Assembly (NCBI GenBank): GCA_009829735.1
Contig: CM020618.1
Location: 30,418,894 to 30,482,893, forward strand
Length of the DNA stretch: 64,000 bases
Reading direction: 5' to 3'
From: Pyropia yezoensis
Taxonomy: Eukaryota; Rhodophyta; Bangiophyceae; Bangiales; Bangiaceae
Positions within the stretch are counted from its first letter, which is position 1. Each line of letters starts with the position of its first letter. The notes under the pieces were generated by a model, which saw only the letters and a program-made list of their open reading frames with translations, did no database searches and was not told the DNA's origin. The position numbers were made by a program, and so were the translations under genes. Shown here piece by piece: positions 1-64,000 of this stretch.

Positions 1-497
1 TTGCACCACACAGGCAGTTGCGTCCACCGCGTTGTCGCTCTCAGAGAGGACACTGTCGGTAGCCGAGGGTTCATCCTGGGGCACACCATGCCCAATGGAC
101 GTGAGCGCGTGCTGGGACTGGATCAGTTGGGCATGTAGGTTTGACTACCCCATCTCTTGCGCCGCCGCCATCGCCCCAGCCACCTCGTACGCAGCTCCTC
201 CGACTGTTTCCTAAAGCCGCTGTCCTCTTCCAAAGAGTCATCGTCGTCCTCAAGAAGACTTGGAGCGTCGGCGCCACGTTTGCGTGAAGCAGCGTGGACG
301 GCGGAATGACCGCTGCTCTCCTCGCTGCCGCAGGTGCACGCCCTACCACAGCCGCCACCGCAAGCGGCATCGTCGTCGCCACCGGCATCGTCCTCGGCGT
401 CGGGCGCCTCCTCGTCACTCGTGTTCCAGTCGTTTAGCGCGGCGGCCTGAGCGGATCCATCCATCCCATCGTCATCGTCGTCACTGTACTCGGACAT
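1..497 (-). CDS. Acidic hypothetical protein, 5' part, runs off left edge
   Basis: Not recognised. The first ATG of the minus-strand frame is at 497. The N-terminus is strongly acidic (Asp runs, SDEEAPDAEDDAGGDDD) with a Cys/Gly patch, and stays open to about 200. Near 215 the convincing frame changes by one base: downstream, a different frame reads as good protein until a likely GT-AG intron (donor after about 134, acceptor just before about 118). The frame then stays open to base 1 as a Ser/Asp-rich stretch. The frame change lies at a CTTTAG, which could be an acceptor, but I find no matching donor, so it may be an indel. Possible upstream exons lie at 612-1400 on the same strand. The extended poly-G block just upstream (521-580) may belong to the promoter or 5' UTR. 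Coding is likely; function is unknown. Confidence 0.4.
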
Positions 498-520
498 GAC
501 CCGTCCACGAGAAGAGTCAG

Positions 521-580
521 ATGTCGGGGGGGGGGGGGGAGAAAGGAAGGGGGGAGGGGGGGGGGGGGGGGGGGGGGGGG
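521..580. repeat. Poly-G tracts
   Basis: Two long G homopolymers, slightly interrupted, lie directly upstream of the minus-strand acidic gene. Such tracts recur through the window and can form G-quadruplexes. They are also indel-prone in assemblies. Confidence 0.8.
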
Positions 581-1633
581 CGGCGGGGTGGGGAGTGGAA
601 GCGCGCACACCTCACGAGCCGCCGTCTGCGAGTCCCTTTACGATGACCACAGCCAGTGCCGCTCCCTCATATCGTGCCAACAACAGGAAGGCCGCTGCCC
701 CCAGCTGACCGCTAGACTCGACAGCTGTGGGAGACGACGCAGTGCACGGCCGCGCGCACCGCATGCCCTGTGACAGGCGTGCCGACTGACACAGTGGCTC
801 TTGGGCGGCTCGCCATGCCATGGTGCGCGAGAGGGCCTCGCCGGGGAAAGACCGTCGTGGTGCCCCGAGGACGATCTGCGGCTGCCCAGTCCCAGTCGCA
901 TGGCGTTGCACGGTTCGCCCCGGTGCAGGACAGTGTGTCGTGTCTGGGCGAGCAAGCCCTGCACTTGGGGCTCTGGATAGAGCCCGCCCGCTTGTGGCGC
1001 ACGACGTACGACGTGGAATACGAGCAGGCTCCTGGGTCGGGCTGGGCCGGGCGTCGGCGTCTTGCCCCGCAAACACCCCGCCGGCTGGTCCCGGTCCCGG
1101 TGCGCCCCCCACTGCAGCCGTCGCCGCACCCTGGCCGACGGCTGGGCGGAGCCCACCCGTCGCCCCCGCTGCCCCTACCATCACCGCCACTACCACAGTG
1201 GCCGCTTCAGCCGCTGCTGGCTGGCGACGGGCCACCGGCCGCTGCCGGCGCCGGCAGGTTGTCGGCCGCGGCCAGCACGTCGTACGACGCCGCCATTGAC
1301 GACGCGTCCTCGCGTAGCGCCACCCCAACCGCCACAGGATGTCGATTGTTGCTCGTCGCGCGGTGGCGGGGGGGGGAGGGCGGGGGAAAGGGGGGGGAGG
1401 GGGGGGGACGACGGGCGGGAAGCAATCCCCGCCACCAACGACCAACCCCCCCACCATTCAGGACACCGCCTTTGCCACCCAGACACCTTCAGCCGACGGG
1501 TGCAGCCCCCAGCGCGGCTTCCACCGCTGCCCAGCGCCCACCGGTAGGACAAGTGCCGCCCTACATGGACTGCGTACGTCGTCTGGCCAGTTAATCCAAC
1601 GGAGGAACGGCGGCATGCCCCTAAAACTGCCTT
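581..1633. other. GC-rich stretch, no gene confidently called
   Basis: Open frames exist on both strands because the GC content removes stops. Two minus-strand pieces look protein-like (about 1210-1340 and 612-700) and could be upstream exons of the acidic gene, but I cannot join them with clear splice sites. A second poly-G block lies at 1369-1407. Confidence 0.3.
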
Positions 1634-2480
1634 GGACAGGCCAGCATGCCCCCTACACGGGATTGGGGCCTGCCGGCAAGCCGCGTACATGGATTGGGGC
1701 CTGCCGGCAGGCCACCTATTTTGAATTGGGCAGGCCGGCAGGCCACCTACAATGCGTGAGGCAGGCCGGCAGGCCACCGTCATTCAAATGCACAGGCCGG
1801 CAGGCCACCTACAACGCATTGGGCAGGCCGACAGGCCACCGACATTGGAATACACAGGCCGGCAGGCCACCTCCAATGCGTTGGGCAGGCCGGCAAGCCA
1901 CCGACATTGAAACGCACAGGCCGGCAGGCCACCTGCAATGCGTTGGGCAGGCCGGCAAGCCACCGACGTTGAAATGCACAGGCCGGCAGGCCACCGACTT
2001 TGAGTTCGGCAGCCCGACAGGCCACCGACTATGAATTGGGCAGGCCGGCAGACCACCTATAGTGCATTGGGCAGGCCGGCAGGCCACCTATAGTGCATTG
2101 GGCAGGCCGGCAGGCCACCGACATGGAACCGGGCAGCCCGGCAGGCCACCGACATTGAAATGCGCAGCCTGGCAGGCCACCGGCATTGAAATGGGCAGGC
2201 CGGCAGGCCGCCTCCACGGATTGGGGCGTAACAGAAAGCCACCTACACGGATTGGGGCCCGCCGGCAGGCCACCGACAAGGCGTTGGGGCCTGCCGGCAG
2301 GCCATCTACTTTGAACTGGGCAGCCCGGCAGGCCCCCTACGTGGATTGGGGCCTGCCGGCAGGCCACCTACATGGGTTTAGGGCCTGCCGACAGGCCACC
2401 TTTACGGGATTGGGCACGCCTACATGGGTTTAGGGCCTGTCGACAGGCCACCTTCACGGGATTGGGCACGCCGGCTGGCA
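1634..2480. repeat. 31-bp tandem minisatellite, about 27 units
   Basis: The core CAGGCCGGCAGGCCACC recurs at exactly 31-bp spacing (for example near 1731, 1762, 1793, 1824, 1855, 1886 and 1917). Two unit types alternate in blocks. One contains GGCCTGCCGGCAGGCC, a perfect 16-bp palindrome. The other has TTGGGCAGGCCGGCAGGCC. Because 31 is not a multiple of 3, the repeat cycles through the frames every 93 bp, which explains the similar repetitive ORFs on both strands. I do not regard these as genes. Confidence 0.95.
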
Positions 2481-3296
2481 CGGCTCGACACCTTTACCTC
2501 TACCGCCATCCTCCCCATCACTGTGGTATAAAACTCGATCCTCTCAGACACGTGTCAATATCCCTCGGGGGAAAGGGGCACGTAAAACAGAAAGGGGAAC
2601 TACGAGAGTGGTATGCCTGTTGCCTCACGTGCCTGCTCGCAGAGCAAACAGACACGCACGGTAGTGCACACGGGGAAGAAGAAAGCAAACGCGCAGTTGT
2701 CTTTTTCCTGAGGGCGCGGGCCAAGGGCGCCTCGCTGTCCCTCTTAACGTGCATCTGGGGGAGCCTCGGCACGTTGGCCAGGTAGCCCCCCCATAACCCC
2801 GAGTGGCCCCGACCCGAGTCTAACCTCGTCAGGTCGGGGGCCACTATCACTACTAATTCTATTCCCACTCACTAATCTCACACTCAAATTCTCTCAAATC
2901 AAGTCCCTCACAAATATGCAAAAACCCATCAGAAATCCCTCTCTCACGTGTGGATAGCGTAGTCCACCGCATCCCAGTGCCGGGCACGGGCCACGGCCGC
3001 CAACCATCACCACACGGCGGGCCTGTTCTGGCACCTGGTGCCCTCTGGTCGCCAACCCGGGTCGGCGTCAAGTCGGGGCCAGGGATGCTACAACCAGCAC
3101 CAGCACCACCGCCGCCACCGCTACCACCGGCACTGTCGGGGGTGGGGCTTTACAATACACGCTTCAGTTGGACCTGGCAGTCACCCCCCCCCCGTGCCCA
3201 CGCTGCTCCCCGCCGGCGACCTGATATATGACTAGAGAGTTGACCCCGCCGCCGCTGCCGATGTGACTATCTACGCGCCCCCGCCGGCATCCATGA
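2481..3296. other. No gene seen
   Basis: Mixed-composition sequence between the minisatellite and the next possible gene. I see no convincing reading frame, RNA gene or repeat here. Confidence 0.5.
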
Positions 3297-4165
3297 TTGC
3301 CCCCTGGGAGCGAGGTGCGGCCGGGCAAGGCGGCGGTGCGGACGCCCTTTGGCCCCGACGTCCCTCTGCGCTCGGCAGTACCAGCCGCCGACGCCCGGGG
3401 GGGGGGGGGGGGGGAGGGAGCCCGGCATGTGGTTCAGGCCGTCCAAGAGGGCGGGGACCTGGATGAGGTGGCCGACTGCGTGCGCAGCGGGCTGGAAGAC
3501 CCCATCCGGAGGACGGTGGACAGCGTCCTTGCCGCTCGCGCTCACAGCGGCGGGCGTGGCGGCGTGACCGCGCTGGGCGACTTCCTCGTCACCATCATGG
3601 CCACCCGCACCACCTTGGCCGCCCACACCACCGAGCCCCACCACGACGACGGACGCGCTCGGGACCTACTGTACCTTGGCCTAGCGCATGGCGCCACTGC
3701 TCGGCTGGAGGAGGAGGGAGGCCTCCGCCTCGGCGGTGGCAACAGAGGTAGCGTGGACGGCGGCGGCGGCGTCCGCCGCTACAGTGTCCCCCGTGGGAGC
3801 GTCTTTGTGGTGGTGGCATGGCCCCTTTACGCCTCCGAGGTGGTCATCAACGCTCCGCTTGCGGCGGCCGCAGCGGCCGCGTCGGGCACGTGGGGCGTCC
3901 CGCCGCGTGGAGGGGGGCGGGGGCGGGGGGGGGGGGGGGGGGGGGGGGGGGGAGGGCTCCCTGGGACACGGAGCTCGCCGCCGTCCGCACCGGGCGTGTG
4001 TGCTTTGTGAGCGCCCACCCGGGCGTCATGCGGCGGCAGACTTTTGGGTGCTATCGGTCGCGGGGGGGGCGGGGATACGATGAGCGCTCGTGGCGGGCGT
4101 GTGGTGAGAGAACACGGCTACCAGAGTCAGTCGATGAGGGCGTCGTGCGCCACCGGGAACCATGA
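3297..4165 (+). CDS. Hypothetical protein, possibly frameshifted at a poly-G tract
   Basis: Not recognised. A plus-strand frame from about 3297 reads as plausible protein from about residue 40 (segment VVQAVQEGGDLDEVADCVRSGL, later a hydrophobic VFVVVAWPLY) up to the poly-G tract at 3908-3952. The protein-like frame then appears to switch to one that closes at 4165 (segment AVRTGRVCFVSAHPGVM). No in-frame ATG is a clear start and a second poly-G tract lies near 3400. It could be a degenerate gene or a gene with homopolymer errors. I assign no function. Confidence 0.25.
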
Positions 4166-5439
4166 GGCGGGGGCGGGTGGGCCGGGGGGTGCGTGATGTG
4201 ACGGGAACTAAGCATGTGTCGAACAAGATGGGTACTGTGGCCCGCGACGGGATGGGGCGAGGTCCATGTTGGATGTGGGGGGGGGGTGCGGCCGAGCGGG
4301 AGAGCTCGAGGGAGGGAGAAGTAGAGTGGGGACTGCAGGCAATCTAGGGTGAACGGTGTGCACAACGGGGCAGCCGGAGGGGGCGCAGCGATGAGGTGCA
4401 GGTGCATCAAAAAAATCGTGGAGGCGTGATGAAGTGCTTGTCGAGAGCCGCCGGCTGGTGACGGGGCGGCTGCGGCTTTGAAGCCCTGACTTCGGACGTG
4501 TGCTTGGTGCACCGAAAAAACATGGCCCCAAGCGACACGCTCTTGACTTTTCTGTGCGGCGCGTGGGCGTTGCGCAACAGTCTGTCCAGTGCCATGATGC
4601 TCGCCTTCTCAGCAACAAGAAATGACATCTACAGCCCAATGCTTTGTCACTTGCAGTCTGAGAGTTGCGTCGTGACGTTCCGTCTTCTGATAAGGAAAGC
4701 CTTCGAGCGCACGCTCATTACTTTAACGAGCTCCTGGTGACCCAGAGAAGGTGCAGCAGAACGTCACGAACTGGCATTCCACTTCGTTCCTCACACCACA
4801 ACAGGTTGTGGAATGTGAAGAGATACGAACTCCACGTTTGCCCCTGTTCAACGGCGTCATGGTGGTACGGTCTCTGTCAAGAATGCATGGCAATGGCTGA
4901 CGATAGCATCACTTCAAAACGCACAGCCCGCATTACGAAGAAAGTTCAACTCGAAGAACTTCAGATGGTGGTGGTATGTGCATGTTCGCCAATGCAAGGT
5001 CGTCATGGTCGTATGCTTGTTATCGTGAGTCCACGCTGTGAACCGCAGATAGCAGCAGTTGAGAAATCACATCCCGGGCGGGGTCGGCGGCACAAGCGGA
5101 CGGGGGGCGACTCGTCTGGTTGTTACCCGGCGGCGGCAGCAGCCAAGGAGGCAACGACGGTGCGGCCGTCACCGCCGCGGCAAGTGACCGTCTCGGCGCC
5201 GGCGCCGACGCCAGCAGTTGCCCCCCCCACGTCGCTGTCGCCCGTATATCCAGCTTCGCCTGCGGCGCGGCCGCCGTCGCTACTGTTGCCGCCGCCACTG
5301 TTTCCTCCGCCGCAGTCGCGGGCCGTGGGCCGGCGGCAGGACGCGATGGCGGCCGGTGGGGCTAGTACCGGAGAAGGAAATGCCGCCGTCTGCTGTCGGC
5401 GGGTCGTCGGCGGCGCCATTGCCGCCGCCGGCACTGTCT
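4166..5439. other. No supported gene
   Basis: 4200-4500 is compositionally mixed. 4500-5060 is AT-richer with only short, unconvincing frames. From about 5100 the GC-rich, Ala/Pro-coding style of the next gene relic begins. Confidence 0.4.
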
Positions 5440-6480
5440 AGGTCTCCGCAGCCGCCGACCTCAGAGCTGCCGCAGCAGTCGTCCGCGGCGCTGGCGGCGG
5501 AACCCCCGTGGCGAGTCTCATTGCCCTTCCGCGGTCAGGTGGCAGGCGAGCTCGTCGCCGACGCGGACGACGTGACCGCGCCTGCCGCCGCCCCAAAGGG
5601 CGGCGGCAGCGCGGTTGCGTCGTTCGCCGCTGCGCCGTCGCGCCGGGGGACCCGCTGCTTGTGCTGGCGCTCGCCTCCTCCCCTGGCGGGGAGCTTCTGG
5701 CGGTGGAGTCCCCCACGACGGTGGTGGTGCTGGACGCGGCCGATTTGGCGCTGCTAGTGCCGCCTTTCCACCACGCCAACCCCGCCGCAAGCGGGGCCGG
5801 CGGGCCGGCGGCCGCGGCGTCGGTCGGTTGGCGCCCGGACGGAACCCTTTTTGGCGTTGCCCGGTCCCTCGTGGGTGGCGGCGGCGGCGGCGGCGGCGGC
5901 GGTGGCGCGTCGGCCGTGCCCCCGTTGTGACTTTCTACGGGCGGGAAGGGCGGGTAGAGGCGACGTGCGTGGACGAGAGGGAGGGCGTTTGGGCGGGCCT
6001 ACTGGGCAGCGGGGGGGGTGGGGGAGGGGGGGGGTGGGGGGGGCAATCTCGTGCGCCGCGTGTGGGGGCGGCGGCGGCGGCCGGTGTACGCCCGCCGCCC
6101 ACGCCTTTCCGCCGTCGCTGCCGGGCGCCACGCTGGGCGGCGGTGCCGCTGACGTGGCGGCGGCGACCGCAGCGACCGCGGCGGGCGTTATTGACCTGAG
6201 TGGCCGTGGTGGCGCCGTCAGATGAGGGGCGCCGCATCGGCGCGCCACCTCGAACGGCAATGCCGGTGGTGGGGCTGGCATGGGCGGCTTAGCAGTCGGG
6301 GTGGCTGGGGCGGCTGGGGCGGTTGAGGCAGCGGCGGCGGTGGCCGCGGCGGCGGCGGCGGTCGTTGCCCCCGGCCCGCCCGCGCTGGGCGTCGAGCCCC
6401 GCCGGGCGGGGCTGCTGGCCGTCGGCCGCGGAAAGGGCGTGGCGTGTTACGAGCGGAACGGGGGTGGGGGGGGGGGGGGG
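5440..6480 (+). pseudogene. Broken beta-propeller-like coding stretch (possibly RIC1-like)
   Basis: Plus-strand segments in three successive frames look like repeat blades of a WD40-type propeller: around 5645-5760 (GGELLAVESPTTVVVLDA), around 5825-5870 (VGWRPDGTLFGVA), around 5930-5990 (VVTFYGREGRVEATCV) and around 6390-6455 (GLLAVGRGKGVACYE). The pattern of an 'LLAV...' strand followed by 'W-PDG-LFGVA' resembles the N-terminal propeller of RIC1-family proteins, a Golgi guanine-exchange component. That match is from memory and weak. The frame changes near 5640 and 5930, plus poly-G runs, mean the gene is either degenerate or interrupted by unrecognised introns or assembly indels. Confidence 0.25.
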
Positions 6481-6631
6481 ATGTTGGCCACGGCGGGGCG
6501 CCTCCTGCCGGGGGAGCTGTCGCGGCCGCGGCGGTCAGCCCGCCGCCGCCGCCACCACCACGGTCGCCGCCGCCGCTGCCGCCGCCACCGCCGCTGCCGC
6601 CGCGGAGGCCAACGCCCACACATCCCACCGT

Positions 6632-7399
6632 TCACGCCACGGCGTGCGCCTCCGCGGCGGCGCGGGCGGCCAGCTCGGCGGGCTCCAGCCAGTGGGTGCG
6701 CCGCGTCGACGGTGCGAAGAGCATCCCCACTTGCACGTGGCCGTCGTCGAGGTCCCGCACCGTCATCACCCCCCAGCCCGGCATCGCCAGTCGGCTGCAA
6801 CCGCTCCCAGTGGCCGCAGCGGCGGTGGCGGCAGCGGCGCCAGTGGTTGCGGTAAGAGCGGCGACGGTGGTGATGGTTGCCACGACGGTGGTGGCGGCAG
6901 GGGCGGCGGTGGCCGCCGCCGCCGCAACCGCGGCTGTCGCGGCGGCGGCAGACAGATGGGGCGGCGGCGGTGCGCGGCCGGTCTCGTCATTAAGGATGCC
7001 GGCCAGCACCGGCGCGCCCGGAGACGGGTCGGCCGCCAGAAAAGCCACGCGCTGGCCTTCGCGCGCCCTGCCCTCCTCGTGCAGCACCACAGACGCGCCG
7101 TCAACGAGGGCGGGGGGGACCCCCCCGCCCCCGCCCACGCCGCCGCCGCCGCCGCCGCCGCTGCCGCCGCCCCCTCCCCGCCGTTGGCGCCACACCACCA
7201 GCGCTGCGGCGGTGGCCACCACGCGGGGCACAATCGCCGGCGCCGGGGCGGGCCGCCGGTCGAGGGGTACGACGGGAAAGCCGCGGCGCAGGCGGAGTTC
7301 CAGCCGCCGCGGCGTGCGGGCGGCGCCCCAAGGCGCTGACCGAACGTCCACCTCGTACAGCCGGAGGGTGGCGCCCTCGATGGCGAGCGCCGCCACCAC
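6632..7399 (-). pseudogene. Protein-coding fragment, propeller-like, minus strand
   Basis: A 255-codon minus-strand frame closed by TGA at 6632 shows codon use and hydrophobic periodicity typical of a real protein: ALAIEGATLRLYEVDVR near the start, then VVATAAALVVW, then a C-terminal block around WGVMTVRDLDDGHVQVG. There is no ATG: the first open codon follows a TAG at about 7391, so the 5' part is missing or lies in another exon. It is convergent with the propeller-like relic at 5440-6480. Both could be displaced pieces of one gene, but this is inference. Function is not established. Confidence 0.35.
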
Positions 7400-7804
7400 C
7401 GCCGCCGGGAGGTCCTACACAGCTGTTGACAATCTGCTGCAGCGCGGCGATTTCGGCATGCGGGGTGCGGGGGGTGGCTCTGTGTCACAGACGGTCGGTG
7501 CGCTGTCTGGCAAGCGCCGTCGTGCCCGCTTGCGCGCTGCGTTGGCCGGGTGCGGGCCGACAGGGTACATACTACGCGCGTTCGGTTTTGTGGGGGGGGC
7601 ACTCGCTGTGCGACGGCCATTGGATTCGCTTGTTCACGCAAGACGAACATCACCATTCCGGGCGCACGCCGACTGTGCATCCTCTGACCCAACCCGCTTT
7701 CACCGACGGCGCCCACTTTTAACGTGGTACTGGCGCCCGCCCCCGCCCGCCCCGTCGCCCCACCCCGCCCCGCCCTGCCGCGCCCCGTCCCCCTAGAGGA
7801 TGCC

Positions 7805-7916
7805 ATGGAGAACACGGGCACAGACGACGACTCTCGGGCGGTACATGCTCTTCGAGAAGCGCAAGCCGCTGCCGGGGACTTCACGTACGGGGAGCCAAAG
7901 CATGTCAAGTGTTGTT
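7805..7916 (+). CDS. Host reading frame interrupted by element 1, 5' part
   Basis: ATG at 7805 (context GCCATGG) opens a short acidic/Ala-rich N-terminus (MENTGTDDDSRAVHALREA). The frame runs into the 5' LTR of element 1 at 7917. The sequence after the element (from 17998) continues with a coiled-coil coding stretch, but in another frame. An intron donor within this piece (AC|GTACGG near 7884) may account for that. Upstream, 7730-7800 is C-rich and promoter-like. Function is unknown. Confidence 0.35.
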
Positions 7917-8558
7917 TGTGGCGTTCTGAGCCCCTGGGACCGTTGGAACCCGGGAGACTGACTTGGGACCCGGCTGGCAGCGTTACGTGGAACCACGCGC
8001 TGGCCGAGGATCCCTGCATCGGTGGCCCGGGGCAGTGGCGACACGCCCGGTGCCCTGATTGGTCACCCGGAGCGGTGGACTTGCCGGGTTGGGGCATACT
8101 GACCTTCGGGTTATTTGTTTGATTTTTCGCATTTGTTTTCCTTGCGTGATTTCGTGTCTTTCCCCTTTTTCCCACTGGGTTTTTTTCGGGGATTGACATT
8201 TGTGTGTGGGGGGATTTCGCTTGCTTTTTGTGTGTTGGCCCGGTGAGCGGCCGGTGCCTTGCTGGCACTTGGCCCGCTGGGGGCGCCCTCTGGGGGCCTC
8301 GCTCAGGGCCCCTGGAGGGGCCAGGGGGGGAGGTTCTTGAGGGGTGCTCCGGGGTTCTCCCCGGGGCCATCTTGTAAAATCAACAGTACTTTGGGTTCCT
8401 TCTCCCTCGGGCTTTTGTCCTGTTTACCTTTGCCTCGTATCGTGGCGGGCGAGTGGATCAGCAAAGGCTCTTACCTGTTCCTTCCTGGGCTTCGGACTGT
8501 GGTCTCTGTGTGTGGTTGTGGTTTCTGGGTCCGGGAATCTGGGTCCCATAACGCTACA
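7917..8558 (+). repeat. 5' LTR of element 1
   Basis: 642 bp, TG...CA. It differs from the 3' copy at only a handful of positions (for example GCGTTC versus GCGATC near the start and a 2-bp GT indel near the end), so the insertion is recent on the family's time scale. Confidence 0.95.
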
Positions 8559-8562
8559 TTTA

Positions 8563-8580
8563 TGGTGGAGCAGCAGGGGA
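8563..8580 (+). other. Primer-binding site, element 1
   Basis: TGGTGGAGCAGCAGGGGA begins 4 bases after the LTR. Leading TGG matches the complement of a tRNA CCA end. The same 18 bases occur after the LTR of element 3, and a 16/18 match after the LTR of element 2. I cannot name the primer tRNA. Confidence 0.75.
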
Positions 8581-8699
8581 GGGCTTTACTCTTCTCCCGT
8601 ATCAGGACAGCACTCTTCGTTCTCTGTGGCGCTTGGTTCCTTGGTTCCCGTTTCTAGTAACGAGATCGTCTGGTTCAGGTCGAGTGCAGCACGGCCAAC

Positions 8700-10405
8700 A
8701 TGACGGACCCTGGCCCTTCGGGCGGTCGAGGCCGTCGTGCGCCGTCGGACGTTTCGATGGTTACTCCCGCTGGCCGTGGCCGCGGCGGTCCCTCGGGTCC
8801 GTCGAACCGTGGTAGAGGCGGGCCGACGGGGATTCCACGTCGAGGGACAGCGCCCCCGGGTGGGATCCGGGCTACAATGGGTCAGGATTTACGTGGGAAC
8901 GCGGGTTCCGAGTCAGGGACCCGAGTTCCACCTTCGGCTACTGTTGCTGGGTCCCCGGATATTGTGTCTACACTGGAAACGTTTCGAGATGAGATTTTGG
9001 CTACTGTTTCCCAAGCCCTGAGCCAGAGTCCTGCTGGCCAAGGTGGGTCCCGTGATACCAGTCGTTCCGATCGTTCTCGTTCCCGCCGTCACCGACGCCG
9101 TCATCATTCGAGTGGCTCCTCTTCCTCTTCTTCCTCTGGTACCACATTTTCATCCGTCTTCGACGAGGAGGACCTGGAACCCATTCAGAACCCACGAACT
9201 GAGCCCCAGGTAATCAAGTGTTCCGACGATCGTCCTACTAGGGTCCTGGACTATCGTACGTACCGCCTACGGAACAAGAAATCGACCTATGGAACGCGAG
9301 AAGCACGCAAGATGAGACGGGTTGCTCGTAACATAAAACACTCTTTTGCTGGGTACCCTAATTTCTCTGGGAACGAGGCCCTTAAGGTGTTCACGTGGCT
9401 CCGCAAACTGGTTAAGGCATGTAACGATAATGGGGCTTCCGAGGGCATGGCCCTGTACGCGATCCCTCATTTCCTGTCTGGGGACGCGGAACTGCGGTAT
9501 ACTCGGGCCCTTCCGGACTCCTCAAGCGCATTAGGTGGCGCTTCGATCACGAGTTACCCCGAGGCTGTTAACTGGTTCCTGGAAACGTATGCTGAACCCC
9601 ATGCGCTGGCACTGGCGAAGGATAAGTTCAGTAGGGCCGCCAAGGAACCAGATGAGGGGATCGAGGCCTTTGCGGTACGCTTACGGGGTCTGACGGAACT
9701 ATGTGGGAACATCCACACCGAAGGTACCATGAAACAGCAGCTGATTCAAGGGCTCCCTGAGTACCTACGTACGGACGCATTTGTTTACAATATCCTGACC
9801 GTACGTACCAGCAGCTGGTAACGTTTACTGCGGGCAAGAACAAGGCGGCTACCGAGGTTATCAAGATGGCCCGAGGGTCCTCTGTGACCAAGGCTGGCCC
9901 CTCTGGAACCGTCCGCAGACCCACTGAACCGAGGCCTAATCGTTCGTTGGACTCGTCCCCGTTGATGGCTGTTAATCCTATGGGCCCCTCTACGATTCTT
10001 AAGGGCCCCCTTGAGACGGAAACTGAGAAGAACAGGTCAAGTCAGGTGTTTGGGTACAAGGGACCCACGCCCCAGTTCGGGGGAGTACGTACCATGGACA
10101 GTCGACGCCCGTACCGTTGTTACCTTTGTTGGGAACCGGGTCCCATGGCCCATCAATGTTCCATGTTGTCTGAGGTCCAACGGAAAGCGGTTCTCCAGGC
10201 CCGGGACTCGTTCCTTGCGGCCACTCGTGGACGGAGTCAGAGCACCGATGTAAAGCCGAACGCGGACCGCCAGTTCCATCGTCACATCCGGGTTGCTATG
10301 GTTCAGGCCCTTTGTGAAGGGATAAACCTCTCGGATGACGAGGCGGACCAAGGGTACCAAGTGAACGACGGTTCCCAGGAGCCGGGACCCTCGGGAAAAG
10401 AGTGA
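8700..10405 (+). pseudogene. gag: gag of element 1, one frame break
   Basis: ATG at 8700 starts a basic, Arg/Gly- and Ser-rich N-terminus followed by a capsid-like region (KVFTWLRKLVKAC, then YPEAVNWFLETYAEPHALA). The frame ends prematurely at 9821. The nucleocapsid part continues one frame over from about 9800 to the TGA at 10403. The zinc knuckle (CYLCWEPGPMAHQC) has its Cys residues at positions 1, 4 and 14 but Pro where the CCHC His should be, so zinc binding is probably impaired. Gag would form the particle shell and package RNA. Homologous capsid motifs occur in elements 2 and 3. Confidence 0.85.
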
Positions 10406-10408
10406 CGG
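10403..10408 (+). promoter_or_regulatory. In-frame UGA-CGG between gag and protease (possible readthrough)
   Basis: The gag stop TGA is followed by CGG, and protease continues in the same frame with no other stop. UGA-CGG is a known leaky-stop context in some RNA viruses. In this defective copy it could also be a plain mutation. Confidence 0.4.
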
Positions 10409-11613
10409 GGGGCGGAATCGAAACGGTCCCCTCCCCATGGTCGGGATAGTACCTGCTCGTTTGCAACTGCGTTGGGGTTCTCCAAGATCTTTAAGGGCCC
10501 CGTTGTACCTGTACGTTCTGAGTCTCCTATTACTTTGAAAACCCCTTGTTCCTGTTTGCCCTCTCTGGCACGACGATGCAAGTCTGGGCTCCGTCGTCGG
10601 ATGGGGATGAAGAAGCCCTATGGGTTCAAGGGTACCTTCCTTGTACTGCGTAAGAGAAACTTTGCTTTGAACGCTTTGGTTCGATTGGACAAGGAGGAAC
10701 CGAAGGACACCACTGCCATCCTGGACACTGGTGCCGGGCCAAGCGTGGTACGTGAGGACATCCTCCCTGACGGGTGGCGACGACTGGCGTCGAGAGCCCC
10801 CAAGTCGACGCATGTGTGTGACGCCTCGGGTCAGTTGTTACGGGCCCGTGGGATCGTGGAACTATCGGTGATTGTAAACGGGAAGCCGATGGAGTTCGAG
10901 TTCCTCGTGGTCACGGCCCTCTCGGTACCGTTGATCCTCGCGATGGACTTTCAGAAGGAACACGTTAAGGCGATCTACCCTGGAACAGAGTCTGTGCTTT
11001 GGAACCTGGGTTTCCTGACGTACGCCAAGAGAACGTGGGACGGAAAGACCCAGAACGCTTTTCCTGTGAAGGGTAACCCCGTACGCCAAGATCCTTCTGC
11101 CCTGTACCTCTCTAAGCGTGTAACTTTGGCACCCCGATCCCTTCAAGCGGTCTACGTCAAGTGCGGAACGAATGGACGTTGTTTACTTCATGAACGACCG
11201 CACAAGATGGCTAAGAAAGGGCTCCGTCTGCATAACGCCCTGGTTGACGTACGGACCCGGCGGGACTTCCCGATCCACATCATGAACATCTCGAACCGGG
11301 CGGTCAACTTGCCCAAGAACTTCGCCGTAGGCCTCGCTATCCCGTACGATGGACCCATGCTCGAGGTCCCCACTGGTTACTTGCCGGTCCCTAGTGAGGG
11401 GGCCGACCCTGTTGTTACGCTGGGAACCGCGCAAGGTAACACGTCGGGTCAAGCGTCGTCACCGGGGGGTGAGACCCCTGAAGGATCCGATGGAACCACG
11501 GTACCCGAGCCGGATACAAAGGGAAAGTCGTCAGACGGAACCCCGGTCAAGATGCCCAAGGTGGCGTACGAGCTGATCCCGCCTGAAATGCACCAGGCTG
11601 TACGTGAACTTTG
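10409..11613 (+). CDS. Protease domain of element 1
   Basis: A retropepsin-type aspartic protease that would cut the polyprotein. The active-site signature is ILDTGAGPSVV near 10720-10750, followed by the hydrophobic flap and core (VTALSVPLILAMDF near 10910). It is in frame with gag's nucleocapsid, separated only by the UGA. The frame ends wrongly at 11683. A one-base loss in a G run near 11612 shifts it relative to reverse transcriptase, whose frame starts there. Confidence 0.85.
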
Positions 11614-12740
11614 GAACGCTACAAGGGTCTTTGGGACGGACAACTGGGACGTATTGACGAGACACCCCACCGGATCACTTTGAAGGACGGGGCCAAGCCT
11701 ATTCGTTCCCAACCGTACCGTACCGGGCTCCATCATCGGGACCCGATCAAGGAACAAGTGGAAAAGCAGACCAAGCTCGGGGTCATTGAACCGTCTCAGG
11801 CTGAGTGGTTGTTCCCGGTTGTCTTGGTCCCCAAGCCCGATGGTACCCCGCGGTTCTGTGTTGACTACCGCAGACTGAACGATGTGACGGTTAAGGACAC
11901 GTACCCGTTACCGAGGATGGACGACAGTATCGACTTTCTGGGAGAGGCAACCGTGTTTTTGATGTTGGACGCGAACTGTGGTTACTGGCAGATCCCTGTT
12001 GCTGCCGAGGACCAGGATAAGACGACGTTCACGTGTCACGAAGGAACCTTCCGGTACATCAGGCTCCCCTTTGGTCTTACGAACGCTCCGGCTACGTTTC
12101 AACGGGCCATTGATATGATCCTGTCCGGGGTTATGTGGAAGACGTGCCTCGTGTACCTGGACGACGTTATTGTTTTCTCTAGGAACCCTACAGAACACCT
12201 AGAACACCTGGAAGAGATCTTTGGGCTACTTGCTAAGGCCGGTGTTTCCCTAAAGGCCAGCAAGTGCTTTTTGTTCCATTACGAGGTTGAGTACCTTGGC
12301 CACATCGTCGGCAAGGGCCAGCTCCGCGTGAACGAGAAGAACCTAGTCGGGCTACGGGAAGCCAAGACACCGAGATCCAAGAAGGACCTACGCAGTTTCC
12401 TGGGAATGTGTATCGTTTACCGTCGCTTTGTTAAGGACTATGCTCAGGTGGCTCGCCCTCTGTTGGCTATGACAAGTACCAAGGTACCCGACCCTCTGCC
12501 TCCTTTTACTCCGGCTCAGACGGACGCGTTCGAGGAACTCAAGTACCGTCTAACCCACACACCGATCCTGGCGCTTCCGCGACGCTCGGGCCAGTTTATT
12601 GTGGATACCGACGCGAGCGCTGCCCAGATTGGTTGCGTTTTGCTACAGGAACAAGCGGACGGGGCCTACAAGCCCGTGGGTTACTGGAGCAGGGTCCTGA
12701 CACAAGCGGAACGGAACTATAGTACCACGAAAAACGCGAG
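11611..12740 (+). CDS. Reverse transcriptase and start of RNase H, element 1
   Basis: The Ty3-type RT is complete: GTPRFCVDYRRLN, then the fingers/palm region, FGLTNAPATFQRAID, and the catalytic YLDDVIVFS near 12150-12175, followed by the thumb and connection (YLGHIVGKG). RNase H starts with FIVDTDASAAQIGCVLLQ near 12595-12650. A single-base break in an A run near 12735 moves the remaining RNase H into the integrase frame, and this frame then terminates at 12786. Its role is to copy element RNA into DNA. Confidence 0.9.
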
Positions 12741-14687
12741 TGTCTTGCCGTTGTCTGGGCTCTCTTTTTGTTACGACCGTACCTAAAGGGGACACGCTTC
12801 GTTGTACGCGCGGACCACACCGCTTTAAAGTGAATGTTGCACATGGACGGAGCCCATTGACGTTTGGCTCGCTGGCGACTCCGGTTAGCCGAGTACAATT
12901 ATACCGTTGAGTCCCGTCCTGGTCAACACCACCATGCTGCAGACTTTATGTCAAGGCTAGAATCTACGGGACACGACCGGGGACCTATACCTGAGGAGAT
13001 ACCTTCCCTGTTAACTATGGCCAACTTTGTTACCGGATGGGTCCGTCCGAACTTCAAGACACACAAGAGGTACCCACCGTTGTCGGTTTACAGGATCCTC
13101 AAGGCTCAGGGAAACGACAAGCGTTGCAAGGAACTTCAGGAAGAGATGAACCGGAACGCTAACTCGCGGTACGGGGAAGCACCTGAAGGGTTACTTGTGC
13201 GACTGGCTCCTCTGGACCGAGCCGTTCAGGTTGTGGTCCCCAAGGAACTACAGCAGGAGGTACTGACTTTGGAACATGAACCAGGCCACGCGGGACACCC
13301 AGGGATCAATAAGATGTATACCTCTATGAGACGAACGTTCTACTGGGAAACTATGGTGGCCGACGTGCACGCTTTTGTTACCAACTGTACCGCTTGTTCC
13401 AAGGGCAAGGTTCAAGGAAGGCGACGTACCAATCCGTTGAAGTTGTTCCCCGCCACGGATCCCTTTAAGGACGTATGCCTTGACCTGTTGGGACCCTTGC
13501 CCGAGACAGTGAACGGGAACAAGTACCTTTTGGTTATCGTGGACAGGTTTACCAAGCTGACCAGAGTGGTACCCATCAACAGTCAGGACGCGGAAGTGGT
13601 GGCCTCGGCCTTTTTGGATACATGGGTCGCTTCTTACGGGCCCCCGGAAACGCTACTGACTGATAACGGGCCCCAGCTGGTGTCCACGCACTTCCGTGGC
13701 GTCTGCGGTATGTTTGGGATCAAACACGTAACGTCTACCACGTACCATCCGCAGACCCAGGGACAAGTGGAACGCTTTAACCGTACTATCGTGGCCCAGT
13801 TGCGTACGTACATTGAAGACCATCAGGACCAGTGGGACGAATTGGTTTCCGTGCTTACCGTGGCGTACAACACAAGGCCACAACAGAGTACCGGCGTGGC
13901 CCCTTTTGAGTTCGTTATCCCTGAACGCGTGCGTACCTTCGCACTGGACCGGCTCCCAGGGTCCCCGTATCCCAAAGAGTTCAGTGGCAACGCACGCCAG
14001 GTACGCGAGATGAGACGGGCCCACCTCAGGAACCTAGCCTTCACGGTACGCAAGAACCTTGACCTGGCCCAGCGTCGGTACAAGAGGGGTTACGATAAGC
14101 GGGTTACGCCTGTGAACGAGACCCTTCGCGTGGGAGACTGGGTGTACGTGGATACCAACGACGACAGTCGGAAGAAACTGGACCAAAGAGTCAAGGGTCC
14201 CTATCGGATCGTGGACCGAGATGGACACACGTTCACAGTACTGGTTGAAAGGATCCGTGACAGGGTTAGTAGTGACCATGTGGCCCGTGCACCCACACCC
14301 TCTGGCCAGATGGACTCCACGTCCATGTTGCATGGTCCGCAAGAACCGGTTGTACCCCTGGACCACGAGGACTCTGGCACCCCTTTTGTTTGGGAACGTT
14401 TCTTGGGGCACGAAAGGGACCAGGAAGGGAACCTTTCGCCTTTGGTACGCTGGTGGGGTTACGCCCAGTCCGAGGATACCTGGGAACCTTACCACAAGTT
14501 CGACAGGGCCAAGGTTATCCAGTACTGTGAACGTGTTGGTACCGAACCTCCACTGCGGGAGGAGGAGGCCATCGTACTACTGGAACCGTTCAAGGCTATC
14601 TATGCTGTGTGGCCCTGGAACCTTGAACCGGGTGCGGATATGTGGCCCCGTTGTTATCCCTGGGGCACGCACCTTGGACCTGGTTAG
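12741..14687 (+). pseudogene. RNase H end, integrase and chromodomain of element 1, two TGA codons
   Basis: In-frame TGA codons at 12831 and 12858 interrupt the RNase H tail; from 12864 the frame is open. Integrase has a zinc-binding region (HEPGHAGHPG ... CTACSKG), the catalytic core with D in LDLLGPLP near 13485, D in LLTDNGPQ near 13660 and E in QGQVERFN near 13765, and a C-terminal SH3-like part (GDWVYVDTND). A chromodomain follows at about 14386-14520 (FVWERFLGHERD ... LVRWWGYAQSEDTWEP). Chromodomains of this position direct integration to particular chromatin in chromoviruses. The frame closes at TAG 14687. Confidence 0.9.
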
Positions 14688-15022
14688 TCGGACCCCGCCA
14701 AGACTAAGTGCCATGCAAGAGGCCCATGAGCATGGGAAGGTTACAGGTTCAACATGGGGTCCCAGTCAACATGTATATGGCAAGGAGTAGATTGTTTTCT
14801 TTGAAAGGAGGGCTACTTGGAATTCTGTTTCTGGCTAACCTTGGGTTGGTTCTCTCCCCCTTTTCCCCCCATCACTCTCACCCCTCATTCAGGAACTACA
14901 AGAAAGGGTGATTATCGGAAGGGGGCAGGACTACCAAGAGGATGGCAAGAAGCAGTGGAAACTTTATGACCCTCCAAGCAACAAGACGCAGGGTCAACAC
15001 ATGGAACACGCCCGCAGAACCC
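14688..15022. other. Convergent intergenic spacer in element 1
   Basis: 335 bp between the 3' end of pol (plus) and the 3' end of the opposite-strand ORF (minus). No ORF is conserved here. It would have to hold the terminator or poly(A) signal of the opposite-strand transcript. Confidence 0.6.
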
Positions 15023-16783
15023 TCATACCCTCGCTAACCTACTACCTACGGAAACGACTGTCGGGACGAATAGCCTCTTCCTCGTCCATGTCGTCCCGGC
15101 CACGGACGCGAGAACCTTCCTGGGTCCCCGTCCAGGCACGTCGCGCGGCCGCCTCGGCGTTACCCTACTCGGCCCCAAGGTCCCCACGGATCCCGTTCGG
15201 TCAACCAGGTTCAGTAGCCCTTTGTAGTCCGGGTAACTGGAGCCCCCTTGAACACGGGTCCACTCGGCTACACGGGCCCCAAGTTTAACCGTCGCGTGAA
15301 GGGAAGCCGACAACAGGGGCCCGACATGAGCGTTAGCAAGGACGTCCGCGGGGCCCCCAAAGAAACTACGTAGCCCAAGAACCGCCGTGGTAGTCAGGTT
15401 TCCCTCGAGGTCCATAAGTTCCGCGTCGGGCACGTCCCCATGGTCCAGTAGGTTAGCCACGTACACGGCACGACCCATGGGAGGGTTGCAACGATGACCA
15501 GCTGACCCCGATGACCGAGCGCCCGGGAACCCAGAGGGACCTGCGGGAACCACCTCGTCCGACTGATCAGCGTTCCCGTCCTGGGCCCCGAGGATCTCAC
15601 GCCCTTCCAGTACGTCCGACGAGTACGGTAGGTCCAGTGGGGCCAGGTCCTCGTCTACCAGGGCCGCCCATACCCCGTCCCGACTCTCGAACCGAATCCG
15701 GACGAAAGAACCGCGATCCTTGCGACGTTTCCCGGAAGAAAGGAGACGCGCACGGAGCCCCGCCACGGAAACCACTTGGTCACTGAGGGTCAGAAGGGCG
15801 TCCAGGTCCCGTACTGCGGCCTCGTCCACGCCACCGGGACCCTGACAGATGGTACGGGTACCAACGCGCTGGATCCACGTACGCAGGGGCCGAGAGAAGA
15901 GGCACAGGTAACTCTCCCGCCGGGCGAACTCAAGCAGGTACACCGCACAGTTGGTAGCCCTTTCCGTCCGAAACACGTACCAAGCGAACTCGTCCGACGA
16001 ACCAAGAAGTTCCGTGAAGTAACACTGGACCGCAGGAAGTTCCACAAGGGCCCCGAACGGTAGTTCCACGTTCTCGAACCAGTGAGGAACCCGAACGTAA
16101 TGGAGCCCACGGGTAGCCGCTGAACAGCTGGGGAACTCTTGTTGGTGCCACCCGACCAGGAACCGACTCTTGTCACAATGGTGCCGACTGAACACCAGGT
16201 TAGGTTGGGTCACTTGGTACCCGGGATGGTTCAGGTACGGGGGAGACCCGATCAGGTAACAGCTTGAAGGTGCAGCAGGTAGGGTCCCTTGGGTGAGTTC
16301 CATGCGGACCGCCTTGAACCGTTCGACGTACCCGACCTCGTCCGCGTGCCGTACAACCGTGATCGATGGGGAACGGTCCGCAAGGACAGGGATCCGAGCT
16401 TCCGGCATCACTGCCATCTGCTTACGAAACGAGTTACCCGGACAGCTCCCGTCCACGGCTCGAAGGATCCCATGAGCCCGGGTACTAGTAACCCAACCTC
16501 GCGCCTCCTCCCGACGCCACGCTGTAACCGTCTCGGGTCCGAAGTCCTCAGGAACCACGCCAACTATGGCCGCGTACAACTGGCCCGCCCCGGTTTCCTC
16601 TTGGTTCGCCGGTAGTACGTCTGGCCCAGTAGTGGGACCACCTTGGGTAACACGTACGCCTTGACCACTTGGTACGCCGGACCCAGGAGCAGGGCCACCT
16701 TGAACCGCTTGGTCACCTTGAAGGTTGGGGGCCCCAGGGCCCGCGCCAGCAGGCGAACCCGCCGCGGCGCTGCCGGTATCCAT
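15023..16783 (-). CDS. Opposite-strand ORF (aORF) of element 1, 586 aa, unknown function
   Basis: The first in-frame ATG is at 16783; the frame is open without a break to 15023. The N-terminal ~75 residues are Gly/Pro/Ala-rich and probably disordered. A folded part follows with VPEDFGPETV, RIPVLADRS, VGYVERFKAVR, a conserved VPHWFENVELPFGALVEL, then DLAPLDLPYSSDVL and VYVANLLDHGDVPDAEL near the C-terminus. There is no signal peptide or membrane segment, so it is not an envelope protein. It lies between pol and the 3' LTR, pointing at pol, and is homologous along its length to the ORF of element O and apparently remotely to that of element 2. It is intact although gag-pol of the same copy is broken. 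Function is unknown. Confidence 0.9.
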   Translation of the reverse strand: MDTGSAAAGSPAGAGPGAPNLQGDQAVQGGPAPGSGVPSGQGVRVTQGGPTTGPDVLPANQEETGAGQLYAAIVGVVPEDFGPETVTAWRREEARGWVTSTRAHGILRAVDGSCPGNSFRKQMAVMPEARIPVLADRSPSITVVRHADEVGYVERFKAVRMELTQGTLPAAPSSCYLIGSPPYLNHPGYQVTQPNLVFSRHHCDKSRFLVGWHQQEFPSCSAATRGLHYVRVPHWFENVELPFGALVELPAVQCYFTELLGSSDEFAWYVFRTERATNCAVYLLEFARRESYLCLFSRPLRTWIQRVGTRTICQGPGGVDEAAVRDLDALLTLSDQVVSVAGLRARLLSSGKRRKDRGSFVRIRFESRDGVWAALVDEDLAPLDLPYSSDVLEGREILGAQDGNADQSDEVVPAGPSGFPGARSSGSAGHRCNPPMGRAVYVANLLDHGDVPDAELMDLEGNLTTTAVLGLRSFFGGPADVLANAHVGPLLSASLHATVKLGARVAEWTRVQGGSSYPDYKGLLNLVDRTGSVGTLGPSRVTPRRPRDVPGRGPRKVLASVAGTTWTRKRLFVPTVVSVGSRLARV

Positions 16784-17353
16784 GGGGGCCCGGGTGGAGG
16801 GGAACGCGGTGGTACGTGTGGAGGGGTACGTGGGCACGGAGACGGAGAAGGGGAACGAGGAAACGGGGGAGAACGAAGTGGCCACGGGAAGCGTCGCGGG
16901 GAAGATGGTGCAATGGAACCCGGGTGCTGGGGACGAGGGAACCCGTGAGGGTGCTCTTATCCACTGGCCCCTGCGTTCCAAATGGTACCTGGGCTGCGCC
17001 CACGTTCCGCTGGCCCCCGCCTGTGCCCCTACACCGCGTCACACCCCCCTGGCGTGCGGCGCCACATGGGGAGGGCGACGGGGAGGAGGAATGCAGGTGG
17101 GCGGCCGGCGCGGGCTGCGCCACACCCCCCTTTGGCTCCCCTGCGCGTGGCCCACACCTCTCCTGTACCCGCCCCTGGCCAGTCTGAACGGGTTCCCCTT
17201 GCACGAGACACTTGTCGGGGGGCCCCTGTTGACAGACACTGGCCCCACAACCCATCCATTGTGGCCCTGTTGTAACCCTGTGAGACGCTCCCCAGTCCCT
17301 TTCCTCGGTTTCCTTGTTGGCCGGCGGGACGCTCGGCCCTAGTGAGGGGGCCA
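16784..17353. promoter_or_regulatory. Conserved noncoding leader/promoter region of the element 1 aORF
   Basis: Between the aORF start and the 3' LTR. From about 17040 to 17353 the sequence is closely matched by 48163-48480 (reverse complement) in element O, including GGCGGCCGGCGCGGGCTGCG and GAGACACTTGTCGGGGGG, although no ORF is shared. Such conservation next to the ATG suggests the promoter and 5' UTR of the opposite-strand gene. The last 15 bases (17339-17353, CTAGTGAGGGGGCCA) serve as the polypurine tract on the plus strand. Confidence 0.5.
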
Positions 17354-17997
17354 TGTGGCGATCTGAGCCCCTGGGACCGTTGGAACCCGGGAGACTGACT
17401 TGGGACCCGGCTGGCAGCGTTACGTGGAACCACGCGCTGGCCGAGGATCCCTGCATCGGTGGCCCGGGGCAGTGGCGACACGCCCGGTGCCCTGATTGGT
17501 CACCCGGAGCGGTGGACTTGCCGGGTTGGGGCATACTGACCTTCGGGTTATTTGTTTGATTTTTCGCATTTGTTTTCCTTGCGTGATTTCGTGTCTTTCC
17601 CCTTTTTCCCACTGGGTTTTTTTCGGGGATTGACATTTGTGTGTGGGGGGATTTCGCTTACTTTTTGTGTGTTGGCCCGGTGAGCGGCCGGTGCCTTGCT
17701 GGCACTTGGCCCGCTGGGGGCGCCCTCTGGGGGCCTCGCTCAGGGCCCCTGGAGGGGCCAGGGGGGGAGGTTCTTGAGGGGTGCTCCGGGGTTCTCCCCG
17801 GGGCCATCTTGTAAAATCAACAGTACTTTGGGTTCCTTCTCCCTCGGGCTTTTGTCCTGTTTACCTTTGCCTCGTATCGTGGCGGGCGAGTGGATCAGCA
17901 AAGGCTCTTACCTGTTCCTTCCTGGGCTTCGGACTGTGGTCTCTGTGTGTGTGGTTGTGGTTTCTGGGTCCGGGAATCTGGGTACCATAACGCTACA
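17354..17997 (+). repeat. 3' LTR of element 1
   Basis: 644 bp, TGTGGCG...GCTACA, nearly identical to the 5' copy. Flanked on the right by GTGTT. Confidence 0.95.
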
Positions 17998-18444
17998 GTG
18001 TTGGATGGTGTGACCGACATGGTCCGACGCAAGGGGGGTGTCGAGAATGAGCTAGAAGGTGTTGACGACGAGCTGTCTCTGGTGGACAAGGACAAAGCCA
18101 AGAATTTGGGGGCACTTCGTCTGGTGGTCAGGCGCATTGCCGACCTTGACGCTCGCTGCGCCGACCTGGTGCGGAAGCAAGGCGCCCTGCGCAATACACT
18201 GGAGGAGATCAAGGCGGAGGACATTGGTGCGGAGATTCGCGCCCAGATCAGTATGCGCAACGAGGCGCGTAAGGCGGTCTTTGCAGAGTGGGTGGGGTGT
18301 TATGTCCACCATGCTCTGGGCAGTGACGACGGCTCCGAAGGTAGCAACATGGGACCACCGGCCAGTCTGGGGAGTAGTACGGTAGTCCCACTCAGAGTGG
18401 GATTGGGGTGCTTTTATACAAACGACCAGCAGCCGTACGGTTGA
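17998..18444 (+). CDS. Coiled-coil host reading frame downstream of element 1
   Basis: Directly after the 3' LTR the frame encodes a charged, heptad-like helix (LEGVDDELSLVDKDKAKNL ... ALRNTLEEIKAEDIGAEI) of about 100 residues, ending at TGA 18444 after a less convincing tail. It has no own ATG at a sensible place before 18018 and most likely belonged to the gene entered by element 1 (5' part at 7805-7916), although the two parts are in different frames. Not recognised. The helical part could mediate oligomerisation. Confidence 0.4.
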   Translation: MLDGVTDMVRRKGGVENELEGVDDELSLVDKDKAKNLGALRLVVRRIADLDARCADLVRKQGALRNTLEEIKAEDIGAEIRAQISMRNEARKAVFAEWVGCYVHHALGSDDGSEGSNMGPPASLGSSTVVPLRVGLGCFYTNDQQPYG

Positions 18445-18877
18445 CGGTCACGACAGGGTGGACACGGTCCAGTGAGGAGGGGCTGTTGCGTACCGATTGC
18501 ATTGGACGGGGAGATGTTGGTGGCGCTCTCCCTATGTACGGATGGGTATGTGAACGGGAAGCACCTGTTCCGTAAGTGCGTTTGTGCTAACATTGTATGG
18601 GCTCTGCCCCCCACTCTTGGACGTGGACTGCATCGGTCTTGCCTAGCCTTCCCGAACCACAAAACCCTGTTTGAACGCCCGGGTCGGTGTTGTGGGGTGC
18701 GGAAAGGCATAGCGTGCTGCTGATCCTCATCGGAAACAGGATTCATTGAAGAGTGTAAATGGGCTGCCCCCCCCATGGTCCCCAGCGCGGTCGCCGGCGA
18801 CACCGACGCCGCAGCCCCCGACGCCGCCGCCATGGCCACGCGCGACCGCCGTGTGATGACAGCGGTGGCGTCGACGG

Positions 18878-20035
18878 GTGGCGACGCGGCGGGGGGCGGC
18901 GACGGGCGACGAGCCGGCCTCGGCGAACGAGTCGGTGTCGGCCGTTGGCGGGCGTGGGAGAGGTGCTGGTGCTGGCGGGTGGGGGAGCCACAGCAGCGAC
19001 GTGCGATCCCCTTTAGCCTGCTCTCCCACGTCCGCCAGCGACGCCAAGGCCACTCCCTGTGCTGCCGCCAGGGCGGCGGGTGTCGGCGGCGCGGCGGCGG
19101 TCGCGATCGGGGTGGCCGCGGCCGGCGGTGAGCCGGCGGTGGGCGCCGCGGTGCAGCGCTGCGACAGCGCTGTGCTTGCGGTGCAGGGCGGCGGTGGCCG
19201 CAGTGCGGCGGCTGCGAGCAGCCCCGCGGTGGTGGCGGCGGCCTGGGCGGCGGGGAGGGGGGGGGCGTCCGCCGCCGCTGTGCGGCGGCTGCAGGCAGCC
19301 GTCGGCTGCCACCACGACCGTGCCCCCTCCCGTTGCCGCTGCCGCTGGTGCAGCAGCCGGCGGCCGCGCGCGGCCACCTCCGCCACCCCCCACCCGCAGG
19401 CGCCGGCCTTCGCCGCCCTGTCCCGCGGCGGCGGCGGCCGCCTCCCCCCTACCGCATCGGCCGCCACCACCTCCGCCGCGGCCACCACCACAGCTACCGC
19501 CGCAACCGCGGCTGCCGTCACGACCACCACGACCACCCCCAGTGGCGGCGGCGGGCGCTCCCCTTCGGCGACCTCCTCCTCCAACCGGTGGCGCCCCTCC
19601 CCCCACCCGGCGCAGGAAGTCGTACCCCCCCCGACCGCCGACGATGCTGTCACCTCCGCCACGGGCAGTGTCGCCACGGCGTCAGCAGCGGCGGCGGCTG
19701 TGGCGGCGGTGGCGGCGGCGGCGGCGGTGGGAGTGGAGGGGGAGGGGGAGGCGGAGGGGACCCCCCCCCCCCCCCCCAGCGGTTGGTACCCCCCCCCGGA
19801 CGCGGCGCCCTTCAACGTGGTCGTCCACGCGGCCGTCCGTAACGGGGACATGGACGCCTCCCTCTAGGTGCTGCTTTGCATGGCCGCCGCGGGCGTGGCG
19901 CCCACCGCCGCCACCGCCGCCGCCACACGGGGGGTGATGCGGTCGCTCGCCGCGACAGCTGGAGCGCTCGACGGGCGCGTCCGGCGGGTGCTGGCCGCCG
20001 CGGCGGTGGCGGCGGCGGCCAAGGCCGGGGGGGGG
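18878..20035 (+). pseudogene. PPR-like protein gene with an in-frame TAG
   Basis: An Ala-rich plus-strand frame from about 18878 ends at TAG 19865-19867. Across the TAG the frame continues as a good pentatricopeptide repeat: APFNVVVHAAVRNGDMDASL, the stop, then VLLCMAAAGVAPTAAT. The stop occupies one ordinary helix position of the motif. Earlier Ala-rich segments (19070-19270) could be degenerate repeats of the same kind. PPR proteins bind organelle RNA. Either the gene is dead, or the TAG is corrected or erroneous. The sequence CTCTAG|GTG also looks like a splice acceptor, but splicing there would remove half of the motif. Long minus-strand frames here are GC shadows. Confidence 0.4.
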
Positions 20036-21158
20036 GGGACCAACGAGACGACGGGGGGGAAGGCGGCTGAGGCTCGGGAGGGGGGGGGCAGGGGGGCGTT
20101 GACCGACGGGAAAGAGGGATGGATGTGCGGAGCGGAGGGGGGGGGGTGGACGGATGTGCCGCTGGGGTACGGTGGCCTGCCGGCAGCTGCCCCAGTCACG
20201 ACGCCTAATACAACCTTGAGTGGTATGGGCGGCATGCTGATGAGCTCTTCTTTCCTCTCGTATCATCCGCTCCGTTTTTGCTTCTATGTATCATGAGCAC
20301 CATGTGCAGAAGTGCCGCCTGTGCAATCTGCGTCTGCACCCCCAACGAGGCGGATTGCCCTCCCCAATGCAGGGTTGAGAGGCGATAATTATTGAGTCAA
20401 AATTATCGAGTAAATTTTCAGAAAAGAATAACGTGGGAACCAGAACGATAATGATTATCAGACGTCCACGTGTTCCACCACGTGTCGGCTCGGAGGCCCA
20501 TCAGACCAGACCGGACCGCCTGATCACGCGGCAGTGCCGCACCCTGTCGTCGTCTTCGGAACTGTGTACGTAGCCGCGATACAGTACGGCAGCGTGCCCA
20601 GCCAAGATCCAGACCCACACCACGAGGACGATAGGAGCTACGTACGCCGACTAAAGTGTATTCCATACAGCTAGGCCGGTTTGCACGTCCCATGTTTGAC
20701 CCGCTATAGCTCCGAAGCTACTTCTTTTTCTTACTCTGCTCTTCTTTCAAAGGGAAGCACAACTCACAGGCTTTCCGATTCTGCGCCGAGCTGGGGCATT
20801 CGCTGTATAAGGAAAGTGTGAGAAAATTTTCTGCGCTACGGGCCTCACAAAATCGGGGTATTTTTTGCACTGAAAGAGCCCGTGACAGTATACAAGCAAC
20901 TCTCGACGAGTGGCATCTTTGCAAAACGTGTTAGGACGCGACTGGTCGCAAATTTTTGGCATCAGTGGGTCGTCTCCCCAGTTCTGCGCTGCAGGAGAGG
21001 GCGAGGAAGAAGCGCCGTTAGATCAGACAGACGAGAGGCTTCTGACCCGATTGCAACATCAAATCTGGTCCATGCAACACATGACGGGGGCTACCTTACG
21101 TCCAAGTCCAACTTGAGCCTGCCCGCTCAGTCCAGAGATCCAACCAGGGAAACCACAG

Positions 21159-21178
21159 CTTCGCGAGCGTTCGCGAAG
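21159..21178. repeat. Perfect hairpin
   Basis: CTTCGCGA-GCGT-TCGCGAAG. Together with its surrounding GGAAACCACAGC it recurs in inverted orientation near 22200-22260, where the stem is CCTTCGC/GCGAAGG (22208-22229). Confidence 0.7.
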
Positions 21179-21475
21179 GAACCGCAGCCTCGCGAGGCCG
21201 AAGGCAAATTGTGTGGATCTGAACTTATGTATGGTATTCTCCGCCCAGTACATATGCACTTGATGCCGCAAACGGGCAGCCCAGCGCCTGGACTCTGTCC
21301 CCGCCCCTATCCGATACAACCTCCTGGTATCGTGGCGTCAGCCCGCGTCTGCTGGCCGGCAGGGTGAGGTCGCCGCCAATGCTCGCGTACTGCTGCCCCC
21401 CCCAGGCCCCCCTCACATGCCCCGCCCCAACTTCTCCATCCGTCATCTGCTCCGCCCCCGTCACCCTCTTTCCGC

Positions 21476-21800
21476 CTGGCTACGGTCTTCCAGGACCTTC
21501 AGGCCCGCCTGGCTACGGCGGGACCGGTGATCAGCATACAGATCATTTATTATTAAACTGTTCCGGCGCGGCAGCGCCCATCCAGGCCGCCTGGCTACGG
21601 TCCTTCTGGAGGTCCTTTCGGCCCGCCTGGCTACTGTCTTCCAGGACCTTTAGGCCCGCCTGGCTACGGCGGGACCGGTGATCAGCATACAGATCATTTA
21701 TTATTAAACTGTTCCGGCGCGGCCGCGCCCATCCAGGCCGTCTGGCTACGGTCTCTTTCGAGGTCCTTTTCGGCCCGCCTGGCTACAGTCTTCCATGACC
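21476..21800. repeat. 151-bp tandem duplication, about two copies
   Basis: GGGACCGGTGATCAGCATAC recurs 151 bp apart (about 21520 and 21671), with the flanking CGCCTGGCTACGG units and an AT-rich ATTTATTATTAAACTG segment in each copy. It lies inside the inverted-repeat block. Confidence 0.9.
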
Positions 21801-21989
21801 AGCGTTCTTGGCGCCGCGCGGAGCACGGAAACAACAGCGGCGAGTGTGCAGCTACTATGTGGGGTAAGGGGGAGGTGCATATGCAGCGCAGGGAAGCTGG
21901 AAGCGCATGCTGCAGCGCGGGGGTGGCTTGCGGGGTACTGTGGAGACTGGAATTGGGCCACAAAAATAAACCAGGTATGAAGTGCGCCG

Positions 21990-22062
21990 GCGGGGGGGGT
22001 GGAGGTGGCGGGGGGGGTGGAGGTGGCGGGGGGGGTGGAGGTGGCGGGGACGGCGGTGGCTA
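21990..22062. repeat. 18-bp G-rich microrepeat
   Basis: GGTGGAGGTGGCGGGGGG is repeated three to four times. It has strong G-quadruplex potential. Confidence 0.9.
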
Positions 22063-23499
22063 GGTAGCCTAGTTGGAGCACACCTGACAACCACCTTGAT
22101 GAACCGGGGTTCAATCACAGACACATCTCTATTTTCAAACACCCTCAATATACACCTCTTGAGCACACATCCCATTGGCTGATGTACCTTCACGAATCCG
22201 CACACTACCTTCGCGAGCTCTTGCGAAGGAAGTCGGAGATCCGCGATGCTGTGGTTTCCATATCTCAGAGATCCCACCTTGATCCACCCGCAGAGAGCCC
22301 GCCTTTTTTGATCCTTCAGCATCTCTGACCAGGTGCCCCACAGTGGGTCCCAGAGGCGCCTCGTCACGCACCCCGCACCCGATTCCCGAGCACTGCGCAC
22401 CCTTGCCGCGGGCACGCGAGGCTCGGCACTATGCCTTCCCCTCGGCGTGTGACTGCGGCCGCGCGCACGAGGGACCGCGCGGTGGGGCGCCTGACCAAGG
22501 AGTGTGCGGTGCTTATCGCTAATGTGGCGAAGAGGATGAGCGTACAGATGGGGGCTCAGAGGGTATGGACGATGAGGAGGAGGGCTGAGGGAGCCCTCAG
22601 CCGTTTGTTTGTCTCTCTGTTGTCGTTGCGTACAATGGCTGAAAGTCCCTGATAGACCACCTCCCACCACCCGCCCTCCGCCACGCTGTTGCAGGTAGCG
22701 ACCTCCTGCCTCTGTCGTGCCATAGGGAGCCGCAGGCAATCCCCCCCCCTGCGCCACAGATTGATGCATGTGCACCGCCACCGCCCGCCCGCGCCCCCGC
22801 CGGGAGCCGCAATCGTCGCAAGATCCGACCCCGGCCCAACCCTTCCCCTTCGAAGGACACAAGTCGTACAAGCCATTTATTTAGTAGCCCCCCTGAAAAG
22901 ATCTTGACCATTCCCATGTGATGCGACAAAAATCCGGAACATCGCATCGCGAGCCGCTGCAAGAAGAATAAAAGGACACAAAGCGCAAGATGACTGCCAT
23001 ACGGACGCTTCACAGTGCTTTTGAGTGCTTTCTTCGAGAGCACAGTACCGAGGCACATCAAAGAGCAATGTGGAACAATTTCAGCTTGAAGCGATCATTA
23101 ACGCCGTTGTTATGCCTTATTCTTGGCCGGCCTAGCTATATGAAATCTACCTTTAGGACTTCACATCCTCCGCGGCGTACTGTATACGGCGGGTGCGGCC
23201 GCCCCACGCGGCATGTTCTCCGCCGCCTGCGTACTAAGCGGCCCAATTTAGGCTCTACGCCCTTTCCGAAAGCCGTGTCCGCAGCTCGTCAGGCGGCTCG
23301 TGTTGGGCACGACGTGGTTAATTCATTGCTGTCATCCTAACACGTGGCTCCTGGGCGATAACTATCAGAAACGTTTTCAATAATTATCGCATGTTTTTAC
23401 TAACGATGGATGCTTTCGCAAAATATATCAACCCTGCCCCAATGGCCTTTCAAGAGGGGTCCCACAGGTCAGACTTTATCACAGATCCTCGGAATTTTT

Positions 23500-26258
23500 C
23501 ACCGTGACTCATTGGGAGCGATGGCAGCGTAGGGAGTGGGCCGCCTGCTTGTGGTGGCAGCGCCGCGGTTTGTGGGGGTGGGAGTGGGGGGGGTGGAAGG
23601 GGCGGGGGTTGTGACGGCTACCTCTTCCCTGGGGGCGGCGGGAGTGGGCGCGTGGCGGCCGCTGCTGGCTGGGGTAGCGGGGTGGGGGGTGGTGGCGGCG
23701 ACTTCGCCGGCCGCGTCGGCCACGGTCTGGTCATGGGCGCTGGCGGCGAGACAAACAGCGTGTCGTCGGCGGGTGGCGGCGGCAGCGGCGGCGGCCCGGG
23801 GGACACGGCCGCCGCCAAGACGGCCGCCGCGCGGGCGGTGGGAGGGCCTCCCCCCGGCCTCCCCGGCGATACGGTGGTGGGTGTGCGTGGCAGTCGCGGC
23901 GGAGGCCGCGGCGATGGGGTTCCCGCAGGCGCCCATTGACGGGGCGGCGGTGGGCAACGGCGGGATGCGCGGGGTGGTGGGGGTGCCGCGCAGCTCCACT
24001 TTCCCTCCCGTAGCAGTGTTGGCGGTGGGGGTGCGGGTGGCGGTGTGGGGCCACCGGGGCCGCAGGGGTAACCGCAGCGGCTTCGTGGGCGGCCGCGACG
24101 CTGTCGTCCGCTATTGCCAATGACACTGCCACAACGTCTTCGGAGCAGAGCGGAGGGGACATGGTGGGCCCGCGGCAGACGGCGCGTACGGCCCGTTCCT
24201 CCCGCACGCCTGTGGCGGTGCCCCTCCCCCCTGCACGTTTCGCAATGGCCCTCCCCTCCCCTCTCCCCGCGGCTGTCGTCTCACTCCCCCCTTCCAGACA
24301 CAAACCAGCAGCGGTGGCACCGCCGCCCACCCCACGGGCGAGGAGCTGCTGCCGGCGGTGAAGCTGCTGCTGGCAGGGGCAAGGCGGCGGCCGCTGCCAC
24401 CGCTGCGGCGGGCACGACTGCAGCAAAGCACACGGCGGCATGCCCCCCCCCCCCGCCGCGCCCTTCACGGCGGGGGCGGCCACCGGCGTCGCGCCGAGGG
24501 CAACGCCCAGGTCGGACAGGTCGGCCCACCCGACGAGCCCCTTCGACCCGCCACCCCCCCCCCTCTGCCACGTGCGGAGGCACAGTGGCCCCCCACCACA
24601 AAAGCTGCCGTTTTCCTCAGATCCCCCCCAACCGCCCATCGCCCCCCCCGCCCCCGCCCGCCGCTCCCACCGATGGGCGGCTCGCCCACCTGTCCGCAAG
24701 AAAGTGGGTCATCGCCGAGGCGGCGGCAAGGTCACGGCCACTGCCCGTCGGTCGCGTAGCCCGCGCTTGGAGTCAGCACCAACCCATCGGCGCCTTACAT
24801 GGCGGACTCGTGGGCGACCGCCAGCCGACGTGCCGCCGTCGCCGCGGCGGCGCTCGTCATGGCGTAGGTGGCGGCGGCCAGGGCGACGAGGACGCCCGTG
24901 GCGGCGGTGACCATCGCAGCGACGAGCTACCAGCGGCGGTCCCCCCCAAAATCCTGGAGCCCGTCACCAGCGCGGCGGCCCCCCCCGGCACCCACGCGGC
25001 CAGCGCCGCGGGCGTCTTCCGCCCCTGGCACGCGTCCACCACCACGAGGCACCAGTGGGCGCCAATGGATGCTGCCGCCGCCGCCGCGGTGGCCGCCGAG
25101 GAGCCGAGGACGCGGAGGCCCGTCTTGGACCTGTCCACCGCGTAGAGCACGACAAAGCGGGGGGGCTGCTCCGCCGCTGCCGCCGCCGCGTCGGCGGCGG
25201 CCACAGCGGCGGCGGCGGCGGCGGCGGTGACGGCGGCGGAGGGGGGGGTGCGCGCGGGGAAAGTGACGACGCGGATACGGGTAGCATGAAAGCCGGCCAC
25301 CGCCACGCTCGGCGCGGCGGCCGCCGCCGCGGGGGCCGCCGCGTCTGCGGCGGCGCTGCCGGCACCCAGCGACGTCGGGAGGAGGGGCGAGAAGTGGGCC
25401 TCGCCGGCCGCGTCGGCGGTGCCCAACCCAACCTCCCCCCCCGCCACCACGAGCGACAGCACGCCCGCGCCGGCGGGGGCGAGCGCCAGCGTCTGCGCCG
25501 GCACCCGCAGCTACGCGTCGCTACCGCTCGACGGCAGCACCACCGCCGGCCCGGGAGGGGTGGCCACCGCCGCCGCCAGCCGTCGCCGCGTCCACGGCGG
25601 CGGCGCTCGCCGCCGCCGCCACCGCCGCCTCGTCATCGGGGGCAGCCGCCACCGCCGCCGCGGCCGCGGCCGCCCACACGCGGCGGAGGACGGCCGCGGA
25701 GGCGGCGGCGCCCGCGGGAGTTTCCGGCGACGCGGTACACGAGGAGCGGAGGACGGCGCCGGCGGTCGCCGCCACCGGCGGCACATGGTCCTTGTTGCGC
25801 CCCGTGCCCGGGAGGACGGTCAGCCGGTCGTCGCCGCCGCCCGCCAGGTGGGCTGACACGGCGGCGGCGTTGGCGGTGGCGGCGGCGGTGGCGGCGGCGG
25901 CGAGCGCCGCCGCCGCGGCGGCCACGCCGGCGGCGGTGACGGGGGTGCCGGTGGAGGATTCCGCGGGCACCTCCCAGGCGCCATCGCTGCCGCCGCCGCC
26001 GTTCCTGCCCGCAGGGGCGGGCAGCAGCCACACTAGGTCCGCTACGCCCGCGTCCCCCGCTGCCGCCCTCGCGGCGGCGGACTTGCGCCACCCCCGCTGG
26101 GCCGCCGCCGCCGCTGCCGCCGCCACGGCGGGCTGCGGCGTCGGCGTCCACAGGCGGAGGGTGGAGACGGCCGCCGCCGCCGGCGGTGGTGGCGGGCAGG
26201 GGGGGGGGGGGGGGGGCAGCGACGAGCAGCGGCGCTTAGGGGGCGACGGCCGCGGCAA
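23500..26258 (-). pseudogene. Ala-rich coding relic, minus strand, frameshift and TAG
   Basis: Two minus-strand segments have the very high GC3 and sense of real protein. From 26258 to about 25560 it reads STLRLWTPTPQP, ADLVWLLPAPAG, RLTVLPGTGRNKDHVPPV. From 25504 to about 24960 it reads TLALAPAGAGVLSLVVAGGEVG, RFVVLYAVDRSKTGLRVLGS, HWCLVVVDACQGRK. The frame changes near 25560, and a TAG at about 25508 separates the parts. 24700-23500 continues GC-rich with weaker signals (an internal LVGWADLSDLGVALG near 24550). The beta-strand rhythm would fit a propeller or sandwich, but I recognise no family. It may be a dead gene, or a live one with an intron near 25510-25560 or assembly errors. Confidence 0.35.
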
Positions 26259-27597
26259 TGGCGGTAACGTCGAAGGTGGGGGGGGCGACGGCGGCCGCCG
26301 CCAGGGGGGGGGTCATGGCGGCGGCAGGGAGCGGGAAGGGGGGGGGGGGCGGATGCTGGCAACCGGTCGGCCGGCCCCTCGCGCGACAGGGTCGTGGGAG
26401 TGCCGAGAATGGCGCTGGGGTGGGCAGCGGCGGGCAGGCGCCCGTCGCCGAGGAAGGGCGGTGGCGGGGAGGACGGGGTCGCCGTCGGTCAGGAGCGCCT
26501 GCTGCCTATAGATGGAAGAACAGCAGGGTCGCGGCGGCCGCCATGGGGGGCGGAGCGTGCCGTGCCGTGGCCGTGCTGGTGGCCGGCGCGCGCACCAGGC
26601 CGCCCGCGCTGGACGGACTGGGGGCTGCGCGGACAGGCGGTGCTGGCTGTGGCGGCCGTGGGGCAGACGTGCAGTTTGGCGGGGGCTTGCACCCCTCCTC
26701 CCTCGTTGCCCCCCCAACCGCCTCTACGACGGCCACGGCCACGCCCTACGGCGGGGGGGCGCTGGGCGTCCGCGCGGTTGTGATCGGGGACGCGTCTGAC
26801 TCAACAAAAACTCTCTGTTTTCCAGGGCGCGCCTTCTTGTGCCGGGAGGCATGCCGGCGGCTCCACAGTTCAACCGTCCTTCCCCCGCTATCAGGATTCG
26901 CAGGTCATCCGCCGGCCTCTCGAGCTCCGCCTTCTCCCGGCTGCACGAGCCATGGAAGAGCCACGGTGCCCCACGAATCGCCTCCCAGCTCGGGAGGAGA
27001 TCCCCTGTGCGACCGCACGCGTTGGCCAGTCGTCCGCCTGAGTGGGACAGGACCGCCAGGAGCGCGCATCGTGATTCTCGAGTGACTCCATGAGGACAGA
27101 CGGGAGAAACAGGTGTGTGGGCGGCATCAACTTTCTTTTCACCAACAGTGCTTGCGCAAGCTACGCACAAACGATGCTCGGAAAAGCATGGTTAGGTGCA
27201 CCTAACAAACACAACAGAGGATACAATGCGAAGCAATGAAGCCCATAATTCCCAGGGTAGGTAGCGCATACAAAGCAGATAGAGAGAATCACGAAACAAA
27301 GAGATAGAACACCACATGGCGCAGCTCAGTACAAAGGAGAAAGAACAACGAGAACAACAGCAGCGCGTGACACAATACAACAGCATACGACACACAGATA
27401 CCACGAAGACCATACGACACGAGCATACGACAAGACACCAATATTGGCAAAAACTAACGCAACACACGCACACGCTGGCCAGCGACTGTAGCCGGCAGCC
27501 CGCCAGCGACAAGTGTCGGTGCCCGGCAGACAACACCAGCCGGCGCCCAGCAATCAGAAAACCAAACAAAGAGAAACAGCCAGTCAAGCCACGAGCC
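26259..27597. other. No supported gene; 3' flank of the KH gene
   Basis: 26260-26800 is GC-rich with poly-G runs and open frames on both strands, none convincing. 26800-27597 is more balanced. 27190-27597 is probably the 3' UTR of the minus-strand KH gene. Confidence 0.4.
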
Positions 27598-28920
27598 TCA
27601 GCCCATACGCATCTTGCCGTCGCCCTCCTCAGCGGGCGGCGGCTGCTGCTGCTGCTGCGTCGCAGGCGCCGGGGTCGCCTGCTGCTGAGGAGCTTGGGGC
27701 GCAGGCGGCGGCGGCTGCTGCTGTTGCTGCTGGTGTACAGCAGCAGCAGCAGCATACGCAGCATAGGGATGGTTCGCGTAGTACTGTTGGTAATAAGCCA
27801 GCACGCGCGCCTGCTCATTCTGCGCCTCATAGCTGCTTACATCGGGACCGCCGGGAGCAGGGGCAGCGCCGCGGGCCACATCGGCACCGTTAGTCATAGC
27901 GGGCCCGTACCCGTAAGGGTCATACGACGCCGTGTTCGCACCCACCCCAGCAGTATACGCGTAGGCAGTCGGCTGCGTCCCGCCAACCGGGCCGGCTGCG
28001 CTGTAGCCCGCAACCTTCTCAGAGATCAACGCCTTGGCAGCATCAACAAACGGGCGCGGGCCAGTCAGAGTCACAGCGCGCGTCACGCCGGCACCGCCCT
28101 GCGGTGGCAGCGGCTGCCCAGGAGCGCCGTAAAGGCTGCCACCAGCACCAGCAGCACCGGCTTCTCCCTCCTTGGCCACTTGAATACGAGCCCCGGAGCG
28201 CTGCTGCAGCTCCCGGATGGTGGCGCCGCCCTTGCCAATAACGAGGCCCACCTTGTCATTGGGCACCATCAGCGTCTCCACCACCGAGCTGTACCGCGAG
28301 AACGCATCAGTGGCGGGAGTACCAGTGTTCTGGCCGCCAAACCGGCTGAGACCCTCACGCACGAGGTCCATGACGAGGGTGTTCGCCAGCTCAATCGCAT
28401 GCGGGGGGCCAGACAGGGTGATGGACCGCTCCGCCGCCCCAGCTGCTTCTCTATCAGGGGTCACCTTGATGTGCGCACCCGTCCGCGACTGCATGTCCCG
28501 GATGGTCTCACCGCCTTTTCCAATGATGACGCCAACACACGAATTGGGCACATAGATCGTCTTGAAGTCGCCCGGCGCGCCAGGCGTCCCACCAGCACCG
28601 TTAGACGCGCCAAAGGGATCACTCACTTGCGTGCGCGCAGGTCGTTGAAGGATCTCCGACACCATAGAGAGAGCCGCCGTCACGTTGTCTGGCCCCCCCA
28701 CAACAGTCAGCAGCTTCTCCCCACCCGAAGGACTGACCGTGTCGTTGTGCACCATGAGAGTCGCACCTGAGCGCTCCTGCAGCGACCGGATGACCGAGCC
28801 GCCCGACCCAATGACCATGCCCACACGGTCAACGGGGATCCATAACTCCGTCGACTGCGCACCAGGCGCCCCGTACGCCGAGGGCACCTGCGGATTCGAC
28901 TCCCCCGACTCGAGCGCCAT
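27598..28920 (-). CDS. Triple-KH-domain RNA-binding protein (FUBP/KSRP- or PCBP-like)
   Basis: 440 aa, no intron seen. ATG at 28920 (MALESGESN) is the first ATG; the frame is open upstream without one. Three KH domains show the nucleic-acid-binding GxxG loop: KH1 VGMVIGSGGSVIRSLQERSGA (GSGG), KH2 VGVIIGKGGETIRDMQSRTG (GKGG) and KH3 VGLVIGKGGATIRELQQRSG (GKGG), at about residues 32-100, 125-200 and 215-300. The C-terminus is Tyr/Ala-rich (YYQQYYANHPYAAYAAAAA), then poly-Gln and Pro/Gln-rich. Spaced KH domains with a Tyr-rich tail recall the FUBP/KSRP family of single-stranded DNA/RNA binders; PCBP/hnRNP K is the alternative. Likely nuclear or cytoplasmic mRNA regulation. Confidence 0.9.
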   Translation of the reverse strand: MALESGESNPQVPSAYGAPGAQSTELWIPVDRVGMVIGSGGSVIRSLQERSGATLMVHNDTVSPSGGEKLLTVVGGPDNVTAALSMVSEILQRPARTQVSDPFGASNGAGGTPGAPGDFKTIYVPNSCVGVIIGKGGETIRDMQSRTGAHIKVTPDREAAGAAERSITLSGPPHAIELANTLVMDLVREGLSRFGGQNTGTPATDAFSRYSSVVETLMVPNDKVGLVIGKGGATIRELQQRSGARIQVAKEGEAGAAGAGGSLYGAPGQPLPPQGGAGVTRAVTLTGPRPFVDAAKALISEKVAGYSAAGPVGGTQPTAYAYTAGVGANTASYDPYGYGPAMTNGADVARGAAPAPGGPDVSSYEAQNEQARVLAYYQQYYANHPYAAYAAAAAVHQQQQQQPPPPAPQAPQQQATPAPATQQQQQPPPAEEGDGKMRMG

Positions 28921-30054
28921 TTGCACCGTCAGCTGGGACAGAGACCGACGAGATAGAGCGCCAACGGCGCCTCCCAATCAGAGCCCGCAACCCGTCACAC
29001 GCGGAGCTCAACGCCCACGTGCGGCAACAAGGTGAAACAACGGTGGTGGAGCAAACAGCGCCGTGGAAGCAGTGCCCTTTGATGAACGACGGCAGAAAGC
29101 CACCCACGGTAGATGCGAAAGCGGTGGAGAGGGTGATGATGAGACACACAAAGACGCAGGGAAGAGGAAGAAAAGCACAGAACCGCTGGAAGAAAAAAAG
29201 GCAGCTACGACGCAAAAATGTCAAGCGACAGCACCAGGGGAGGACACCAAATCGTATCAGGCAATCGACGAAATCGGCAACGATGTAGAAGATGCTGTCG
29301 CGGCAACGACACACTGACACTGGTGCTGCACGTGCCGGGATGCGCGAGGAAGCGACCGGAAGGGCGGCGCGCTCGGATGATCAATCAGCGGACAGGCCAA
29401 ACCGGGTAGCCGCGCACAAGAGCCGCCGCGACGCACACCACCACCGCAGCCAGCACCAAGCGGGGGCGACGTGGGCCACCGTAGAGGCCGCGCACGGAGC
29501 GCGTCGGGGGGGCGCTTCACCACCAAGGAGCGCCGACGGTGGGTGACAACAATCGGCGACGCAGGCAAGGATTCGGCCTGGGCACGCATGCGCTCTGGCC
29601 TGGACGGCCGCTTGGGGCCTCTCTGGGGGGGGGTTCCCCAGTTGCGAGTGGACGGCGTCCAGCCCCAGAAGCTGCGGAAAAAGATCTTTGAGCCTGTGTA
29701 GTGCTTACACGCAGAGGCCACTTGCTCGGATCGATGGTCACACGTTCGCTGAGGTGTGTATTTTCGAACCAAATCCATCGGTTTTTCACAGAGGTGGCGA
29801 GAGGCGATTCGTGTTGATGCAACAGGGCACGTTATCGGTGCGGGCACGCGCGCTGGTCAAACGAGCCACCGGCTTCATTATCTGATCATGGGGTTGCAGG
29901 ACGGACGCTCATGGTGTGGTGTGTGTCCGCAGTGGTGATATGTGTCCGCCGCGATGGTGTGTGTTCGCCGAGTCGGTGTGTGTTCGCCGCCATGGAGTGG
30001 CCCACTTCTGAACGCAGTGTCTTTACCAGACAAGAGGGTTGGCCGGCCAGGCCA
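28921..30054. other. Intergenic: KH gene promoter side and CCDC25 3' flank
   Basis: Upstream of the KH gene and downstream of the CCDC25 gene. A purine-rich stretch (29155-29220) lies about 250 bp upstream of the KH ATG. No convincing ORF is seen. Confidence 0.5.
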
Positions 30055-31433
30055 TCACATGAAATCGTCTTCGTACTCGTCAACGTTCAGGCCAACGTCC
30101 TTGTTCGACTCCTTCTTTTCGTCGACCTGCAGCAGCTTATAGCTGCGCTGAGACTTTTCCCGTGCACGCTCCTCCGCCAGGGCGCGCTCCTCTTGCTCCC
30201 GTTTCCGCGCCGACTAGATGGGGAGGGAGGGGCACATGGAAACGTCACAAGGGGGATACACCGAGGAGGGCATGGGCCATACACAGAGAACCACACCAGA
30301 CAAGCAGCCGACAGCCACACACTTAAACAGCGCCAAGCATCAGTCGTCAGGACGTGACACAGAGACGGTACGGGGCGCATGGGGGGCGCGCGGCCCGCGG
30401 TCGATCAGGTGGCATGGTAGCCCGCAGGCTGCGAAAAGGCCAAGGCATGACCCCACCATGTGACAACGGCAGACGCCGCACATCCCACCACGCCGACTCA
30501 ACCCGCCCTTTCACCGACCCACCGACCGACTCACCCCACCCCCGCCACTCCACCACTGCAAACAAAAAACGCACCTCCCGAGCAGCACGGGCCACCCCCC
30601 GCAGGTACGCCTCCTTCTCCGCTGCCAAGTCCGGGAAGGCCTCCGCCTTGCTCTTGTTTAACCGGTTCACAATCGCATTATCCCGCTTCTCCACCCGCGT
30701 GCGGCGGACGAGCTTGGGCGAGTGGAAGCCCACCTGGCCCGTCGCCATGTCGCCTGACTTTTTGAGGTTAGCCCACGGCGTGTAGACAATCATGACCCCG
30801 TTGGTGCGGTTCCCCTCAATAGAGTTGTGCTTGACCAGCTGCGCGCAGTCCTCCAGCACCCCCGCGGGAATGGACGCAATGTCCCCGCCCTCGGGTAGCC
30901 GCAGGTACACGTGAGCCGACGACAGCTGAGTATGTACAAGCGGCAGAAAGGGTGCAGGGGGAGGGGAGGGTCGGAGGCCAATGAGAAATGTTCAAAACAA
31001 GGCAGGGCAACCAACAGCAGCACGGGCGGAGAGCCAAGAGGTGGGAGGGTGAGGAGACATGTCCACGCGGGGGCATCTCCGTCAACTTTGTTGGAACCAC
31101 CCACAAGCCTCCTCGCCTAGCGTGTGTGCGTGGAACAAGTCGCACGAAGCAAGACCACTACCTAAACCCCCACCCGCCCCCAGCGTCGCCCTGCCTCCCC
31201 GCACAATCCCCCCTCCACGCTCTCAACCGCCAGACCTTCCGCCCTCACCTCCCCCCCCCACTCCGCGAGCGGCCCACCCCGCATGCCGCTGCGGCCCATC
31301 ACCACCGTACCTTGTCAACGTGAAACCACACGTCCGTCTCCCAGCCGTAGCGGAGAAGCTCCTCATTCTCGTGCTTGTCCCGCCCCACGTAGATGCTGTA
31401 CCCCGCCTCCCGGGGGGTGTAAAAGAATACCAT
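30055..31433 (-). CDS. CCDC25: CCDC25 orthologue (NFACT-R / DUF814 family), three exons
   Basis: Exons 31311-31433, 30575-30925 and 30055-30213 (all minus) join in frame to 210 aa, against about 208 in human CCDC25. Donors are AAG|GTACGG and GAG|GTGCGT; acceptors are CTCAG|CTG and TCTAG|TCG; introns are 385 and 361 bp. Exon 1 starts with [20 protein letters not shown] and has the WFHVDK motif. Exon 2 has [33 protein letters not shown] and FPDLAAEKE. Exon 3 is a Lys/Glu/Arg coiled coil ending EDDFM. The NFACT-R fold is related to the RNA-binding part of ribosome-quality-control factors. In mammals CCDC25 has also been described as a membrane sensor of extracellular DNA. The algal role is unknown. 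Divergent from the PP2C gene. Confidence 0.95.
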
Positions 31434-32524
31434 CGCGCCCGCCGCCCCCGCAGCGCGTGGCGCCACCAACCGGCTTGGCCACCACCAACCACCTCCACCC
31501 CTGTTGCTGCCGTTGTCGCCGCCGCCGCGTGCCGGCCGGGTCGCGCCGCAGCCGTTCCGTCAATGCCGTGCGGCAGCGTGGGACGAGGTTGCCGCGCCGC
31601 GATACCGCTGTGCCCGCCTCCTGTAGCACAAGCAGCCCACACGCAGCACGCACGCACATCTAGTGCCAAGCCGCCTCGGCACGACGCGAAGAGACAGGAC
31701 CGACGTTTCCTGAGCGTGCCGTACTTCCGACAGGCACTTAATCACATGTATGTAAACTTTGTACAAAATACGATGTGATGTTGATGGACGGTGCAATTGG
31801 GTATTGCTGTTAAGGACTCTCCGTCCAAGACGCCCGCCGCCGCTCCTCGGCAGATGGAACCTTGTTGCGCCCCCCGAGGTGCCCGCGTGCCCCCGGCCAG
31901 ACGCGCTCCTTTGCGGCGCCCTCGCGTTGGGGGGATAGTCCCCCCTCCCTCGACCCCCCCCCGCGCAGGCCGCGTGGACGCCACCGCCACCAATCGCATC
32001 GGCGGCCGGCGGCGGGCCGCTGCCGACCATCCGCCCCTTGCCAGTCCACGTGCGCCCCTCCGGTGGGGCCACTGGCGGCGCCCGCGCGCCGCCGCCGCCT
32101 GCCGCCGCCGCTGCCGCCGCCGTTACCGCCGCCCACTCCGCCGCCGCCGCTGTCTCCGCCGCCGCCGCCGTCGCCACCATCGCTCCACCCACTGCCGCCT
32201 TCCGCTTCCGACGTGGCCGCCTGCTGCCCAGCCGCTCTTACGACACTCGCCTCCGTCGCCACTGGCGCGCGCGCGTCGTCACCCCTCCCCCCTTCCCGCC
32301 CGGTCACCCACTGCACCCATCCGCCACCACCACCCTTTTCTTTTCCCGAGCGGGGTCGTAGCGCCTCTGGCTACCCCCCCCCCCCCATATCACCCTCTTC
32401 TCCTTCTTCCATCAACCTCCCTCCCGTCCCCACCCACCCCTCTCTCTCCTCGTGCCCGCACGCCCTCCCCCAGTTGGCGTCCGCAGCGCACGCGCGCTCG
32501 TGCGCGCGCGCTCGCCGCTCAACC
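31434..32524. promoter_or_regulatory. Shared upstream region of divergent CCDC25 and PP2C genes
   Basis: 1.1 kb between two divergent ATGs. The right half is a CT-rich tract (32280-32500) and GCC triplet runs ahead of the PP2C start. The long frames here on both strands are compositional. I see no clear TATA box. Confidence 0.45.
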
Positions 32525-35083
32525 ATGGTCGCCACCGCGTCCTTGCCGCCGCCGCCGCCGCCACCGCCACCGGCGCTGCGACCTGATGCTTGTGGCGTGG
32601 GCGGGGCGGGCCGCGGGGGCGCGCCCCAGTCGCGGCCAACACCGCCCCCGCCGACCCCACGCGCCCCACCGCCCCCACTGCCGTCGATACGAGATACGCT
32701 GCCGATGGGGGTGGTGCGGCGGCGGCCGCCGCCGCCGCCGCCGCCGCCGCGGACATCGGCAACCTCGTTACTGCCATTGCCGTCGCCGCCGTCACTGCCG
32801 CTGCTGTCGTTTCCCCGTGGCGGCGGCGGGGGGGGCGGCGCGCCTGTGGTTGGCCTCCTGCCCGCCCCTACCCAGGCCCCCGTCGTTGGTGGCGGTGGCG
32901 GTGGCGGTGGCGGTGGCGATTGCAGTGGGGGCGGAGGTGGCGGTGGCGGTGGCGGTGGAGGTGGCAGCGGTGAGGGTGGCAGCGGCGGCGGTGGCGACGG
33001 TGCGGTCGGCGCCGCCGCCCTTCTGGCCATCGCGACCGCCCGCCGGTGCCCATCGCGGCCGCGGTCGTTGCCGCCATCGTCCCCTCTTCCGCCGCTGCCT
33101 CCCGCGGCGGCTGGGGCGACGGCGGCAGCGGAGGCTGCGACGGGTGCAGTGACGGCGACTGCAACGACAGCGGCCGCCCACCCCCATCGCTATCACTCCC
33201 CGCCACCTCCGGCGACGCCTGTCACCCCGCTACCCGGGACGCCGCCATGGGCACGGTCCGCCAGGCACGCCGCGGCGGGGCCGCCGACGCCATGCTTGAC
33301 CATGGGGGCGGCGGCGGCGGCGACGACGGTCTCCCCGACAGCCTTTCCGGGAGCTCCGCTGCCGCCGGCGGCGGCGGTGGCGTCGCCCGCCGGTGCCCCC
33401 CCACCCTGGGCCCACTGGGCGGCCGCGACGGTGGCGGGGTCGGCCGGCCGGTCGCGGGGGGTGGGCAACCAGGACGTGTTTGCCGTCGCGCTGCCCGGGG
33501 TAGAGGGGTCGATGCTCGTGTGTAGCGCTGAGCCCCTTGCCCCGTGCGGCGTGGCGGGTGTCACATCCCACGGCCTCGGGGCGCTCGAGGGGGCACCGCG
33601 TGCCGCCACCGCCACCGCCTCTGCCACAGTCACCGCCACCACCACCGCGACCGCCACCGTCGCCACCTCTGACACCGCCACCCCTGCGGGGCCGTACGTA
33701 TGGGGCGCCTTTGACGGCCACGGCGCGGAAGGGCGGGCGGCCGCCGCCCATGCCGGCGCCGCGCTGGTGCGTGCCGTGGCCGCGGCGGTGGCGGTCGGCG
33801 ACCACCCCGCTGCCGCCCTTACCGCCGCGTTTGCATCTGTCTCCGCGTCTGTGGATGAGTGCCCGTGGGCGGCCGCTTCGGGCGCCACCGCCACGGTGGC
33901 GGTGGTGGAACGCGATGCGCCCACCGCTGGTAATGGCGTTGCTGTTGGCGGCAGAGGCGGTGGCGGCGGCGGCGGTGGTGGCGGCGGTGGCGTGGCGTGT
34001 ATGCGAGGCCGCCCAGATCCCCCCTCCACGCCCGTGACACCCCTCCCGCCCCCGCTCGCAACCGGCCCGTCGTGGCGACGTCGGCGCGCCCCTGCCGCCC
34101 CCCCCCCCCCCCTTTGTGACTGCCTGAGTTGTGACCCGACGGTGACCATCCACCTGGCGGTGGTGGGCGACTCGGCGCCCGTGCTGCTCACCCGCGGCCG
34201 GGCGGTGCCGCTCGGCCGCATGCACCGGCCGGGTGACACGGGCGAGCGGTCCCGCATCGTTGCCGCAGGGGGGGCCGTGTTGGGCGCCTACGTGACGGCC
34301 GCGACGGCGGAGGCGGCAGCGGCTTCTGCATCTGTGGCGCCGTCGTCGGTGCCCATGCTTGGCGTATCGCGGACTCTTGGAGACCTCGACTTTCGGCGGC
34401 TTGGCGTCATCCCCGACCCGGATGTGGTAACTGTCCGCGTGCACACCGCGACGGGGGTGGTGGACGGGGGGGAGGAGGGGGGGCCGCCATGTGGACGTGA
34501 CGAGGCCAAGACGGGAGGGGCGGACCTGGGGGGGGGTGCCGGCGGCAGTGCGCTCGAGCGCATGGCCGCCGCTGCCGCCGCGGCGGCCCCACCCGCGGTG
34601 GTGGACTGGGCGTCTGGCGGGCACGCCGTCGGCGACGCGGCTGGAGACGGCGGCGGTGGCGCCGCCGCCGCCATTGGCGCCATCGCCGCCGTCACCGCCG
34701 CCGCCGCCGCGTCGACTGCGTCTGTTGACGCGGCGGCGGCGGCGGCGGCGGCCACCGCAGCGGCCGAGGCGGCCGAGGCGGCGGCCGACACGGCGGCGTC
34801 CGCGGCGGTGGTGCTGCTGCTCGCCACCGACGGGCTGTGGGACTCGGACGAGGGCGCCGCCACCCCCGATGCGGTTTCCGCCGCCCTCTGCCGCCGCCGC
34901 CGCGTGAGCGACCGCAGCGGTGACTGGGCGGGGCGGGTGGAGGCGGCGGCGGCGGGGGGGGGCGCGGCGCGGCGCGGGGGGGGATCCCTCGCGGCCATCC
35001 TGGCCGGACGGGCGGTGCGGTTGGCGAGCAAGTATGGCCGCCCCGTCGACGACTGTACGGTGGTGGTGGTGCCGCTCGGCTGA
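32525..35083 (+). CDS. PP2C-type (PPM) Ser/Thr protein phosphatase with long low-complexity insertions
   Basis: 852 aa. The first in-frame ATG (32525, context ACCATGG) is chosen; the frame is open further upstream without an ATG. The N-terminal ~300 residues are Pro/Gly/Ala-rich. The catalytic motifs come in PPM order: GNQDVF (~313), GAFDGHGAEG (~395), SGATATVAVVE (~455), VVGDSAPVLL (~545), the RSRIVAAGG and GVSRTLGDLDFRRLGVIPDPDV block (~578-640), LLLATDGLWDSDE (~763) and the terminal DDCTVVVV (~840). The metal-binding Asp residues of FDGHG, ATDG and the last DD are present, so an active Mg/Mn phosphatase is likely. Poly-Gly and poly-Ala insertions interrupt the domain and make it much longer than the ~300 aa typical of the family. 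No transit peptide is evident. Confidence 0.92.
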   Translation: MVATASLPPPPPPPPPALRPDACGVGGAGRGGAPQSRPTPPPPTPRAPPPPLPSIRDTLPMGVVRRRPPPPPPPPRTSATSLLPLPSPPSLPLLSFPRGGGGGGGAPVVGLLPAPTQAPVVGGGGGGGGGGDCSGGGGGGGGGGGGGSGEGGSGGGGDGAVGAAALLAIATARRCPSRPRSLPPSSPLPPLPPAAAGATAAAEAATGAVTATATTAAAHPHRYHSPPPPATPVTPLPGTPPWARSARHAAAGPPTPCLTMGAAAAATTVSPTAFPGAPLPPAAAVASPAGAPPPWAHWAAATVAGSAGRSRGVGNQDVFAVALPGVEGSMLVCSAEPLAPCGVAGVTSHGLGALEGAPRAATATASATVTATTTATATVATSDTATPAGPYVWGAFDGHGAEGRAAAAHAGAALVRAVAAAVAVGDHPAAALTAAFASVSASVDECPWAAASGATATVAVVERDAPTAGNGVAVGGRGGGGGGGGGGGGVACMRGRPDPPSTPVTPLPPPLATGPSWRRRRAPAAPPPPLCDCLSCDPTVTIHLAVVGDSAPVLLTRGRAVPLGRMHRPGDTGERSRIVAAGGAVLGAYVTAATAEAAAASASVAPSSVPMLGVSRTLGDLDFRRLGVIPDPDVVTVRVHTATGVVDGGEEGGPPCGRDEAKTGGADLGGGAGGSALERMAAAAAAAAPPAVVDWASGGHAVGDAAGDGGGGAAAAIGAIAAVTAAAAASTASVDAAAAAAAATAAAEAAEAAADTAASAAVVLLLATDGLWDSDEGAATPDAVSAALCRRRRVSDRSGDWAGRVEAAAAGGGAARRGGGSLAAILAGRAVRLASKYGRPVDDCTVVVVPLG

Positions 35084-36416
35084 GGCGGCGACGCGCTGCG
35101 TGCCGTTGGATCGTTTTTTTCTTCCCTCTTCCCCATTGACTCGTTTGTAACTTGGCTGCGCTCTGGCGCGCCGCATCCCTTTTTTCTTCTTCTCATTCGT
35201 TGCCTCCCTTTTGTCGTTCTGTTTCCCTTCCCTCCTTTCCGTACCTCTTTCCTCTTCCCATGCGCCGTCGTTTGTTTTTTCTTCCTTTGCGAGTGGGTGG
35301 GTGAGTGGGTAGGTGCGTACTGTACTGTACATACAGTACATGGGCGAGCAGCACGCGAGGCGGTGCGCACATATGGGCGTGCGGATCCGTTCGTACGCGT
35401 GTGTCCCGCCCGTTTCCCGTCCGAGCGTGCGCGCGTGCTTTCGTGTGGGTGCGCGTGTGGTGTAGCCGTTTTGTTTTTTTTTGCGGGCGACTGCCGCTGG
35501 TGCTCGCCCGGGCACACTCTCCTCGGGCGAGTGGGGGGGCGGGGACTGGGTTGGTCGGTGACGCGCCCACCGGGCCGTCGCCGGGGCGCGCCCACCCCCT
35601 CTACCTTTGTTTTGTTGTGTTATTTTTGTACGGCCGGTCCGCCGCCGATACACGAGGCGAGAATGTGTTATTTTGTTCCTTGTGCGGCCGTTGTTGGTGG
35701 TGGAGGTTTTGGTTGTGGGGGTGGCGGCAGTTCAGTTGGTGCGCCCCGCCATTGTGGGTGACCCCCGCACGCGCCCGTCGTGCCCACCCTCTGACAGCTT
35801 CTCTCCGCTGCCGGTGACCACCCTCCCCCAGAACCAGCCCGGTGCCACACACGACAACCCGCTGCGTGGTAAGCAACAGCACCGCCGCCGCGGCGAGTGC
35901 CTGGAGACATCCCGGATTCAAGGGGGCCCGGACGGGCAGCCTCGTCGACCCTGTCCGACAAGACAAGACAACAAAAGAGTGTCCTTCACACGAGTACGGG
36001 CGGCAGCAACCTCCGCCCACCCCCCCTCCCCTGGGCCATCCTTTCCCCTCCCCGCTCCCTCCCCATCCAGCACTTCCGCCTGACATCCGGCGCACGTCCA
36101 AGACGAGCACCACATGCACGACGTCGACACGGGCCACAAAGAGCCCTCCCCCCCACCCGCCCACAACCCCCCCACGTCCGCCAACCCGTGGAGCAAACCT
36201 CCACCCTCCATGACCGCTCGGCCGTCGTTCTCCCATTATCCCTCCCCATCTGCGCAGACGCCACCCCAAGTCTCGACGCCACGCCAGTGCACGACCCCGC
36301 TGCTGCTGCCGCAGCCACCGCCCCCCCCCCCCCCCAGGGCTCACACCCAGAGCCAACCCATCGCCCCTCCCACCCCCCACTTCATACCAGGGCCCAGCCG
36401 TCCCCCCGCTCCGCAT
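35084..36416. other. Intergenic between PP2C and the complex I-like gene
   Basis: 35095-35300 is T/C-rich and is probably the PP2C 3' UTR. It includes a repeat-like TACTGTACTGTACATACAGTAC palindromic stretch near 35320-35340. 35900-36416 is C-rich with a poly-C run near 36320. No gene is supported. Confidence 0.5.
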
Positions 36417-36848
36417 CTACTGCCGGGGTGGGATGCCCTGTGGGAAATCCTTGTCCAGGTAGGGGAACTCGCGGCGGGTAAAGAGGTCGCGGGTGCCCGC
36501 CGCGGACGCTTGTCCCCCCCAGTAGACGGCGGTGAGGACGCCCACAAAGGCGGCCAGCCCCGCCGCCGCGGAGCCGACGCCCGTGTCCTCGTGCTTGTCG
36601 ACAAAGTTGCTGAAGTCGCAGACGCCGTCGCCAAAGTCGTGGTTCTCCGACAAGGGCGCGGTGGGCGGATCGTCAACCGCCACCACCCGCGACGCGGCGC
36701 GGACGTCATTGGAGTACTTTGCGGGCATCCACCCGTGGGAGATGCTGCCGGCCGCGCGGGTGGCGCCGCCGCGGCCGAGCGGGGAAAGGGGGGCCGGCGC
36801 ACCCCGCGCCGCCCGCAACGCCACGAGGGCGCCCTGCCGAAGGGCCAT
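36417..36848 (-). CDS. Mitochondrial inner-membrane protein, probable complex I subunit NDUFB8-like
   Basis: 143 aa from ATG 36848 to TAG 36417. The N-terminus is an Arg/Ala presequence (MALRQGALVALRAARGAP). Then come a polar segment (ENHDFGDGVCDFSNFVDKHED), one hydrophobic helix (~residues 98-117, AAAGLAAFVGVLTAVYW) and a short tail with FTRREFPYLDKDFPQG. The layout 'Cys ... D/K-E, single TM, PF-R-x-FPY-D' resembles the ASHI/NDUFB8 accessory subunit of NADH:ubiquinone oxidoreductase; this is from memory, with moderate certainty. The long upstream extension of the frame to 38045 is compositional. Any small single-TM mitochondrial protein remains possible. Confidence 0.6.
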   Translation of the reverse strand: MALRQGALVALRAARGAPAPLSPLGRGGATRAAGSISHGWMPAKYSNDVRAASRVVAVDDPPTAPLSENHDFGDGVCDFSNFVDKHEDTGVGSAAAGLAAFVGVLTAVYWGGQASAAGTRDLFTRREFPYLDKDFPQGIPPRQ

Positions 36849-38561
36849 TGTGCAAGCGGCAGGCGCGCAAGTCGCAGAACGAGAAGAAGGGCGGAGGTGG
36901 GGGAGAGAACGGGCGATGGACCGGCGGATCGAGAGGGTGGGGATACGGCGCGGTATCGCCGACGCGCGCTTGTGGGAGAGGCCCAGGGAAGGCGGGGAGC
37001 AAGAGGAGGCCACGTCTCTGGAGACGTGACCTTGCTCACGGCAGTGTGCACTGTAATTGCAATAAGTAGTTATAAATAGGTGGAGGCTTTCCCAACGGCG
37101 CGCGCACCCAAAGCGCGCAACCGCACTCCGTCGCCGCGCCGAGGCAACCGAGCGTGGGGCCCCGCCGCACGCAAACGGCGCGGGCAGCCCAGAAGCGCGC
37201 GGGGGCGCACCCCACGGGCACCCCTCTCGGCTGCGGTCGGCTGCCCCGCCCGTTTGTGGCAGCCGCGCGGCGGCGGGCCGGGCCCTCCCCTCCCTCCCAC
37301 AGTTGGCCGGCGATCCCGGTGGGCTGCACCCCTGCGTGGGTGCATCCCCCTCGCTGCCGCTACCGCCACCTGCCCCTGCTGCGCCTGCCTGCCCGCTCCC
37401 GCGGCTCGCTGTCGGTTGTCCACGTGCCCGTACGCACGGGGGGGGGGGGGGGGGGGGGGGGGCCGGGGCGAAGCGCAAGAGGCTGACGTGGTGCGGTGGT
37501 GGACTCGGCCTCCGTCGCGCGCGTCGGCGTGTGCCACGTACGCACCGTCGTGGCGGCTCGGAGCGGCGGGTGGCGGGGGGAGGGCACCGCGCACGCAGGC
37601 GGGGTGGGTAGCGGCAGCCGCTGGGGGCGGCCGGCCGCTGGAGGTGAGGCGGGGCGGTGGGCAGCGGCTGTTGGCGCTCTGGCCCCCACGGGGCATGCAG
37701 CTCGCACCGGCAGGCGGAGGGGGGGGGGAGGCGCCCTGGTTGGGGTGGGGGGGGGGGGGCTGCAGGGAGGGGGCGCGGATGGGGGGGGGGCGCCAGCAGC
37801 GCTTCCCGCGGCTGATGCGGTACGTTGGGTGAGGTGGGTTGCTTTGTGGTTTGGGATGGGGTGTGGTGGGATGCAGCCGGCCGGTGGGGTGGGATGCCGT
37901 CTTGGCGAGGTGGGATGCCGTGGGGTGGGGGTGCGGCGGAGTGGTGCCCGGCCGGCGGTTGCGCTGCGCCGCTGCGGGCGCTGCGCCACAGCGGCTGCCA
38001 CCCAGTCGCGGCGACGCCGTTCCCCCCCTGTCGGGGCCCTGCCACCTGCTACCGACGGTGGTCCGGGGCGGCGACGGTGGCCACGCGGGGGCGCCGCCAC
38101 CGCTACTGCCGTCGGGGGAGGGCGGCGCGGCCGACGCGCTGGCTTGGCTGCCGCCCGCTGCGTCGTGGTGAGGCGAGACAGCCGTGCAAAGGGGGAGGGG
38201 GCGAATGCGATCACGGCGTACGGGGGTTGGGAGAGCAGGGGGTTGCTGCGCTCACTCTCTGGTGGGGCTGTTCATAGAGTCTATTGACGCTGACGCGCGC
38301 GTCGCCACTGCTTTTTGTTTTTTTGTTCGTGTTTTTTTTCTTCTCCTTCTTTCCTTTCTACCCTGCCTCTCGTATTTCTGCCGTCGTGCCGCCTCTTTTT
38401 CTTTCCGCTTTTTCCTCCCCTCTTCCCCACTGGCCGCACCGCTGCGCACGTGTTTTTGCCGCCCTGTTTGCCACCCGTGCCACCCGTCGTTGGTCGTTTC
38501 ACCTCGCCATTCCATCTATCACCCGCCGCCGTCGGCCGGGGCGATCCCTCTTGGCACGCAG
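36849..38561. other. GC-rich interval with poly-G runs; unresolved 5' exons
   Basis: Upstream of the complex I-like gene (minus) and of the TPR gene (plus). A 23-base G run lies at about 37440-37462 and others at 37740-37790. Frames are open on both strands. 38290-38550 is strongly pyrimidine-rich, like an intron end or promoter. A possible donor (GTG|GTGAGG) at 38167 could end a first TPR exon, but I cannot confirm it. Confidence 0.35.
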
Positions 38562-41500
38562 GCTGCCGAGTCGGAGCCCGTCTTGGAGCAGGTAGCCTTG
38601 CCCCCCCTCCCCGACCAGCCGCCGACGCCATGGACAGAGCTGAGCGAGAAGCAACTGCGGTCTGCGCTCGTTGGCGCCTGCAAACGGTGCGTTGGGGGCT
38701 GGTCGCACGCGCGCGAGGGGGGGGGGGGGGGGATGGAGGGGGGCATGTACCGGGTGGAAGGGGGCTATGACGGCCGTTGGTGTGTGTTGACTGTCTGAGT
38801 TGGCTGTGGTCGTTTGGTGCGGTGGGGTGTGCCGCCCCTGGGCTGGGGGCCCTTGGCTTGCGACCTTTGAGGGCCAACAAGCTGGGAGGCTAACTCTGTT
38901 TGCCCGCGCCGCATCGGTCCATGTTTTTCCTGGTGCCCCTTGGGTGTCGCCCTGCAATATTTGTTTGCCTTTCCTCCCTCTCACGTCTCCCTGGCTGCAG
39001 CATGCAAGGCAACGCCGAGGCACACTTCCACCTGGGCCTCATGTATCTCCGCCGCCGCGATGGGGAGGAGGCGCTCCGCGCCTTTCAGCACTGCAAACAC
39101 CTCTACCAAGTGCGCCATGACGAGGCGGTCGCGGCGGGCAGGACACCGTCGCCCCGCCTCCGCCGCTCCCTCGCACGGGTGCGCATCCACACCGCCCACG
39201 CGGCGCATCTGGCGGCGGCGGAGCAGCTATCTCGCGAGGAGCGGGCGCCCCTGCTCGCGCAGCTGCAGGCGGATATGGTGGCGGCCATCCAGACGCTCCC
39301 TCCACCGCCGCCGCTGTCATCGACGCCTGAGGGAGCGCCAGCGGAGGGGGGGGACGCCGACAGCGCACCGACGGTAGCTGCGTCGGTGGCGACACGCGCG
39401 GAAGAGGGTGCGGGCGGGACGAGCAGTGGTGACTCCTTGCCCCGCGCTGAGAAGCGGCGGCGAGTGGCGCCGCTGCCACCGCCGGTCGTTGACGCTGCCA
39501 CCACAGGGGCCACGTCCATCGCCGCCCAGATGCGGCCCGCGGCAGAGATGTGGAACGCGCTCGCGCTTCTCCACCTGGCCGAAGGTGGCGTCGAGACGGC
39601 CCGGACGGTCCTCCGCCGCCTCGTTGCGGCTCTGCCCCACTATGCAGACGCACGGGTGAACCTGGCGCTCGCTGACCTCGCCACCGGCCGGGAGGCCGCC
39701 GCCGTCAACGCCCTGAGGCAGGTGCTTGTCGAGGACCCCGCGCACGTAGAGGCCCGCTCTGCGTACGCGCTCATCTGTCTGCGGCACGGCCTCCCGTCCC
39801 GAGCGTTGACGCTCGTTGGCCCCGCGCTGGCCGGCACTCGGGCGGTGGGGCGGGGGCTGACCTTTGGCTGGGCCGCCGCCGCTGTCGGCCACGCCGCCCG
39901 TGGGGAGTGGCCCGCCGCCGCCGCGGCGGCCGCCGAGGCGGAGCGGGTGGCGGAGTGCGCCGCCGACCGGGACCGGTTCGGGCTGCTCGCCGCGTCAGTG
40001 CGCGCTCGGCGGCTGATGCACGAGATTGCTGCGATGGGCGACGGGGAGCTGGCGGCCGCGTCATCGCCGCCTCCACCGCTTGCAGCGGTCAAGGGCGTTG
40101 GCGCCCCCGCGGCTGCGGCGGCTGCCGCGGCCGACGCGGCGGCGGCGGCGGCGGCGGCTGCCAAGGGCGCCGCCCCCACCGGCGCCCCTACCCCTTTGCA
40201 CATGCTGTCCCCTCAGGCGGCGGCAGCGCGCGAGGAAGACCTGCGGGCGGACGTGGACAAAACGGTCGTCCGGCTCCGCGCGGCGGCCCGTGCGGTGGGC
40301 ACGCCCGCCGCCCTCGCCGGCCTCGGCGCCGTCCTCCGCATGCGTCACGAGCGGGCGTGGGAGGATGCAGGGATCCGCAATTACGGGTCAGAGGCCGCCG
40401 AGCGGCTGGTCGAGAGCCTCGAGGCCACCACCGCCGCGTCCCCGTCCGGGTCTACACTTGGCGCGCCCGTGCCGCCGCCGGCTGTGGCCGCAGCGGGAGC
40501 TCACAGCCGGGGAGGAAGCGGGGGGGCCGGGGTGGGTGGGTGGGGCGCCACCGCCACCGCCGGTGCTGCCGCCGCGGCGGCCGCCAGAGCTACTGCCACA
40601 TTGGCGCCTGCGCGGGCGGGGCCACTGCCGTTGCCACCCCTGCCGGGCGGGCCTCTCGGACAGGACGAGGACGAGGAGGGAGGGGACGGTGTCGCTCCTG
40701 ACAGGCACGCGGCGAACCGTTCCGAGCACCAGACCGCGGACGGCGCCGGCGGTGGAGCTGCCGGTGGTGCCCCCGCCGGCGATGGCGGCGGAGGCATCCG
40801 TGGCGCCACTGACGGGGACACGGGTGGCGCGGCGGCATGGTCGGACGGCTCGGCCGAAGTGTGGGTGCAGCTGTCGCTGCTGCAGGCCGGGGCGGGTGAG
40901 TACGCCTCCGCGGCGGACTTTGCGGTGCAGGCCGTGTCGCGCCACGAGGCCCTTGAAGCGGGGTGGAACGCGCTGGGCGTCGCGTCACAGCTAGGTGACG
41001 AGCTCGTTGACGCGGAGAAGGCGTTTGAAAAGGCCGCGGCGGCGGCGCTGACAAACTTTGACAAGTCTGCTCGGCGGGCGCTGTCCCTGGGCGTTCCTCC
41101 GGCCGCGGCTGCCGCCGTTGGGCTGAGCGGCGGCTACGGCGGCGGTGGCGGCGGCGGGGTTGCTGCCCTTCCGTCGGTCGCTGGCGGCCATGCTGCTTCT
41201 GCCGCAGCTGAGGTGACTGGCGCGGGCGGCGGACGTGGGCGGGGCGACGGCGAATCGGCGGCGCTGGCCACCGCTGTCGCTCACCCCCCTCCGCTCCCCG
41301 GCCTTATCCCCGAGATGCCGTATGCGGATGTACCCGCCCTCGGTCCCCTCCCGTCGCTTCACACGCCGCCCGGCGAGTCGCTACAGCTGGGCTCCCTCCC
41401 CCTGGGCTCCCTCGCCAGTCTCCCGGGGGGGGCGTCGCTCTTCTCCTCCCTCCAGCCAACACAAGAGGAAGGGGAGGTGGCGGGGGGCACGGGGGCGGTG

Positions 41501-42904
41501 AGGGACCCTGCTGCCGAGTCTCCGCCGTCCCCCCCCCTCTCACCGCCTCAGACGCCGCAAGCTGCCGCCGTGGCGGCCGTCACCGCCGCGCTGGCAGCCG
41601 CGTCGGTGGTGCCGCCGGCAGGGGCAACCGCCCCCATCGCCGCGGCCGCGCCTGCCGCTGCCGCGGCGAACGCGGCTGCCCAAGGCGACGGCGGCGCCAA
41701 CCCCCCCCCCCCCCCCCCCCCCCCATACTGTCGCCCCCTCGGCCACCTGGGACCCCCCCCCCCCCCCCCAGCGACAGACAACATCCCCGGGCGACAAGCA
41801 CGGGAAGACGCGGCAGCGCGCTCGGCGCTTGCGGCGGTGTACACTAACCTGGGCAACCTCCGGCGGCAGCAGCCCGGCCGTACCGACGCTGCGCTGGCGG
41901 CGTACGCCAAGGCCCTCTCCTGGGGGGGCTACCGGGGGGGACCAACCGTTGGCGCCGCTGCCCCCACCGGCCGCAGTGGCAGCGCCTCTCCGGCGGGCCA
42001 CAGGGGTGGCAGCCCCGGCGGTGGGCACGTCGGTGGCGGCGGTGGTGGTGGCGGTGGCGGTGGGGGCGCCTCGTCGCCAGCGCCGTCGGGCGACTCCATG
42101 CCCGACGCATCGGGCGACGGGGACCGCCTGGGCGCTGCAGTCGTTTACAGCAACCTGTCGGTGCTCTACGCGGCCACCCGGCGGTACGGCGAGGCGCTCG
42201 AGGCGGTGACGACCGCACGGGCGCTGGCGCCGTCACTCGCGTGCGCGCGGTCCAACGAGCTCAAGCTCCGCCGCCTCGCCGCCGCCGCTGCGGCGTCGCC
42301 GGGGGGGGCAGGCCGCCGCGCAGGGGGGAGGAGGTTCCCCGCCGCTACCGGCCAAGGCGACTGTGCCATGGACGTGGACGACGATGACGGCGGCGGTGGC
42401 GGCGTCGGCGGCGGCAGCGGCAGCGACGGCGATAGCGATGCCGCCGCTGCTGCAGCCGCTGCGGCGGCGGCGGCCGCTGCCGCGCCTGCGGCCGCGCCCC
42501 CTGCCGCTGGGACCACTGCCGGCGCGGCCGCCACCCCCGCGGCCGCGAGCGGAGTGACTACCCGCGCACCAGTGGGACCACGGCGGGCGGCCGCGGCGGC
42601 CGCCGCCAATGGAACGCCGCCGGCGTCGGCGGCAACGCCGGTAGCGCCGGCGCCGGCGCCGGCGGCGCCGGCACCGGCACCGGCACCGGCACCGTCACCG
42701 TCACCGGCACCTGCACCGTCACCGGCACCGGCACCGGTACCGGCACCGGCACCGGCACCGGCACCGGCACCGGCGGTGGGAGACGCCCCCTCTGTGGGAG
42801 GCGGACCTGGTCGACGTGGGCGATCTCGCCGGAGGGCGGGGGTGGGTGGCCAGCGTGCGGGCACCGCGGCCGGCGCTGTGATCGCTGAAGGAGACTCGCT
42901 GTGA
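38562..42904 (+). CDS. Large TPR protein with low-complexity insertions
   Basis: Exon 38562-38686 (acceptor CGCAG|GCT; ...LSEKQLRSALVGACKR) joins in frame to exon 39001-42904 (donor AACG|GTGCGT, acceptor CTGCAG|C; intron 314 bp). The true start is unresolved: either an upstream exon, or ATG 39002. Helical repeat pairs are visible: GNAEAHFHLGLMYLRRRDGEEALRAF, EMWNALALLHLAEGGVETARTVL, ADARVNLALADLATGREAAAVNAL, VWVQLSLLQAGAGEYASAADFA, AGWNALGVASQLGDELVDAEKAF, AVYTNLGNLRRQQPGRTDAAL and VYSNLSVLYAATRRYGEALEAV. Long Ala/Gly/Pro linkers separate them. The C-terminus has an acidic patch, poly-Ala, about 20 Ala-Pro dipeptides and a basic Arg-rich end. A TPR scaffold is clear; partners and pathway are unknown. 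Confidence 0.8.
42640..42778 (+). repeat. CCGGCA hexanucleotide repeat inside the TPR gene
   Basis: About twenty units of (C/G)CACCG type encode the Ala-Pro repeat of the TPR protein C-terminus. Confidence 0.9.
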
Positions 42905-45085
42905 GGCGCGCACGTGGGGGGGCGGGCGGGCGGGGGGGAGGAGGGAGAGCACGGCCGCCCCGCCGAGCCATGTGCGTCGTCGGCCGTTGCCTTGGACTTC
43001 GCAGTGGGCGCCCACCTGGGTCTGGTCGCGGCGGCGAAGGTGGCGGTTTGTGCTGAGGGGGGTGGAGGGGGAGTTACCATGACCGACGGAGGGGGCTGGG
43101 AAGGAGGTGGCTAACAAGGGAGAGCGAGCATGGTGGGGGGGACGGAAGTTGGCGGGGTTCGTGTGCATGCGTGCCGTCGCCAGGGTGGCGGCGGCGGCGG
43201 CGCGGGTTTGTTACTCTTTTTTGTTTTTGGCAAGGTCAAAGTTGGTCAAGGTCACCATCTCCAGCGCAGTGGGTCTTGACCCATGTACGTAGAATTCCGC
43301 GCATCGGGCCCGCATCTACGAAACACGTTTTTGCATGGTGGCCCCTGTGGCCTCTGGAGGGCGAAAACCGCGCATAAAAGGTGCGCGAGCACCACCACGA
43401 GCTGGGAGGTTCTTTTTTCCTCTTCGTTTCTTGCCTACGACGACCAGGACGTGAAGGGCTACGTCCTCATGTAAGAAGTGAAGCTTGTTGTTCAGTACCG
43501 GCTGAGATAGCCCAAAACCAACACGTATTTGCAGTGCATTCTCGCATGGAACAATCCGAAATGCACATGTCCCGTGAGAGTCCAAACATCAGTGCGGAGC
43601 AATGTTCTGCAAACGCGCATCAACAATGCAGAATCAAACGAACAATCGATGCAAATTGGTGACCGTCAGCGCTTCCTTTCACAAAGGGCGTGTCGTTTCA
43701 GACACGTTTCGCTGCGCACTGTCCGCAAACTGTGCCACAACGGCGCTGACGAAGTGCACCAGGTCGACTACGCGGTGACCGCGCACACCCCGCGGCGACG
43801 CGGGCGAGGTCAAGCAGCGCTTCTCGCACGAACTGTGCAGACACGTGTATGCCTTGCGCCGACGGGCGGTGCAAGAGGTTGTGGAACGATGTAATCAGGT
43901 GGCCCACGGGTCATCAATGTGCATGGTTCCGGCAAGGGGCCGAAAAAAAATCATGCATATGCACTCAGGGTGTTTTTTTCTGCTGGATGTGTGGCAGAAT
44001 GCGCGCAGAATGTGGGGGAGTGCGCAATGCAAGTGTTTTTTATCGTCTCATGCGTGATCGTTCTCGAACTTGAAGCAGGGGTTCGCAGAGGGAACCGAGG
44101 TCGACGGAGACCCAAAACACGCTCTGGCACGTGCTCGCATTCGCATGCGCGAAATTCTAGGTTCATGGATTAAGATCCACTGCGCAGGCGGCGGCGCCCT
44201 GCGCTGTGCCCACTAAACCGTCTTCGCGGCTTTTTGGAAATCGGCTTGTTTCCGCTTGCGTGGCTCCTTGTGCACCCTCCCACAGCAACCTCTGGCCCAC
44301 ATTTTCGGTCGAATATCAAGCAAATTTTTGCACTCGGGCCGCTGCGGGCTTGCTCTCTCACACGAGGAGTATCGTTGTGGCATGCGCTTCACACCCATCC
44401 CGATTGCACACGTCGCAGTCGAACGAACCGCAGGGGCACTGGTTGTGGCAGCGCAGCACTGCTTTTCGCCTGTCAAAAGATTCTTGCTTTTTTGGGAAAT
44501 TCTCGAGCAAAAATCTGCTTACAGCAGTTTGGCATGGTCACTTCGATTAATCTGACGTCGTCAGTACGATGCTGTGCAGCCGCGCCGTGGCACTTAGCGC
44601 GGAAGAGCTGCGTGGTGGCGGGGGAGGGGAGTGGCATAGGGGGCGGCGCGCGCCCAAAACCCTCTGGTGTCTATTCTACTGGGAGGAATCTGATCCGATT
44701 CGGATCGGCCACGGACGACATGGTCGCTCTCCCCACAGCACGCTATTGGTCCGCTGCGAGCTCCCAGCACGCGGTTGGCTCATGGTCTTGTTGTCACGCT
44801 GCACGGGGCCGTCCGAGGACGTCATATATGGGAACATTCGTCATACGAGACGAGGGGAGCACTAGTATGAGTCCCCTACCTCCCAGCTGTGCGCCTGCCG
44901 GCGGCGCCCCGACTACTGCGCAACCGCCCCCGGCGTGAGGGGCTTGCTTCGTGCCAGCGTCCGCGCCCACCCCTCCTCCACCCGACCAGGCCGCCGTCCT
45001 CCCGCCCCTACTGCGTCTCCTACTCTTTCGACCTTTTCGGGGTTCAGCGCATGTCCTTGGTGCCGTTGCGACTGGTCCCTCTACC
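42905..45085. other. Intergenic, AT-richer; no gene supported
   Basis: 43200-44560 has only short frames and no recognisable RNA gene. A TATA-like CATAAAAG lies near 43373 and CATATATGGG near 44823. The latter is about 260 bp upstream of the membrane-protein ATG and could be its promoter. Confidence 0.45.
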
Positions 45086-46315
45086 ATGCTCGTCGTGGCC
45101 GCCCTCATGGCCGTCGCCGTGACCTTCTTAGCGGCCGTGTCCGCTGTTGCCAATGTCGCAGCCTCCACCTTCACCCCCGCCGTCGCCACGGTGACCCATT
45201 GCACCCCCGTCGTCCGGTCCAGCACGTCGTGTGCGGCCACCGACGGACTGCTCATGCTGTTCCCCGGCGAATCCGGCGGGGGCCAAGCTACCAACCGGGC
45301 GGCCAACTGCCGCGGCTACTGCCTCCACTCCCCCGTGACTGCCCGGCCGCGGGCGTGTTCGTTTTGTACCGCCGACGAGTGCGAGACTGGGGTAAGGGTG
45401 CGGGGGGCGGAAACTCTTGTGTGCTGTGACGAGGACGCCTGCTCGACCGCCTGTGGGACACCTGACAAGAACTGCCGGTACGTTGAGAGGGAAAGGGAGC
45501 GGGAGCGGGGGGTGGAGGGGGAGGGTGAGGCGTCATGGGAGGGTTGATGGCCAGTGGGAGGGATACGGGTTGGGCGGGCATCAATGCCTTGGTGGGCCGT
45601 CCTGCGAGGATCACCATCGTTGTTCGCGTACAAGAGGACAACCAGGATGTTCAGGTTGCTGACCAAGAGCACTGTGCTGGCATCCCCGCCCCTGTCCCGT
45701 GCGCTTGCGTCTCTTGCTGCTGTTTCGTCGGCCACCCACCCCCGCGCTTGGACCCACAGGTGGAACGGGGACTGCACCGAGTGGCTGTGCGGCGCGACGG
45801 TCGGCGCGCCCCCGTCGCCCGGGCGTGGCGCCCCCGCGGCGGCACCCGCGGCGGCACGCACGGTCGCGCCGGGCCCCACCCCCACCCCCACGCGCGCGCG
45901 CAGCCCTACGCCCGTGCCGACGCCCGTCGAGGGCGGCGGCGGCGGCGGCGGCGGGGACCCCCTCCCCGACGCACCCTCCGCCGGCGGCGGCGCCACGCCG
46001 TCGCCCGCGCCGGCGGCGGGCGGCAATGACCGCGGCGGGTTCCCCACGTGGGTCGTTGCGCTAGTCGGGGCAGCAGCGACGCTCGTCGCTGCCCTCATCA
46101 CGGCGCTGTGCCAGCAGCCCGTGATGAACCTGAACGTTGTAGTGCCGCCGTGGCACGCGGCCGACCACGGGGGGGCGGGCGCCAACGACGGGGCGGGCGC
46201 CAACGACGGGGTAGGCGTCAACGACGGGGTAGGCGTCAATGACGGGGCGGGCGCCAACGGCGGGGCAGGCGCCAACGGCGGGGCAGGCGCCAACGGCGGG
46301 GCAGGCGCCGTGTAA
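45086..46315 (+). CDS. Type I membrane protein with Cys-rich ectodomain and GAGAND-repeat tail, two exons
   Basis: Exons 45086-45477 and 45760-46315 (donor GCCG|GTACGT, acceptor CCACAG|GTGG, intron 282 bp) join in frame to 315 aa. The N-terminal hydrophobic stretch MLVVAALMAVAVTFLAAVSAVA is a signal peptide. The ectodomain to about residue 145 has many Cys (for example CRGYC, CSFCTADEC, CCDEDACSTAC, CTEWLC), suggesting disulphides. Then come a Pro/Thr/Gly linker, a second hydrophobic helix TWVVALVGAAATLVAALITAL (~residues 225-247) and a tail of about seven hexapeptides of the GAGAND/GVGVND/GAGANG type. No family is recognised. A cell-surface or cell-wall role is possible. The antisense frame with PAPPLAP repeats is a shadow. 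Confidence 0.75.
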
Positions 46316-47637
46316 ATGACCTCGGTAGTGGGTGCGCGAGGGCCCCACGGGTACGGCCGTAGCTGCGTGTTGCCAGCCGGGGCCGTCCACATGGCAAGCC
46401 AAACGCCGACGGAGGGCCCGCTATGCTGTTACACCCCCGCCTCCCCCGCGGGCGGCGAGCTAGAGAGGATGGATAGGGGGGGGATGGGAAGGGGGGGGGG
46501 TGGGAGGGGGGGCACGCCTAGTTAAGAGGGCGTTTTTTGTGCAGCCTGGGTTTCACAGGCTCCCTCGTCTCCTCATTGGCCGACGAAGATCAATTCGATC
46601 GCTCTGAGAGGCAATTCTGTCACCGCATTGGCTCAAGAGCGAGGTGTCAGTTCTTCTTGTTCCTTCGGGCCACAGAAAGTTGAAGAATGTACACGTGTTC
46701 ACCTGCACCCGTTGTCACGGCCGTGTCGGGCAGGTGAGAATAGAAAAGATTAGAAAAGAATGCATAGTGGAGAGTCAACCTTTCCTCGAAGAACGGCTGC
46801 CGGAACGAAACACCACACCTTGGTGAAGTGCCACCCACCCCACCTCATCCCCTCGCACAGCGCCCAAAGGCCACCACCCTCGCCCGGCGCACCCCCCAAA
46901 GGCTCATTACCCGCCACACCCGGGGTTGGCGAGGTCAAACAGGGGTGGGCCCGGCGCAGGGGGCGTCTTTTCACGTCTCGGGGAAGGTGCAGTCCCCCCA
47001 TGACTGTGACTTTACCACCTGTGGCGGATGTACTGTCCTCTGCATCTCGGAGGCTTTTCAACCCTCAAAGTACACCTGCAGACGCTTCCCCGGGGCATCT
47101 TAGAGATGTCTGAGAATGCTCGGGGTAACAGCGACAGGAATGGAGTTATTGATGGGGGAAGGGCTGTCACCTTCAGATTCCGGCGGAAGGGGGGTTGAAG
47201 GGGGAGGCGTCAAGGCGATGGGAGGGGGGGGAGGGGTGGAAATGTCGTGCAAGGGGTTGGGTAGATTCACTCGCGGGGACACACTCATGCGCAAGATTTG
47301 GGTGGCCGCGTCACCGGGGCTGCGCCCGACCGTCCCTCACGGCCTCTGTGGCGTGGGGTGAAAATTGGGGTCATGAAAAATCCCCAATTTTCTTCTTAAC
47401 CACTCACAGGGCTGCACGTTTCTTTGAAAAATCTAGTGTAAAGAAACCAGGCTGCACACCTTAACTAGGCGTGGGGGGGGGTGGGAAGGGGGGGGGGGGG
47501 GGCCTCGTCTGTCGCTGGTGCGCGCGCACGGCAGCAGCGCCGGTCCCAATCCCGACCCTTGAATCCTGGGCGGATAGCACACGCGTGACTGATGTCTCGA
47601 ATTGCACCGTGCGTCATATAAGTGCGAAAGCAGTTGG
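46316..47637. other. Intergenic, no gene seen
   Basis: Mixed composition with poly-G runs near 46480-46510 and 47465-47505. Only short frames are present. Confidence 0.5.
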
Positions 47638-47747
47638 AATTAACTACTTTAACGAGTTCTCGTCTCGGGACCTGAACGACTTTAACGATCGTTAGAACGA
47701 TAGTTTAACGACTTTCGTTTAACGACTTTTCTTAACGACTGGCAACC
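47638..47747. repeat. Degenerate TTAACGAC repeats at the broken end of element O
   Basis: At least four copies of TTAACGACTTT-like units in about 100 bp, with an inner ACGATCGTT palindrome, abut the point where the element O LTR loses homology to the element 1 LTR. Confidence 0.7.
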
Positions 47748-48162
47748 TTACCCCTGGCCCCTCCAGGGGCCCAGAGCGAGGCCCCCAGAGGGCGCCCCCA
47801 GCGGGCCAAGTGCCAGCAAGGCATCGGCCGCTCACCGGGCCAACACACGAAAAGCAAGCGAATTCCCCCCACACACAAATGTCAATCCCCCAAAAAAACC
47901 CAGTGGGAAAAAGGGGAAAGACACGAAATCACGCAAGGAAAACAAATGCGAAAAATCAAGCAAATAACCCAAAGGTCAGTATGCTCCCAACCGGGCAAGT
48001 CCTCCACTCCGGGGGACCAATCAGGGCACCGGGCGTGTCGCCACTGCCCCGGGCCACCGATGCAGGGATCCCAAGCCAGCGCGTGGTTCCACGTAACGCT
48101 GCCAGCCGGGTCCCAAGTCAGCCTCCCGGGTCCCAACGGTACCTGAGGGCCACAACGCCACA
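47748..48162 (-). repeat. Partial 3' LTR of element O
   Basis: Matches about the first 415 bp of the element 1 LTR in reverse orientation, starting TGTGGCG at 48162. Homology stops abruptly at 47748, so roughly the last 230 bp of the LTR are missing. Confidence 0.9.
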
Positions 48163-48732
48163 TGGCCCCCTCACTAGGGCCGAGCGTCCCGCCGGCCAAC
48201 AGGGAAACCGGGGAGAGGGACTGGAAAGGGTCCGACAGGGTTACACCAGGGTCACCACGGACGGCACGTGGGGCCAGTGTCTGCAAACAGGGTCCCCCCG
48301 ACAAGTGTCTCGAGGCAGAGGGTCCCGGGCAGACTGACCAGGGCGGTACGGGAGAGGCGAGGTCCACGCACAGGGTAACGAGGGGGGTGTGGCGCAGCCC
48401 GCGCCGGCCGCCCGCCTGCATTCCTCCTCCCCTCGCCCTCCCCATGTGGCACTCGGCCTCTGGGGTGGGTGAGGTGGCGTAGGGATGCGGACGGGGGCCG
48501 GCGGCACACGGGCGCAGCCTGGGTTCCGTTGGAGTGGGGGCCCAGGGATAAGAGGGCCCTCACGGGCTCCCTCGTTTCCCGCGACCGGGACCCCAACGCA
48601 CCATCTTCCCCGCTACGCTTCCCCGTGGGCTCCTCAATCGTTCCCTCTACCCGTTCCCCTTCCCAACGTTCCCACGCACCCGTTCCACCTGGTACCCCAC
48701 TTCCCCACACCGTGTCCCGTTACCCCGTCCCC

Positions 48733-48993
48733 ATGGAGCCCGGCCGCGCCGCGACGAGCGCGTCTGCTGGCAAGGGCTCGGCGGTTCCTGGCGGTCCCAG
48801 CGTGCCTGTGGGTATGGCGGTACCTGGGGCCCAAGGCGGTCCCGTCGGTCAAGGTGCAGCGGGTCAAGGGGCTCCCGGCGGTCAAGGCGTACCGGTCGCG
48901 GGGCCAGGCGGTGACAACATGGAACAAGAGGAACGTGGTGCGGGTCAAGCGTATGTGACGGTCCATGGCATGGTACCCGAAGACTTTGGTCCC
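48733..48993 (+). pseudogene. aORF of element O, 5' part, cut by element 2
   Basis: ATG at 48733 (MEPGRAATSASAG) opens the Gly/Pro-rich N-terminus corresponding to that of the element 1 aORF. It ends at MVPEDFGP, exactly where element 2 was inserted (target duplication GTCCC, 48989-48993). The gene continues at 58720. Before the insertion the product would have been about 591 residues. Confidence 0.9.
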
Positions 48994-49684
48994 TGTAGTG
49001 GTTTTACGTACCTTAGGCGCCTAGCACCCAGAACACACAGAGAAACGACCCACCAAGAACGCGGGGAGACCGGAGAGATACAGAACCGCCGACCGCCTGG
49101 CTGGTTCACGCGGGGATCCGCGACCAGGACGACAGTGTTCAAGGACACGCAAGTCTGTTTTTTTCGAAGGGGGAAGCAACGCGCACCCCCACGCACAGTC
49201 ATACCCTCTCTCACCCGCACCCAGCAACCCTCCAACCCGGGCCACGTGCGAGCCAATCAAAACCCTCCAACATGTCCGGAGGGCCCCCTCCCCCACGGAT
49301 CATCCCTGCCAGCGGGGCAGGAATCTCCAAGATACGGGGGAAGAGGAGCCCCGCCGGACATCAGTGCCAACACTCAAGATCTCCCCAATCTCACAATCAC
49401 GCAAAATATACAATCAAAATCCAAACCCCAAATGCATCCCATCCCGGAATATTGACCAATGGCCAATTCCGGTCAGGGGAAATTCCCATACACTGGAAAT
49501 CCCAACATGGGCTCCAGAACCAATGGCGACCCGGTCCCATCTCCATAGGAGGGGACCAATCGGAAGCCAGTAAAATCCCAAGGGGCCAAATCGGCCCCGT
49601 CCTCCTCACTAGGAAGGTGGGCACAGGGGTACGACGCGATCTCTTCGAGGTCCCCCTACGTGGAGGGCCCATAGGGTCCCTACA
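48994..49684 (-). repeat. 3' LTR of element 2
   Basis: 691 bp. Differs from the 5' copy by an 11-bp insertion near 49003 and a few substitutions. The adjacent 49685-49700, read on the minus strand, is the purine-rich GGAGGTGTGGGAAG (polypurine tract). Confidence 0.95.
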
Positions 49685-50324
49685 CTTCCCACACCTCCAG
49701 GGGGTTGCAACCCGCGACCCAGACACTGAGGGAAACTTTCCCCCAGCGCCAAACGGGCGGTGGAGGCAATGCCACTTGGCAGCATGCCGTCCCCACCGCC
49801 GAGTGTACCCATCCCCACGGGGGGAGTGGATGACACTGGGTCAGCTCGGTCCCATGGTTTTCTCCCCTGGGGAGACAATCGTGTCCGTCCCCGTTGAACG
49901 ACAGGGTGGGAGATGTGTGGAGACACCCCCCTCAAAACCACCACCTGAGGGGTGGGGGACGCAGCAAGGATAGGGCCTGTCGCCTCCCACGGCCCTGCCC
50001 GCACAGGGTGGGGCCGTGAGGGGACTGGCTCTCCTAACGTAGCCGGGAGCGAGGGGTTTAGGGGCCTCTTGTGTACCCCCCCCTCGGCCCCTTGTCAGGG
50101 GGCTGAGGGGTAGAAGAGGGCCGCCTGTCCACCCGAGAGGGGTGGATCGTAGCGAGGGGGGCGGCAACGGGTGCTAGCCGCGAGGACGGCCTCCGTCCCC
50201 ACCACTCCCGCTACTCCTCCTCGCTGCCACCGGTCTGCGTGCGTCTCCCTCGCCCTCACCCTAAGGGTGGGGGTGGCATCCACACTCTTCCCCCCCCCCC
50301 GTCCCCATTGGAGAGCGGTCAGTC
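49685..50324 (+). promoter_or_regulatory. Leader region of the element 2 aORF
   Basis: 640 bp between the 3' LTR and the aORF ATG with no conserved frame. By position it is the promoter and 5' UTR of the opposite-strand gene. It includes a pyrimidine-rich stretch before the ATG. Confidence 0.4.
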
Positions 50325-52115
50325 ATGGCTACCCCGTCGGGGCAGTTGGGTAACCCCGCTCCCATGGGTGAGGGTGGCGGGTCCGCTTCCCCTCCGGCTC
50401 CTTCCTCCCCCCGTGGCCCTTCGGACACGGGGTTGCCACCCGCCTCTCCCGACGACGTCCCGATGGACGACGCCGGGAGTGGCCGGGGTGATGCCGGTCC
50501 GGCTTCGCCGGCCGAGGTACCTGTTCCGCCGTCGGCGGACTCACGGGGGCCGGGCCCTTTCGGGGAAGTCATCCCCTTTCACAAGGAGTGGCCCTACCCT
50601 CACCCGCATCCCGGCGCGGTCACCGACCGGTGGGTTCAGGTGGATCCACGCCGCATGACGGGGGTGTGGACAACATTCCGCCATCTCTACCCGGACCTCT
50701 ACGAGGTCCCGATTGGGACGCCGACGGACTACCCCGTGCTCCGCTTTGCGGAGGATTGGAAGCTCGCTCAGCAGCTGGATGATGCGTGCTCGCGCCCCCC
50801 GTTACCACCGGGGACAATGCCGGTCTTCGACCTGGCGTATTACCCGGGTCCGTTACCGGTCATTGGGCAACGCCCTCGCGGTTACTTCCTACGCCAAGCG
50901 TTAACGGAGCATCGGCACCGTCGGCGCCCTGGCATCTTCGCCTGCGCAGAGCAGCGGGAGGTAGAGTGCTTCTCCCACGGAGAGCGCCTCAAGTTGTACC
51001 CAGTCATCCCCTCTTGGTGGAGCGACTACGAGGTTCCACGCGGCATGGCCGCGCGTATTGGCAACTTAGTTGCCGTGCGAGGGAGTCGGCTGATGGCCGA
51101 CGGCCCGGACTCGGCGGCCAGAGCAGCTCTGAACGCCTGCTGGCTGGTGGAGGTAGCCGACGTCTTGCTGTCTTCGGGGTTGTACTACGGACATGCTTGG
51201 CTTGTTACGATCCCCCTTCTGCGGGCTCTCCAAGAGAGCCCTATTGACGTGTTGTGTCAGGGTAACCCTGACTCCGCGGCGTACCTGCGTGCACTTCTCC
51301 ATCTCATCGAGAAGGTTCATCAAAAGGCCTTGCCTTCCTTCCTGGGTCTTCCTCTTCGAGCTCGTGCATTGGTACGATGCGCGAAGTCTTTGTCCGCGGA
51401 CGGTGTTCTCTTCTTGGAGGAGGGGTTGGGTCACGAGGAGCTACCCTACCCTCCGGGGTTGATGGCCGCCACGCGGGTGCCCAACCCGGAACCCCGCATG
51501 GAGGAGGAGGGGCCTTGTCTCCCAGGGTTCTGCCAGGAGCGGTATGGCCCGTCTATGCGGCCGAACTCCCCGAGGGGGAGTCGTGCTCAAGGCGCGTCAT
51601 CTTCTGGGCGTTCCTTTGGAGCGCCCCCTCGGGGGAACTATCCCCCCGGTGAGGAGGTTCGGTCGCCCAGCGGACGGCGGGCAACGGTCCCTGAGCCAGT
51701 GGCTTTCTTCCGTTGGGGCGGTCCGCCTTTGGCGATTCCTCGACCTATCCCGGGTACTACCGTAGCGGCATTGGGGCGGGTCTTTGATCCACCCCCCCCA
51801 TCCCTTGGGGATGCCGTCGAAGACTCCCTCGTCATGGGGCTATGTCGGGCCTACACGAGCCTGGCTAACGACATGGTGGCGATTGTCACCACACGTCGGG
51901 ACTGGCGGGATATTCCGCCGGTGGCGTTGCCACTACTATCTCAGTCGGCGCTCTCCGAGCGCCTGGACCGAGAACTCGGGAGAGCTAACATGGATACCAT
52001 GTTGCAGATCCCGAGTTTGTCCCTCCGGGGCGCAGCCAAAGCCGCATACGGAGGTGGAGGACATGGCCCTCGATACCATGATGGGTCCCAGTCCTATGGG
52101 CACCGGGGTTACTGA
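50325..52115 (+). CDS. Opposite-strand ORF (aORF) of element 2, 596 aa, unknown function
   Basis: Intact from ATG 50325 to TGA 52115. The first ~80 residues are Pro/Gly/Asp-rich and disordered. A folded core follows (VPIGTPTDYPVLRFAEDWKL; LYPVIPSWWSDYEVPRG; LNACWLVEVADVLL; HAWLVTIPLLRAL; HQKALPSFLGLPLRARAL), then a Pro/Arg/Gly linker and an Ala/Leu-rich C-terminal part ending in Gly/His/Tyr. The order and spacing of VLRFAEDW, IPSWW-DYEVP-G and the helices after it parallel VVRHADEV and VPHWFENVELPFG in the element 1 aORF, suggesting remote homology. There is no signal peptide or membrane segment. The 3' end faces that of pol at 79 bp distance. Function is unknown. Confidence 0.85.
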   Translation: MATPSGQLGNPAPMGEGGGSASPPAPSSPRGPSDTGLPPASPDDVPMDDAGSGRGDAGPASPAEVPVPPSADSRGPGPFGEVIPFHKEWPYPHPHPGAVTDRWVQVDPRRMTGVWTTFRHLYPDLYEVPIGTPTDYPVLRFAEDWKLAQQLDDACSRPPLPPGTMPVFDLAYYPGPLPVIGQRPRGYFLRQALTEHRHRRRPGIFACAEQREVECFSHGERLKLYPVIPSWWSDYEVPRGMAARIGNLVAVRGSRLMADGPDSAARAALNACWLVEVADVLLSSGLYYGHAWLVTIPLLRALQESPIDVLCQGNPDSAAYLRALLHLIEKVHQKALPSFLGLPLRARALVRCAKSLSADGVLFLEEGLGHEELPYPPGLMAATRVPNPEPRMEEEGPCLPGFCQERYGPSMRPNSPRGSRAQGASSSGRSFGAPPRGNYPPGEEVRSPSGRRATVPEPVAFFRWGGPPLAIPRPIPGTTVAALGRVFDPPPPSLGDAVEDSLVMGLCRAYTSLANDMVAIVTTRRDWRDIPPVALPLLSQSALSERLDRELGRANMDTMLQIPSLSLRGAAKAAYGGGGHGPRYHDGSQSYGHRGY

Positions 52116-52194
52116 TGCATTGTAGGGCGCCTCGTAGAGGCGTCTCACGTAGTAGTCTGTTTCTTTTACCGATTTTCCTGAGGGAGATAGTTTG

Positions 52195-52746
52195 TTATCC
52201 TTCTTCTTCGATCCCCCCTTGGGGGAATAGTCGGGACACTTGGTCCCGTCCCTTGATGGGGAGCTTGTGCTTCCGGGCATATTTCAGGAGAGCTGCTTGT
52301 GGCACCCCCTTCTTGGGGTGCCAAGTATCCCCTTCGGGTCCGTGGCCAAACCGACGGACCCGGAAGTCCAAGTCGGGTTTCCCGTTGTCGTCTTCCACCC
52401 ATTGGTGGCCGACGATCTGCTCGAACACATCCTTCTTCGAGGTTTCCTCGGGGCACTCATTGAATGCGTCACGGGCTTCCCGCGCCAGCTTCCACACTGG
52501 ATCCCCTGCCTTAGGCGGGGGAGCGCGTGTGACATTGTCACTACTCTGGGTCTGTTCTCCCGTAGGGGTTTCAATGAGAAACCGTTGACCGTCAGTGCGT
52601 AGCACCATATATGGCCCCTTCGCCTTAGACGACATCTTGGTCCGCCCCTTAGTATAGGATTTCACATAAACCCAATCCCCTTGAGACATGGCCTCATTGT
52701 CTTCTCGAATACCCGCGTCATAGACACGCTTGTAGGCCAGTTGGGC
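52195..52746 (-). CDS. Integrase C-terminus and chromodomain-like end of element 2 pol, after a TAG
   Basis: In frame with the main pol ORF and separated from it only by TAG at 52747-52749. It contains the SH3-like GDWVYVKSYTKGRTKM and KGPYMVLRTDGQRFLIETP, and a chromodomain-like tail (FEQIVGHQWVEDD ... RVRRFGHGPEGDTWHP). In element 1 the corresponding codon position encodes an ordinary residue, so the TAG is probably a nonsense mutation. Confidence 0.85.
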   Translation of the reverse strand, partial: AQLAYKRVYDAGIREDNEAMSQGDWVYVKSYTKGRTKMSSKAKGPYMVLRTDGQRFLIETPTGEQTQSSDNVTRAPPPKAGDPVWKLAREARDAFNECPEETSKKDVFEQIVGHQWVEDDNGKPDLDFRVRRFGHGPEGDTWHPKKGVPQAALLKYARKHKLPIKGRDQVSRLFPQGGIEEEG

Positions 52747-55700
52747 CTAATCCAAGTTCGTCCTAATCCTTGGGATTAGGTTGCGCAACTCTTTCACGTA
52801 TTGAACCGCCGCCGAATCGGCGTCGGGTTCCTCCGTGTCCACTGAGCGTACCTTAGGTAAACGTTCAATATTCGAGGCCTCCAATCGCCGAGGGCTTACG
52901 AAGGTCAGTGGGGCAACCCCAGTACTCGAATGTACCTGCATATTATATGCAGTCGTCAGTAGGGACACATAGCGATCCCATTCCCGTGGGTGCTCGGACG
53001 AGTACGTCCGTAGCTGTCGCATAATCGTCTTGTTATACCGTTCCACCTGACCATTGGTCTGGAGGTGATATGGGGTCGTGAAGTTGGTGGCGATCCCCAG
53101 GAGCCCCATGACTCCTTGGAAGTACACGGCAGCGAACTGAGGTCCGTTGTCCGTGAGCGTAGAATCCGGGATGCCGTAGGCAGCCACCCGATAGTCAATG
53201 AATGCCGAAGCTACCCCAAGGGCAGTGGTGTCCGACAGTGGGACGGCCCTCACCAATTTGGTGAAGCGATTAAACATTACCAGGAGCATGGTGTGACCAT
53301 TCTCCGTCTTCGGGAGCGGGCCCAACAAGTCCATCGCCACGGCTTGGAATGGCTCCCGCGCGGGGAAGAGCTTCATAGGAGACGTGTGCCTCTTGTCCGT
53401 TATGCGATTCCGAGTGCATCCTGGGCAGTTATAAACATACCCGTATACGTCCGCCACTAGGGCGGGCCAGTAAAAATACTGCCGCATCGTACGATACATC
53501 TTCCGAGACCCCGGGTGACCCGCCGTGGGCGCGTCATGGTACATTTCCAGAACCCGCTTTTGAAGCGACTCTGGAACGACCCATTGGTTGTTCCCCCTGA
53601 GGAGGGAATGGCGACACAGTACACCATCGTCATCTTCGAAGAAGAAGGCATTGCGTTGCCAACGGGCATCCTTCGGAGAGACCATAGGCCCCTCCAAGCG
53701 ACGCTGCTTGCAAAACCCATCCGAAGCCTGGGCCTCAATGAGCTCTCGGAGCGTAATCTTGCCGAGGCCCTTAGGGCTCCGGTCCGTAAGGGCCTTTGCT
53801 GACCTCGTCACCGCTAGAACGGGGATTTGATCATTCAGAGGCGTCTTATCCAAGCCATCCGTAGGAAGGCGCGATAGGGCATCAGCCACCTTGTGGTCCT
53901 TACCCGGCTTGTGCTTAATCTGGTACGAATATTCCGCCAAGCGGAGTCTCCAGCCCGTAAGGCGTCGATTGGGACTACTACTCGTCATCACCGAAGTGAG
54001 GGCGGAGTGCTCACAACGTACCAGAAATTCGGTCCCTTCCAAGAAGGAACGCAGGTAGGTCACAAACCATACGACCCCTAGGGCCTCAATTTCTGTGGCA
54101 CAATAGTTCCGATCCGCCGGGGATAAACCCCGACTAAAATACCCAACGGGGAGATACTCCCCGTCCTCTTGCTGCTGCAGCAAGGCACAGCCCAGTTGCT
54201 CATAGCTGGCATCCACCTCCACAATATAATGGGCTCCCTCCCGAGGGATTGCCAAAATAGGAGGCTTCAGAAGACAGTCGCGGAGCTCCTCGAACGCCGC
54301 TTGAGTCTCCTCCGTAGGAGGAGGTAGTTCCTTGGCCAGATGCGTACTAGTCAGCATGTTCAGCGGCCGAGCGATACGGGCAAAATTGGGGACAAACCTT
54401 CGGTATACCCCGCACATGCCCAAAAAACTCTTCAGCTGCGTTTGCGTACGCGGATAATGTAGCCCCTTCAGGGCCTTGGTGTTCTTCTCATTCACGGCCA
54501 CCCGCCCTGGGCGGATGACATGTCCCAGATATTCAACCTCCCTCTGGAAGAGGTGACACTTGGACGCCTTCAGCGATACGCCGTTATCCTTGAGAAGGCT
54601 CAATACGTGCTCCAGGTGGTGCAGATGCTCCTCGTCCGAGCGAGAGAAGACGATAACATCGTCTAGATATACTAGGCACGTCTGCCACTTCACGCCGGCC
54701 AGGATAATATCCATGGCTCGTTGAAAAGTCGCTGGAGCATTGCAGAGCCCAAAGGGCAACCGCGTACATTGCCACGTGCCCTTATGGCATGTGAAGGCCG
54801 TAAGGTGCCTATCCTCTGGGGCAATTGGGATTTGCCAATATCCGGCGTTGCAATCTAGGGTGCTAAACACCCTGACCTCCCCTAGGGAGTCCAAACATTC
54901 GTCCATCCTTGAGATGGGATACGCGTCCTTCACCGTGACGAGGTTGAGCCGCCGGTAGTCAATACAAAACCGGGGCGTGCCGTCCTGCTTCGGGACGATC
55001 ACCACGGGACTAGCCCACTCGCCTCTGGCGGGTTCAATAACTTCCAGTTTTCGCATTTGTTCCACTTGCTCCCCTTCCAGCTGGCGGTGCTTGTGCCCTG
55101 CCTTGTAGGGATGTTGCCTTACCGGGGTTGCCCCGGGTTTTAAGCGGATACGATGTGCGGTATTCTTGATGAGCCCAAGAGTACCATCCCATAGGGATTT
55201 GTATTTCTCCACCAGCTCCAAGAGCTGGCCACGTAGGGCTTCGGGGACCTCTCCTAGGTCCACCTCGGAATAAGCGCCCTCCGGCTTCGCCGCGGGACCT
55301 TCGCTCAGCTTTTGCATCTCTTCTTGAGAGACACTCAGTATAGGTCCTTGATAGGAGGAGATTGACGCCACCACCGCCCCAACGGGGAGGCGGACAATCC
55401 TTGGCGTAGGATTCATCATTTGCACGGCGTACGGGGCGTCCGAGTTTAGCTCCGCAGGGCCGTTGGCCACGTGAACCCCATACCTGGAGGCGATCCGGGG
55501 CTGCCCGGAAATAATCCCGTGGCCCTGGAACTGCCCTCTCACCTTCACGTGGGAGATAACCCCAGGCTTCAGCTTCAGCTTGTGACACAACCTGAGCTTA
55601 GCGGTCTTGGCCTTCGGAAAAGCGCACACAGAGCTCCACCTTGTGGGGCCGGATTCCACGTCCTCCATATCCCGAAGGATGGGGACGACCATCCCTGTCT

Positions 55701-56211
55701 TGAGGGTGACCGTTTGGTCCTCACAGGTGATGGTTTTCACTTCGGTATCTCCGAAGGAGTTACCTAATATGACGGGTACCGCCAGATTATCGATCACTCC
55801 AAAGCAGACGTAGGAAACTTGGTCTCCCACTTGTACGCCTAAGCGCACAGTTCCTCGAATGGGGAGCAACCCCCCATTCAGGTCAAAGTATAATACGTTC
55901 TCCAGCTCCCCTAGAGGCTGGAGCCTCAATCCCTTAGGGAGCAATGAGCTTCGAATCAGGGAGGGCCCACTGCCGGTATCCAGGACAGCGTGTAGAGCAT
56001 GCTCTACCCCTTCAGTAGCAAACAAGTGTACAGCCAGCTGATAGCTGGATGATGGCATAAACGCGCAAATAACATTTTCCCGTTTCACCCCCTTAGGGAG
56101 TGCCAGTAATGCAGGCTTATTCGTCCGAGGGCGGCGCAATACCCTCATCGGTCTCCCCTCATCATTGGACGCATTGGGGGAAACCGGTGGGGAACCGCCC
56201 TTCAGGCGTTT
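52747..56211 (-). CDS. pol: Pol polyprotein of element 2: protease, RT, RNase H, integrase
   Basis: Expressed by -1 frameshifting from gag; the frame is open from about 56230, with the first ATG at 56148. Protease: HAVLDTGSGPSLI and LAVPVILGNSFG. RT: GTPRFCIDYRRLN, FGLCNAPATFQRAMD and the catalytic YLDDVIVFS. RNase H: YIVEVDASYEQLGCALLQ and NYCATEIEALGVVW. Integrase: zinc finger HDAPTAGHPG ... CPGCTRN, then D in MDLLGPLPK, D in LTDNGPQF and E in GQVERYNK. All catalytic residues are present. The frame is 1133 codons from the ATG to the TAG at 52747, beyond which the C-terminal part continues. The element would be near functional apart from two stops. Confidence 0.95.
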   Translation of the reverse strand, partial: KRLKGGSPPVSPNASNDEGRPMRVLRRPRTNKPALLALPKGVKRENVICAFMPSSSYQLAVHLFATEGVEHALHAVLDTGSGPSLIRSSLLPKGLRLQPLGELENVLYFDLNGGLLPIRGTVRLGVQVGDQVSYVCFGVIDNLAVPVILGNSFGDTEVKTITCEDQTVTLKTGMVVPILRDMEDVESGPTRWSSVCAFPKAKTAKLRLCHKLKLKPGVISHVKVRGQFQGHGIISGQPRIASRYGVHVANGPAELNSDAPYAVQMMNPTPRIVRLPVGAVVASISSYQGPILSVSQEEMQKLSEGPAAKPEGAYSEVDLGEVPEALRGQLLELVEKYKSLWDGTLGLIKNTAHRIRLKPGATPVRQHPYKAGHKHRQLEGEQVEQMRKLEVIEPARGEWASPVVIVPKQDGTPRFCIDYRRLNLVTVKDAYPISRMDECLDSLGEVRVFSTLDCNAGYWQIPIAPEDRHLTAFTCHKGTWQCTRLPFGLCNAPATFQRAMDIILAGVKWQTCLVYLDDVIVFSRSDEEHLHHLEHVLSLLKDNGVSLKASKCHLFQREVEYLGHVIRPGRVAVNEKNTKALKGLHYPRTQTQLKSFLGMCGVYRRFVPNFARIARPLNMLTSTHLAKELPPPTEETQAAFEELRDCLLKPPILAIPREGAHYIVEVDASYEQLGCALLQQQEDGEYLPVGYFSRGLSPADRNYCATEIEALGVVWFVTYLRSFLEGTEFLVRCEHSALTSVMTSSSPNRRLTGWRLRLAEYSYQIKHKPGKDHKVADALSRLPTDGLDKTPLNDQIPVLAVTRSAKALTDRSPKGLGKITLRELIEAQASDGFCKQRRLEGPMVSPKDARWQRNAFFFEDDDGVLCRHSLLRGNNQWVVPESLQKRVLEMYHDAPTAGHPGSRKMYRTMRQYFYWPALVADVYGYVYNCPGCTRNRITDKRHTSPMKLFPAREPFQAVAMDLLGPLPKTENGHTMLLVMFNRFTKLVRAVPLSDTTALGVASAFIDYRVAAYGIPDSTLTDNGPQFAAVYFQGVMGLLGIATNFTTPYHLQTNGQVERYNKTIMRQLRTYSSEHPREWDRYVSLLTTAYNMQVHSSTGVAPLTFVSPRRLEASNIERLPKVRSVDTEEPDADSAAVQYVKELRNLIPRIRTNLD

Positions 56212-57923
56212 CCCGAAGTTGATAACTCAGATGAGCTCCCCTTAGGGGAACTCGCTCGCTCTTCCTTCCCCGTCGGGGAGGGCACGACAGCAGCAACCGC
56301 CCCACTCGCACGAGCAGCGGCTCGAGCCGCTCTGCGCTCGGCGCGTGCCTTGGTCATCCGGTTCTGAGTCTCCCCAGGGAGGTGTGGGCAATCTGCCATC
56401 CAGTGTGATGTATTATTGCAGATATGGCAGGGGAAGGGCTCTCGTTTCCCGTCCGTCCCCCGTGACCCCCCAGAGGGTCGTGATTCCCTGTAGGAAGAAG
56501 CAAACGCCTCCCCCACCTCCGGGTGGGACGACGTAACGGCTGCCAGAGCGCGACGCGCCATACGACGGGCGTGGCGCTCTGCGTCTTCCTTAACCTTAAG
56601 CTCTGCGGCGGCGGCCTGAATCCGCCGTCGAAAATCTCCTGCGCGTTGGGCATATTGCACCACCAGCTCAATAGGAGCATGAGGGTGGTCAGCTACGTAG
56701 TTCCGCACCTCGTGCCGAATCTCCCACCATGTGCCTTGAATATAGCGGGCTCGGACCTGGCCCGAAGTTTGTATGTATCCACACTTAGCGTGGAGTTCCA
56801 TGAGACGGCGGTGAAACCCCGTCTCTGTCTCATCCTCCTCTTGGGAGGCGCCATTAAAAATGGCCTCCTGTTCATTTAGGAGATGCTCATCTGCGTACAT
56901 GCGCAAAAGCCAGATCACAAGTTCCAAATAGGAAGTTACTTCTCCAGTACGCCGGCTGTGATCGACGGACGGGCGGATTCGATAAAGGTCCCTCTTCAAG
57001 GGATCCTTAGTAAATTCGGGGAGGAGGAGCAAAGCTCGCCCCTCTGAGAGGCCGTTATCATTCGCCGCCTTCACGAAGCGGTTGAGAAATTCGAAGACTC
57101 CCAGAGGAGGGTCTCCCCCCCACTCACAATCGCGACCAAATATGCTGGACAGGTCCTTACGCTTCTTACCCAGGCCTTTGGCCTCGGTTCCCGATACTCG
57201 GTTGTCCTTGTTCTTGAGAGCTTAGGTCTGACAATCCAGAAGACTCGCATAGCGGTCATCAGTCGGAATAATCTTCGGGGGAATCTCCCGTAGGGGGACT
57301 CTCCCCGGTCCTGCCTGAGCGGAAACCGCTCGGACGACAGGTCGCGAGCACCGACGGCGCTCGGGAGGCGAAGCCTCCCCTCCGGAATAATCCGAAGTCG
57401 ACTCAAGTGACGAGCTGGGACGCCGGCCACGCTGGCGCTCTCGCTTCGTCACGCTTCGTTCCATAAAACTCAACCGTTGGTTGAGCGGGGTTAGGAGGCC
57501 GCTAACAGCTTCCACCATCGCTTTCTTCCATTCCTCCGTAGGAGTATCCGATCCAGGAGCCACAAACGCTCGGGGCGTCTCCTTAGGAGACGATGCCCCC
57601 ACAGCGGGAACAGGAGGGGTGAGCGTTCCCTCAGAACCCATCCCCGCCACGGGATGGACCCCAGGGAGGTCGCCGAGGCCGATTGAATTCCCCCCCTCGC
57701 GTCCCGTCCGCGGCGGGAAGAAAGGTTCGCCCAATGGGCCCCCCGAACCGATTTTCAGCGAGGGTAGACGAGTGGTCACCCTACGGGTGGCCAGGTCGTC
57801 CAGTCCAGCCCCGAGGGCGTGAGTCGGAAGAGCAGCTCCCGTCGCGCTCTCCCTCGTCACGGACGAACCGCCCTCAAGAACTCCCGTCTCCCCCCGAGGG
57901 GGATTCTTCTTGTTATCTGACAT
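56202..57923 (-). pseudogene. gag: gag of element 2 with one internal TAA
   Basis: ATG at 57923. The N-terminal part is Pro/Gly-rich, then basic and Ser-rich. TAA at 57222-57224 interrupts the frame just before the capsid-like region; the matching codon in element 3 gag (DCETYALHNK) encodes Tyr. Downstream, FEFLNRFVKAANDNGLSEG and YLELVIWLLRMYADEHLLNE are capsid-like. The nucleocapsid carries a perfect CCHC zinc knuckle (CHICNNTSHWMADC) at about 56400-56440. Gag stops at TGA 56202, six bases after the frameshift heptamer. Confidence 0.9.
56208..56214 (-). promoter_or_regulatory. -1 ribosomal frameshift heptamer G_GGA_AAC
   Basis: Read on the minus strand the heptamer is GGGAAAC, in the exact zero-frame phase (G_GGA_AAC) required for tandem slippage. 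The gag TGA follows one codon later, and the pol frame is entered by -1. The following GC-rich sequence includes CGGT-TCCCC-ACCG, a small potential stem-loop. Confidence 0.8.
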
Positions 57924-58019
57924 CACGACTACCGCGTTTCCTTAGGGAGGACAGAGCACAACCACAGAAAGAGTACGAAGAAGGGGTAGACCCCTTTGGC
58001 CAGAAGGAACCTAGTCCCC

Positions 58020-58037
58020 TCCCCCGCTGATCCACCA
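58020..58037 (-). other. Primer-binding site, element 2
   Basis: TGGTGGATCAGCGGGGGA on the minus strand, two bases after the 5' LTR. It matches 16 of 18 bases of the site in elements 1 and 3. Confidence 0.75.
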
Positions 58038-58039
58038 AA

Positions 58040-58719
58040 TGTAGTGGTTAGGCGCCTAGCACCCAGAACACACAGAGAAACGACCCACCAAGAACGCGGG
58101 GAGACCGGAGAGATACAGAACCGCCGACCGCCTGGCTGGTTCACGCGGGGATCCGCGACCAGGACGACAGTGTTCAAGCACACGCAAGTCTGTTTTTTTC
58201 GAAGGGGGAAGCAACGCGCACCCCCACGCACATTCTTACCCTCTCTCATCCGCACCCAGCAACCCTCCAACCCGGGCCACGTGCGAGCCAATCAAAACCC
58301 TCCAACATGTCCGGAGGGCCCCCTCCCCCACGGATCATCCCTGCCAGCGGGGCAGGAATCTCCAAGATACGGGGGAAGAGGAGCCCCGCCGGACATCAGT
58401 GCCAACACTCAAGATCTCCCCAATCTCACAATCACGCAAAATATACAATCAAAATCCAAACCCCAAATGCATCCCATCCCGGAATATTGACCAATGGCCA
58501 ATTCCGGTCAGGGGAAATTCCCATACACTAGAAATCCCAACATGGGCTCCAGAACCAATGGCGACCCGGTCCCATCTCCATAGGAGGGGACCAATCGGAA
58601 GCCAGTAAAATCCCAAGGGGCCAAATCGGCCCCGTCCTCCTCACTAGGAAGGTGGGCACAGGGGTACGACGCGATCTCTTCGAGGTCCCCCTACGTGGAG
58701 GGCCCATAGGGTCCCTACA
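58040..58719 (-). repeat. 5' LTR of element 2
   Basis: 680 bp, TG...CA. The right flank GTCCC (58720-58724) repeats the left flank of the element. Confidence 0.95.
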
Positions 58720-60240
58720 GTCCCGAGACGGTCAGCGCTTGGCGCCGGGAAGAGGCCCGCGGTTGGGTCACGGGTACCATGACTCACAAGGTCCTTCGGG
58801 TCGTGGACTGGTCCTGTCCCGGGAACGCGTTCCGGAAACAGATGACCGCTATGCCCCAAGCTCGGATCCCTGTCAAGACCGATCGATCCCAGTCGGTAGC
58901 GGTGGTTCGGCACGCGGGAGAGGTCGGGTACTTGGAGCGGTTCAAGGGTATCCGTGACGAGGTTACCAAGGGGACCCTGCCTGCGGCCCCGAGTCCCGAC
59001 TACATCGTGCTCCCCTCTTCCTACTTGGACCCCGCTTCCTTCAAGCCGTCCCATGCGGACCTGTTGATCAGTCGGCTCCATCGGGACAAGAACGGGATCC
59101 TTGCCGGCTGGCACAAGCAAGAGTTCCCAAGATGCCCAGCTACCCTCCGTGAGCTCCACTACCTCCGGGTACCCCACTGGTTCCGTTCACGTCGAGGTTC
59201 CTTTTGGGGCCCTGGTGGAACTACCTCTGGTCCAGTGCTACTTTGGGGACCTCTTTCGTGCTTCGGATCCCTTCGCCTGGTTCGTGTTCCGGACCGAGTG
59301 GGCCACGAACTGTGCCCTGTATACCCTGGAGCGGGCCCTGGGTTCCGGTGAGATGTGCCTTCTTCCTCGTCTCCTTCGGACCTGGATCGACCGTGTCGGG
59401 GTCCCAGATATTTGCAAGGGTCCCAGTGGCGTGGACAAGAAAGCGGCGCGGGACCTCAAGGCACTTATGGTTCTTAGTGACCGGGTGGTCGGAGCCCCGG
59501 GGCTCCGTACGCGTTTGGGTCCGGCGGCTTTCAACCGCAAGGACCGTACTTCCTATGTCCTGGTACGGTTCGAGACCCGGGACGGGACCTGGGCGGCGCT
59601 CGTGGACGACGATCTGGCTCCCTTGGACCTTCCTTACTCGCCGGACATCTTGGACGCTCGGGAGTTTGTCGGGCCCAAGGGCGGGAACGTGGGTCAGTCG
59701 GACGAGATTGTGCCCGTGAGTGGGTCCGGTGGTCCTGGTGCTCCTGGTGCCCCTGGTGCCCGGTCGTCGGGCTCCCTTGCTCAACGTGACCCTGCTCTGG
59801 GAAGCCGTACCGTCTACGTGGCCAACTTGTTGGCCCATGGCGAGGTACCGGATGAGGAACTTCGGGACCTTGAGGGCAGCCTGGCTACCTCGACGGTTCT
59901 GGGGCTCCGTGGTTTCTTTGGCGGGTCCGCGGACGTCTTGGCCCATGCTCACGTGGGGCCTTTGCTCTCGACTTCCCTCCACACTACGGTCAACATTGGG
60001 TCCCGTGTAGCCGAATGGACCCGGGTCCAGACGGGTTCCTCGACGCCGGACTACAAGAGCCTGTTGGCAATCGTGGACCGTTATGGTATCCGTGGGGACC
60101 TGGGGTCAGAGTTGGCCACGGCCGAGGAGGTGGCCCGTAAGAGTTGGCATGGGGTCCGTGAGGGCTCCCGGGTCCGAGGTCGGGACGATATGGACCAAGA
60201 CACTGACCCTCGTGCTGAGAGCCGGGCCCGTTACCAGTGA
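58720..60240 (+). pseudogene. aORF of element O, 3' part, one frameshift
   Basis: Continues from the 5' part across element 2 in the same frame (ETVSAWRREEARGWV, RIPVKTDRSQSV, VGYLERFKGIRDEV, LHYLRVPHWF). One single-base break occurs near 59180, after which the next frame carries on to TGA 60240 (EVPFGALVELPLVQCYF, DLAPLDLPYSPDIL, VYVANLLAHGEVPDEEL). It is clearly homologous to the element 1 aORF over its whole length, with conservative substitutions throughout. Confidence 0.9.
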
Positions 60241-60633
60241 GTCACACAGAGGGGAGGGACCCGAGGTAACAATGGATCGTTCTTGCATGTAGTAGTGATT
60301 TTGGTCCAAGGAGTCATAAAGTCTCTATGTTTGTCAGCTCCGTCGGAACCCCTTCTTCAATGTTGACCATAGGGACCTCCTTCCGACTTAGCCGCATACC
60401 TGGTTCAAAGGGACCCATACCAGCCCAGACGGGAAAATGGGGAACAAAAGGGAGGGAACGGGGGGGGTTCATAGGCAAGGAGAAAAGAAGTAAATCTCCA
60501 TTCAAAAAAACCATTATCAATAAAACCCCTCCTGTTGATTAGATGTTTCCCCAACCCACCCAGGTTGAACTCCTGACCTCCTTGTTGACCCCTCCCGATG
60601 ACTGGTCCCATAGTTCGTTCCATTGACGGACCG
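60241..60633. other. Convergent spacer in element O
   Basis: 393 bp between the 3' ends of the aORF (plus) and pol (minus). AT-richer, no ORF conserved with element 1. Confidence 0.6.
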
Positions 60634-62361
60634 TCAGGCCTGCCTTTGTGTTTCCATTTCAGGATCAATAACGGGACCACAGATCCGCACCCGGTTCAAG
60701 GTTCCAGGGCCACACAGCATAGATTGCCTTAAAGGGTTCCAGTAGTGCCACGGCCTCTTCCTCCCGCAGTGGGGGTTCGGTACCAACACGTTCACAGTAC
60801 TGAACATCCTTGCCCTGTCGAACTTATGACACGGCTCCCATGTGTCCTCGGTCACTGCGTACCCCCACCAGCGGACCAGGAGCCATAGGTTCCCATCACT
60901 GTCCCGGTCGTGTCCCACAAAACGTTCCCAGACAAAAGGGGTGCCTGAGTCTTCGTAGTCCATAGGTACAACCGGGTCTTGTGGCCCGTGTAGACGGGAC
61001 GTGGAGTCAGTGTGTCCAGCAGGCGTGGGTGCCCGGGCCCAATGGTCACTGCTTACCCTGTCACGGATCCCCTCAACCAGAACCGTGAATGTGTGAGCGT
61101 CCCAGTCCACGATACGATAGGGACCCTTGACCTTCTGGTCCCACTTCTGCCGGCTGTCATCATTGGTATCAACGTAGACCCAGTCCCCGATACGTAGAGC
61201 CTTGTTAACCGGAGTGACCCGCTTGTCGTGCCCTCTCTTGTACCGCTTCTGTGCCAGGTGCAGGCTCTTACGGACCGTAAAGGCCAGGTTCCTTAGATGG
61301 TCCCGTCTCGCCTCTCGGACCTGTCGCGCGGTACCAGTGAACTCTTTAGGGTATGGGAAACCAGGAAGCTTGTCCAGGGCAAAGGTACGGACCCGGTCAG
61401 GGATCACGAATTCAAAAGGGGCCACACCGGTACTCTGTTGGGGCCTCGTGTTATAGGCAACCGTGAGTACGGAAACCAACTCGTCCCAATGGTCCTGGTG
61501 GTCCTCAACGTACGTGCGGAGCTGGGCCACTATGGTACGATTAAACCGTTCCACTTGTCCTTGGGTCTGGGGATGGTACGTGGTGGAGGTAACATGCTTG
61601 ATCCCAAGGAGCCCGCAAACGCCACGGAAGTATGTGGACGCTAATTGGGCCCCATTATCCGTTAGTAAGGTCTCCGGGGTACCATAGGAAGCCACCCACG
61701 TATCCAGAAAAGCCGAGGCCACCACTTCCGCGTCCTGGCTGCCAAGCGGAACCACTCGGGTCAGCTTGGTAAACCGGTCCACAATTACAAGAAGGTACCG
61801 GTTCCTGCTGACGGTCCAGGGTAAGGGGCCCAAGAGGTCAAGGCACACGTCCTTGAAGGGCTCCGTTGCAGGGAACAGTTTGAGCGGGTTGGTCCGCTGT
61901 CTCCCTTGGACCCTGCCCTTGGAACACGAGGTACAGTTGGAAACAAAGGCGTGCACATCTGCCACCATTGACTCCCAATAAAAAATCCGCCTCATAGAGG
62001 TGTACATCTTGTTTATGCCTGGGTGCCCTGCGTGTCCCGGTTCATGTTCCAAGCTCAGGACCTCTTGTTGTAGTGCCTTCGGGACCACGATCTGGACCGC
62101 TCGGTCAAGGGGAGCCGATCGTACCAGTAACCCTTCCGGCATTTCCCCGCACCTTGAGTTCATGTTCTGGTCCATCTCTTTCCGTAGATCCTGGCAACGC
62201 TGGTCCTGACCTTCGGCCTCGAGGGTCTTGTCGACTGTCAGAGGAGGGTACCGTGTGCCCTTCTTAAAGTTCGGCCGGGTCCAACCAGGAACAAAGTTAG
62301 CCAAGGTCAACAACGAGGGTATCTCGTCAGCTATAGGGCCCCTGTCATATCCCGTGGTATC
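60634..62361 (-). pseudogene. Integrase and chromodomain of element O, 5'-truncated
   Basis: Closely matches the element 1 integrase from TTGYDRGPIADEIPSLL onward: zinc finger HEPGHAGHPG ... CTSCSKG, DLLGPLP, LLTDNGAQ and GQVERFN, then chromodomain FVWERFVGHDRD ... LVRWWGYAVTEDTWEP. A one-base break after FDRA near 60810 shifts the last ~55 residues. The upstream part (protease, RT, RNase H) is absent because element 3 begins at 62362. The extension of the open frame to 62829 lies in the element 3 LTR and is not real. Confidence 0.9.
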
Positions 62362-62830
62362 TGTGGCAGTATTGAACCCCAGGTAGGGGGGCAACACGTG
62401 CCATGCAAGGGGCGGCAGGCCACTAGCCTGATCCGTTCCTCCCCCTGCATTTGGGTTCATATTCCCTAAGTTTGGGATAGTTAGCTTAGTAGTAAATCCA
62501 ACTTGGATTTGAGGGTTTTCTGCATTTATCGTCTTGAATTTTCGTGTGGCCCGGTGGGCAGGTGCTGGGGTGGGAGATTCTGAGTGGCGAGATTCTGAGT
62601 GGACCCTGGGGGGATAAGGGGAGGGACAGCGGGGCTTGGCCCTGCGTCCCCGTCCCGACCAAGAAACTGTTGGACCACACACCATCCTCTTGTTTGTCCG
62701 TGGGGGGTTTGCCCCACAACAGGGACAGAGTGTGTGCGACTTGCACTTCTTCCGGTTCCCCCGACACGGGAGGCAGCCCTTGCACACCGCCCCAACTTGG
62801 GTGCCGTGTGTGCATGTGGTTTTTGCCACA
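62362..62830 (+). repeat. 5' LTR of element 3
   Basis: 469 bp with 7-bp terminal inverted repeats TGTGGCA...TGCCACA. The left border is where homology of element O to element 1 stops; the right border is set by the primer-binding site. Confidence 0.8.
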
Positions 62831-62832
62831 TT

Positions 62833-62850
62833 TGGTGGAGCAGCAGGGGA
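62833..62850 (+). other. Primer-binding site, element 3
   Basis: TGGTGGAGCAGCAGGGGA, two bases after the LTR, identical to that of element 1. Confidence 0.75.
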
Positions 62851-62949
62851 CAGAGGTAAACTTTACCTCCGGGTGCACCCGGGTGTAGGGGGCCCTCTGT
62901 CTCAGAGGAACGGTGGTCTTGGACCGTGTCATACGGATCGTCAGCCAAC

Positions 62950-64000
62950 ATGGCTAGCTCGGACCCCCCGTCGTCCGGGGAGTACACGGGTGACGCACGT
63001 ACTTCAGTGCCTTCGAATACTGGTGAGACACAGGTGGGTTTACCTGGGGTCGCAGAGGGACTGGAGGTCCCTCAAGCCAGCAGGACTGGAAGTACGGGCG
63101 GGCAACAGGCCACCCCGACTCAGTCGGGAGTTCACTCGGGTGACACTTCTGATGTGGGTGGGCCGAAGTCTGGCCACCGTGTGGTATACTCAACGGGAAC
63201 GTCCCAAGGGGTGAGGACTGTCCCCGCGGGTTCCACTCGGGTTGGAGCCAACTTTGGCTTGGAGTCGTCGCCAACTAGGCTTTCGGAGGACGGTGGACCT
63301 CCGTTGGTCGGCGATGGGCTCGCGCCCATGCCCCCGGTTGAGACCCCTGAGGAACGTGGTTACCCCTCAGGTGGACTCCCGGAGGCGGACCGAGACTCAA
63401 CTGGAGTCTTCAATCCACTCCTCGCGGAAACTGTCCGTCGGGAGGCGACCAATGTGTTGCGGCAGACTTTGCCGGACCTGGTGGTCACGATGACGAATAC
63501 TATTCTGAATCAGATTGTGGCGAGTTTGCCAGATGGCCTTAATGTCCAGACCAGATTGGGGCTTTCGAGCCCACAGGCGCAGGGGGAATCTCTCCTGACG
63601 CCTACCTCGGGTCGCCCCGAACTGGGGGCGACACCTGTGACTCCCAACGAGGGAGCCACACCATACGCGGTGGGGCGTACGCCCTTCACGGGGGAGTTCC
63701 CCTCGGAAACGCCGGCGGCTACACCAAGCGCGCCGCGCCGGACTACAGGCACTGAGAGTGAACTTACCCCAGTGCCACAGCGGCTGTTCCCTCAACGTAA
63801 GGTGCCGCCCAAGATTCAAGTAGCCAACCCGGTCTACCAGCGGATCTTTGACTGTGAGACCTACGCCCTCCACAACAAGTCGGTGGCGTATGGTCCTGAC
63901 CAGGCCCAAGCTATGGGCCGTGCCAAGAAGAATGCACTTCATTCTTTTGGGCACAGAGCGGAGTGGGATGGAACTCCCCCCCTCCGTGTCTTTGAGTTCC
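62950..64000 (+). CDS. gag: gag of element 3, partial
   Basis: ATG at 62950 (MASSDPPSSGEYTG) and an open frame to the window edge, about 350 codons. The N-terminal half is Gly/Pro/Thr-rich. A helical region follows (REATNVLRQTLPDLVVTM, TNTILNQIVASLPDG). Near the end the motif IFDCETYALHNKSVAYG and GRAKKNALHSFGH aligns with DYRTYRLRNKKSTYG and ARNIKHSFAGY of element 1 gag, just ahead of the capsid. No break is seen. Confidence 0.85.
   Translation, partial: MASSDPPSSGEYTGDARTSVPSNTGETQVGLPGVAEGLEVPQASRTGSTGGQQATPTQSGVHSGDTSDVGGPKSGHRVVYSTGTSQGVRTVPAGSTRVGANFGLESSPTRLSEDGGPPLVGDGLAPMPPVETPEERGYPSGGLPEADRDSTGVFNPLLAETVRREATNVLRQTLPDLVVTMTNTILNQIVASLPDGLNVQTRLGLSSPQAQGESLLTPTSGRPELGATPVTPNEGATPYAVGRTPFTGEFPSETPAATPSAPRRTTGTESELTPVPQRLFPQRKVPPKIQVANPVYQRIFDCETYALHNKSVAYGPDQAQAMGRAKKNALHSFGHRAEWDGTPPLRVFEF

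Follow-up and report, generated by a model that had tools for sequence, protein, structure and literature searches.

A conserved gene antisense to gag-pol in red-algal Ty3/gypsy-type LTR retrotransposons, with a putative role as trans-regulator

Introduction

The closest described counterparts of the gene examined here are the antisense open reading frames (ORFs) of plant Ty3/gypsy elements, termed aORF-3R, namely: gene23 of Grande, the ORF of RIRE2, and TRP28 (PF04195) of Retand. They lie between pol and the 3′ LTR and occur in many copies, and their function is given as unknown (PMC7264820, PMC11963269). According to Vicient 2025, TRP28 antisense ORFs are present in 97% of Retand clusters and confined to flowering plants, defective Retand clusters have also been amplified, and Retand is a non-chromovirus lineage (PMC11963269). 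The Grande antisense protein is nuclear and is transcribed from its own promoter, and the Grande and Retand antisense proteins have been proposed as regulators of element RNA, DNA or transcription. Among proteins encoded by an antisense gene at the 3′ LTR, HBZ combines a regulatory role with a leucine zipper. Viruses of the HTLV type are described as having an antisense gene with its promoter inside the 3′ LTR, the Boty element of the fungus Botrytis as having an antisense ORF in the interval from pol to the 3′ LTR, and Athila and Bagy2 as carrying Env-like ORFs after pol that read in the sense direction, a part of which have membrane segments (PMC7264820).

Here we describe antisense genes of this kind in three elements (1, O and E) within a 64-kb stretch of DNA from a red alga (the window; G000:C1:30418894-30482893, in a host genome of 107.5 Mb with 11 contigs, three of them large). 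They resemble the plant aORF-3R genes in place, orientation and high copy number, and defective copies have evidently been amplified likewise. The arrangement is common to Retand; however, PF04195 finds no match in 15 of the proteins at E values up to 10, the host is a red alga, and elements 1 and O have a weak chromodomain match. Boty has the same arrangement outside plants, in a different kingdom, and the likeness drawn here is one of arrangement. An antisense gene at the 3′ LTR is also what relates the present case to HBZ, a likeness by description, as no HBZ-type match was obtained in Pfam or the PDB. Athila and Bagy2 similarly possess an extra gene after pol, whereas the gene described here is antisense and four of its proteins show no membrane-type segment.

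Results

Antisense genes in three elements of the window

The initial annotation had reported a long ORF between pol and the 3′ LTR of elements 1 and O, on the strand opposite to gag-pol. The ORFs, LTRs, pol domains and tblastn matches bear this out. Element 1 is organized as follows:

7917..8558, plus strand: 5′ LTR, 99.2% identical to 17354-17997
8700..10405, plus strand: gag region in two reading frames (8700-9821 and 9866-10405), with a degenerate zinc-knuckle-like stretch
10472..14687, plus strand: pol in separate frames, with a weak protease match, RT/RNase H, integrase and a weak chromodomain match (Pfam domains)
15023..16783, minus strand: antisense gene, 586 aa (ORF open from ATG; homologues)
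16784..17353, no strand assigned: block from the ATG to the 3′ LTR, a candidate promoter or leader site (retained at 92-97% identity where the region is short)
17354..17997, plus strand: 3′ LTR, 99.2% identical to the 5′ LTR

On the plus strand, protease, RT, RNase H and integrase are spread over several separate frames. A Pfam scan of the gag region gave no match, and its zinc-knuckle-like stretch, judged by eye, is degenerate with a displaced His. The antisense ORF had been called intact. It is indeed open over 586 aa, and the open frame extends past the ATG to 16981, from a TTG; however, its last ~48 codons (from about codon 538) are out of frame with respect to its relatives. The complete relatives of groups A-D (see below) share a C-terminal tail, SRVRGR(D/S)D and on, which is still visible in element 1 in the neighbouring frame (15197-15048), and the word intact therefore needs a reservation for this copy. 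Elsewhere in the window, the stretch at 1611-2472 matches itself many times, in direct orientation and with overlaps, at about 73-82% identity and apparently consists of tandem repeats.

Element O is interrupted by the nested element E:

48733..48993, plus strand: antisense gene of element O, N-terminal part (tblastn)
58716..60240, plus strand: antisense gene of element O, remainder, with one frame break near 59128-59189 (ORFs, tblastn)
60634..62829, minus strand: pol piece of element O, with integrase and a weak chromodomain match (Pfam domains)
49013..58719, minus strand: element E, nested inside O, with LTRs at 49013-49684 and 58048-58719 (BLAST identity 99.3%; the true edge may sit a few bases further out than the BLAST limits)
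50325..52115, plus strand: antisense gene of element E, 596 aa, a distant homologue of the element 1 gene (ORF, BLASTP, profile alignment)
52747..56148, minus strand: pol of element E, with RT, RNase H and integrase (Pfam domains)
56202..57926, minus strand: gag region of element E; its zinc knuckle scores below the cut-off (zf-CCHC, E 0.045)

The insertion of E splits the antisense gene of element O, whose pieces are 38%, 61% and 61% identical to the element 1 protein (P0001) by tblastn; these matches place the second part at 58716-60237. The antisense ORF of element E is a third homologue in the window, absent from the initial annotation. The gag frames of elements 1 and E are 36% identical over 126 residues (E 1e-19). 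A TTT(A)TGGTGGA(G/T)CAGC-like stretch adjoins the 5′ LTR in both element types (8559-8575, plus strand; 58026-58039, minus strand) and is presumably a primer-binding site common to the two.

Elements 1 and E are of the Ty3/gypsy type, each having an LTR pair around gag and pol with the order RT, RNase H, integrase, and the extra ORF, which is antisense to gag-pol, follows pol and precedes the 3′ LTR as in the aORF-3R class. The further assignment to chromoviruses made earlier rests on PF00385 matches at E 1e-4 (22.6 bits) in element 1 and at E 3e-4 (21 bits) in element O that are below the 25.1-bit Pfam cut-off, and the chromodomain is not among the Pfam matches of element E.

Homology between the two families and their copies in the genome

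The antisense proteins of elements 1 and E are 26% identical over 228 residues (BLASTP, E 8e-4). Alignment of the two families with hhalign, using profiles built from 7 and 8 sequences, gives a probability of 97.8% and an E value of 9.6e-13 over 359 columns at 19% identity. The RTs of the two elements are 60% identical and their integrases 43%, which indicates that the antisense genes of both share an ancestry and change more quickly than pol.

The proteins of elements 1 and E each have at least 76 matches in the genome. Among the matches listed, those of the element 1 protein mostly form groups around 90, 65, 55 and 52% identity; a few lie at 38-39%, and 25 of the 76 cover at least 490 of the 586 residues without a stop (hand count). 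Protein database searches returned six relatives of P0001 and seven of the element E protein (P0002), all without a name. Three of these relatives, P0006, P0010 and P0012, probably belong to other genomes, because their best genome matches among those listed do not exceed 57%, 53% and 42%, respectively. A protein search with a joint alignment retrieved no further protein, and none of the 109 pattern matches in viral contigs is a relative.

Orientation and linkage to pol

The position of the antisense gene relative to integrase was determined by cross-referencing 72 listed integrase places with 89 antisense pieces, leaving out a few small fragments and the match list of the E protein. Wherever an antisense piece lies 3′ of an integrase within 6 kb, the two are on opposite strands (35 of 35 pairs, none on the same strand). 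Thus, among the matches listed, the antisense gene is linked to 35 of the 72 integrase copies; the other 37 have no antisense piece entered within 6 kb. The opposite orientation was likewise found in 8 of 8 flanked copies of the E family and in 2 of 2 copies of the 38% lineage. It also holds for all 20 loci fetched with 7 kb of flank, although at one of them, L019, the pol is that of another element: an A-type 3′ half abuts a foreign pol whose RT and integrase are 35% and 25% identical to those of element 1. Seven pieces searched for pol near diverged antisense copies comprise four with pol on the opposite strand, two without pol, and one, L071 (G000:C2:1846031-1847031), in which an RT is on the same strand as the adjoining degraded 46% antisense copy and may belong to its own element or to a neighbour. 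No pol was found in L074, a 701-base piece beside a group C copy.

Across the 35 linked pairs, the identity ranks of integrase and antisense gene are correlated (Spearman 0.92; 0.90 on a 33-pair subset), and a p-value for this correlation would mean little because the copies are related. Together with the nearly equal dS of the two genes (see below), these ranks indicate, at the level of sequence comparison, that the antisense gene is inherited together with pol.

In groups A and B (L018 vs. L031 and L034), the LTR DNA (17354-17997 in the window) is about 95-98% identical despite a dS near 1 in both integrase and antisense gene. Measured in 150-base steps, A-B identity in the ATG-LTR block is 0.63-0.80 and climbs to 0.90-0.98 in the LTR. 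From these alignments, the likeness of the A and B LTRs is read as LTR exchange or recombination between families.

Selection on the antisense frame

Selection was estimated by the Nei-Gojobori method on 29 open ORFs (A, 9; B, 7; C, 6; D, 1; E, 6), drawn from 62 sources; those left aside duplicated the same places, contained stops, were truncated or went unused. Between groups, dN/dS is 0.24 (A-B), 0.29 (A-C), 0.35 (B-C), 0.32 (A-D), 0.43 (B-D) and 0.31 (C-D), ratios that are approximate since the between-group dS of 0.9-1.5 is near saturation; between the E subgroups it is 0.19. Within groups the means are 0.43 (A), 0.30 (B), 0.46 (C) and 0.20 (E), and single pairs range from 0.17 to 1.31, a wide spread that is expected because recent copies drift. 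A-B differences at codon positions 1, 2 and 3 are 0.25, 0.18 and 0.49. The initial annotation had proposed selection on the protein and had named dN/dS near 1 across many copies as a sign to the contrary. The group comparisons instead lie at 0.19-0.43, and the values for A-B (0.24) and the E family (0.19) together with the codon-position pattern uphold its proposal.

The signal is specific to the antisense frame. In the A-B comparison, the five other frames give dN/dS values of 1.44, 2.27, 1.23, 0.38 and 2.37, as against 0.24. The frame with 0.38 has 11-19 stops in groups A and B, and we take it to be a shadow of the real antisense frame. Each of the five frames is interrupted by 3 to 24 stops in all 29 ORFs. 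Two of them have just 3-6 stops in group B, where the longest open runs reach 369 aa on the same strand and 286 aa on the pol strand; these frames have 9-13 stops in group A and are therefore not conserved. Since none of the five is uninterrupted in any of the 29 ORFs, coding on the sense strand, which had been raised as an alternative cause of the match, does not explain it.

For comparison, integrase (8 A and 5 B sequences, first 500 codons) has an A-B dN/dS of 0.086 at a dS of 0.96, and the dS of the antisense gene is 1.05. Constraint on the antisense gene is thus about three times weaker than on integrase, and the two genes are similar in age. Constraint is unevenly distributed along it: the linker is the least constrained segment (0.36 for A-B, 0.62 for A-C), and the C-terminal part has an A-B value of 0.13, lower only in a 10-codon N-terminal stretch. 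In the A-C comparison the C-terminal part (0.24) is not set apart from the others (0.22-0.33).

In 19 loci (the 20 fetched minus L019; pol partial in two), the aligned antisense gene is stop-free in 14 and the RT-integrase stretch unbroken in 5 (hand count). It should be noted that these loci were chosen by their antisense-gene score, and no claim is therefore made from these counts.

Copies that have lost the core of the antisense gene

By a hand calculation from the coordinates of the genome matches, integrase and the ATG-LTR block are 2100 bases apart in element 1. This distance is 1028-1039 bases in seven A-type copies and 951 in one more; two copies with an 86% identical integrase give 1147 and 1143. 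All ten belong to the 37 integrases that lack an entered antisense piece. The ATG-LTR block itself is kept in such copies at 92-97% identity. In the one that was read, L075 (G000:C1:5413459-5414486), about 70 N-terminal codons are left, GTG replaces the ATG, and the core is replaced by about 700 bases that match neither element 1 nor L018. Judging from their shared spacing, the short-region copies have evidently multiplied, so that the antisense gene can be dispensed with in cis. No other observation argues as strongly against an essential gene; help in trans would account for it, and so would an escape from restraint.

Domain and structure searches

Profile searches and structure prediction, suggested as a check in the initial annotation, gave no credible match in Pfam, NCBIfam or the PDB and only poor models. 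The Pfam search covered the 15 proteins of alignments A1 and A2 at E values up to 10; RNA_pol_L, found in one A2 member at E 0.21, was dropped. The NCBIfam search covered five proteins. In the PDB profile search, A1 gave one chance-level match (CarH, E 0.34) and A2 none. AlphaFold models from the 7- and 8-sequence alignments have mean pLDDT values of 41 and 30, and a Foldseek search of the PDB with the first model returned 29 rows with a best E value of 3.0, so that none reaches E ≤ 0.001; no fold is therefore claimed. Four proteins were inspected for a membrane-type hydrophobic stretch and none has one, the largest 19-residue hydropathy means being 1.16-1.39.

Discussion

We consider it fairly probable (roughly 0.6) that the antisense ORF is a genuine accessory protein gene of Ty3/gypsy-type LTR retrotransposons, antisense to gag-pol, co-inherited with pol and encoding a trans-regulator. 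Position and orientation make a trans-acting regulator the most likely role for the protein; given that no domain was recognized, the models are poor and no fold was matched, the term regulator is used by analogy only. An antisense mRNA would start in or near the 3′ LTR, 16784-17997 being the element DNA upstream of the gene, and would be translated into a soluble protein. The predicted layout of this protein begins with a loose N-terminus rich in Pro and Gly, followed by a core, a linker under weak constraint, another conserved part towards the C-terminus and a charged tail. It may act in trans on the RNA, DNA or transcription of the element itself, in line with what has been proposed for Grande and Retand, and elements without the core would either borrow the protein from relatives or escape its action.

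The core-less copies bear on two other readings. That the protein is a self-limiting factor, which restrains related copies and so controls copy number without helping them, appears unlikely. Core-less copies do coexist with full ones and have multiplied, as if gaining by shedding a restraint, and the gene is less constrained than pol (0.24 vs. 0.086 for integrase, A-B), but help in trans explains the core-less copies equally well. An antisense RNA that is itself functional, pairing with the genomic RNA and exerting control by double-stranded RNA or interference, is a role of the kind discussed for plant elements (PMC7264820). It would agree with what L075, the core-less copy that was read, has retained: the DNA ahead of the ATG and the initial ~70 codons. 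However, third codon positions vary about twice as much as first and more than twice as much as second positions (A-B), and the between-group dN/dS is 0.19-0.43. Such codon-level selection counts against a role of the RNA only, since that role needs no open frame, and we regard it as quite improbable.

Two further readings fare worse. LTR elements are known to capture host genes (PMC7264820), and among the matches listed 53 of the 89 antisense pieces have no integrase nearby, leaving room for a stand-alone host copy. A captured gene, or alternatively a mere shadow of a sense-strand gene, is nevertheless highly unlikely: no credible relative exists in Pfam, NCBIfam or the PDB, the gene is linked to pol across divergent groups, and stops break each of the five other frames in all 29 ORFs. 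The gene follows pol as env does, and it is long and kept, which might suggest an Env-like protein or a displaced Gag; this is the least probable of the readings weighed. The antisense orientation and the lack of a membrane-type hydrophobic stretch in four proteins argue against Env, and against Gag stands the fact that elements 1 and E already have sense gag regions homologous to each other, of which that of E has a zinc knuckle and that of element 1 a degenerate one.

The preferred reading, an accessory protein gene encoding a trans-regulator, also bears on novelty. The gene had been called undescribed as far as was known. This does not hold for the arrangement, which is known in plants and in Boty; it stands for the protein family and for the red-algal host, as no description of this family and no case of a red-algal antisense accessory ORF was found in the open-licence PMC literature. 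This looks like a new protein family of the known antisense accessory-ORF kind. It is possible, though short of probable, that this new family is more specifically an antisense trans-regulator of red-algal Ty3/gypsy elements that arose independently of TRP28 and of the HBZ type, with the core-less copies as natural escape or dependence variants. The family would then be old, to judge from lineages at about 19% identity whose RTs are 60% identical.

The plant antisense accessory genes are still stated to lack a known function (PMC7264820, PMC11963269). The family described here, with no detectable relation to TRP28, is under clear purifying selection. As full copies stand beside copies that have pol and have lost the core, the role of such genes is open to comparison and to expression assays. 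If the more specific proposal were true, LTR elements in different kingdoms would repeatedly have arrived at an antisense regulator at their 3′ end.
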